DNA of 64,000 bases from Cloeon dipterum (Eukaryota; Arthropoda; Insecta; Ephemeroptera; Baetidae): assembly GCF_949628265.1 (NCBI RefSeq), contig NC_088788.1, positions 4,464,001 to 4,528,000 of the forward strand. The letters run 5' to 3'. Below the pieces are notes generated by a model. The model made no database searches, had not been told where the DNA came from, and saw only the letters and a list, made by a program, of their open reading frames with translations. The stretch's first letter is position 1, and every line of letters begins with the position of its first letter. This document shows, in pieces, positions 1-64,000 of the stretch. Position numbers and translations under genes: made by a program.

Positions 1-17
1 GGTTTTGCCAACAACGA

Positions 18-24
<7 letters not shown>

Positions 25-82
<58 letters not shown>
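25..82. repeat. (GA)n microsatellite
   Basis: An uninterrupted AG/GA dinucleotide run of about 58 bases. Similar GA or CT tracts recur at about 2276-2286, 2327-2343, 2556-2596, 3556-3598 and 12672-12715, so the left third of the window is unusually rich in them. They are direct sequence observations; binding by GAGA-type factors is only a possibility. Confidence 0.95.
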
Positions 83-85
<3 letters not shown>

Positions 86-598
86 CGGAAAATAATAGGC
101 AGTGTCTTGCTATTATGACACCACTTGAAGTATGACAAAGTGGCGCAATAAAAAAATAGATAGCCCTATTAAACAGCACGGACACTCACACACACACTCA
201 CATGTGCTGCTCACACATACGTACACATATATGTATAGGAGGCGTTAGATAAAGTGACTGACACTTGGCCGCTGATGATATCAAATTACCGCCGCCGACG
301 AGAATGGCTGTGCGGTATGTGCGCGGTACCCTGTGATGAGGTGGTCACTTTGCTTGTTTTGTCACTGCTGGGTGCGCATCTAGAGCCAAAAAGTGACACA
401 ATCGGAGTGTATATATTATGTATTTGCAGCTGTGCAGACAAAATGGGAAAATAAATATATGCACACGGACGCGGCACGACAAACGAGAGAGGGTGGTTGG
501 TTGGTTATTATTTATCGGTGTGAATGCGTGATTTGTGATTTGCATCGCATCACATCAGTGGTTTTGGTGAAATATAATTTTAATTCTTCCAACTGCAG
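83..598. other. Intergenic stretch, no gene recognised
   Basis: The open frames here are short and overlap on both strands, with no recognisable domain or splice pattern. A CA-rich patch lies near 183-215. Nothing else is supported. Confidence 0.6.
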
Positions 599-1311
599 GT
601 GTATGTTTTAGTAAACATATCGATAAGAGAGTTAAAGCTTCAATATTTGCTACAGGCAAAATTAAAAATTTGTCAAAAAGTTCTATTGTTACAGCCAAAA
701 AAATTATTTGATTTTGCTATTTCTCCTGTTGCCTCATATGGTATTGAAGCTGTCTGGAAATACTTGATTTTAAAAGACTTAAATAATCTTGACTGTGCTG
801 AGTCAAGATTTTTTAAGAAAACCTTATGTGTCGATAAGAGAATGAAATCAAGACTTGTATAAGTGCTAGTTGAGACTGATTATTTTGTAAATGACTTAAA
901 GACCAAATTCGTCCTGTCAGACACACCTGTTTATATTAAATTCTTGGATAATATGATGCATAAAAAACAAAATATTCACCCCAATTTTTACAGTACCCCA
1001 GCTATGACAAACATATGAACTGGTGGCTACCTTATTGTAAAGATCGATATGTTTTTACGAGATACTCTTTTCATGGTTATCACTTTCTGTTATGTAAAGA
1101 CAAACGTTTTCATCTAGATGTTTCTGCTAATTGTGTATGCCAATTCTGCGATGAAGTCTGTATAGACATGTATCATTTCCTCAATTGTAAAAATAATACA
1201 ACTACCTTATTTCAAGCTGCTAAATATAAGAAAGTGCATCTAAATAATATCGTTATATAATTTACTCTGTGTTGTACACCGTTGGTGTCTAATAAATAAA
1301 TAATAATAATT
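599..1311 (+). mobile_element. Decayed 3' end of a non-LTR (LINE) retrotransposon
   Basis: Two broken frames in the same direction (599-862 and 1015-1260, different phases, so at least one frameshift plus stops) look like the C-terminal part of a LINE reverse transcriptase. The first contains a stretch with 'ASYGIEAVW', like the RT thumb motif where a YG-x-E-x-W pattern is usual. The second contains a C-x2-C-x8-H-x3-C cluster (residues about 42-58 of that frame), the zinc-knuckle-like motif common near the end of LINE ORF2. About 30 bases after the last stop comes a TAA/TAAA microsatellite tail (about 1290-1311), typical of LINE 3' ends. The 5' part is absent, as expected for 5'-truncated insertion. 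Clade (Jockey, CR1 or RTE-like) cannot be decided by eye. Confidence 0.6.
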
Positions 1312-1884
1312 CTTCCAATTCTTGAAAAAATCAAGGTGGACAATTTCAGAATAGATTTCCAGTATTTTCTCTAGACAGAGAGTCACGCTCTTTCACAGTG
1401 CATTTTTTTTAATAATTATAAAAATAGGAATTTCTCTTGTTCATTAGTGGGAAATCTGGAACACGTTTATTTTATTTCTTTGTGATTAAAATACGGTATC
1501 ACTAAATAAATGCTATTAAAAATTAGATCACCAATTTAGAGAATTTAATCGAGAGGTTACTTTTTAACTGTGGAATATTCCCTCTTTTCTCCAGTGACGG
1601 TTATACGTATCAAATATTTTTTAAGAATTGAAATTTTACTTAAATATTTCACTGCTTAATTTATAATTTCACTGGCAATTTTTCTGCCTTTTGTTAATTT
1701 TTTATTTGCATCTATCACTAATTTCAAGCTTTGATTCTAACTTTTCATGACTAAAATTTTTATAACAACCAATTTCTAAACCTTAAAATGACAATTTTAT
1801 CCACCTACCTTCCTTAAATATGTTTTTGGAAATATTTGGTTTTAAATTCAAATTTTCCTAAGGATTCAAAAACTGCAAACCCTG
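1312..1884. other. AT-rich intergenic stretch
   Basis: No open frame of interest, no recognisable RNA gene and no clear repeat was seen here. Confidence 0.5.
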
Positions 1885-2083
1885 ATTGGCTAGATTTAAT
1901 GTGTAAAAAATCCTTTTAAATACGAATGTAACTTTTTCCCTTAAGCCCTTAGTTAAACATGGCCACAGTGTGGCTATTATTGCAATTCGCTGACCCCATG
2001 GAAGGTGGTGGAATTTGAGATTACGTCGTATCGACCGAAATGGGCAGCTGCGGCGAGTTTCGCATGCAGAAACCTCGGTAGCT
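1885..2083 (+). repeat. Dispersed repeat family R2, copy 1
   Basis: This block is closely similar to 4630-4845 in the same orientation. The best matching core runs from 'aaacatggccacagtgtggc' (about 1954) through the segment ending in 'gcagaaacctcg' (about 2078), with weaker similarity upstream including a shared 'gtgtaaaaaa'. No protein motif or terminal inverted repeat was found, so the class of element is unknown. Confidence 0.75.
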
Positions 2084-4629
2084 GAGTTTCCAAATGCACG
2101 CACGCGGCGGGCGGGTGGGCGGGTGGGCAGCCTGTGATGCGAGTGCCGTGGACTGTGCGGTGGACTGGTAAGTAAGAGTGTAATTTCAGCTGCTGCATCT
2201 CGGCTGTGCCTCCGCCGCTCTCGCTTCTCACTTGTCCAAAATTGCGCATCCCTCTTGCTACTGCTGGGCGCGCTTTCTCTCTCTCTGCCAGCGAGCAGCA
2301 GCGGCCAGGAATTTTAATATTCTCCGTCTCTCTCTCTCTCTCTTGCGCTCTGCATCTCGCCCGTTTTTATTCATGCCGATGTGAAAGGTTATCAAAAGGC
2401 AAATAGCCTTTCCCCCAATATGTAATATGGGCGCGCATATGCTGGCCGCGCGCGCCGTGCGCCGCGCTCGTCGTCGTTTTTTGGTGCAAAGATGATGGAA
2501 AGGAGTAGCACAAGATAGAGGGAGAAAGTGATCGATGCTGGTTGCCTAGCAAAAAGGAGAGAGAGAGAGAGAGCGAGAGAGAGAGAGAGAGAGAGCCGGT
2601 AATGTATGTAGAGGTGGACAGCAGCAGCGGCGGCGCTGGCCAACCAACCTACTCCTATAGGCACGGACTGAGTCTTTTGTTTCACTCGCTCCTCTGAGCT
2701 CTGCTTCTAATCAAGGCAGGGGATCAATATGGGATATAATATATCATGTTTGCTGTTGATTCCTTTTTTATAGGTGGATATGAATGGGATATACTCACTC
2801 CGCTGATCGCAATAAACGCGATTTTCTTACTAAAATTTAAAGAAAAATTATTGAAGGCTTCTTTTCTGTTAAATCTCAGGATTTTTCAAGGAGTTCACTT
2901 CATCCGTCAGCAATTTGAATAATTTAAAATCAAAAGACTTTGGAAGACATCCCTTAGGGAATTTTAAAAATTGACTCTCAAGAATGTGAGTCATTCTAAG
3001 ACTCACAAGAATGTTTTATTCGCTTAAAGCATTTATTTATTTTGGTATTTTTTTTGCACCGATCAAACCTTGGCTTTCTTATTTAAAAGAAGTTTATTTT
3101 TGCTAGTTGAAACGCCAGAAACTAGCTTAAGATGAGAAATAAATTGGAAATAATTAAGTCCATTATTTCCTTTGCCTTCACCTACATAAATTAAAATTCG
3201 CTGTTAGGAATAAGAAGCAAAAATGCGACTAACGTTAAGTAAAATCGTGAAAGTCATTCTACACGAGAAAATATTATAACTGGAAACTGGAGAAATTAAT
3301 GCAAATAAGAAGTGGATGTTGAATGAATTTATAGCAAAAATTGCAATATGTAAATGACGAATTAAATTATTTAGAAATGTTTTCGTGTGTTTAAGACGTT
3401 TAACAATCTATTAATCGCCTCTATTGGATAGAAATTTAAAGGCAAATTTACTGCCAGAGCAGTCCGTGCCTGAGTTGGCCCCCTAACACCCCTTCAGTGA
3501 AGAAGATGTGCTCGTCGCTGTATTAAAGCATACATACATGGAGCTGCACGGACCTCCTCTCTCTCTCTCTCGCACTCGCGTTCTCTCTCTCTCTCTCTTG
3601 CACATACACACTATATACCAAAACTATTGATTTTCTGCAAAGATGGTGATCTGCAAGACTAGCCTCTCGCGCTGGCCACTATCCAAAATAGCATCAGCGC
3701 GCGCGATGGACAAGCAGCAACCCTCCTCCATCCCCTGAATATTCATAATGTAAGATAATTACGGGCCAGCCGGCCAGCCGGCCGCGCGCACCACCGCCCG
3801 CTCGTCCGCCCCCGCAGCCACCCCCTCGCCCCTGCCTCGGCCGGCCTGTCACTGCAATCTGCGTCCAGCCCAAGGTGAACCAACCGACGCACAACTTATC
3901 ATTTCGCGCCGCGCACTTTCCGAATTTCCAAAGAGAGAGAGCGAGAGCGTGAGAGAAAGCGAGCGGCCGGATTTTTTCCTCCTCGCGGCGGCCGACTCGA
4001 CTTGGTGGTTGGCCAGAGGGTGAAAGATGTTGTGGCCACTTGGCGCGCACCGTTTTTGGCCACAAACTGCTGCTGCCGGGATATTTTCTGCAAACCGAGC
4101 GACCACCTCCATTGACACAGAGAAAAGGGTTTCGCCTCCTGATGCGTTTATGCCCAATTACTCGGGCCACACGCGGCTTTTTCCAGCCACGCGCGCACTA
4201 TGCAAATTTTCACAGCATGAATGCTAATGCGGCTTCCCTTTTAAACCGCGACAACATGGTGTAAGATGCAAAAACCGGACAAATGCGGTTTCATCAACGG
4301 TTTTAATGCTGCACACCTGTGGAAATTGCTACACCCATTTCTTAAATTTAATTTCGTTTCTGCATCTAAAATGTTATTAAACTGACAATGCGTTGGGTGC
4401 TCTGATGCACCCTTGAAAAGAAGAATTTTCTTGAATGTAACAGAACACTGAACTGTCCTAACTTCGCTTCTAACTTTAAATATTTTAGTACAAAGTTTTC
4501 TTTTTCATTTGATTTTTATGTTTTAATAAAAAGCTTTATAAACTTTTCTTGAGATAAAACAAATAAATCCAAGGAAATAAGCCAGAATCACAAAATATCT
4601 TGATCCAGGGGGACAGTTGAAAATTATCA
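2084..4629. other. Gene-free stretch with CpG-rich and GA/CT-rich patches
   Basis: GC-rich, CpG-containing islands occur at about 2090-2220, 2430-2480 and 3760-4050. CT/GA tracts lie at 2276-2343, 2556-2596 and 3556-3598. Open frames across the GC-rich parts (for example 3694-4170 on the minus strand) are low-complexity arginine/glycine-rich and overlap each other in several frames. I see no credible exon. Candidate regulatory DNA or a non-coding first exon is possible but unproven. Confidence 0.5.
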
Positions 4630-4845
4630 ATACCAAATATATTTGTCTGTTAAGTTTAAAGTGTAAAAAACCGTTTGGAATACATGATTGGAAATTTTTC
4701 CGTGAGACCATTAAATAAACATGGTCACAGTGTGGCTATTATTTGCAAATCGCGCCGATCCCATGGAGTGTTGGTAATCGAGATTACATCGTATCGACGG
4801 AAATGGGCAGCTGCGGCGCGTTTCGCATGGAGAAACCTCGAGAAA
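4630..4845 (+). repeat. Dispersed repeat family R2, copy 2
   Basis: Second copy of the sequence at 1885-2083. The matching core begins near 4714 ('aaacatggtcacagtgtggc') and ends near 4840 ('gagaaacctcg'). Substitutions are scattered, suggesting independent decay after duplication or transposition. Confidence 0.75.
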
Positions 4846-6929
4846 TCCTTAGTGCAATTACAGGAATAACTAAAATCAGTCTTTCACTTTATTAATGTGT
4901 TCATACAGTACTGAATTTACCAATAAAAGATTTCATATTCCCCTAACTTGATTTTTTAAATCTACCAGCAAAAGAAATCAGATTAGAATAATCAAGAGTG
5001 ACCAGATCTGCACTCTCTAATGGCAAAACTCTGTTAGGATAGGCTTTGCTCTCTACTTTTTTCACTCTTTTCTACAAATCAAGGGATCAGAGAAGAGCTG
5101 TGGGTACCGCGGCTCTGCGTGTGTCTTTTGTAATTCCGAGTTTGCGTCCGTGTACATGCATTCGCCGTTTGTATCTCGAGCAGGGCATCATGACTTATAA
5201 ACATCACCTCTATCTCTCGTCCTCTCTTTCTCTCTTTTCTCGCAAAAATGTGGCGCGCAGCGAAAAGGCTGGCGCCGCTCTAATACGGTTCTCGGTTCTC
5301 TCTCGTGCAGCAGGAATTCACCTATATAGGTGCGTGGCGCGAGAGCAAAAATAAAGCGGCGGCCAAAGGAACGCAAATTCGGCAGCCCGGCTAGCTGAGA
5401 GAGGGCCAATGAATTATTCACGACCGCGCTCTCCGCTGTTTTCGGCTAATATTTTTAGTCCACTGCTTTTACAAAAGGCACAGGCAAATTTTTTCCCTCA
5501 TCTTCTCATCTTCGTGCAGGGCTCTCACATTCGCGCGAGCAGGTGGTGGATTATTTTTGTTGATTGCCGCAAACCGAGTTACGCTCTTTGATACCCGCAA
5601 AGAAAACTTTTGACGCGAGAGGGAAGCAATTCACTTATCACTCTATACTCTCGGCTGGACGTTATGAGAGAGAGAAGAGAGAGAGAGAATATATGAAGGG
5701 GGATGGGGAGGCAGCAGGGAGGCAGAGAGCGGCCTGCTACACGGCTGATAAATTCAAATCTTGTGTGCCTGATGCGAAAGGGTTTAACTTTCTCGGAGGC
5801 AGCCAGCTAGGGGGATTGATGCAGCGCGCGCGGCAGCATGGTGGCGGAGAAGAGACCATCATCCATCACCGCACTGCCTGGTCCGTCCGTCCGTCCGATC
5901 GACCCGCCAACCAGCCAGCCAACGCAGATGAACACGCTGCTGCACACGCACATTTTATACATATTCACGCGCGCACAAATAGTGCTGCGCTCGTGCTTCA
6001 AACCCTCTCGCCTTGTGTCTTATTGCACGTTTCAATCCCCGCACGTCTTCATCGCGCTGATCAATGCGGATTGAGTGCGCAAAACTCGCCATTTTTGCGG
6101 AAACGCGTCACCCAACTTATCACGACACTCCTCACAGCCACACGGAGAGGAAAATTTTGCCTATGTCATGTTCTTTTCCCTTTCTATACCGCAGCTGTAA
6201 AAATCTAAACTAAGAATTTCTTTTGAGAAATAAAACTGAATAATTTGTAAAATTTATGAGATGGAGTGGAAAATTATCTTAGTTATTAATTTTACTGTGG
6301 ATCAACAGAACAAACGTAAGAAGAGAGAAGTATTGAAAAAGATATTAGGCACTTCTAATGGATGCACTTACTATTTGGGTCAGGAGTCGCTCTCAATGTT
6401 GCACCCTCAGCTTGCCAAATAAATCAATATCATAATCATGTTTTAGGCAAATCATCTCATTTATTACACCTAATTTTTAAACTAACACTCGCAATCTCTG
6501 TTTAAAATTCCCTTCCTAATATTAATTTTCAGAAATGCTCATTTTTCGGTCCTTGGCTATATGAAGTAGACAAAATTTGATGAATTTTAAAATTAGGATC
6601 ACAATCAACAATTATTTTGCAGAGTTAGATAAATTCTTAATCCGCAGTTCGGGTCTGATTCTCGATCCTGGCAGGAAAGTACAATTTCGTTTCGACTGCT
6701 GTCGTGCGCGAGGTCAAAATGTGTCAAAGAATTACTCTTTTCGGTCTGTCCTTTTTTCTAGCAGGGTTAAAGGCTAAGGGTGCGGCGCTTATCACACTGA
6801 CACCTGGCGATGCGGCTTTAATGCAAACTAGTTGCTATTCGATAGAAGTGGCCGGAAGGTGTCACAATAAAAAAGGACCTTGCTACAGTTAATATTCAAG
6901 TTTTTCAAATTTTCTTCTTAAATTTAGTG
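4846..6929. other. Gene-free stretch
   Basis: Contains GA tracts near 5665-5690, a (GTCC)n run near 5880-5897 and a CpG-rich stretch about 5240-5400. The longest open frame (5564-6208, plus) is low-complexity and has no recognisable domain. No gene or RNA is supported. Confidence 0.5.
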
Positions 6930-7085
6930 CTTTCGGCAGATGAAACCTTTCAAGGAAGGAGACAGTACTCACCATTTGAAAAGCATGCTAACTTTGCAGC
7001 GACTGTTCTGTTTGTTTTGCTATATTTACAATAAAAGGGACGAGTTCATGCATTGGCGACAAGAATTTTATCAATCCTTTTTAAT
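6930..7085 (+). mobile_element. Diverged fragment of the piggyBac-like MITE family R1
   Basis: The block carries diverged versions of the right part of the R1 element. It matches around 'aaggagacagtactcaccat' (about 6956) and 'gggacgagttcatgcattgg' (about 7038), in the same order and spacing as in the full copies at 14959-15392 and 51660-52117. The terminal repeats are not preserved. Confidence 0.6.
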
Positions 7086-10000
7086 TATAAGTAGAGCAGA
7101 ACTAGGCGTCTCTTCATTCTTTCGCGTGGGCCAACGTGAACGTAGTTACATCAGAATTCTACATTTTTCTCCTCATTTTGCCGGTAAAGGGAAGATCTCC
7201 AGACTTCCTTAATCCACACTGAGAGGGACGATCTCCCAGGTGAAGTTTTGGCCGCTGAAACCTGTACATACAGCTCGGAATATTCATCAAGCTGGCGCGA
7301 TGGTTCTTGTTACTCTTGATACACTTCATTGTTGATTGATGTTGATGACTGCATTTGAAAATTCTTGCGTTCAAACGGATACTGTCTTGTGTTGTTGCTT
7401 TGCCCGAAAAATTCTTAAATTCGCGAGTCCGAAAGTGGTGCCGGGACGTTCCAAGAACGTGTCTTTTCGTATAACATTTCAAAAATTTTTTGAGTATTGT
7501 TTCAATTTCAAGAATAAAATTAATTTAAAACTCATATAATAGTATTTTGTCACGTGTTCTGCTTTTTCTATAAATCTTGCCCGTGTCGTCAAGTGGATAA
7601 ATGAAGAATGGACAGCGGACAAACATCTGTCCACAATGATAATAACACAGTCAATCACCTATTTAGTCCTTTATAAACGACATGTTGTGAAGGACTCTTT
7701 ATTGAAGCCTTTCAGTCACTGCTTTTGAAAACCCTAACCCTATCCTAAATAAAGGAGGTGGTGGCAGGTCAATAAACGCAAGGGCTTGAGGAAGAAAATG
7801 AATTAACCACAACCTATAACAGGTAGTTTGACACCTATAGCCGCCAGGTGCGTCATTGTGGTCACGTGGCGGTTGCATTGTCGGACGGCTGACCTAGGGT
7901 CGTCAGGGGTGGCGGGAGCAAAAAGCAGTGGTTGAGAGAGAAAAAACCAGTTTCACTAGACGAAAGGGGCGGCCAACAACCGGATGTTTGTCTCCCCTGG
8001 CCGTCCATCTGGTTGAGCCCGAGAAGAAAGGACCAAAAAGAAGCACGTGGTCAACACGCGTAGATTTTTCCGCTCGGTTTTTATGGTTCATTCTCTGGCC
8101 CCTTTGGCCGTGCCAGCAGTAACAGTTTGGACGGCACTAAAAAAAATTTCCGCGTCGGGAAAATTATACACATTGCATGTTGTGCGCGCCATTTTTTTAC
8201 ATTCGCTGGCGAAAACGTCGAAATGATTGTTCGCAGAATAATAAAATAAGAATCCAGACGTCGTCGGTGGCGGCTATTTGTATGCAAGCCAGCGAATGGC
8301 GCCGCTTTAATTTTAATGACTTGTTTAAGTGGAAGCGAGCCGGCGGGTAATAAATGCGCCGACTGAAATAATAATAATTGCTGACGAGCACTTGATTCTC
8401 TGAATCTGAGTTTTCATTGCAGGAACGACACCCTTCCTGGTTGGCTGTTCTCAAAAGCTACGTCATGTTCAAAATTTGTCTCTGATTTAATGCACAATTT
8501 TGGCTCAATTAAAGGAAATAACTCATAGAAATAGTATTCACTGTGTTGTATAATATGGACTGTAAAACCTATATTTTTCTCGACATAAATGTAAGCTTAA
8601 GAGGATGGAATTCGGAGGATGCACCTGTTCTCTGTCCATTGTATATTTTACGCTTTTGTAGAATCATCTGATTTTCACAGGTGCTGCGGAATTTCTGTTG
8701 CAAGCATATATTCGCAGGGAATTCTCACCTTTTCATAAATAGTAATTGTTCCTTTAATACTGCCAGAAAAACAGCTTAGTCATTCTTTGACATATTGCAT
8801 TCTATAGAAAAAGAGTACAAATCATCAGTGCTTTTCGCAAGGACGAACATAATATCCTTTTCAATAATTTAGGGTGAATTTTTACAGATTCATTGCTGAT
8901 TTCGGAGGTTTTATTTTGTATTCACTATCTGAGCCACTTTTATACGTACAGGGTGTTTTACAGGCACTGCATCCGGTTTAAAGTTTCCTTTTTATTCACA
9001 AATTCAAAAGGAGAGTCTTCAGGACCACGCCTATTAATCTCCGCTGCCAACTTTAGATTGATTTCTCATGAACATTTAGGAAGAGGCTTAACGTTTCAAA
9101 GAGTGCCAAAATTCAATTATTAGGAGGAAGACGGTAAACATTATTCCAAAGCTAAAATCTTCACATTTTGTTTGGCATGTTCTAGACTTACAGAAATGCA
9201 CTACAATGATTTTAATAAAGAAGGAAATTAATTTAAAAAAAGAGAGTTTCCTCACTCCATCTGTCTAAACATACACATCAATTTTCTTCCAGAGCGAGCA
9301 ATTAATTCAAACCTTTGAACTTTAGGAGCCTGCGATTCGGCATGTCGAGTCGCCAAAACTCATTAAACGGCGATACCGAATTCTGGCGAATTCCGCGAAC
9401 TCGTTTTTATTAACAAGAGATGCACGCACTTTGGCCGCTTCGCCGACTGACGGAGGCTGGCGGCTCCTCGGCAGGCAGCGAGCAGCGCTCGCTCTCCTGC
9501 TGCCGCCGCCGCCGTTGGTCACTTGATATTCTGCGCAGCATCATTTCTGTTGTTGTCTCATCTCATCTTTCCCGGCATCAGTATTTGAAGCAGGGGGGTT
9601 GTTTTTGGTCTGCTTCACTACGCAGGGGATGAGGAATGAATAAAGAAGCAAGGGTTGCTTGCGCTATAGCTCTCGTCCGCTTGCTGTTTGAGCGAGCGAG
9701 CGAGCGAGTGAGCAGCCCAGCAGCTCGCGTCGTTTCTGCACAACAGAGACTGCTCGCAAGCAGTCCGAATTTTAGCGTTCCAACGCACAAATTCAACTCG
9801 CCTCACACACAACTTATGGTCCGCACCTCTCTCACCGCATCCATTCCTGATTAAAATATAGGCTAAACATCATTAGAAGAATGATTTTGGACAAAAGCTG
9901 AAAATTTTACAAGCGATGTCAAGACGAAAATTGTCTCTTCAGTATGAATAAGTTAAATACCTAAAATTCAGGCTCTCATCCCGAAGTTAACACAAATATA

Positions 10001-12278
10001 ATTGTGAGAAAGGCTGTTAACCCATTTTTAAATTTATTAAGTTTATAGGAAAGAATTATCCTAATTAATCCTATATTAATAATTTTATTAAAGTTGATGT
10101 AGTTGGCTGCGTGTGTGGACTGCGACTTGTGGTAAATTGGACGACATCGGAAATGTGTAGACTTGGCTGCGTGCTGTATTAATGTGGAATTGTGAGGCTC
10201 GGAGAATGGGACGGATTAAAGACTCGGGACGCGTCCGAGTGGGTTCGTCAGGGACTTCGGTGAAGCGGGGCGCAGCAACCGAAGTGTGGTACCGCTTAAG
10301 CCCAGGCGTGCGATCGACTGCATCGGGGGACGGAATCTACATTCGTCTCGCTGCGATGGCGATTTTACGTCTTACAGGGTCCTCGTCCAGTTCGTCCTCA
10401 TTGTCAGGGGTTGGTCCGGTCGTCTAGGTTCTTGCAGGAATTCTCTCTCTTTTGAATTGGGTCGCGTCGGTTTATACATTATGCTTGTCAAACAATGTAC
10501 TTTGTCTGTTGTGTGATTTGTGTGTTGAAGAATGGTCATTGTTTGACGGAATGTAGGTACCCTTATTACAATAGCTAATGGCCCATAAAATTTAAAAAAA
10601 ATGACACCTTATATAGAATGTCTGCGTTGCTTTAGCGATTGTTAAATAATCTCCAAGAATGGCAATCACCTTTAACAGATTCCTCAACTTTCTGTACATA
10701 CAAAATCTTCGATAGAAACAGATGTGGTCGTTAAAGAATATCAGCCATTTGGGGTATGGGAAAGCAAGAGTTTTTCTCAAATAACTTCCCCTCTTTCGCA
10801 GCATTTGGTGTTCCTCCTTTCATAGGCAATGAAGAGAGAATTTTTCCTAGCCATTTGTTCCCACAAAACAAAACAGAGAGAGAGAGCAAAAATTTTCTGT
10901 AATTCAAAAGGGCTTGAAATAATTTATCTAGCAAATGAAACTTTGTGAAATTCAACTTCCATCTCACAATTTCTAAAATTGTTTGGAATCCAAATTTGGA
11001 AAAGATCCTAGAGTTCCAGCATATATTTAATTTCATCCAAACAAGATCAAAATTTTCGCTCCTCTTTAAAAACTTGACCTGTTCTTTCATTTTATATGAA
11101 GACATGTTTGTGCTGTACGCACCATTCATTTTATGGTCGTAGAATTGCAAAGAAAAAAAGCATTCTATGCAGATTTTTAAAACCAGAAAATTAGAACCAG
11201 GAAATTAAAATATCCTGTGGGTACGTGGAAGCCGTGACAGAAATGCGTCGTTCTCACTGTAGTAATTCGTCTTTTATTCATGTCTCGTGGTTTAGTAATT
11301 AAGATCAAGATCGAGACCAAGACCGAGATCAGGAGCAAGATCAGGATCAGGACCCGTAGCGCGGGTCTTATTAATTCGAGATCAAAGTTTCTAGAACATC
11401 CTGGCACGAAAACTCATCCTAGCCGGAGAGAGAATATTGTGTTGTGACTGCTGTCGTGCGAGGCTTAAGGTGCAGTGGGGGAGAAGGTGCAGTAAGGGTG
11501 CTTTGATTGTTGCACACCTTTGTACTGCCACCTGGGGATACAGGTTCAATGAAAGGCAGTTATTAGTGGCGAGAAGGCGCAACAATCCCAAAGAAAATGA
11601 ATAGGCGTTCAATTTGTATTGAAAATGGTCCTAATTTTCAAAATAGACTTGACATACTTTGTCATGGCTATCAAAATCTTTCCCATATTAATGAGACAAT
11701 TGAGAATTCAACAATTATCATAAAATAAATGTGTCTGTCAACAAATCCTGAGTCAAATTAGCCACATTGTGGCTAACAAAAAGCTCCGTTCAAATGCCAT
11801 ATTATTTTTAAAACAGTTTTAGAGTTGTATGTCTTGAGTCCTCAATTATAATTAATTGTTTAATAGATCAAATGAAATAAAGGAAATATTCAAATAAAAC
11901 CTGTAATTGAATCTGCCTTTGTAGTGCCATACTGTAGGAGTTTCCAAAGACAAGAAAGACAAGTCATCCAAGCGGCGTATTTTTAAAAACAGAGGAAAGT
12001 ATTCAACTGGCTTTTAAAATCGTTTCAGAGTCTTACAATTTTCGTAAAGGTGCTGATAGCCGGGAAAAATAAGCCAAATTTTGGAATTCAATGGGTTAAT
12101 TGTTTGGAAATTTATTACAAATCTTTTGAGAAACTCCAGTTCTTTAACATTTTCGAAATACACCCTTCAAGAAAAATCAGCAAGAGCCTAGATTGCTGGA
12201 TTTGAGTCGAAGCGGGAGAAATTTTGCCGGGCGTCGACAAAAGGCGTCTTTTCCATATGGTCGGCACATGTAAGGAAG
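7086..12278. other. Gene-free stretch with microsatellites and CpG-rich patches
   Basis: No exon is recognised. CpG-rich islands occur at about 7830-8090, 9410-9520 and 10190-10450. A (GAGC)n run lies at 9691-9708. A degenerate hexanucleotide repeat of GATCAG/GAGACC type lies at about 11299-11355. The 139-codon minus-strand frame at 10731-11150 has no recognisable domain and a composition like its surroundings. Confidence 0.5.
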
Positions 12279-12428
12279 GTGACACGGGCTCACAGTCAGA
12301 TCAATAGAGCTCTGTACTGGACCTTAACAAGAATGCAGGGCGAATTTACACACGCACACATTTATACGCGCATATATATACACACGCGGCGTTACATAAG
12401 GGAAGTATGTGCTGCTCTCCGCGCCGCG

Positions 12429-12430
<2 letters not shown>

Positions 12431-12472
<42 letters not shown>
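12431..12472. repeat. (CA)n microsatellite
   Basis: About 21 CA units without interruption, followed at 12672-12715 by a (GA)n tract and at about 12757-12777 by a (CGAA)n tetranucleotide tract. Together these make 12.4-12.8 kb a microsatellite cluster. They also create long artificial open frames of Thr-His, Arg-Glu or Leu-Ser repeats, which are not genes. Confidence 0.95.
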
Positions 12473-12478
<6 letters not shown>

Positions 12479-12668
12479 TGCAAGAGGAGGAGAGCTAGCG
12501 AGCGGGCGAGAGAGCGTCACACGAGGACAAAGTATTTGCATTTCAGGCACCCCTCTTGCGAAAGCGCCGGCCGGCCACACCAACATCGCAACTCGGCCCG
12601 GCAGAACAAATAGCGCGGGGGTGAGAGTGGAGAATGTGTTTATGTACCCATCCACCGTGGAGAAAGAG

Positions 12669-12671
<3 letters not shown>

Positions 12672-12715
<44 letters not shown>
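12672..12715. repeat. (GA)n microsatellite
   Basis: About 22 GA units in a row, 200 bases after the (CA)n tract. Confidence 0.95.
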
Positions 12716-12717
<2 letters not shown>

Positions 12718-14958
12718 CGAGTTGGAGCACACTGAATTACTCGACATGCAGCAAACGAACGAACGAACGAACGAACGCGTGGCCCGAAATCGCCACGAAT
12801 TCTCTGCGCGCTCGCTCTCTGTGCTTTACTGCTTTGCGCGTGCATTGGTGTGTCAAAGAGGCTCGTTTCAAAGGCGAAATTAACTGTGCCAAAAAGTGTC
12901 CGGGGTCAAAATCGATACTGGCCATCGCCTCTCTGGATTTTTCTCCTTTGAATTTGGCGACCGAAAAATAGAAATCCAGGGTTTCAGTCAGTTTTCAGCC
13001 ACAATTTCGTCATTTAAAAAAGGAGCATTGCTATTTTCCTGAAATTTTAATATCCGGAAATATTTACTGTACGAAAATTATCCAGTGACAAGCCAGGATT
13101 TTCTGAGTTTATTGTATGATTTTGTAAAATTTTACCACTGATGCAATAAAGAACAACAAAACTGCGTGATTTAAAATAAATGGTGCAAACTATCGAATCG
13201 CTTAATTTAATACACAAGTGGATGCTCTTATCAATGAAAATTCTGTCAAATCGCATCAATTTTTTTGGGAAAAAATTGTCTTTGTATATATGCTAAACTC
13301 GATATTGTTTTTAAATGAGAATTTTAATAGATAGTAAAAGATGTGTTGCTATAATAAAATACGACTTTCAGTTGACGAACTAAAAATCCAAGTTCACAAT
13401 TATCATGAAAGCAGGTCCCCAAATTTCTTTAATTCTTAAAGAAGCCAACCAAAGGGTTGCATTATTTCTTTTTTTAAGTGATTTCTCATCGCTGCATTCC
13501 AAAACCTTTTTATTGCAACAGATATCTTTTTAAAATTGCAGAAAATTGTTCGTTTTCATTGAAAGATTTATAAGAAAAGAGCCAATTTATTTGATAGCGT
13601 GCATCCTTGGAAAAAAGAAAGTAATAGAAAAACTAGAGTGTAATTTATTTATTTAATTTTTAAGGTCTAGCATTCCACTCGATCGTCTTTGTAAAAAATG
13701 TCACGGTAAGTTAGTCTTTGGCCTGAAACAAGAGGAACAATTAAAGAGTCAACGCATCTCCCATTTGATTCTACCGTTGACAACGTCATAGTACATGGAA
13801 AAGGTAATGATTTCGTCAGCTGTCTCCGGTTTCAGAGGCGGGCCTGCACTCTGCTTTTTAGATTCAGCGTTCTCTTTGTTTATCTCTTCTATGGAGCGAG
13901 CAAAGGAGATGAGAGATGAGAGCGGACGCCAGAGGGTTGTGAAAAATAGTCTAATTTAATATCAAAAGATCGGCAAATTCGATTCATAAATTCAAAAATT
14001 TATTGCTCCTCCACAGTCTTTTTTTGCGAGTTTTTCGCGCAGGTATAATCATCTTGAAATTAATGTAATTGTATATTTCTTCAAAACGGTCAAATGAAAA
14101 ATAGAATAGTTCAAATGAGTTAGTCTGATTTTTTTCTTTGGAACCAAAATATCAATGCAAATGGCTTAATTATCCAAATTTTAATACCAGTTGAGTACGT
14201 TCTCCATTTATCACAACCCTTGTCAGTGCCTGGCTAATTAAGCAGCTCACCGCCGAATGGGAAAATCATGATTCGAACGTTCGCGGAGAAAAAAAAATCG
14301 TTGCATACATGTGATGTATCACAATGCTGCACAGCAGATGAAAGAACGACGAGACCTCCCCTATTTCGATGCACCGGCTCATTTTTTTTTCACCCTTTGC
14401 GTTCTCAGCGGCTGCTGGAGGAAGGAGGAGAAAAGCATCTTTTCACTTGGCGAATGCATGTGCGTAAGAATAATAATGGTAACGACGACACGCCAACGGC
14501 CAAAACGCCGGGGAGATGCGTTTTATTGCATAACGATGCTTTGATCCGCGCACGCTTATTATTTTCGTTTTCACCCTTCTTCTTCTGCTAGCCGTATGTA
14601 TGCGAGTTTATATACAGAACGTGCGCTCGCTGGCGAGGCTGCTATCCGCTTTTATGGACGCAATTTACAAGCATATTTATGAGCTGGTGTGCTTTACGAG
14701 ATGCAGATTATTCGACCAATTTGAAGGAGTGACTCTCCACATAAAAAGCTGTTGGGTGGGCGTAATATCGAGATCGCTTTCGACAATCAAGCACTTAATC
14801 AAGACTTAAACGCCCAGCACGCAGATTGGGGATGGGAGAAAAATTAAGTCGTGTCCTTTAACCGTTAATTGACAAGTGGATAAAAGTGAAAGCCCTGACA
14901 ATGAGGCAATGATTTTGCTTCATTTTGCACTGAATCCGGATAATACAGGAGAGGAAAT
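12716..14958. other. AT-rich gene-free stretch
   Basis: Nothing beyond a (CGAA)n run near 12757-12777 and short AT-rich frames. No exon, RNA gene or repeat copy was recognised. Confidence 0.5.
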
Positions 14959-15392
14959 TTAAAGTGGAATGATACTGGGCAACAATTGAAAATTATTTAA
15001 ATTGTTGGATGCCTTAAACAATTGACCGGTAAACAATTTGTTCAACAATTTGCAATAATAAAAAATGACCTTCCTACAATAAAAATTCAAAGTTTCCCAA
15101 TTTTCTCCAAAATTTCCAGCGCTCGAACATATTTTCTTGGCATATTTCGAATCCTCTCGTCGAGATCTGTCCAACGGTGTATTGGGGAAACTCTTGGTTT
15201 TGAAATTAAATCGGATTTCAAGTAAGGAGACAGCCATTACCATTTGAAAAGCACGCTAACTTTCCAGCCAAATTTCTCAAAAAATTACAGTGCTTCTTAG
15301 GTCAATTTAGGCTTTAACTGAATCCTAAAGGGACGAGTTTATGCAGTGGCAACAAGCATTTTCCAGGCTTTTCCAGTATCATTCCTCTTTAA
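14959..15392 (+). mobile_element. piggyBac-like MITE R1, copy 1 (full length)
   Basis: A 434-bp element including TTAA at both ends (14959-14962 and 15389-15392). The left end reads TTAA-AGTGGAATGATACTGG; the right end is its near-perfect inverse, CCAGTATCATTCCTCT-TTAA. TTAA target duplication is the hallmark of the piggyBac superfamily. There is no transposase frame, so the copy is non-autonomous. Near-identical sequence is found at 16582-17010 (inverted) and 51660-52117. Confidence 0.85.
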
Positions 15393-16581
15393 ATAAATGT
15401 TTTACTGATTTTACAATGGCAATACTCCCACAAACAAAATTCAGGCAGTGGAAAAAATTGTAAAAGAAAATTATTATCACTCGCTTTTACACCATAGAGC
15501 GGCTGTTTCCGGCTTGTAGGCCTCATCTGCAGTACTTAACCCCAAATCACAAAATTCACAGCCTTCTTATAGAACTCTGCTGCAGAGAATGCTGAACCTG
15601 AACGAGAGATCTTATAGAAAAAAACTTCAAAGCGTCGACTGCATTCTCGTGTATTTATACAAGCGAAAGAAAACAAGTTGTACATATATGACATATAATG
15701 ACACACTACACGTGGGTGGCAAAAATTGTTATCACAACAATTCGACCTAACCCAAAATGTTCCTACCTTCTTGGAGGGATATTTTCAAAGAACGATTTTA
15801 TGAACTGCTCCCAATATTCGAATATGATTCTTGAAGCGAAAATCAATTGCATGCACCCGATTTCATGCAGCTTAAACCCACTTACAATCATGAGAGCAAT
15901 ATCGAAAATGCATCAAATTTTTTTGACAGAATGAAATCAATATAAATGTGGTTTTGTTAAAGGGATTTGTTGCACAAGGAGATGAGTTGAGATACTATAT
16001 ATAGCGGATGACAATACATTTGTTCGAATCTATTTTCGTGTATTATGTGGGTGCAGCTGGACGTTTCAAACGGTCACTGATTAAAAATCTCTGCAGCTTA
16101 TGCTGTGGCTTTGAATTTTGTTCTGGAAGTAAATATAGCTCTTTCTTATTGCTGACCAAAACAACCGCCAATTTTTCCGACTCGTTAGAAATACATGCCT
16201 GATGATTGCTTGTGGTGGTAGCCGTTGTAAAATTCTTAGAATTAAATTCAACCTACGTGTTTTTTCTTTTTAATTAAGAAGAAATTTTAGTTCCTGAAAA
16301 AGGAGTGCATATTCATGAGGTCTGTTACATTTTTTCGTGATAAAAACGTGTAGATGTATAGAACTCACAATCAGCTAAAATTTTTCGATTCAGAATCAGA
16401 ATTATAATATATCTTTAAACATCATGTGTATTTTTTCAAGCCAAGGGAATTCTGACCGCTTGCAAAAGTCAGAAAATTCAAAATACATACAGAAATGAAA
16501 ATTTCGTTCACAGATTCTTAAATTTAAATTGATAACTGGTGGGAACTTAATTAATTTTGCTCAATATAAAATAAAATTAAC
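15393..16581. other. Gene-free stretch between two R1 elements
   Basis: The DNA between the two oppositely oriented R1 copies holds short open frames without recognisable domains and nothing else that I can support. Confidence 0.5.
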
Positions 16582-17010
16582 TTAAAGAGGAATGATACTG
16601 GAAAAGCCTGGAAAATGCGTGTTGTCAATGCATAAAATCATCCCTTAGGATTCAGTTAAAGCCTAAATTGTAATTTTTTTAGAAAATTGGCTGGAAAGTT
16701 ACCGTGCTTTTCAAATGGTAATGACTGTCTCCTTACTTGAAATCCGATTTAATTTCAAAACCAAGAGTTTCCCCAATAAGTGGCATACACCGTTGGACAG
16801 ATCTCGACGAGAGGAATCGGAATATGCCAAGAAAATATGTTCAAGCACTCTAAATTTTGGCAGAAAATTGGCAAAATTTGAATTTTTATTGTAGGAAGGA
16901 CATTTTTTTATTATTGCAAATTGTTGAACAAATTGTTTACCGGTCAATTGTTTAAGGCATCCAGCAATTTAAATAATTTTCAATTGTTGCCCAGTATCAT
17001 TCCAATTTAA
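16582..17010 (-). mobile_element. piggyBac-like MITE R1, copy 2 (inverted)
   Basis: Reverse-orientation copy of the element at 14959-15392, bounded by TTAA at 16582-16585 and 17007-17010. The left end is TTAA-AGAGGAATGATACTGG and the right end CCAGTATCATTCCAA-TTTAA. It carries a 'taagtggcatacac' segment that is missing in copy 1 and present, extended, in copy 3. The three copies are therefore separate insertions of related masters. No coding capacity. Confidence 0.85.
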
Positions 17011-19303
17011 AACTTTTGCTTATTGTTTCTATTTCAATTAACTTTCAAATACATAGCGTTGTTAATAATTAAATCATTATAACGCATAATCACATCATAT
17101 TATCTCGTATGGCACACCTCGTGGAGAGACTTTGTATTAAGATATGGTATTAACTTATGAAGCGCATTTGCAAAAAGCGAGTGAATATATTTCCGGCAGG
17201 CATCAGCGTGCGTATAAAAAGCTACTAGCTGCAAGGAGCAGGTCAGAAAAGCTCTTTTATTTATTCATTTGCCACTTCGTGTGTCTGTACATATACTCTT
17301 TCGCTAGCAGTTTACTTTTTTCTTCGGAATTAATAATTTAAGAGTGCTGCAGTGGATGATGATTTGAGAGAGCACCATCACAAACAAACGCGCGCATGTA
17401 TAGACCTCGTCCGCCAGCCAGGCTCTCGTATCCGACTCGCAGAAAATATATACATATGTGTGCCTCTGTAGCGTAAATATACACGCCACGCGGCCGAGCA
17501 AAAGTTTGCCTGCATTTTGCAAAAAAAAAGAAATACACGCACAAAGCTCTTCAACAGTTGTATTAAATTCCATCCAGACCCTTCAAAAAGCGAGTGAATT
17601 ATTTAACCCTGAAAGTGAAACGCAAATTTGATGGAAAAATGTCAAACACTGACGACGAGGAAGACTTGCTATTAAGAAATGAATTTTTGCTCCAAGACCT
17701 CGAAATAAAATTGACTAATTAACAATTTATTTTTTTAAGGTAGATCATTTAAATCCAACCCAATTTCTTGAATTCTAAATTACAGAATTTTGTTTAAATG
17801 CTCCAAAACACACTCATTTTTTGAACTCTTTAATATTTGAGATGAAATAGCATTTGACTCGCATTTAAATAATTATAATTTAAATAGAAAATATCTGCAA
17901 AGGATTGGTCAAACCTCCCGCACGAACTGGTAAAATTCTAATATCAACTGATCAAAATATTAATTATTGTGGATCATCATATCTTTTTAGGAAAGGAATA
18001 TACAAATTACAAAACCGCAGCATTGCTTTATTAAAAAATAACTCCCTTGGATTCTTCAATTTACCCAAAGCATACCATTTTACTTTGTCAACGTTTTTAA
18101 ATAAGCAATTAAAATACTGATTATTAAATTTAGCGAAATTGCTTAGCCTCTGAAGCATTTTTTAGAGCAATAAAAATTGCAAATTGATGCCTGCTCATCA
18201 CATTCTCCAGCCAGGCATTGATTCACATCATGACCGTTCAATGGAATTTTTCTATATTGTTAATCTATACGTCCTTGAAAAGGTCACAATTTAACAGACC
18301 AATTGGTTTTGACATAACTGCCCGTTGGCGCTCTTATTTTTACGCAATTCATATCTTATGCCTCGTGCTTTTACACCACTTAATTTAAGAGGCTTAAAAT
18401 GGACACATGTTAGAATTCCTTTTTATCACAGATAAACCTCTCCCAGAGCAGAGAGCAAGCGTTGAAAGTATTTACTTTTTATGTCCCGAGTTGACGCGGA
18501 CGCACGCGAGGAAAAATTACTAAATTTTGCAGCAAATAAAAAGGAAGGCGCGAGTTGCTGAAATTATGATCATTAAGCGCCGTTCAAGCAGAGAGCGTAT
18601 ACAGTACGTATATAGATGAGTCGCGTTCTGAGAAGCGGGTGTAATTACCAATGTGCACATTAAAATTATCTGCTCGCTGAATGAGAGTGAGAGAGGGAAG
18701 GAAAAATTAAAAAGCGCTTATTTCGCCATGAAAGTTATGGGCATTCATAAATTATGCGAGCGGCGGTGTGTCTGCATTTTAATAGCCCGTTATTAGCATG
18801 GTGTATCATTCTCGCGGCTGTCCTCGGACCTCTTAATACATTTCGCTGGAAAATGGATATTTTCATTATTTGTTTCGCGCGAAATTCGCTCCAGTAATGA
18901 GCGGCCGTCACTCGGCCTTTCCCCTATACGCATTCGACAAAATTTATGTGCTGAGATTTTGAATTTCAATCTCAGCTTTTACGATTGTTCTGAAGGTGAA
19001 TTTCAGAGCTAATTAGTCCCAGTGTGCTTGGAGCGAAAGACGAAACGCTTCGATTCGGTAGTGAGCGCCGGCATCATGCGATACGAGAAAGGAAACTCTT
19101 GTGTTTCCTCCTGCATTCTGTAGTATGAACAATTCAGTTCATGGAAAACCAATGAGGAAAATAAATGCCGAAACGCAAAATTTGGAGCAGCTGTCAAGAT
19201 GATGAGAGTGGTTTCCAGAATTTAATTTTGATTACTGACGCTTCTTTTATATGTGCTTATCAAATGTTACCTTCAACGTGAGTACATTACATAAACAAAG
19301 GAT
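17011..19303. other. Gene-free stretch
   Basis: No exon, RNA gene or repeat copy was recognised. Several short CpG-containing patches (about 18480-18620 and 18750-18930) stand out from AT-rich surroundings and could be regulatory, which is only inference. Confidence 0.5.
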
Positions 19304-19311
19304 ACAGAAAT

Positions 19312-19557
19312 CAGCGGAGTCCAGATTCGTGCGACGCGCAGGTATGGCGTCTGGAGGAGTATGGCGCGAAAAAACGGTCACGTGAAAATGCGTGAAAAGT
19401 TTTGGCCAATTTGCATTACTTGAACTAATTGTGTCTTTTGGACCGTAAAAACAAACTCTTGACACTCGTCCGGCAATCCAAAGAGAGCTTTTTGCTTCCC
19501 ACATTCAGACGCCATCTTGAATCTGCGCAGTGGGAACCAATTTTATCGCCCCCGCTG
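19312..19557 (+). mobile_element. hAT-like MITE R3, copy 1
   Basis: A 246-bp element starting CAGCGGAGTCCAGATTCG and ending in the inverse CCCCCGCTG. It is flanked by 8-bp near-identical duplications, 'acagaaat' at 19304-19311 and 'aaagaaat' at 19558-19565 (7 of 8 match). An 8-bp target duplication and CAG-type ends are characteristic of the hAT superfamily. The element matches 54199-54424 in opposite orientation across most of its length. No transposase frame. Confidence 0.82.
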
Positions 19558-19565
19558 AAAGAAAT

Positions 19566-22476
19566 GATAGTTTTGAATAATTAAAAACCAGAAATAATAT
19601 TGTCATCTTTGAAGCGTGAGTTTAAATAACATATTATCTAAAAGATTAAAATTCTGATCATCAATTTATTTGAGTTAATTTTCCAATTTGTACCGATGGA
19701 CATTGTGAGAATTCCTCAGGTCCGACTATTTTTCTAGCGGATTACAGTGGCGGTGTGTCAAAGTGAATTACGATGATTGTTAACCTGCTCCATTCAATCA
19801 GAATTCCATTCACGTGCGCTGCACGCAGGGCGCGCGATTATTGAGGGCGAATTAAAATCACGCTGCGATGATAACCACTCGCCGCTTCCGGCTTGGCGGC
19901 TTTCTTTCTTTCTCTCTTTCGTTGTTCGTTCTTTCGGCACCTCGGGTGTAAAAATTTCATTGCCCGTGGTTTGCGCGGCTTTTTCTTTATGCCGGGTAAA
20001 CAAGCCTCTAAAGCTATTCTCAGAGGGATGTTTTCCGGCCGTAACATTTCTCTTCCCGCCTTTCTCTCTAGCGGCCCTTTTCTCTCAGTCTCTCCTTCTT
20101 TCGAAATATGTACACGCGGCCTTACACTGTTCGCTCCCAAGTGGGTGTTTTCTATGGAAAATAATCATAACCAATGAGCACTTATTTTCTCCGCCGCTTT
20201 TGATTTCGCCTCTTATTTATCGCCGCTGCTTGGAGGAAAAGGGTTTCGACTAAACGCTTCTGGGGGGCGCAATACAAAAAGAATCGACGCGTCGTAATCA
20301 CAGGTCAGTCCCTCGAGAACGGGAGCCGCGATGAAAGACTCCGATAATTGCCGCTGAAAGAGTTATTGTCGGTTATTGTGTACACGCCTTTTCAAAGTGT
20401 ATTATTCCCCGAGGCTAAAATAGTGTGAAGATATAAAAACATTCACTATCAGAAGTTGGGACTGGTATTCAATTTGATAATCTACAAACAAGTTTGCTAA
20501 ATGGACTGATATTTGTTGATTAAACGAGGCGGAAATTCCGATTATGTATTGATTGAGTTGTAGGTAAAATCTAACCTGGAGCATTTTCTCTCCTCGATCG
20601 TTGCAAGCGAGCGTCATAATCTTTAAAATAATATTTGTGATTGAAAACTGGCAGAGCTTTGAATTATTTGTTTCTCTTATTTTTTTATTTTTTAAAACCG
20701 TCGAGTCTGCTTGGAGGCACGAATTTCCTCCCTTGGCTTATCTGGTAAAAAGAACGCGTGGGTGCTGCGAGAAAAGCGCTGCTGGGGCAGCAATAAATAA
20801 ATAGGAACGCGAGCCGGCGGCAGGAAAGTTTGTTGAGATAATAAATGTCAAGTTACAGAAAAAAGCGCGTACGTGAGGATTTTTAAGTTTGCATTTTATG
20901 AATCGCATTTGCATTCAAATTACCTGCACAACACACCGGCGGCCTTTTTCCTCTCTACACGAGACTCGCGCCCTGCCGCCGCGTCTAAATAAACACCTAT
21001 TTTGCGCTACCGCGCTTGCATTTTTGCCATTCCCGGAATAAGAAAGCCGCTCGTCGTTTCAATTTCTTCCGAGCTTTAAGCGTGATAAAACTACACTTTA
21101 GCTGGAGAAAAGGGAGGGAAAATGTTGAGCGCGAGAAATAATAATGGTTAACGTGGTTCGGGTCTGAGAACTTTTCAACGTAAGGGATGTTGCTCGAGGA
21201 ACGAACGTGGCGCTCCCTCTCTCGGAGCTTCATCCAACTACCACACCATCAGAAGAACTTTGCAGATTTGACGCAAGCATGAATAAGTTTACAAGATTTT
21301 TCCTTAAAAATAAATTGAAATGCGAATTTTCTTTAATATGAAAATACTAAGTTTGTCTCTTTTGCCACGTGAACTAAATTACAAGAATTGTCAAATTTTA
21401 CGTCGGTGAGAGGTGTCAGATCTTGGCGAAAGCAATAAATACGCGTGGCCTTTCCTGAAACATGCACCTGTAAAGTTGTGGTAATTTTCCGTTTTGACGA
21501 TTTTAGAAAGTTGAGGTGATTTAAAAATACATGATCGCATAGAATATGGAAATGTAGTTTGGATCAGTACAAAAAGTATTTGATGCGAAACAAATCTATT
21601 AAATTTCTTATTGCTAGTTGAAATTTAAAAAAAATATTGTATTGTTACTAGTGACAAATAAGAGCTAAATAATATGGCAGACAGCTCAGAACTTAGAAAA
21701 TATTATTGACCAAGAGATAATAAGAAAAAGCGACACCTCTAGTGTCTTACAATTATTAAAGATCTCCCGCCAGCACTAAGCTCACCATTGTTAATGGAAG
21801 GTGAAAAAATGGAAGCCATTTGAGGTTGATGCTAAACCGCGTGTCGTAAGGTATAATAATATAAAATTTAATTCCGGCGAAATCAACGTAGTTTCTTAGA
21901 AAAATTTAAAGAAACATGAAAAATACTTGACTTATATGACTGTTTCAGACTGTAACGAACGAAGGTTTAATGAAAAGGAAAGACATAAACGAATTTTTGA
22001 AAACATATTTATAGGGGTTAAATACACGCATGCGCGCCCATTTCTTAATAGCCGGTTCTTTAAATTGCCCAATTTTTATAAATTAAGCTGCCTTGTAAAT
22101 GTTTTTGAACTAAATTATGCTTTATGCGCCTGTTTACAAATTAAAATTTAAAATAAAAAACAGACCTCGTTCTCGATACTTGAAAAAAATATTTTAATTT
22201 CCTTACTTTGTTAAGTTACGACATAACAATTTTATCTATTTTATGGTAAAAACAATCATTTATAAAAATACATAATTAATTCATATTACGTGTCATAAGC
22301 GATCTGTTTTGACCATGAAATAAATTTTATTGCGGATCAGCTCAATAACAAAAATATTATTTGGTAGAAATAGGGTTAAACATCGCCACAAATCGAAAGA
22401 AAATTACAGACTATAGGCATGTTTTAGTAATAAAATTAACTATAAACTACTACAACACAAGTTTAAACAATTTTTA
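19566..22476. other. Gene-free stretch
   Basis: Contains a pyrimidine-rich stretch about 19900-20110 with overlapping open frames on both strands, and otherwise AT-rich DNA. None of the frames shows a domain or a splice pattern. No gene is supported. Confidence 0.5.
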
Positions 22477-23190
22477 TTATTTTAAATTGAAATTTTCTTG
22501 CAATTTTCGCACAAAGTCACTAACAAATAGACAAAAATGGATCTTATCCTCTTCTTTAATGCACTCTTTAATTTGCTGCAAAATTTCGAAATCCTTTTCA
22601 ATTGTCTTTTGCACGTCGTGTGGTCTCTGCTCGTCTAATTTCTAAAGAAAATAAAATAAAAATCTTTTTACCAACGCAACAGGTATAGATATAATCAATT
22701 TCTTATACTTTCTCATTGTAAGCGTGCACCTTGTGAATGTGCTTGCAAATCGGGTGCTCGTCGCGACAGTCGCAGTTGTACGCATGACAGCAGATAAAGC
22801 ACGACCTGCAGTAGCCTTCATTCACGTTGTAGACGTCGTCCACGCCCCAAAATTCGCAAGACGCGTTGTGCGCGTCGATTAGCGCCTCGTCGTCCTGCAA
22901 AACCCTTTCCACGGCGTACACTTTGCCCTCTTCCTCGGAGGACAACAGCCACTCCGTCCGAGACACCTGAATCACCTGTTCGTCTGAAAGGCTTTGGCTC
23001 CGCAAATGCCGCAATTCCACTCCTTATGCGATTAATACACTTATTTTATAGCTAATTAAATTTTATCGTTTTGAATTATCACCTGATACGTTTTTGTCCC
23101 AGTTTCTGAAGCGAGGCTGTTTCCGCGGATGCAAATATGGTTTTCCTCTATGTTCCTCTATGTTGCTTAAATTCGAACCACAAACGCGCT
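22477..23190 (-). CDS. SWIM zinc-finger protein, partial model (transposon-derived or host gene)
   Basis: Three minus-strand exons join in phase: about 23190-23083 (5' limit uncertain), 23022-22709, and 22641-22477 ending in TAA. The introns are 60 and 67 bp with GT-AG ends. The middle exon holds a SWIM finger, C-D-C-x6-C-K-H ('CDCRDEHPICKH'), preceded by more cysteines ('GYCRSCFICC') and by an aromatic/valine-rich segment. This is the arrangement seen near the C-terminus of MULE-type transposases and of the many SWIM proteins derived from them; SWIM domains bind zinc and usually DNA or protein. The last exon adds a charged, probably coiled-coil tail of about 54 residues. No in-frame ATG was found in the first exon; 'ttatag' before 23190 could be a 3' splice site, so a missing 5' exon is likely. 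Whether it is a living gene or a relic is undecided. Confidence 0.55.
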
Positions 23191-23750
23191 ATAATAGAGA
23201 GTCTAGTCAGCGATCCGGACTCTGGAGAATCATATCAACAAGGAGAAATTAATGTAAACAATCGCAAAAACAGTTGAGCGTCTGCGTTGTGCAAGTCTAT
23301 TGACTCCCAATTGATTTTAAAATTAACTTCTATTAAACGGTGCGTCAAATTTTAAAAATTTATTTTATTTTTTCCTATCGATATCCGATTTTCCAATGCC
23401 ACGACTCTTTGGTGAAATTTTTCCTTCCCGCTATTTTGAAAAGTGAACGCATGCGCGCTTAATGGTTTAATTATTTTGTACTTTTATACTCGCTATAGAG
23501 GCCAGGCTAATCGGTTTCATTAGAGCTCGGGGCACGTAGATTATTTTCACCTATTCATAAAAATTAAAAAAGAAAAGATTTAGTTATGGAAACACCAGAA
23601 GTCTATCGCATAATTATCGATTTGGTCGTACCAAATAAAATCGTTACAAACAAACTGCAAAAATCATCAATACTATACCTTTGAGTTCTTTTAATTCTTT
23701 TAATTTAATAATGTATAATTATTGTGGCATTTTGGAGGGTTCCGTTCCTC

Positions 23751-23813
23751 GGTGCTCTTGACTGACCTTAGAGGCGCCATGACCAGGCGCCAATACCGAC
23801 AGTCAAGAGCACC
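23751..23813 (+). repeat. Short hairpin element, copy 1
   Basis: Perfect 14-bp inverted arms, GGTGCTCTTGACTG at 23751-23764 and CAGTCAAGAGCACC at 23800-23813, enclose a 35-bp core that itself contains GGCGCC. The core and one arm recur inverted at 24239-24289. Confidence 0.8.
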
Positions 23814-24238
23814 GTATGAAAACTCCTGGCCGTCGCTGCACACAAAAGATAGAGGCAGGTAGCGGCCGGCGGAACCCCGTCGAGAGGGCACAATGCATAC
23901 ACATACAAACGCATGCACACATGCACAAACAAAAGCCCAAGGCAGCGGACTCTGTTCAGTAGTAAAATGTATTTTGCTAAAATAAATTTTAAAGTAGGGA
24001 TTGCACTAAAAATGCTTACGGGGGTTGCTGCTCGACAGAGGTCGGAAAACCTTCTCAGAAGAAGCCCAAATGCACCATCCCCCGAGTTATTGGAGAGGCT
24101 GCATTTGGCTGCCAGTTTACGCGTCAGCCAGTGGTTGGTTCAGACAAATCGTGCGCTGAGGTTGCGAAAATCACGTTAAAGTTATACAGTGCTCGTCTTA
24201 CACTTCCAAAATAAATGTCAATTCTGTAAAATATACGA
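23814..24238 (+). other. Segment between the inverted hairpin modules, with an orphan ORF
   Basis: An 88-codon frame (23913-24179) lies here. Its last third is GC-rich and followed by AATAAA at 24210-24215. It shows no domain that I recognise. It may be the interior of a foldback element whose ends are the two hairpin modules, or a remnant of a 3' exon. Confidence 0.3.
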
Positions 24239-24289
24239 TGCTCTTGACTGTCGGTATTTGCGCCTGGTCATGGCGCCTCTAAGGTCAGT
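24239..24289 (-). repeat. Short hairpin element, copy 2 (inverted, one arm decayed)
   Basis: Reverse complement of the hairpin at 23751-23813. The arm tgctcttgactg and the 35-bp core are kept with one or two changes; the second arm has decayed after 'gtcag'. The pair forms an imperfect inverted repeat about 540 bp across. Confidence 0.75.
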
Positions 24290-24858
24290 AACAGGCCAAA
24301 GAGTGTCACAACAATAATGTTGCCTATGTGTATAGATAAAATTATAATTTTAGTCATTTTATGAATCTTATATCCAAACTGGAAAAGTGTTGTGGAAATT
24401 AATAATTATTAAAATAGCTTAATTATACTCAACTCTGATTTTAATGCAAAATAATTAAAAAGATTTTCAGTTTTTGAATAGAGTATAAAATTAAAGGTTG
24501 AGATTTTGGTGCTTCCTAAAATGTCAAATATTTTTTACTCATTTATAACAATAAGTTCAAAAAACATTTTAAGCCGAGTATAATTTAAACTGAAAATTGT
24601 CACAGTCAAATTTAGGGTATCTATTTGATCGATTTTTCTAAAAATTATCACTGGCATACCAAAAAGGTCAAAAATCAATTTAAAAAAAATGAAGATTTCC
24701 CTTAATAACGTAAATTGTAATTTAACGTTGTAAACGGTGCACTCGTTGCAATAATTGGCACTTTAATTTTAGGTTTACGAGGATTCTTCCCACTGGAAAA
24801 TAGAATATATTATAAAATAACGGTATATTTTTTACACCAAACGCTGAAAAAAATATAA
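24290..24858. other. AT-rich intergenic stretch
   Basis: No open frame or repeat of note; it ends where the tandem duplication unit of the next genes begins. Confidence 0.5.
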
Positions 24859-25248
24859 TTTACCGTTATCCGCCCCCACCCTCCCTTTGTAAAAGAGATC
24901 ACGCGGCACATTGCAATCCAAGTGAAAGGAAATTCTGTACGCATAACTGGCCTACCACCACCCAGGAAGGTTTGTTCGTCGAGGTGGGCTAGATGCACCT
25001 GCATGTATTGTGTGCTATTAGCGCCGCACTTGCTCATTGTCAGCTGGTCAGCAGGGGGGCACGACACGTGTCGTGTCTTTGTCGAGTTGGGATCGGTTGG
25101 TTGCGTTTCACGCGGCGAGGTCAAAGACCCTACTTACACACATTCCCGTTTCTATCGCGTGAAGTATTCGTTTTTGTCAGGTCTCATAATTAACTCACTG
25201 ACAGTGCTTGCAATAATCGGAATCAGCGGCTATAATATTTGAACCAAC
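24859..25248 (+). promoter_or_regulatory. Duplicated promoter and 5' UTR exon of family copy A
   Basis: This block is conserved at 29348-29767 upstream of copy B although it codes for nothing. Both end in a matching donor site, AACCAAC|GTAAGC (exon end 25248). The coding exon begins behind an acceptor at 25520, so a non-coding first exon lies in this block; its start was not determined. Strongly conserved runs include 'cgcggcgaggtcaaagaccc' (about 25110) and 'cactgacagtgcttgcaata' (about 25196). Confidence 0.6.
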
Positions 25249-25544
25249 GTAAGCTATTTTTTATATTGATATAATTTAATATTATCAATTGGAGCTCTAT
25301 TGTATTATTATTTCAGTGCTCCGGTTCACTATGTTACATACTGATCTAGTTGTAAATTTTTTAAAATTTATTACCTGACATTACAAAAAATGAAAAGAAT
25401 CCTCCTTCAACTTGGGAATTTTCCTGAAATTTGTTACATCGTCATCATTTTTGGTTCTTAATCGGTCTTGGCAAAAATGTTATCTCTTCATAATTTTAAT
25501 GAAAATTGAAATATTTTCAGTGGCCTTATAAAGACACCATTAAG

Positions 25545-28500
25545 ATGGCTAGAACAACATCTCTTAGTGGAACAGCATTATCCGTGTTTCCATGGTATTG
25601 GGAATCCAACGAGGTTAATGACGAATTTTACCATTTCTACTTAGCTCGCTACAACAATTCAAAGTCCGAATCGTTCTTCAAAACCTTCAACGAGGCATTT
25701 CCATTCTACATTCCTCTTGGGTAAGGCGCTGCATAATTATCATTTTTAAAATATTTTGAATGCTTCTTGAAATTTCTTTTATGATTTTATTCTCTCCCCA
25801 TTACTCTTTTAACAATTATATGCTTCAGTTAGAATGGTACAAAAAAATTATCTTGTTTATCGAAGTAAAAACTAAAACCCTTTTTGAATTTGCGTCATAT
25901 TTTCAATTGGGTATCTTTCATCTACAAGCTTAATGTTAAAATTAAAATAGACTAAAATGTTTGATTAAAAAAATAATAATTAAAAATCAGCACTTTGAAT
26001 TTACAAATTCAAACTTCTAGCCACCATCAAATGAGCGTGAAAAAACTGCGAGAAACGTACACTAAAGGAAAATATTTGCGGGTGGCAACTAATTTTGTGA
26101 TGAACAACAAAGCCCACGGTCACCTTCTTTGGAAATTCTACACCGTCTTACAAAAGGACAAAAATTATCAGCACAGACCACAAGTGTCTAACAAAAGAAA
26201 TGCCACTTTCTTTTGGGTGAGAACTATCTTTAATCAGCATAAAAAAATACCTTAATCGGCAATAAATTTTTTTAGGAGTCATCTTGGCAATGCTCCGACG
26301 CGCACAGTTTCATTTTCGAGCAGTGGGTGCTGCTGCAATTGCCGTTCCAACCCGTTCTTCTCAATCAGTGGCTCGTGGCCGTGCTCTACGAATCATTATC
26401 CATCGAGCTAGAGTTGATGGACTTCTACAGCTTCCAATTTCCAGAATCGTGCAAAACAGCCGTGGACAAACTGGATTTGATGTGGGTCGATTTAAACGAA
26501 CGCTTGGGCCTCGGTTTCGACTTTCTGCAACACCTCGTTGACAGAGACATAAACTACGCCCTTCAAGAACTCGACTCGATCACGGAAAATATTAAATCGA
26601 TGCTCTCAATCCTGGACTTTTGGTTCACGGAGGGAAAAGGCGTGATTAGAGCCCTGAAGAAGCTGTGTTGGGCTGGTGAAGACACCAAAAGCGCATTGGC
26701 AGCAAAGAGAAAAAGGATGTCGCCGCTGAGCAACAGGAATTTCGTCTACAACCCAGAGTGGTGGACACAGACAGAAAACCGCTCGAGCAAACTATTTGGA
26801 AGCTCCTCTGAAGACGTTTTGCACCGATATCCATATCTCCAGATTGAGAATCGTACGGAAACAGAAAGGGCAAAACTGTATGGACAACTTTTCTGCAAGT
26901 TTCCTTTAGTGGTGGACACTGATACGGTTGAAACATATTTTGAAGGTGTTTCGTTGGACAATGAATTTTGGAATGAGCTGAAGGAAACGTCAAGTATGCT
27001 TATGTGCTCTTTACTTTAAAAATGGGTCTGTTAAAAGTCTACTTTCTATTTCAGACTTTGAATGCTTGCTCGACATTGATGAATGGCAACACGAATCCGG
27101 TATTTTGGGAGCACTTTTAGCCATGAGGAGCAGACTCACATTCATGGAGGCCGCGCTTAAGATTCCAGGGCACTTGAGCAAAGTTACAGAGAAATCACCG
27201 ATGGAGTTTTTCGACATTAACTTTGCAAACGCAACAAGTGATTTAAAACTGTCAGAAATAATTCAAATTCTCGACAAAGTGGTGCCATCAGAAAAGTTTT
27301 CCTTGTTCCACATGCTAGATCAATTGGAAGAATCTACCAAACAGTGCTTGGAACCAAGATTAGAGCTGAATATTTTTACCGACCTCAAGGTTGTGGCCGA
27401 AATCCTGGAGGTAGGCTAGAATTTTCATTATTTTTTTGTTCACTCTTCCAGAAATAATTTTCCACTTGCCAAGACTATGCTTTTTTCCTAAGATTTTTTT
27501 AAATTTAATTCTACTTCACTTTTAATGCTTTGCTGTTTTCGACGATTTTAATATAAAATATGGTTATAACTATTGTCTCCAGAAAATGGTCACCTACAAA
27601 TTCAATGATATATATAACTTCATTGCATTTTTTTAAATTACAAATAAAATTCCTTATGTTTCAGGCCAAAATTCAATACACGGTACTCAAACACATATCT
27701 TACTGCTACAAAGGTCTAGACCACGACGAAGGAGAGCTACACGACTTTAAAGATTGGTTTTTGATGCAGTACTTTCTGCCTTGCTTTGTGGCCTCGCTGC
27801 TCGACCTCTGGGAAAACGAATCGGCGAAGGAGGGTGTGAAGATATGGTACCTGAAGTTTGTGTACCGCCTCATCGAGCTGTATGAAGCCGATACACCTAT
27901 CACCACCAACCATATTATTAAGCAAGCCAACTTTAAACATTTTCCTCTCTTTTGCTCATACTTCGAAAGGAACAGTGCGTTGTTGCAAATCTTCTGCAGA
28001 AAGGTTTCCGATTTTGTTGCAACTGAGATGAGCCGCGGCAACGGCGAGTTCAACCACTATAAAAAATTTTCCCTCAACGACCTCGTGGATGGCATGGCCT
28101 GCGTGAACCACTGTCACCATAGCCGTCAGCTCCACGATAGCGTCGCTCTTTGGAAATTTTTGGTGTTCGATTTTTTCATGAAAGTCGAAAAAACCGTGCT
28201 GGGCATCCCGACGGCAAAGCTGGTGCTCAACCCTCCCCTCACCCCAGAGGAGAAGGTGCAAGAAATGCTCGACTTGATTCAAGTCATCGACCTCAAGGGC
28301 CTACATTCGCCTTGTGTTGACTTCATACAGGACACTTCCTGCATGGCCACCCTGTTGCACACCACGCTTGTGAAGTTATACGAGAGTCAATTGGCAGAAT
28401 ACAAACTGCAAAAGCCAAGTGTGCAGCATACAATGGCAGTCATCAAAGAGAAAATTGAATCTGAAACGAGCTCCCTCACTTCTAGTAACGTTTTAGGCAT

Positions 28501-28933
28501 CCTCTTTCACATTGTCATGCGGTACTCTGAAAAGCTTGACCGAAAATACTTGGAATGTTTAGCAACTCAGGAGCAATCTGCTCAAACGATATTTCGAACG
28601 ACGGATATCGCGTACCTAGACTTCCTCCAGTCGGATGACATGCCAATTCTCAAAAAGATTGTTTCCGACCTGCTCGGGCCTGAATTCAGATCTTGGTACA
28701 TTCTAGCCAAAGTGTCTTGGCAAGAATCTTACTACTTAGCCTTAAATGAAGTCGATGAAAAAGAGGAAAAGGTGGCAGGGTACACCCCAGGTGAGTTTTG
28801 GTACTTCCCTTTGCATCACTGCTGGACATGCGGAACGATTTTAATAGATAACGCATTAATCGACACCTTCGACGTTACTTGCAAAAGTTTCTACTACTGC
28901 TCAATTGAGTGCAATGAAAAAGCCAAGCATTGA
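25545..28933 (+). CDS. Unknown family protein with C-terminal MYND-like remnant, copy A
   Basis: Five coding exons join in phase: 25545-25720, 26021-26216, 26276-26993, 27055-27410 and 27665-28933, giving 904 residues. All introns have GT-AG ends. The start ATG (context AAGATGG) is kept in copy B. I do not recognise the family. The protein is rich in aromatic and hydrophobic helices, with no signal peptide. The most conserved region against the diverged copy C is exon 3, including 'IFEQWVLLQLPFQP', 'QWLVAV' and 'LFGSSSED'. The C-terminus has HC-x2-C, then a single C, then YCS-x2-C and a last H ('HHCWTCG', 'YYCSIEC'). This resembles a MYND zinc finger (a protein-protein interaction module) that has lost the second C-x2-C pair. 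Zinc binding is therefore doubtful. Function unknown; expression from the upstream duplicated promoter is inferred. Confidence 0.85.
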
Positions 28934-29347
28934 AATTTCCAGATGCCACTTTTAAAACGCCTGATATTTTAGATGTATATGCAACTGACTCAACATTAAT
29001 TTTAGACCACTTTTATCTCGACTGTCTTTTTTCCTTCTTGAAATTGAGCCTGTGCAATATACAGAAAAGATGTCAAACAAATCATTCAATGCATAGCTTG
29101 TTTTATGCGTTTATAAAAATGACACGAAGGTATAAGCTATTTTTTATTTTGTAAATCACCTGCCTCTTCGGCTTATACAAAATTCCTTTTGATCAATTAG
29201 TTTTGAAACTAAAATGACTTCAATAATGATAAAAAAACCAACGAAATTAAACACTGCATACACTTGGAAATATGCCAGAAGAAATCAAATTATTTAAATT
29301 TAGTAGAACCCGAAAAATTCATCAAAATAAAATGTGCTTTCCGACAC
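28934..29347. other. 3' flank of copy A
   Basis: Shares patches with the 3' flank of copy B (33626-33980), including 'gatcaattagttttgaaact' at about 29191 and about 33856. The tandem duplication therefore includes the 3' UTR. No clear AATAAA was found close to the stop of copy A. Confidence 0.6.
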
Positions 29348-29767
29348 AAAAATGTTATTTACTATTCTCCGGCTCTTTACCCTCCCTTTGAAAAAGAGAC
29401 CATGCGGCACATTCAAAGTGAAAGGCAACCCTGTACGCATAACTGACCTACCACAGCCCAGGATGGTTTGAGGCAGGTTCGTCGAGGTGGGCTAGATGTA
29501 GCTGCATGCGTCATTTCAGCGCGTTACTTGAACAGCTGTGTTCATCAGGGGAGGCACGACACGTGTCGTTGTCGAGTTGGGATCAGTACTTAATCAGTTG
29601 GTTGTGTTTCACGCGGCGAGGTCAAAGACCCTACTTACAAGCATTGCCATTTCGATCGCGTGAAGTACTCATTTTTGTCTGCGGAAGGCGACCGGTCTCA
29701 TAATTAACCCACTGACAGTGCTTGCAATAATTGGAATCAGCAGCTAAAATATTTATTTGGAACCAAC
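29348..29767 (+). promoter_or_regulatory. Duplicated promoter and 5' UTR exon of family copy B
   Basis: Second copy of the block at 24859-25248, ending in the same donor AACCAAC|GTAAGC (exon end 29767). It carries small indels relative to copy A, for example a few extra bases in front of 'accggtctcataattaac'. The matching acceptor is at 30091-30093. Confidence 0.6.
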
Positions 29768-30117
29768 GTAAGCTATTTTTTATATTGATATAATTACTGT
29801 TTGTCTCATGTTCATGTTACAATTCTTGTTCAACTTATTCGTATCAATCACATTCGATCATATATCACAACATATCAAATTTCATTAATATTTGTATGAA
29901 AACTGTGTTCATAGTGATCTCGTTGTAAAATTTTTAAAATTTATTACTTGACAATACAAAAAATGAAAAGAATCCTCCTTCAACTTGGGAATTTTCCTGA
30001 TATTTGTTTCATAGTCATCATTTTTGGTTCTTAATCGGTCTTGGCAAAAATGTTATCTCTTCATAATTTTAATGAAAATTGAAATATTTTCAGTGGCCTT
30101 ATAAAGACACCATTAAG

Positions 30118-33100
30118 ATGGCTAGAACAACATCTCTTAGTGGATTAGCATTATCCGTGTTTCCATGGTATTGGGAATCCAACGAGGTTAACGACGAATT
30201 TTACCATTTCTACTTAGCTCGCTACAACAATTCTAAGTCCAAATCGTTCTTCAAAACCTTCAACGAGGCATTTCCATTCTACATTCCTCTTGGGTAAGGC
30301 GCTGCATAATTGTCATTTTCAAAATATTTTGAATGCTTCTTGAAATTTCTTTTATGATTTTATTCTCTCCCTTTTACTCTTTAACAATAATCTGCTTGAG
30401 TTAGAATAGTACGAAAAAATTATCTTGTTTATCGAAGTAAAAACTAAAACCCTTTTTGGATTTGTGTCATATTTTCAATTGGATATCTTTCAACTACAAG
30501 CTCAATGCAAAAATTAAAATAGACCAAAATGTTTGATATAAAAAATAATAATTAAAAGTAGTTTCTTAATAATTAGCACAAACATTTTGTAAGTATTTTA
30601 TTTTATTTCTAATTTATTTATATATTAATTTTTTGTTGAATATATTTTTAATTAATAGTAAACTATATATTTGTTTGTATTAAATTATTTTGAATTTGTA
30701 AACTTTTAGCCACCATCAAATGAGCGTGAATAAACTGCGAGTAACGTACACTGACGAACAATATTTGCGGGTGGCAACTAGTTATGTGATGAACAACAAA
30801 GCCCACGATCACCTTCTTTGGAGGTTCTACACCGTCTTACAAAAGGACAGGAATTATCAGCACAGGCCACATGTGTGTGACATAAGAAAAGCCGCTTTCT
30901 TTTGGGTGAGAACAATCTTCAATAAGCATAAAAAAATACCTTAATCGGCAATCAATATTTTTAGGAGTCATCTTGGCAATGCTCCGACGCGCAGAGTTTC
31001 ATTTTCGAGAAGTGGGTACTGCTGCAACTGCCGTTCCAACCCGTTCTTCTAAATCAGTGGCTCGTGGCCGTGCTCTACGAATCGTTATCCATCGAGCTGG
31101 AGTTGATGGACTTCTACAGCTTCCAATTTCCAGAGTCGTGCAAAACAGCTGTGGACAAACTGGATTTCATGTGGGTCGATTTAAACGAACACTTGGGACA
31201 CTGTTTCGACTTACTGCAACACCTCGTGGACAGAGACATAAACTACGCACTACAAGAACTCGACTCGATCACGGAAAATATTAAATCGATGCTCTCAATC
31301 CTGGACTTTTGGTTCACGAATGGAAAAGGCGTGATTAGAGCTCTTAAGAAGATGTGTTGGGCTGGTGAAGACACCAAAAGCGCATTGGCAGCAAAGAGAA
31401 AGAGTGTGTCGCCGCTGAGCAACAGGAATTTCGTCTACAACCCAGAGTGGTGGACACAGACAGAAAATCGCTCGAGCAAACTATTTGGAAGCTCCTCTGA
31501 AGACGTTTTGCACCGATATCCATATCTCCAGATTGAGAATCGTACGGAAACAGAAAGGGCAAAACTGTATGGACAACTTTTCTGCAAGTTTCCTTTAGTG
31601 GTGGACACTGATACGGTTGAAACATATTTTGAAGGTGTTTCGTTGGACAATGAATTTTGGAATGAGCTGAAGGAAACGTCAAGTATGTTTATGTGCTCTT
31701 TAATTTTAAAATGGGTCTGCTAAAATTCTCCTTTTTATTTCAGACTTTGAATGCTTGCTCGACATTGATGAATGGCAACACGAATCCGGTATTTTGGGAG
31801 CAGTGTTAGCCATGAGGAGCAGAGCCACATTCATGGAGGCTGCGCTTAAGATTCCAGGGCACTTGAGCAAAGTTACAAAGAAATCGCCAATGGAGTTTTT
31901 CGACATCAACTTTGCAAACGCAAAAAGTGATTTAAAACTATCAGAAATAATTCAAATTCTCGACAACGTGGTGCCATCAGAAAAGTTTTCCTTATTCCAC
32001 ATGCTGGATCAATTGGAAGAATCTACCAAACAGCGCTTGGAACCAAGATTAGTGCTGAATATTTTTACCGACCTCAAGGTTGTGGCCGAAATCCTGGAGG
32101 TAGGCTAGAATTTTCATTATTTTTTTGTTCACTCTTCCAGAAATAATTTTCCACTTGCCAAGACTATGCTTTTTTCCTAAGATTTTTAATTCCACTTCAC
32201 TTAGTAATGTGCTGTTTTTGACGATTTGGATATAAAATATGGTTATAACTATTGTCTCCAGAAAATGGTCACCTACAAATTCAATGAAATATATAACTTC
32301 ATGGCATTTTTTTAAAATTACAAATAAAATTCCTTATGTTTCAGGCCAAAATTCGATACACGGTACTCAAACACATATCTTACTGCTACAAAGGTCTAGA
32401 CCACGACGAGGGAGAGCTACATGACTTTAAAGATTGGTGTTTGGTGCAGTACTTGCTGCCTTGCTTTGTGGCCTCTCTGCTCGACCTCTGGGAAAACGAA
32501 TCGGCGAAGGAGGGTGTGAAGATATGGTACCTGAAGTTTGTGTACGGCCTCATCGAGCTGTATGAAGCCGATACACCTGTAACCACCAACCATACGATCA
32601 TGCAAGCCAACATAACATATTTTCCTCTCATTTGCTCATACCTCGAAAGGAACAGTGCGTTGTTGCAAATCTTCTGCAGAAAGGTTTCCGATTTTGTTAC
32701 AACTGAGATGCGCCGCGGCAACGGCAAGTTCAATCACTATGAACATTTCTCGCTCTACGCCCTCGTGGAAGGCGTGAAATGCAAGAACCACTGTTACCAT
32801 ATTGAGCTCCACGATAGCGTCGCTCTTTGGAAATTTTTAGTGTTAGATTTTTTCATGAAAGTCGAAAAAACCGTGCTGGGCATCCCGACTGCAAAGCTGG
32901 TGCTTAACCCTCCCCTCACCCCATTGGAGAAGGATAAAGAAATGCTCGACTTGATTAGAGTCATCGCCTTCAAGAACGTAAATTCGGTAGATTTACATTG
33001 TGTGGATTTCATGCAGGAAAATTCCAGCATGACCGACCTGTTGCACACCACGATTGTGAATTTTTACAAGAGACATATGACACAAGACGATGTGCAATGT

Positions 33101-33625
33101 AAGCAGCGTTTACTGGGACACCTCACAGAGAAAATTAAATCTGAAGCTAGCTCCCTCACTTCTAGTAACATTTTCGGCATCATCTTTCACATTGTCATGC
33201 GGTACTCAGAAATGCACGGCCGAAATTACGGAAATTTTTTGAGAAATTTACCAATTCAGGAGCAATCTGCTCAAACGATATTTCGAACGACGGATATCGC
33301 GTACCTAGACTTCCTCCAGTCGGATGACATGCCAATTCTCAAAAAGATTGTTTCCGACCTGCTCGGGTCTGAATTCAGATCTGTGTACAGTCTAGCCAAA
33401 ATTTTTTGGAATGATATTTACTACTTAGCCTTTAACGATGTCGACGAGGAGACAACAAAATTGAAAAGTTACACTCCAAGTGAGTTTTGGCACTTCCCTT
33501 TGCATCACTGCTGGACGTGCGGAACGGTTTCATTAGAATCTAAAGGATTCGTCGAGGTGAAGGACTCTGCTGGCAAAAGTGTCATCTACTGCTCAATTGA
33601 GTGCAAAGAAAAGGTCGAGCATTGA
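30118..33625 (+). CDS. Unknown family protein, copy B (recent tandem duplicate of A)
   Basis: Exons 30118-30293, 30710-30905, 30965-31682, 31744-32099 and 32345-33625 join in phase to 908 residues. The first four exons have exactly the same lengths as in copy A (176, 196, 718 and 356 nt). Parts of exon 3 (about 31435-31680) are essentially identical to A. The last exon differs by substitutions and small indels in blocks, with identical stretches between them. At the C-terminus HC-x2-C and YCS-x2-C are kept, but the lone middle cysteine of copy A is gone, so the MYND-like site is more degraded. An AATAAA lies at 33778-33783. Intron 1 is about 115 bp longer than in A through an AT-rich insertion (about 30560-30690). 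The reading frame is intact, so I read it as a functional gene of unknown role. Confidence 0.85.
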
Positions 33626-34398
33626 AATTTCCACATGCCTGCTATTTTAGATGTGTATGGAACAGACTCAATATATTTAATTTTAGAGCACTTTTATCTC
33701 GAATGACTCTCCTTCTTGAAATTGAGCCTTTGCAATATAGAGAAGAGATGTCAATGTATATATAGCATCTTTTATGCAATAAAAATAATGTCACATATGT
33801 AAGTTAATTTTTTAATTTGGAAATCCTCTGCCTCTTCATCATATAGAAATACCTCGATCAATTAGTTTTGAAACTAAAATAAATTCAATAATGATAAGAA
33901 ACCAAGGAAATTTAACACTGCAAACACTTGGAAATGCAAGAAAATATCAAAAACTCTAATATTAGTAGCCCCCCCCCCAAAAAAAAACGTCAAAAATTAA
34001 ATCTTACCCTTACTCATAATATCATATTATATGTTATTGAAATGTGGAGTGAGAAAGATCATTTTAACCATCTTCAACAGAGTTTCCTTTACTCATTTTC
34101 TTGCTTGAAGAAAAATAAGTGAAATATTTACCTCCCGTGAAATATTTGAAATTGCGAAAGCAAGAATTCTTCTAGTATTTTGTTGAGGGCAGTATACCTT
34201 TTTCGGACCTGAATTCTTTTCTGTTTTTCGTGTTCCCCACCTCCCTCAACAAATACAGCATTATATTGCGACCGCTGCGACTGTGACAATCGTTTCTCCT
34301 GCTCTCTCTCCTTGTAAAATGTAAGAAGAAGAAAAGGTGGTACTGCATGTATTCTGACTTACATTTCACTGATTTTCTATTACATTCTAATATTTCAG
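33626..34398 (+). other. Intergenic stretch and possible 5' UTR of copy C
   Basis: Contains the copy B poly(A) signal (33778-33783), a C8-A8 homopolymer junction near 33970-33987 where similarity to the copy A flank ends, and a possible non-coding first exon of copy C. That exon could end at a donor 'aaat|gtaaga' near 34320, but its start is unknown. The acceptor before the copy C ATG is at 34397-34398. Confidence 0.45.
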
Positions 34399-34401
34399 AT
34401 T

Positions 34402-37400
34402 ATGGCAAATAATGTTGAACGTCCCATCCGCCCTTTGGCCACCTTGCCCTGGGCTGGAAAAGTAAGCGAGGACGTCGAGTCGGTTTTCAAGACGTTCACT
34501 TTGGAGCTGAATGCCTCCGCGGTCTTCGAGAATCTCAAGATTCCAGCGTCAAAGAAAAAGAAACTATTCAGCAGCTTTAATTTCTTCAACAAGGATTTTC
34601 CATTTTATCTTCCTTTAGAGTGAGTCATTGAATTTTCGCGTTTGCCTATAATCTCAATAAGCTTTTCCATTTAATCTAAAGATTCCACCGAATTAATGTA
34701 GCAGAGCTCCAGAAAAATTTTAAACACGGAAGATATTGGGATGTGGCTCTTTACTTAGTAACTATTTGCAATGCCAGTGGAGTCCCCACTTGGAGCAAAT
34801 TCGAATCTCAGGTCAACTCGAGAGACAGCACAATCACATGCAGACCAACCATACCCAAACATTTTCTGACGTCATCGCACAATTTTCCAGTTTAGTATAT
34901 CTCAAGTGTTTGTTTAAAAAATAGCTCCCTCTATTTATTATTTAAAAAAAATATGAAATTTGCCAGATTTAAACCATGACATTGAGGACCTGTTAATCTA
35001 TTCCCTTATAGTAGAGTAAAGACAATATATATAATAATGAATTAAATATATGTTGGAAACATAGGATAAAAGTCACATAAAAATTATATACACGAACATT
35101 CCTACTACTTTGCTAAGCCTGAATTTTGATCAGTTTCCTTCATTTACTTTTACATTTTCATTTTTTTTTTATTAATAAAAAATTGCGATCAAGGCAAACT
35201 TCCCAGGTTATTTATTTACTTATTTTATAATACATTTCTCAACTGCTTCCTCGAATTTCAGAACGGAATTCCTCAGTGCGGGAATGCGAGAGAGTATATT
35301 TTCGAGAAGTGGGTTTTAATCCAGTTGCCTTTTAAGCCCGTTCTCTTCCATCAGTGGCTCGTGGCAGTATATTACGAGGCGATGTCGTTTGAAATGGAGA
35401 TTGCAGAATTTTACAGCTTCCCTTTTCCGGAATTTTGCCTGCCTGCTGTGAACATGCTTGACTCGATGTGGAAAAAACTTAGCAAAAATATTGGTCTGGG
35501 ATTCGACTGGCTGCAAAGGTTCGCGGACGGCGGTCAGGAATTCGTCTTGAGCAGCGGCATGGAACTATTTTTAGAAACAATGAACGAGGTTCTCACGTTC
35601 CTGGAATTCTGGTTCCTCAAGGGACCAGCAGTGATAGTTGAGCTCAAGAAGCTGTGCTGGGGCAACCCAAATAACACTGCCAGCGACAAGATGGTCAAAA
35701 TGAAGAAGGAGAAGCAGCCATTGAATGAGCGGATGTTCATTTACAACTTAGACTGGTGGAAGGCAGATGCTGCTGGAAAGCGCAAGATTTTTGGCTCTTC
35801 TTCCGACCTTCATGCAAAGCACTGCAAAAAATGTGCAAAACCTAAGAAAATTAGGGAAAAGGAGGATAAATTTTGCAAAGAAATTAGATATTTTATCAAC
35901 GTCTCTCAATTTCAAATGGAGTTAATCAAAATACATGCTGATTTGGGGAAAGATGCGGTACTCAAGAAGCTTATCAGAAACTTTAACAATTGCTTACGTA
36001 TGTATATTAGACAAATTATGTTTGATTTTAAACCAACGTCACTTTTTGCGATTTGATTACAGGATTGTTAGAAACGCTCAGAATCCAGCCTAAAGAGTTT
36101 GGAATTTTAGGCACGATTATGTTCATGAAATCCAGAGTCGCACTCGTGGACAGTGTGACTGCTCTTGCTGCACACATGAGCCAACTGTTGGACGAATTGC
36201 CAGCTACAATTTACGATATGAACCTTAAAGCTTGCAAGGATCAAACATTGCAGTGGATTACTTCAAATTTGGAAGTTAAAAAATTGAATAAGTTTAGTTT
36301 GTGTATTCTTTTGAGTAAATTAAATATTGAAATCCTCGGCAATGAAGTGAGAGCAACGCAACCGCCTTCGTTGGAACAAATTAAGGATGAGTTAGAGGTA
36401 TGATCTTTTAATAATGCGCTGGTTAAACATATTTAAATTACAACTAAAATTTTAACAATATATTATAGGGCTGCGCTTTTAGCATTTTGAGCCAAAATTT
36501 ACTTGATATCTGTTTTATTCTTTAAATTTATTTTCGCATCGTAAACGGAAACTTTTAATTAAATTTGGGCAGTAAATATTTTTCTGCATAATTTTCACTA
36601 ATTCGGTGAAACAACAAAAAGCTCAATAGTACTTACAAAAACGATTTTGGTTTCTTAGACCGCGGTTACAATAAACATATAATACATATTGTAAATAATA
36701 TGAAATAAAGCTTTGGAAAATTTGAAGAATAATCATTTTTCTTCATATAGTTGCTCCAGGATTCTTGAGAAACTTTTTTCTCATTTTTCCACATATATTT
36801 TAAGAAAACAATTGAAATTTTACCCTAAAACATTTTGTGAAAGACCAATATTTTAACTTGAAATTCCTCGACTGTCTTTTTTACTGTCAAGTTTTATCTC
36901 AAGGCTCACCACAGTAAAAACCAAAATTAATAATATTTTATACTATAAAGCTTTCAAAAAAAATTTTTAATGAAGAATGTGAAATGCGCAGCATGATTTT
37001 TTTTAATCGTTGAGAATTTAACTTGTTTGATGACTAATTTATTTTTTATTATAATTTCAGCTACGCATACAACAGTTGGTGTTGATGGCCATAAACAAGC
37101 ATTACCCCGATTTTTTGAAGAAAAAACGGCCCTCAAATAAATTGACGGAACCCCCAGGAGATTGGCAAATTGGACAATATATTCTGCCCTGTTTGGTGGC
37201 TTCATACTTCGAAGATTGCTTATCTTTCCCACGCAAAATAGGTATCAATAACCAATATTTTAAATTGATCATCGCAATTCTCGGAAACTATAAGAGCGAG
37301 GGATTCCCAAAATCTTCGTCGCGCTGCGTCAATGACGATATTCGAAGCCACTTGGGGCTGTACCTCTCCATCTCTCATCGTCGCAGCGAGGATTTCATCA

Positions 37401-38335
37401 ATCGCCACATCACAACGATTTTGTCCAAATTTTACGATAAAATCAGTGCCAATAATATGGTGGTGAACAGGGATTCCTTTAATCTAATAGAAAATTTTGT
37501 GAGCGACATTTTGGAGAGACACAAAGAGCAGTCTTTTGATCACTGGATTAGACTCATCTGGGACTTCATCAACAGGATTGGGACGGTTTTGGAGATGAAT
37601 GCTGTTGATTTGATGAAAGTTCCAGAGGACCAAAAGAGAGCTGACATAATGTGTCTGATCAAAACGGTTCATTTCGACTTGGATGATTGCCAGCCAGACC
37701 TCAGCGAAATTGACCTTCTGATCATCACCATAAAAAACTGCACAGAGAGGCATGGAGCCAAGACCAAATTCACCAAACAAATGGAAGAGGAGATAAAAAA
37801 CCAGGCGGGTTTTTTGAATAATAAGCAGATTTTGAAAATTGCCCTTTACTTGGCCTTGGAGTATCCCAAACTGGATTGTTCCACGTTCTCGAATCTTGGA
37901 CAGATTCCACAGCCGAACAAAGCCATCGCCTTGGAAGTAATTTTGCACAGTTTCATCTCTGCAAAAGATCAGTGCTGGGAACTCAAGGAATTTGTTCACG
38001 ACTTTTTTGATGAAGGTTCCTCCGTTTCGTTCAAATTTGCCAACAAGCTTCCAGCATGCTACAAAATTGCTTTAATCCAAATAATAGACGCTGCGTCCAA
38101 AGCAAAGGTACCATTTAACACCTTGTTTTTCCCAATCAAGCATTGCCGAAATTGCACCTCAGTAAAACAGCCGGAATCACCCAAAATATGCTCATTATGT
38201 ACCACTTCGTACCCACAACGGAGCTTTTTCTGTTCACAAACATGTTTATTTGACGCGGCTTGTCTATATCACAATGATGAACATCTGAACTACATTTCAT
38301 ATAGAGAAAAGCAGAATGCAACAATTGAAGATTGA
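34402..38335 (+). CDS. Unknown family protein with intact MYND-like zinc finger, copy C (diverged paralogue)
   Basis: Exons 34402-34619, 34682-34889, 35262-35997, 36063-36397 and 37061-38335 join in phase to 923 residues. Intron positions and phases (2, 0, 1, 0) equal those of copies A and B, which proves common descent although the protein is much diverged. Exon 2 is recognised by homology and begins after 'ctaaag'. Its 3' end rests on a weak donor (CCA|GTTTAG) and is the least certain junction. The C-terminus reads C-x2-C-x11-C-x2-C-x9-FCS-x2-C followed by H ('HCRNC', 'CSLC', 'FFCSQTC'), close to a classical MYND finger. This copy probably keeps the ancestral zinc site. An additional C-x2-C pair ('HCKKC') sits after the conserved 'IFGSSSD' motif. 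Poly(A) signal AATAAA at 38619-38624. Function unknown. Confidence 0.82.
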
Positions 38336-38820
38336 AACAAAAGGCGAAAAAGAGACCTTTTTAAAACTTGTACATATTTAGAAAGGTTTTACTTAGAAGC
38401 AAAATTTTAACTTTTTACACAGTTGCTGAGACGCGTTACACCAGAAGTATCGAAGTCAGACAAATGATAGTTCTAAATTCTCTACATATATGTTTGTTCT
38501 CACATTTCTGTGGAAACAATATAGATAATCAAAAAATTATCTGCTTTTTTACGTTCAGCTCTTACATTGACGTTTTTGTCAACTAAAATCCTCAAATGTA
38601 TTTTTACGGACCTTTCGCAATAAAAATCTTACATAGCATAGAAGAGTTTTTTAATCTCGCATTTCCCTTTTTCAGTTCAGAGTATTCCAACGCCTCTGGC
38701 AAAAATGCTTAATTATTTAGAATTTGATTCTATGTTCAAATAAAAAATATATATAGCTTTTTAAAATTTATTTGCAGCCGCAATAGAATTTATTTCCTGG
38801 CGACATTTTAGAAAACGTCA
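38336..38820. other. Convergent 3' ends of copy C and the oxidase gene
   Basis: A plus-strand AATAAA lies at 38619-38624 and minus-strand AATAAA signals at 38767-38772 and 38789-38794. The two transcripts end tail to tail within about 200 bp. Confidence 0.6.
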
Positions 38821-40283
38821 CTAGAGTTTGCTCAGCGCAGAGCCTACGCTGGCCGCGTGCTTCTCAGCGAACAGTTTCACTGCGTGCATAGCTGTTCCAG
38901 GCGAGCTGGTTACACCGTAGCCTCCGTGGCCGTAATTGTGCACAACCTAAGTGAAATAGCATAGAAATAATTAAAAAAAAGTTAATTTACAGGTATAAAA
39001 TATTTTAATCCAATAAGAAATAACCCAAAAAAATTGTAAGCAACATACCGATAGATTTTTTCCAGAGGGAAGTTGAATATTCTCGGCCTCGACCCGGACA
39101 GGGTCCCTGTGTGGGCGCAGACCGACCCAATCCCTCACGAACTCGGCCTTTTCCAAGCTCGGGACAACAGCAGAACAGCGTTTCTGAATGTCAGCCTTGG
39201 TGAAAGGGCAAACGCTAAGGTCGTAGCTACCGTAGTTTCTGCAACCACCAAGGGTGATTGTGTTTCTGTTTGGGATGATGTAGGTGTCAAAGTCAGCCAT
39301 GTAGCTCGCCTTCACCCACGGTGCTCGAACCTTAATAATCTGAACAAAGATTATTTAGAAGAATTAATAAGTTGTTTTTAATTTCTAACTTGTCCTCTGA
39401 TGGGAGTCAGTTTTGGGTCATTGCACAGATACTTGGCACCCAGACCAGTGCAGTTAATGACCACGTCAAAATCTTCTACGTCTGAGAACGAGTTCACTTT
39501 GGCCTGCCGAAACTTGCCTCCAGACCGAGTGATTCTGTTATTTGGCGGAATTAATTTTTTTTATGTTAGGGAGAGTAATTTAATGTAAGAGTTTACTTTT
39601 CAATAGCCCATGGCTGATACTCTCGGCACTCCATGATCAGGGTTTTGTAAAAAGCGCCCCACTTCCATCCAGGGTACTCCTCGAGCTCGGACTCCGTCAT
39701 GGAGCGGTAGACAGGCACCACGGTCTCTAACAAGTGGTTCTGTGAAATAAAATTAAAATCAAAATTTTTTTAGCACACAACTTATCATTTGTCCTCTGTA
39801 GTAGGAGGAACAGAGTGCAGATTAGCAGTTTCAAATCACCCAAAATAGTTAAAACACAACTAAAAACGCAGAGTCCTGACATGTATATTAAAATAATCTT
39901 ACCTTGACCATTCCTTCGTTGTAGTTTGAAAATATGTAGGCAGGGATTTGGAAGATTCCACCGGCCTCGCCTTCCCCAGTGATACGCAGAGCGTCATAGT
40001 ATCGATATGAATCCAGAATCCACTTCCTATAATATATAGTAAGAAAATAACGTGTATGAAGGTAAAATAAAAACAAAAATATTTACTTTGTGATTTCCAA
40101 CGATGGACCGCTGAAGGAAGATGACGGACGGAAAAGTCCAGCCGCACCATCACTTGTGGTGTCCTGGTTGAATTTTTCTGCAATGATGGTCACGTCCAAG
40201 GTGGGAAACTCATTCTGCAGCTGAATGGCAGTGTTGAGGCCGACCACGCCGGCTCCCAAGATGCCAACTCGTTTCACTCCCAT
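38821..40283 (-). CDS. Peroxisomal D-amino-acid oxidase / D-aspartate oxidase
   Basis: Six exons join in phase on the minus strand: 40283-40087, 40026-39903, 39739-39597, 39534-39390, 39339-39049 and 38946-38821, giving 341 residues (family about 340-350). FAD-dependent enzymes of this family oxidise D-amino acids to imino acids, releasing hydrogen peroxide. The N-terminus has the dinucleotide-binding G-x-G-x2-G ('GILGAGVVG', residues 7-15). Further family signatures are 'INCTGLGA', 'PIRGQ', 'GLRPHRDPVR' and the 'VVHNYGHGGYG' block (residues 301-311). The protein ends in SKL, a type 1 peroxisomal targeting signal. Whether neutral or acidic D-amino acids are preferred cannot be read with confidence. 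The ATG chosen is the first codon before the FAD fold; a 3' splice site at 40297-40298 lies just upstream, so a non-coding first exon probably exists. The SRPK-like gene ends 245 bp upstream on the same strand. Confidence 0.92.
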
Positions 40284-40528
40284 GTCTTGTGCGCTTCTGC
40301 AAGAGAAAGTCAATAATTAAATTCCTATATGCCAAAACCAAAGATTTCATGCGTTTTAGGAAAGAAATAATTTATTAAGAGCTTGATTTTTCTGTAGAGA
40401 ACAATAAAAATTATTTATTTAAGGCTTAATTGCTACACATGCTTTACAAGCAATTGCTTTTTGTATTATTATAAGCTTTAATCACAAAATGTACACTGCT
40501 ATTAATATTTGTATTTTTATGTTTCCGA
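40284..40528 (-). other. Short gap between kinase 3' end and oxidase start
   Basis: Contains AATAAA signals on the minus strand at 40414-40419 and 40371-40376 for the kinase transcript, then a splice acceptor (40297-40298) 13 bases upstream of the oxidase ATG. There is little room for a separate promoter and first exon. Confidence 0.55.
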
Positions 40529-46015
<5,487 letters not shown>

Positions 46016-49000
46016 TTAAAACATGCCGTCCCTAACTCCGATGGGCACGAGGACCATGAGGAAGAGCACCACGTTGCGCAGCGCCAGCTTCCAGTCGTTG
46101 GGCACGGCGTACGGCGTCAGGGCCTTAGTCAGGCTGTGCAGTTCGTGCGACGCGCAAACAAACACAAAGCTGGTGATAAGCGAGTTGAGCACAGGGTAGC
46201 CTGGCAGCAGGACCAGCACGCCGTGCGTGTCCGCGGCCAGCCACACGTGCGACTGGCACACGAAAAGCTCCAGGGCGATGCGACCGAACCACGCGAAGAA
46301 GGTCGAGTAGCGCGTCCGCAGCACGCCAGACACATTTCTCAAAACGATGTAACTGACGATCTGAAAATTTGAATTATTTTTTAAGCTTTAACTTTTTACA
46401 AGCAAAATCCTGTGATAAAGTGTAGGTAATGTAGTATTAATTGCTCTTACTGGAACAAATACTGTATAAGAGTGGATCTCGTTGCATTCCTGCTTGTTTC
46501 GGCAGAGGAACGAAAATGTGGTGTACCCTCCGATGCCAATTAGAGAGGCCAGAGTGGCGGACAAGGCGATGCCAGGAGAGAAGAGGTTGCTGTGATTGTT
46601 GTCGTCAAATAGGTTGAGTCGCTGCGCCAGAAGAAACGCGAAAGCAAACACACAGCCAAAAGACATGCTGCAAAGAGAAGAATTATTTGCGTTAGTACAA
46701 AATTTAGAAATAGTAATGGTTTGATGGAAAAATCCTCAGATTTATAGGTACAAGTTTAATCCCAAACTGATAGTTTTTGTTTGGTCCTCAAAATGACTGC
46801 TTAAAAATATTTTAGAAGCGCAGTAACTAACCTATATCTATCAAGCTTCCAGCGAAACCACCATTCGTGAATATCATCATCAGTGGTGACAAAGAGAGCT
46901 TTCCAGGGGCGAGTGACGAATACTTTCTCGAAAAATACCTGTAAAAACGAACAAAATTATTAGTCTTGTCAAAAGGTCATGAAAATAATGTACCTCAGAC
47001 ATGTAGAGGATGGTTATCACGCTAAACAAGCCGACCAGTTTAATCACCAAATAAAAATAGTGAAGTGGATTGTGATCAGCTGAGGTGGACGTAATGTGTG
47101 GTGGAAGGGCCAATACCACGTACAGCATGAGGAACCAGAAAGAGATGAGTGGCACAAAGTAGTAGAACTGGTATGGCCGGTTCATTATCAAGCATAGGAC
47201 AACTGTCAAGAAGTTTAGCCGGAACAGGACCTAAACAGATTAAATGACAACTTTGACATGAGTAATTTTTTAATTTATTTTAGAACACAGTAAAAAAGTA
47301 GAAGGTTCATTTTTGTATAGAATTGTTTGAGAAGATTAAAATGATTTAAATTTAGAGAGTCCTTAGTGTTCAAAGCCGCTAACCTAAAAAACCTAGACAA
47401 AAAACCTTAGTAATTGTTTCTACAGCAAACAGATTATGATTTTTGGCTTGTCAAATTAAATCTTTTTACGCCAAGATTGTAGTAGCAGCATTTAATCCGA
47501 ATCAAATATTATAAATTAAGACAGTAGTTTACTTTAGTGGCTGTTCCAGCAGCGCAATTACAGGAAATATATTTTTACCTGAAGGAATCTGACCAAACTA
47601 GCGTCGCCTCTGTGCCAGAAGTAGCTGAAGTGGCCGTATCCCGAGAGGAACAGGTAGGACGAGACCATCACTCTGACGTGCATGTAAATTGGCAAAATGC
47701 CACTGGCGCCGGTCATGTGGTACACCAGGATCACTAACTGCATCCAGCCTAAACATTTCTCTTATGAATGAGCGAAACGTCAATGGAGCAAAGCACAATC
47801 CACCTTTCCACTCGTCAGTTTGGTCCCTGTGGAGCACTTTGGTGTATCGCGAGTCTTCGGTGAAGAACAGACCGAGGGCAAAAACGTAGCCGACAGGCAG
47901 CCAGAAACTCACTTGGGTGAAATACTTGTTTTCCTTCATAAAAAAGCTAGTCCTGCAAGAGAAATATTATTAGCAGATAATACAAGTAAAGAACAAAAAT
48001 CCATCCCAAGATTTGAAATATCCATATTCAATTTTTAACCAATTCCACAACTTTTTAAAATGAAAGCACACCTGTCACATAAGTAAAAGTAGCCCATGAT
48101 AATCGCTAGCTTTCCCAGCGCAGTCATAATTTCAGTGAAGTCGTCCTTGCTCTCCACAGGTTCATTTTCGTCGGTTTGCACCCTGGAGTACTCGTGACTC
48201 CTCCTCCATCTTTGGTACTTCATCCTAAAGCCCATCACGAGTGCTATGACTAGGCTGTAACAAACGTTGCAATTTAATTTGATCCATTTTTTTATTATTT
48301 GTTTCAGGGCATGACTAACCACACTCCAAGAGCAGAGAAAGTGACGATCTGCAGAGTTGTCGAGCTCTCCGCGGAGCTGCAGCAGGTGCCGTCGTTGAAG
48401 TTCATGTGGTCGTTGCAGTACATGTTGAGCAGGATTTGTGTGTCGTGTTTAAGGACCAAAGGACTAAGATGGAGACCGTCGTCACTTTCGTCCATGTTGC
48501 CTTGAGCTACGAGCCGAGAGCTGGACCACAACTCTGCCTTGCTGTGCTGAAGAATCTGCAGGTTTTGATTTAAATGAGATATATTTAACTCAACACTGAA
48601 CAGGGTTGCAAAAATAGTGTTTTTTAAAAAAAAGCCATGCTGTGGTAAATAAAAAGCGGATATTTTCAATTTTAACCAGTTTGTTGCAGGTAATGTTTGC
48701 ACCTCAGTTTTCAATAATTTTATAATTATTTGCTCAAGACCTAGACTTGAAATTTTTGGAGAAATGGAGGCAGCAAATGGCAATTTATTAAAAGAAAAAA
48801 ACAGTAGAGGAAAGTTTGACCACTCCAACCGCAAATTTTAGATTTTCACAAGAGAAAAATGGAATAAATTAATTTCTTGCATTTCTTGAGCTAGAAATTG
48901 GTAAAAATTGAGTGGCAAAAACCGTTAAAAACCAGTGGTAGGCAAATGAAACCCTGGGACTGAACGTTTAGTTTCTTGTACCAATTGCCTGGTTGATGTT

Positions 49001-51260
49001 GGACTTGAAATTAACACGAATCATGTTATTTCAAGCAATTTAGGCCCACGTAACAATCAACTACTCATCTCAAATCCAATTTAACTTTCCCCAATATCAA
49101 GAGTAAGGCAATACTATTTTTAGCCGCATCCCACCACCGATTTTCTTGTATGAGCCCGAATTTTGGCTTCATAACTTAAATTTATATTGGTCATTTCCTT
49201 CTAATTTCCTGAAAGTCTACACTTTTGAGCCAAAAAATTTGCATCTGAGAGCGGAACGGACCCAGGGTTTCCTTTCAAGCTTAGCGAGACTCATAGTCTT
49301 TTATGACTTTTTTTTAACAAACTTTAAAGTTACACGGCAAACAATCACAGTTCCCATTATAGCGCGTTCAAATTTAACATTGCCTCGCATTAAAGAGAAA
49401 AAATGTCCACAAAAAACAAAACTATTTCAATAAGCAAAAACAAGCCCAAATATTTGGCTATTTTGAACCAAACCCAGAATAGAAATGATCAGCTCTTGGT
49501 ATAAGAGCTTCTGTTTGTCTCAGTAGCGGTTTCTCAACAATCAAACGTGAATTATCTTGTTGCAAGAAAAAGGCAACAATCAATTCGACAATGAAAATTT
49601 GGGTATTTGTTGAGCGATGCGCAATTTCAATTTCACCGCTACCAGAATATTGTTCATTTCAGATTGTATTTTACTATGCGTTAAAAATAGAATTTCCCAA
49701 CTATTTTATCATTTAATAGTGAGATTAGATTGTATAAACACGACTAATAATTGTATTTCATTTACGAAAACCAATTATTATTTGCACCAATCTTGAATTA
49801 TTATTTGAAGCAGAGTACATAACTTGTTATTAGTGTGGCGCCAACAGCAAAATTCGTTAATATTTACGTCCTGGTCCCGGTAAAATTGCGCAACGTTCAA
49901 CACACACCGAAATTTTCATTGTCGAATTGATTGTTGACCTTTACTTGCAGCAAGGAAATTCGCGTTTGGTTGTTGAAAGTTGCGTAATTTTACCGGGACC
50001 AGGACAATATTTGTACAATTTTTACAATCCCATAAAGAATCATAAATAACCTTACCTCAATAGCTGCCTTATTGTAGAGATCAATTTGGTCATTCGTTAT
50101 CATCGACCGGGTCGGGAACAACTTTGCAGCGTTCACTGGTTCCTGCAGGGTCCACAGTACTCTCGAACGCCTTTTGGACATGACATCAATGGCCTGTAAA
50201 AGTTGACCAGTAGAAAAATACTAAAACAATCGTAAAAAAACATACTTGAACCAATGTGGTGAGATTTTTCGTGTACTCGACTAGAGCGACTTGCGAGCCA
50301 TTTGACTCCTTGATGGACCAGGTGGCGCCGCCTGCCACAATCACGCTTGGAGGCTGGCCACTCTCCTTCCAGTCGTTGAAGCTTTCGGACATGTGCTTGT
50401 TGACCACGGGACTCCAGATGAACTGCACCTTCAGCCGCAGCTGGGCATCCCCGAAGGAGAGGTCCGTGTGCGCGCGGTTCTCCAGCTTGGCTTCGTGCAG
50501 AAGAGAGGAAGTCTTCGAGTTGCTGTCCAGCTGCTTCAAGAATGTTTCGTACAGCTGCCTGATGCGAGAGTCACCCACGAAGACGAAGTGGTTGTGACGA
50601 CCCAGAAACGCCAGATACCGAAAACAACGTCTTGTGTCCCTGCGTGAAAAAAAGGGTTCACACGTTAAAATTGTGAGCAGATGTTCGGGGAAAAAAATTA
50701 GCTTACGTCAGAGTATACTTGTGCATCATGCAACCGTACGGCTGCCACTCCGTGTCGCCTTTATAGCTTCCATCAGAGAGTAACCACTTGCACGAATCGA
50801 TCCCTGGAAATTGATTGCCAAGTTTTTTTATTTGTTAGAAAACAACCTTCATATGTATTTACAAATTTGTTTCAGGAGGACTTTCAGATATCTAGAGAAC
50901 TCATCTGTTCAAGATATGTAGAGAAAAATCGTTCCTTTTTTATGGTGGTGACAATTGAAATCAACACCCGAGTCAAAATTTCGTTCATGCCGAGACAAAC
51001 AACTTTTTTTTCGTTAATTAATAAGTCACAAAAAGTACGTGGGCGCTTACTGTGAGTGATGACCATGCATTCAACCAACAATTTATTGTCTCTAAATTCA
51101 GCTCACCGTACTGCAGGTGCAAAATTCCGTGGTAGCTGATGAACCCGAGGACCATGATGCACGCGAGCAGCTTGGCGTTTTTCGCGTTGATCTGCTGCAC
51201 GAAGTCAGCCGCCGTTCTGTCCTTGCCGTAGCCACCCAAGCTTTCGGTCTCCATGTTCAT
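46016..51260 (-). CDS. CASD1: CASD1, N-acetylneuraminate 9-O-acetyltransferase
   Basis: Twelve exons join in phase: 51260-51107, 50803-50707, 50639-50246, 50193-50056, 48555-48320, 48254-48072, 47952-47804, 47748-47579, 47230-46994, 46938-46832, 46667-46451 and 46360-46016. The protein has 808 residues (human CASD1 about 797). It is the Golgi enzyme that transfers acetyl from acetyl-CoA to sialic acid. An N-terminal membrane anchor (about residues 30-49) is followed by a luminal SGNH/GDSL-like domain. Its nucleophile is Ser108 in '[11 protein letters not shown]', and the catalytic Asp287/His290 pair is in 'DGLHL'. Other signatures are 'PYGCMMHKY', '[11 protein letters not shown]' and 'MNFNDGTCC'. 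From about residue 335 a Cas1p-type multi-pass membrane domain follows, with '[14 protein letters not shown]', 'FRWKLDRYS' and '[20 protein letters not shown]'. All catalytic residues are present. Intron 4 (1.5 kb) has collected a MITE and two foldback repeats. Confidence 0.96.
48601..48956 (-). mobile_element. hAT-like MITE R4, copy b (in CASD1 intron 4)
   Basis: A 356-bp copy starting CAGGGTTGCA and ending in ACCCTG, in inverse orientation to copy a. The flanks 'acactgaa' (48593-48600) and 'ggactgaa' (48957-48964) match at 6 of 8, a decayed target duplication. Confidence 0.75.
49521..49645 (-). repeat. Foldback repeat R5, copy 1 (in CASD1 intron 4)
   Basis: Begins cagtagcggtttc and ends in the inverse tttcaccgctaccag. 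Its interior ('caattcgacaatgaaaattt') is the reverse complement of the interior of copy 2 at 49868-50005. Confidence 0.65.
49868..50005 (+). repeat. Foldback repeat R5, copy 2, with long terminal inverted repeats
   Basis: A 138-bp element with ends of about 35 bp that are inverse repeats of each other with only two mismatches (starting GTCCTGGTCCCGGTAAAATT). The flanks 'aatattt' on both sides (before 49866 and from 50006) could be a target duplication. Its right end is about 50 bp from CASD1 exon 4. Confidence 0.75.
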
Positions 51261-51480
51261 CACGCGCGATTCACTGCCTCAGAGTCATCTAATTAGGCGA
51301 AATCGCTGAATTTCTCGGTCCTGCGGAACCGCTAATGTTTTGATATTATTGCACGGGCGGTCCGGGTTCAGCCCAGAAGACAGGCGACAAATCAGAGCGA
51401 GCGCAGAGTGATGACGTCAGAGCTACCCAGTGGCGGGAACGCTTGCGCGCGAGGGAAATAATTCGTGCTAAAAGAGTATA
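51261..51480 (-). promoter_or_regulatory. Likely CASD1 promoter / 5' UTR region
   Basis: GC-richer DNA directly upstream of the CASD1 ATG. It contains the perfect CRE palindrome TGACGTCA at 51412-51419, about 150 bp from the ATG. No TATA box was identified with confidence. Confidence 0.4.
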
Positions 51481-51659
51481 GCAATAAAGAATTTTTTTAC
51501 GATATAATCATGGACATGGAGTTTCAGCTCTATTGCGGCAAAGATAATCTTTTGAATATCGACCATTTTACTGTATTTTATCTCATGAATTTAACGATTT
51601 TACCACCCTAACTTTTACCCGTTACTTTGACAACAGTTGAACTGTTTCAATCGTATTAG

Positions 51660-52117
51660 TTAAAGTGGAATGATATGTACTGGGCAACAATTGAAAATTA
51701 TGTGAATTGTTGGATGCCATAAACAATTGATCGATAAACAATTCGTTCAACAATTTGCAATAATAAAAAACGGCCCTTCCTACAGTAAAAATTCAAATTT
51801 TGCCAATTTTCTCCAAAATGTACAGAGCTTGAACATATTTTCTTCGCATATTCCGATTGCTCTCGTCGAGATCTGTCCAATGGTGTATGCCGTGTATGCC
51901 ACTTATTGGGGAAACTCTTGGTTTTGAAATTAAATCGGATTTCAAGTAAGGAGACAGCCATTACCATTTGAAAAGCACGGTAACTTTCCAGCCAATTTTC
52001 TCTAAAAAAATTGCAGTGCTTCTTAGGTCAATTTAGGCTTTAACTGAATCCTAAGGGACGAGTTTATGTATTGGCAACAAGCATTTTCCAGACTTTTCCA
52101 GTATCATTCCTCTTTAA
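51660..52117 (+). mobile_element. piggyBac-like MITE R1, copy 3
   Basis: A 458-bp copy bounded by TTAA at 51660-51663 and 52114-52117, ends TTAA-AGTGGAATGATA and CATTCCTCT-TTAA. It is highly similar to copies at 14959-15392 and 16582-17010, with an additional 'cgtgtatgccacttatt' segment. No coding capacity. Confidence 0.85.
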
Positions 52118-53690
52118 TTATCTAGATCTAGACACAGAAAAACAGCAAGGTTTGCAGTAGAAGAATTTATTAAATTGCATTATTTAAGGAAAGAGTACAA
52201 GCGAAATTTTCAAACATGGCCAAAATATAATATCGATTTTTCCGATTTTTCTGATCGAGAAACAATTAATGAATCAAAAACCGTCCACTGTATTTTATTA
52301 TTCAGTGCTCTATTATGCGCTACGATTCCTACACATTTTATTCTACCCTCGTCGAGCATTCCATACTTAACTGACTTAATTTTGCTGCTGCACTTTCAAA
52401 AGATGAGCTATTATTTTTCACATTCAGTGCATCTCCACCTCTCTGGTACTTATCGTTACTTACATAGAGCATCATCTGCAGTTTAATATTGTTTACATCG
52501 AAGGTGCAAAACATACAGCCTTATTCGTATATAAAATGTTGTCAAATCTTTTGGCTCTTTTTTGAAAAGATCGATATGCTGCATATTGCAATATAGAAAA
52601 ATAAAAAAGGTTGGTAATAAAATCTCGGACCAATGATCGCACTGATTATTTTGGCAAATAATTGGCGCATTGAAATGAATGTTCAATGGTGACTAGAGAT
52701 GAAAATCATTGATGTTTAAATTAAGATTGTAAATCTGTCCGTTCGGCAGAACGAACACTTTTAAAATAATTTTTCGCTGGATAAATATAGTTTTAAACAT
52801 GCATTGATGATTTAGAAAGTTTAAAATCTCTTATATTTTTTATTTAAAAGTCAAGGAAAGTCCAAAAGTGTTTCACCACATGCACCGATATTTCAATAAA
52901 CTAAAATCACTTAAATAAAATGCAAACCAAACAAAAGCATCTGCAATGAGCAATGATCACATTTTGGAAAATTTCTCTGAAAATGCAGTAAGCTAAGAGA
53001 GATCACGGGTGAGAGGTGTGATAGTATATTCATATTTTGTAATAATTCTCATTCACCATTCTCATGCCTATATTGATGTGTGAGTAATATTTTGCTCTAG
53101 TACATAATGACAGCATATATGCATCTCACTAGAAACTACATAGTCTAGATCTGTCCCATGCACACAATGCGATCGGCATGAGTAACATCCGCTCTAGGTC
53201 AAAGCCTCTAAAGTTATTCACAAGCTAAATTCATAAAAATAAAAATGAAGGCTTGTCACGGCTTTTCAAGAATCTTCTGAAAATTTGTAACGATATATAT
53301 TTACACCGTTTTTTGAGATTTGCTCTTGAATTAGATCATGATATTCCCTAAAACCTTCAAAGCACAACAGACATTTTAACAATTTTCATTAACTTCTGAA
53401 GAAAATTTGTTTTCCAAAGTTTCTTTCATTCATCCAGAATGAAATTTCCACTTGGTAAGAAATCAGTTATCCAAAAATGCAGCATTTTGAGCGAGAAAAC
53501 AGCCTTGATATCGGAAAATTTGCTGAGGACTTTTGCGCAGAGATGAGACAAGAAAAGTGATTACACTTGTGTAGTTTGGGGACATTTTGCCATTGCAAGA
53601 GTGCACTCTAATAATAATTATATATTATCTCGTGTTCGATTTTTACTTCGTGCATTACGTTCGTTTGAGAGCAGAGAATCAATAATTAAA
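52118..53690. other. Intergenic AT-rich stretch
   Basis: Between the MITE and the RhoBTB stop codon. The 103-codon plus-strand frame at 52175-52486 has no recognisable domain. No gene, RNA or repeat is supported. Confidence 0.5.
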
Positions 53691-56600
53691 TTAAATCGAG
53701 GATGGGACGAGAGGCTTGTCCGAGTCGCGGCGGGATTTTCCAGTGAAACACAGGCACCCAGAATTGTGACGGCTTCGTTTCAGAGTCTTCATCGGCGGAC
53801 GTTCCTCTTTCTCGCGCTCAAACAAGCACTTTTGATAGTAGTCGTAGTCCTTGACATACCTGCCAGAGAAAATTCGAATTAGAGAAAGAAAATTAAAAAT
53901 TGGTGAGAATTTCAGGCTTACCACACAGGCGGCCACCTATTTTCAGAAAGGTAAGCCTGGTTTTCAGGATGTAAGGCCTTCAGCAGCTTTGGCAATGACT
54001 TGCAAATCTTGTTGTAGTTTGTGCATAAGTGGTTCATGCACCAGTCTGCCAGCTGATCAGCATTGTGCAACTGAAATTAAATTTTAAAAACATTTTTGAA
54101 TAGACCAAGGTTTTATTTAAAAGTGTCGCAATAAAAGATTAAAATTAAAATCATAAAAATTGCGGAGAGCTTAATTTTATTAACTCTCTAGAACGTGCTA
54201 GCGGGGTCCAGATGTGCGATAAAATCGGTTCCCTTTGCGCAGATCCAAGATGGCGTGTGAATGTGGGCAACAAAAAGCTCTCTTTGGATTGCCGTACGAG
54301 TGTCAAGAGTTGTAAGTTATTGACGAAAACTTGCTTCTTTTCGCGCATTTTCACGTGACCGTTTTTTCGCGCCATACTCCGCCGGACGCCATATCTGCGC
54401 GTCGCACGAATCTGGCCCCCGCTGGAACGTGCCTCTTGATTTGAAGGCAAGTATGAAATTATCATTAAATTTTATTCTTCCGCGACATTAATTTTATAAA
54501 TATAATGCATTAGTCAATTTAGTTTATTAAAAAATCATTTTCGAACCTTGCAGGGCTCTAGGAGTTTCAAACAAGTGTCGGTAATGTCCTCTGGAGAGCC
54601 GGCGTCCACGGCCTTCTGCATTTCCCTCACAAGTTTGGTCTCAACCAAACTAGTCAGCCTCGGAAGGCACAATCGGTTGGCCAGCTCGAGAAGATCCACG
54701 CACCTGTGCTTGCTCAAACCAGGTGGACATTCGTCAGTGTACAAGAAGTGGAGTAGCTGGGAAAAAGGCTCTTCCTTGACACCGGGAAATTCGACCTAAA
54801 ATAGCCACGAAAAATTAACATCGTTTATATATTTTTCGTTTGGAAAATTACTTACAACTTTAGCAGCACTCTCTCTGAAATCTCCTGAAAACATTGCACG
54901 CATCACGTCACATCGAGCCATCAGCAGAGCTTTGTGAGCTGCAATAGTTCCGTCTTCCAATTTAAATTTCACGTCCGAAAAAGAACCCTGGCTAAGGCAA
55001 AGGGAACGGAGGCGAGCTCGAACAGCCTACGACGCATTTAAGGTTAACAGAATGTTTTTTTTAATTTGATGACTCCAAACCTTTCGATATTGCTGCTTGA
55101 GTTCAGCGTTGAGGAATTCCTCGCATCTCTCAATGTTGGTCACGAAAACCAACAGCTCTGGCAATTCCATGAATTCAGCAGCCAGACGGATTTCCTGGAA
55201 GGTTAATTTATATTAATAATTTATGCATAGTAAATACATTGACGTCTACACAACTAATTAAAGCAAATGATTATACAGTAACTTATTTACATAATTTACA
55301 ACTAGGAAATTTCGTTCAAAAAATCTGAAATCAGATTTACCAGTAAAAGTCCAATAGGTATGGACTGTAAAAAAGGGAATTTTCATTTCAAACGCATTTT
55401 ATAACTTTATAATCTCAAGAATATAAGATACTCACGGCTATTTCGCTGAGTTTACTGGTGTCTATGGTACCAGTGTAGAGAAACTTGAGGCACTGTTGCA
55501 TGGCCAAGGGGCTCACGAGCTTTGTCAGCGTGACCACTGTCTGCACAGCCGATGTGCAGGCCCTGCCTTCTCTGCTGTTGCACTGTGAATTATTAGTTAT
55601 AAAAAAATCTGTCATTTTACAGAATTTAAAAAAATGCTTCTATAGGAATAAAAAATATGTTAAAAAGGGAAATAAATCTCTGGATGGTATCAGAATACTT
55701 TCCTACGCGTTCAGAATTGAAATAATTCAAAACAATTGTGCAGAGAATAATACCTAAACCTTAAAATTCAAATAAATTCTCTTATAGACTCATTTCTAGC
55801 CTCATTTAAACAATAAAAATATTTATAAATATACCTGTTCAATTCTGATAGACTGAAAGGCTGGATGGTTGAGTTCTTTGTTGATGCTCACTCTCTGATG
55901 GTGGATGCTGGGAAACACTTGGCAACTCGATCTACGTTTACTTAAGTCCCACAGCCTGTTAAAGTTGACTTAGTTTATTTGCCGGCGTCAGTGCTTGCTG
56001 AATTAATCACCTTTGATTTGATTTATTGTTGTTTTCAATCAACAGCAGTTCGGTGTCATCGTTGAAGTCACCGGTTGCCGACTCGCCAAAGGTGCTGGCC
56101 TGGGTTCGGTTTTTTAATGAATTTAATTCAGAGGAATTTAGTCGGATCTGTACCAGGCTGGTCTCCGATGAGCTGCGGGCCGCGGCCAGCTCGCACACGG
56201 GATCGGCGCTGCAGAAGAGTCGGTGCAGCGAGGGCGAGGCCGCCGCCAACAAGAAGCGGTGAGCCACAAAACCAACACTGCCAGCCACGAAGACGACATC
56301 TGTGTGCGCTTGCTGTGTGAGCAGCACGCCCATGTGCTCTTCGAAAAGGCTGGACACCATGCTCACTTCGAGTCGGGCTGGCGGTGGAGGGCAAAACGGA
56401 ACCTATGGCATCCAGAGATAACGAATTATTTGGCTAGTAAGAAATTTTATCAAATAAAATGTTTACAAAGGTTAGATATATACTTGTATTTATTTTTTAA
56501 ACTGTGAGGTGCTAGGAAATTTCTAAAATGTGATTTTTTACCAGTTCGCACTGATATAATTGAAAGTTAAAAACAAAATGATGAAAAACAGACCAATGTT

Positions 56601-59600
56601 ACATTTTAACAGGTGTCTGTTGGCAATTAAGACCCGATTTCAATTTTCACTGGGCCATAAATTAGACCTGGATGAATTTTAAAAGCCTCAAATTAACATT
56701 TTTGCGATTAAAATTATTTCAGGCTTCGTTTAGTAAGAATATGAATTTCAGCTTCGACAATTATTATTTAAAAACCAGAATTTAGGTTATTCTGTTTTTT
56801 TTTTAAAATTACTTTTTGTGCAGAAAAAGAATTGATTAGATTAATTTCTAACCTGCAGTAGAGGTCTCTGGACCTTCTTCAAATTGGTCATCCAAAAGCG
56901 TTGTTGTTTGCGGCAAATCAGGGCTGCCCTGATGGCGTTCTCGAAGACCTCGTTGACTCCGTAGTGGGTCAGCACGGAGGCTTCGTAGTAGGTCAGCCCG
57001 AGCTCCTTGGCGACAGCCCTCGCCTGGTCAGGCATCACCAAGTCTGCTTTGCGCGTCGGACGCACAAACGGACTGCGGTCCCTGAAGAACCTGAGGTACT
57101 CGTCATCGCGGTACATGTACCTGCCAAATAAGCCCTTTTAATCTCGAGGACACAATTATTAAAACTAATTTCGGACGAGCCGTAAAGAGGCCAAGTTTTA
57201 AATTCCTTCGTAATAACCGCAATTAACACCGCGAACCGCCGTGTTGTGTTTGTTAGTTTTATAATGCCTTCTGACAATTAAGAGCCACCTAGTAACTACG
57301 AAGTGAAAATTAATACACGCACCTAAGGTCGTTTTTGCAGCCGACCAAGAGGACTGGCGTCTGCGGGCAGAAGCGTCTGATTTCTGGATACCACATCGCC
57401 TGACAGTTACGTAGCGACACCGGATTCGTGATCGAGAAGCACAGCAGCACCACGTCCGACCTGAATAATTTTATCATTTTGTGTGAAAATAATCCTTTAA
57501 AACCACAAAAAAAAACACAGTGACATCTTTTCATTTGTTGATATCAATCCGTGCGGTTTTTAAGGAGGTTTGCTCGTCAGCACATCCCGTGGGCTAGGAG
57601 CTCTCTGGGTCCCAATAACTCTGCCAAGAGGATAACAGGGTTGCAAAAAACCCGCATTTAAAAAAAACATGCAGTGCAGTCGTAAAATGCGGTTTTTTTT
57701 TTCAATTTTTACCAGTTTCTTGCAGGCATGCAATATTTACACCTTATTTTTCAATAATTTACTAATTCTTAGCATATAACCTCGACTTGAAAAATTGTCA
57801 GAGATAAATTTTCGGAGAAATTGAGGCAGCACAATGGCAATTTTAAAGAAAATATCTGCACAGTGGAGGAAATTTTGAGCACTCCGACCGAAATTTAAGA
57901 TTTTCACGGAAGAAAAATGGAATAAATTCATTTCTTGCAATTCTAGCGCAAGAAATTGTTAAAAATTGAGTGGTAAAAAACGTTAAAAACCAGGGATGAA
58001 AAAACGGGTGGTAAGCAAATGCATCCCTGGAGGATGAAATAGGCCGAATGGTCGCATAAGAACTTGGGCCCAAATCTTTTCGCCTTAACGGTCATTTTAT
58101 TGAAACGCCAGACATTCGTCCCTAAAGCCGCTGGCGGAAAGGTGCGAAAACCAGCAAGTGGCGAATCGGCGCGGGTGCAACTCCCAGCCCAATGAGCTAT
58201 TTGAGAATTTCGATTTACCAAATGTTCACACTGCTTTGAAACTCCTGAGACACTCCAGCGAACGGGCTGGCATTTTTTCTTGTCATTTTCTAATTTTAAA
58301 TTATGTTTCAAGCTTGCAGCTTTCTTTTCCAGATTATTAATTGTTCTACATCTCATCATCTAAAAATTTAAAAAAAGAGAAATTTTACATGACATTTTGC
58401 TGTCTATGGTTCTAATAAAAGTCAATGACTCAGATGAAAATTGACGAGCTAGTGCAGAGGTTATTAATCTTAATCTCTCAGCATCGGGAAAAGAAGCTTT
58501 TATTTTAAAATAGGAATAAAACAAAAAATGAAATGAAACCTGCCCTGATTGTCTTTATTATTTCCGTAGCACAAAACGAGTAAAACAAGATAAAATATAA
58601 AAAATATCTTTTACCTGCCATAGGCAAATCGTCTGTCCTTTTCATGATCTCCAAATGTATCCCAAAGTCGGAGAGAGACGTTGACTCCGTCGACAACTTC
58701 CCACGACTGCTCCAAAACCTGTGCACAGAAAAAATCCAACATTTAAATATTTTCCAGACTCATCCTTTCATCTCAAAAATAAAAAGCGACAGTTTTAATA
58801 CGTTGAGAGTGTTATGAATGGCTGAAAGGTCCTCCTTTCTGTCGTTAGATAACGTTTACACGAGTACGAAAATAAATTTAATCTGTTTCCAAAATAGAAT
58901 TGAGTATGTTGTATGTTTTGAGAATCTGGCTGTGGCGCCTAGCCGGCCTTCCGAGAGTCGTTGACCGCATTTCTCGTTGCATGCTAAGATGCACTTTCCA
59001 AACACCCAAAGCAAAGCGGGTTTCACGGACCACAAGCGCACAGCAACACAAAAGATAATGAAAAAGCAGGCAGGCGCGTGGTTTATCTGAATCTGTCTTT
59101 TGTCATCTGTGGCTAAATGAAGTGCCGCGCACCAAGCGTTTTATGGTAAATAGCAAGAATAAAAAAGAAAAGAAGAATAAGGTGCTCAGCAAGAAAAAAA
59201 ATAATGTATCACGTTGCAACAGGCACGTAACTCAATATCTGGCATTATAATATAATGATATTCAAGTGCAACCTGCTCAATTGAAAGTAAACGTGCACGA
59301 GAGCTGCACTTCGTGTTACACTAATAAGACGTGACTGCAGGGCTGGTTAAATCACCATTTAATTAATGCGTCAGCGTCAACTGACTGCCTTCGAAGCAAA
59401 TTATATTAAAAAAATGTCAATCAAGGAGTCAAAAGCCTAATTGATTAAAAAATAAAAATGCACTCACATCCTTGTAGATGCGGTACTGGTCAATGGCCCA
59501 CACGGTGGGTACGTGGGTCGTGAGCAGTTGTTCGAGGGAGACCCTTTTGTTGCACGCCCTGGCGCAGATGAGACGCGTCTTGCCGACGGCCGTGTCGCCG

Positions 59601-59647
59601 ACCACGACGCACTTGACGAGTTCCTGGTGAGGTTGCTCATTATCCAT
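53691..59647 (-). CDS. RhoBTB: RhoBTB, atypical Rho GTPase with two BTB domains
   Basis: Twelve exons join in phase: 59647-59468, 58718-58615, 57460-57323, 57120-56853, 56402-56011, 55955-55835, 55582-55436, 55194-55081, 55026-54856, 54795-54547, 54070-53922 and 53859-53691. The protein has 733 residues (vertebrate RhoBTB1/2 about 700-730). RhoBTB proteins are adaptors for Cullin-3 ubiquitin ligases. The GTPase domain spans about residues 10-225: P-loop 'GDTAVGKT' (17-24), then '[17 protein letters not shown]', where usual Rho proteins have DTAGQE, and 'CKND' (136-139). BTB1 begins near 'HTDVVFVAG' and is interrupted by an acidic insert before resuming at '[10 protein letters not shown]'. BTB2 begins at '[12 protein letters not shown]' (about 501) and runs to about 600. 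The family C-terminal block '[18 protein letters not shown]' follows. There is no CAAX box, as usual for this subfamily. Introns 2 and 10 contain MITEs. Confidence 0.96.
54199..54424 (-). mobile_element. hAT-like MITE R3, copy 2 (in RhoBTB intron 10)
   Basis: A 226-bp element in opposite orientation to 19312-19557, ends TAGCGGGGTCCAGAT and CCCCCGCTG. It is flanked by a perfect 8-bp duplication, GAACGTGC at 54191-54198 and 54425-54432. This is diagnostic of hAT-type insertion. Confidence 0.9.
57636..58029 (-). mobile_element. hAT-like MITE R4, copy c (in RhoBTB intron 2)
   Basis: A 394-bp copy starting CAGGGTTGCA and ending GCATCCCTG, flanked by 'gaggataa' (57628-57635) and 'gaggatga' (58030-58037), 7 of 8 identical. 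Same orientation as copy b. Confidence 0.85.
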
Positions 59648-62600
59648 CTCTTACCTCAATCTCATGCCTCTGGGCCCTTCGAGGACCCACAAGGACCCAA
59701 TGCGTGTGCACACACCACAAGGCCCACACTGCAACAACAATAGAAGGTGCACATTCAATAGATTAGTTAGATTTACAACGTTTTGTACAAGATAATTTTA
59801 TCTAGATTTTCAGTAGTTTTTAAAAACAAAATCAAACAGCTTTGCAGAATTTCATCATAGCAAATACTGCATTATTTACTCTCAATTGAGCAGTAAATGG
59901 AGAGTATAATTTCTCAAGAGGAGTCGAGAGTGACAATTAAATATTTGAGTTATGCGCGCGACACGTCGACGATGAGAATTACCTGAAATCCTGAGTGCAG
60001 CCTTGAGGTATGGGCAAAAACAACCAAAGCTAATATGTTATGGACGTCTCGCAGTTGCAGTAAATTGCTCGGCGCTAAGTACACACACACGCTTTTTGCC
60101 GACGCGTTCTCTCGAGAAACGGGAAGAGCGGCATTCATGCCATAAACGCGATTAGTAATTAATTTATAAATTGCACTACATGAAATATGAACGCTCTGCT
60201 GAGTGAGGTGTCGAGCTGCTAATTGAACGAGAGTAGTTGCAACAATCAGCCAAATTGAAATAATTATGAGAAATATTTTTGATCTATTTCGTAGTAATTT
60301 TTTAGGAAGAAAGGAACCGCTTTTCAGTTTGACATGATAATCATTCGTTACACACTGCGCACAAGTTTATGCAAATTCCTTATTGCGTCTCCTGAATAAA
60401 TAAGTATCACTTCCTGGGTTCCACTCAAGAGACGCACAACTCCCACTATTTATCAAATATACAAAGAGGCCGCGAGTTTGTGTTTTTTTTTATATCTCTC
60501 GTAGCTGACCAGCATAGCAATGATTGCGTCGCATGCATAAATCAATGCGACGCGCAAGTAGATCTCCTCAATTTCCCGCGGGCTTTGGCGTTCGTGCGTG
60601 CGTGCGTTCGTGCATTTCACAACAAGCCGACTTCGCTGGCATGATAAAGATCGTCGGAAAATAAGTTAGTGCAAACTAGTCGGCGGCTTTCTCGTAAATA
60701 ATGCCACATTTGAGTACTCACTCAGCAGCCTTGAATTGTTGCAGTAAAAATAAATACGCGAAGACGACTGTTGCGAACCGCCTTTCCTAGATTAGCATCG
60801 GTGCCGAGCGTCGGTAGAAAGATTTTAGATAAGATCAGTGAACTTGACAAATCCCACGAGATTGTAATGATACAAATAATAAGAATTGAGATTTTTTCAA
60901 TAACAATGCATTTAATTATAGAAATAATTATTTCTGACCTTGTTTTGTTAAAAAGTTTTTTTTTAATTCATACACACAGCGTTTTAGATTTAAAAATGAG
61001 TATATTATTGCAAAAACTCGGGTTTTTTATCATAAAACGTGTGTAGCTGATCTCTGTCACGTAATCAGCGCGATAAAATAATTGTTCTATAAATAGATCA
61101 TAATTATTATTGATATTCAACTGTCAAGTTTCTTATATTACTGACCCAAGAACAAACTACACACACTGGTGATGTATTGACAGCAATTAAAGCTCTTTGT
61201 CCCGACGCAAAAGAGGCAACGCAGCTGCAAATGCGTAGAAGTAATTTGTTGCGACAGCGGTATTGCTTTTTATTCCTCCAGCGGAACAAAAAGCTAGCTA
61301 TTTTTAGCAGCAGTAGGCGGGTACCCTTCCGTGCACATATAGGGGTAGAAAATCTATATCTTTTTGTTAGAAAGCACAACACGTGGTCACGCAATTTATG
61401 TTTTTGTTATTATCAGGCAGCACTTTTACACTAATGGATTCAGTGAAAAAAAGGTGGCACAAATTTACTAATCTATTTTAATCTATTTAAACAAATCGTA
61501 AAGAGTAAATAGTACGTTCACTGTCATTTAATGAAAAATTAAATCTTCCGAGTTAGCACGATGATTTGTTTTTCCCATACGATCGCATTATTGGAGTTTG
61601 AAATCATTAACCTCAGTGTCGGCCGGGGAAACTTTTCCTAGCGCATATACATAAATTGAAACGGATGGGTCTGTCAATTCTTGTAGTGGCTCAGCATAAC
61701 TCTTGTTGTTGTCAAGAAATTTACATGAGACACGACCTTAAAGGAGAGCAAGAAAACAAGGCTAATTGACATTTTGACCTGGTGACCATGCCGCAAGATA
61801 AGGGCCGGTCAAATTCTCATCAAGACTCGTGTCTCCACACTAACCAAGGCTTTAATTGGACGTTTATTTAAGCATTCTATATTATTATTATCTTAAGCTT
61901 GTAAAAGATAAGCAGTTCCAGACCATAGGCAATACATATTGTATGGATTTATTGAGAAATTTATTGGTTTTCTGTGACTGATTGTGAGCAAAATTTGAAT
62001 GCTCCTTTTGTCACAATTTAAAACTATCACAATTAATTCGTTAAACGACGCAAAAATTACTAATGAATAGCTGATACAAATCGTATAATTTACATATGAT
62101 TTATCTTAAAGCTTTAATTTCAAGTTCAAATAAAAACAAAAATAGGAAATGTGACGCATGGTAGTATTGCTTTAATGTTGACCACGCATCGAGATCATTC
62201 ACATCAATTTATCCACAATTATTAATTTACAAGGCCAATAATGTGGTTATGTTTTTGCAACAAAATATTCTGTCGATTTTAAACTAAAGAACAACTTTTA
62301 TAGTTGCAAAATCTTGACCATCAATAAAAATAAAAATGTAAATAATGTTTTGAAGGAGGATTCAAAGTTCATTAATGTCGTGACTCATGAGGTTATTCGA
62401 TAAAATTTTCACACCCTGCGACTGCATCGATCAATCAAGATTAAATGAAGCTAATCTGCATCGCTGTATTGGTAGCTCATTAATTTTGGAGAATATCACA
62501 ATTTTAGAGAGCGAGATGACCGTATGCACGAACGATCCGACATTGGGTCCAGACAGCAGCTGCACGTGCGCCAAAAACTATTCCTCTTGTGAAAGTTGAA

Positions 62601-63104
62601 TGCATGAGTTATATTTAACGGCGCAAGAGCGAAAAAGAACAATTGTATTCGTCGTGCGTGGAGCAAAAAACGAACTTTGCTTGACCGAGTCGACTTGCGC
62701 CGCGTTCTTATTTTTTTTCTCGGTTAGCAATATCTCACAATCAGTCTCTTGCACGTGATGGCGATGACCGTTCAACTGATGCGGTATCAGTGGCGTACCC
62801 CAAAGACCCTAAGACAAAAAAAACTGTCTGTTACATACCACGTCAAAGATATAATATTATTATGCTTTACAGACAGAAATTATTAATGAATTTCTCAATG
62901 ATGAAGTTATAAGGAAAATTAATGAATATTTGTACAGGACAGATAATCGGTTTTTAAAAAAGTGACCCATTCAATAAATTGTATAATTGAATAATCAATT
63001 CATATGACTGAGATACTACTTGAAGCCGAATTTTGACGATTTTCTAGCAAAATATATATGATTTGATGGTATTTTCGTGAAATTATATTATTTTTTGTGG
63101 CTTA
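59648..63104. other. Upstream of RhoBTB, no gene recognised
   Basis: Likely to hold the RhoBTB 5' UTR, promoter and perhaps non-coding exons, none of which I can place. A short (GTGC)n-like run lies at about 60594-60613. Open frames are short and without domains. Confidence 0.45.
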
Positions 63105-63300
63105 TTTCGATTTCTCTCATCGGGACTTATGTATGGTATATGAAGGATATTGTCATTTGCAATTAAATTCCTACTGTTGCAGTCTATCCAATATGAGGAA
63201 TATTTCTCCAATGATTTTTTAAGGGAGACGCTGACCGTTTGCGAATAACACACAAATTTTGGAGCCAATTTTCTCGGAAATTAAAGCGGCACTCAGACGA
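63105..63300 (+). mobile_element. Old, diverged fragment of MITE family R1
   Basis: Weak but ordered similarity to the R1 element: 'ctctcatcgggacttatgta' against 'ctctcgtcgagatctgtcca', 'aagggagacgctgaccgttt' against 'aaggagacagccattaccat', and 'gagccaattttct' against 'cagccaattttct'. No preserved ends. Confidence 0.45.
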
Positions 63301-64000
63301 AATTTTACTCTTCCCTCCTTTTTTCAGGGAATATTTAAGATAAAAGTTAGAATTGATATTAAAATTTCTTGCCACTAAAAGGAATGAAAACTTAACAGCT
63401 GACTTTTCCGGTTAAGACTAAGAAGTTTAAGTTTCAGCTTTCTTTAGTTCATCCAATTCTCTTGATTCTTTTTCAAGCAGTTTAACAAAATTTGAAAGAA
63501 AAAACATTTTACGAACATAATCCCATGTATTTATAATCTCGTTATTACGCGTTTGTTTGAAACAAAGTGATGTGACATTGGATTCCGAAACTAATGTCAC
63601 TTTTACCCAATGTGTCAGGCAACCTAAATGGATTGCGTGTTTTGTGAATAATTAATAAACAGCAAAGGGAGCAGTGTTTTAGGAAACGAACAGAGAGACA
63701 ATATTTCGGAAATGTATACAAGATAAAGATATAACAAAAACAATGTTAAGTGGAGGCGTTATTGTAAAGTAAATACAACACAAAACTGTAAAGTAAATAC
63801 AACACAAAACTTTACGACCTTTTACAAAATAAATAAAAAGCGATGTTCCAACTCAAATTCATCAAACAGGCATATTTTTGGCTTTGGAAAAACAAACACC
63901 TCACCAAAATTTGACAGTTCTCAAAAAAACCGGAGCAGTAAACTTCGAAGCACGCACGTCTGGCGCTCGTCTGAAGAATTACTGCGCTTCTAGGAAAACA
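63301..64000. other. AT-rich end of window
   Basis: Contains two adjacent direct copies of a 24-bp unit (63763-63786 and 63787-63810, beginning tgtaaagtaaataca). Nothing else is supported. Confidence 0.6.

Follow-up and report, generated by a model that had tools for sequence, protein, structure and literature searches.

A tandem family of three large helix-rich proteins with a putative single-zinc finger at the C-terminus in Cloeon dipterum

Three neighbouring genes of Cloeon dipterum, here called A, B and C, encode a family of proteins without a catalogued match, except weakly at a small C-terminal finger that is probably zinc-binding. We give an even chance to the reading that these proteins are intracellular helical adaptors carrying a single-zinc interaction finger. 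The genes lie in a window of 64,000 nucleotides (the whole stretch of DNA that was analysed), taken from a contig of 37.1 Mb in a genome of 190.1 Mb and 10 contigs.

Results

Three spliced genes with a common architecture

A, B and C are arranged head to tail on the forward strand in a span (25545-38335) whose first base belongs to the ATG of copy A and whose last base ends the stop codon of copy C. Each gene has five coding exons. Gene A (25545-28933, +; 904 aa) has exons at 25545-25720, 26021-26216, 26276-26993, 27055-27410 and 27665-28933; gene B (30118-33625, +; 908 aa) at 30118-30293, 30710-30905, 30965-31682, 31744-32099 and 32345-33625; and gene C (34402-38335, +; 897 aa) at 34402-34619, 34682-34811, 35262-35997, 36063-36397 and 37061-38335. 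The exon boundaries were set by hand from homology and GT/AG, and the five-exon models translate without internal stops. All 12 introns are GT...AG, with phases 2, 0, 1, 0 in every gene, which bears out the identical phases that an initial annotation of this DNA had read in three neighbouring genes; the lengths obtained from the joined exons likewise agree with its estimate of about 900 residues. When the three proteins are aligned, intron 1 (column 73) and intron 4 (column 517) fall in common columns, while intron 2 (columns 138, 138 and 122 in A, B and C) and intron 3 (395, 395 and 401) lie in gapped stretches, with the phase kept. Exon 5 measures 1269 bases in A and 1281 in B, a difference that is a multiple of three. 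Judged from their sequence, it is not in doubt that A, B and C are real spliced coding genes.

A TTTCAG was seen by eye close to the ATG of each gene, 24 bases upstream in A and B and 3 in C. Because this acceptor-like motif precedes all three ATGs, the genes probably share an additional intron within the 5' UTR. A scan for AATAAA was uninformative, with 204 occurrences in the window, and a sigma-70 promoter scan gave nothing useful.

Relatedness and copy number

A and B are 83% identical at the amino acid level over 901 aligned codons, whereas C is 31% identical to A (819 codons) and 31% identical to B (820 codons). BLASTP aligned residues 1-874 of A with residues 1-841 of C at E 3.5e-78, a homology far beyond chance. 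The best conserved block is exon 3 (26276-26993, +, in A; homologue 35262-35997 in C), with 43% identity between A and C. These values support the earlier description of a tandem family in which C is old and strongly diverged and A and B are much closer to each other.

No further copies were found by tblastn with A, B and C at E ≤ 0.1 in the surrounding 284 kb, where all 37 rows lay inside the three genes. The initial annotation had seen a lineage-specific expanding family in this pattern; within these 284 kb the count stays at three. At E ≤ 1 the flanks gave matches at chance level only, namely 26 residues in locus L009 (E 0.79-0.86) and a stretch of 63 residues (E 0.87) at window positions 48655-48485. 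The genome holds MYND matches at 14 places. Our check for paralogues covered 12 of these (L001-L008 and L032-L035) together with the sole zf-FCS place (L011), thus 13 short loci, one of which, among L032-L035, holds a 428-residue open frame; in these loci tblastn with the three proteins reached E 0.09 at best.

Mosaic divergence of the A/B duplication

Self-comparison, in three pieces, revealed a duplication unit containing A (24849-29306, +) and its partner unit containing B (29348-33968, +), with a mosaic pattern of identity. Noncoding identity between the two is 0.82 in each far flank and 0.94 just upstream of the genes, and 0.89-0.96 across all four introns. Exons 1 to 4 are identical at 0.97, 0.90, 0.96 and 0.96 of their nucleotides and exon 5 at 0.96 over its initial 236 bases; in distal exon 5 the identity is 0.76-0.90 in four of five blocks, the exception being 28561-28690 with 0.98. 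The longest identical run measures 219 bp against a permutation maximum of 126 (n = 2000), and the variance between 100-base windows is 73 observed versus 9 expected.

The initial annotation had called A and B recent. This holds only in part: the noncoding flanks are about 18% diverged and the 5' identity is patchy. The simplest reading of this pattern would be that the A/B duplication is older and that gene conversion later overwrote parts of the unit, chiefly on its 5' side. Replacement of the 3' end of one copy from another paralogue would look alike, producing an identical-looking mosaic.

Just upstream of the A unit, the window contains an inverted repeat (23750-24289), whose arms, 23761-23817 and, on the opposite strand, 24289-24233, share 96% identity.

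Constraint on the body and divergence of the end

Comparison of A with B by simple counting on this one sequence pair gave a dN/dS of 0.35 for exons 1-4, where dN differs from dS (p 7e-5). From residue 561 to the end of A (distal exon 5; 27899-28930, +), a fast-diverging part whose boundary was picked after the divergence had been seen, dN/dS against B is 1.28 (p 0.25, no difference from 1). The last 54 residues gave 1.2, again with no difference from 1. Replacement and silent counts contrast between exons 1-4 and the part from residue 561 onward (p 1.6e-4). By these counts exons 1-4 are under purifying selection, and constraint is undetectable from residue 561.

These ratios near 1 would also be expected if A and/or B were redundant and losing function, with distal exon 5 drifting without constraint, and the identity of that region in four of its five blocks does resemble that of the far flanks. 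We consider such decay unlikely, as the five-exon frames are intact in A, B and C, the length change in exon 5 keeps the reading frame, constraint is seen on exons 1-4, and both A and B retain all four cysteines of the finger.

Searches for a known family

None of the 24736 Pfam models matched the whole A, B or C protein above its cut-off, and full-length relatives were absent from Pfam, NCBIfam (built for bacteria and archaea), PHROGs, PADLOC and the PDB sequences. A profile of the three sequences searched against the PDB sequences gave a single match at E ≤ 10, with E 1.2. To the extent of these libraries, the claim that the proteins fit no known family stands. There is a modest chance that they are diverged representatives, missed by the profile libraries, of an animal family that is widely conserved and has a known function: our profiles rest on three sequences, Pfam is presumably incomplete for arthropod families and NCBIfam has a bacterial and archaeal scope. 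The large number of Pfam models without an above-cut-off match and the best E of 1.2 in the PDB profile search argue against this.

Descent from a domesticated viral or mobile-element gene, followed by tandem duplication, would fit the orphan status and the rapid evolution of the family. We hold it to be highly improbable, because the genes share four introns, two scans of IMG/VR (with exon 3 and exon 5) and the search of PHROGs returned no relative of the family, and none of the 106 viral fold matches of a low-confidence exon 3 model reached E ≤ 0.001. As PHROGs is restricted to viruses of bacteria and archaea, its silence is weak evidence against a viral origin.

The family had further been named the best candidate for an undescribed system in this DNA. 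Of this we keep the lack of a match in the searched libraries and nothing beyond, since the structure models are poor, drift is possible and membership of a conserved family that went unrecognised is quite possible.

A helical body without predicted membrane spans

Two low-confidence structure models agree with the earlier view that the proteins are mostly helical; in one of them, exon 3 of C (35262-35997) was modelled, at low confidence, as long helices. No 19-residue window has a mean hydropathy above 1.6, the maxima being 1.37, 1.49 and 1.47 in A, B and C, and the three proteins are thus predicted to be without membrane spans.

A single four-cysteine site at the C-terminus

The finger of A (28820-28912, +) has the spacing C-x2-C-x22-C-x3-C and that of B (33509-33604, +) C-x2-C-x23-C-x3-C, both with YCS at the third cysteine; the finger of C (38144-38245, +) reads C-x2-C-x25-C-x3-C, with FCS at the third cysteine and an additional CxxC in the spacer. 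The sequences of A and B stop six residues past the final cysteine. The pattern CX2CX14-30[FYW]CSX2C is present in all three proteins; when A, B and C were each shuffled 100,000 times, it arose 5, 1 and 7 times, respectively.

The C-terminus had been described as MYND-like. In the available text of PMC3555993, zf-MYND is a C4-C2HC domain with eight ligands in two cross-braced zinc sites. Half of the MYND ligands are found in A and B, but these form a single four-cysteine site, and the spacing of TRASH-clan treble clefs (zf-FCS, L24e/RLP24) fits better. A full MYND domain was rejected because the remaining four ligands are missing from A and B. C has one extra CxxC, yet without the eight-ligand MYND spacing, and was rejected as a MYND protein on its chance-level score against a MYND profile made from its own genome (118 of 2000 shuffles). 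The Pfam model zf-MYND (PF01753, cut-off 22.7 bits) scored 12.1 bits on the whole of A and 16.8 bits on its tail alone (E 0.0074), and no zf-MYND match was listed for B and C at E ≤ 10.

According to the available part of PMC4047054, zf-MYND and zf-FCS belong to the same Pfam clan, and the zf-FCS ligand pattern is CX2CX14-30FCSX2C. The zf-FCS model (PF06467, gathering score 22.4 bits) was unlisted at E ≤ 10 for the whole proteins and the tails, in searches whose HMMER filters discard most weak matches. Other domains of FCS-bearing chromatin proteins did not score above cut-off in A, B or C. The sub-threshold Pfam matches listed for the tails were to zinc-finger or treble-clef models only. Besides zf-MYND on A, they were TRASH_ZMYM4 over the finger of B (14.9 bits), VATC on B (13.2 bits) and on A (10.6 bits), and DUF2116 on C (12.1 bits), the last three models having cut-offs of 26.6 to 27 bits. 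Ribosomal_L24e had no Pfam match in the whole proteins or tails of A, B and C.

In a low-confidence model of exon 5, 37 of the 50 fold rows listed fell on the last 41-43 residues of the A tail. These 37 were ribosomal or pre-ribosomal chains with an rmsd of 1.2-2.4 A, and at least 10 of them were labelled RLP24, L24/eL24, uL24 (one) or TRASH-domain protein, with 60 of 87 rows listed. An L24e-like treble clef comprises a zinc knuckle, a beta-hairpin and an alpha-helix, with the knuckle and the start of the helix each contributing two ligands, as the accessible text of PMC4999995 describes it. The tail finger is probably a treble clef of the TRASH clan with a single CxxC...CxxxC site, and it probably binds zinc.

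Neighbouring genes in the window

Downstream on the reverse strand, exons at 46022-51272 matched Cas1_AcylT in Pfam (E 3.7e-49 and 9.7e-8) and, weakly, PC-esterase (E 0.026); we take this gene to be CASD1-like. The region 54547-59650 (-) contains two exons with Ras and BTB above cut-off and a third with weaker Roc/Ras matches, presumably parts of one RhoBTB-like gene. A protein kinase exon was found at 40532-40936 (-; Pfam E 4.6e-13), a kinase-like exon that appears SRPK-like by eye and has no Pfam match at 43245-43481 (-), and, beside the kinase exons, an exon with a DAO (FAD oxidoreductase) match at 39082-39318 (-; E 1.5e-6). On the other side of the family, a coding-like exon at 22712-22984 (-) carries CxC...HxxCxH, by eye a SWIM-type zinc site, and has no Pfam match at E ≤ 0.1.

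Discussion

If the proteins are intracellular adaptors, the conserved helix-rich body, which spans exons 1-4 and the beginning of exon 5, would serve them as a scaffold. The variable C-terminal two-fifths, a fast-changing helical stretch followed by the putative zinc finger, would bind a protein or RNA partner. This partner may differ between the copies or shift over time. The old split between A/B and C would have been followed by the A/B duplication, after which gene conversion would even out A and B over much of their first three-fifths and leave the partner-binding end to diverge. The contrast between body and end was measured for the A/B pair only, and cell location, adaptor role, zinc binding, type of partner and conversion as the source of the mosaic are what we infer. 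Fingers of the zf-FCS kind bind RNA, DNA or proteins, as reported in the available part of PMC4047054; since fingers of this clan thus bind proteins or nucleic acids, the partner could be of either class.

A more far-reaching version, which we regard as improbable, is that A, B and C are an undescribed animal scaffold family in which conversion keeps the bodies alike and the L24e/FCS-fingered ends diversify as recognition proteins in an arms race, binding, for example, foreign RNA or protein inside the cell.

At present the three genes represent another small animal orphan gene family, with a well-defined structure. If the family truly belongs to one lineage, it would be a clean case of a large, novel protein organised around a minimal treble-clef tip, and its conserved, homogenised body and free tail would offer a natural contrast for testing diversifying selection.

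Comparison with known systems

Helical bundles (FAT domains and designed bundles) are counted among the closest known systems. For the finger, L24e/RLP24 comes close: the spacing C-x2-C-x22-C-x3-C of A is identical to that of the RLP24-like protein of its own genome, and the two align without gaps over 32 residues, 8 of them identical (E 0.002, single comparison). The RLP24-like ribosome biogenesis gene is one open frame at L036 (G000:C2:16263619-16263813, -), and a second L24e place consists of two pieces (C5:13563024-13563246).

Together with the overlay of the low-confidence tail model on eL24/RLP24 chains, this spacing and alignment would fit a finger with L24e-like binding to RNA or the ribosome, in proteins linked to translation or RNA rather than protein adaptors. 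We think this has a small chance of being right: the identity to RLP24 is limited to those 8 residues, the lysine-rich stretch located behind the RLP24-like finger is missing from A and B, and the clan's zf-FCS fingers are reported with protein and DNA as well as RNA binding in the portion of PMC4047054 available. L24e/RLP24 is an N-terminal ribosomal domain, whereas the finger of A is the tail of a 900-residue protein. The likeness to zf-MYND lies in the CxxC and YCSxxC half common to the fingers of A and B, and that to zf-FCS (MYM-type, PF06467) in a pattern which, as given in the text available, C fits exactly and A and B fit with Y in place of F.
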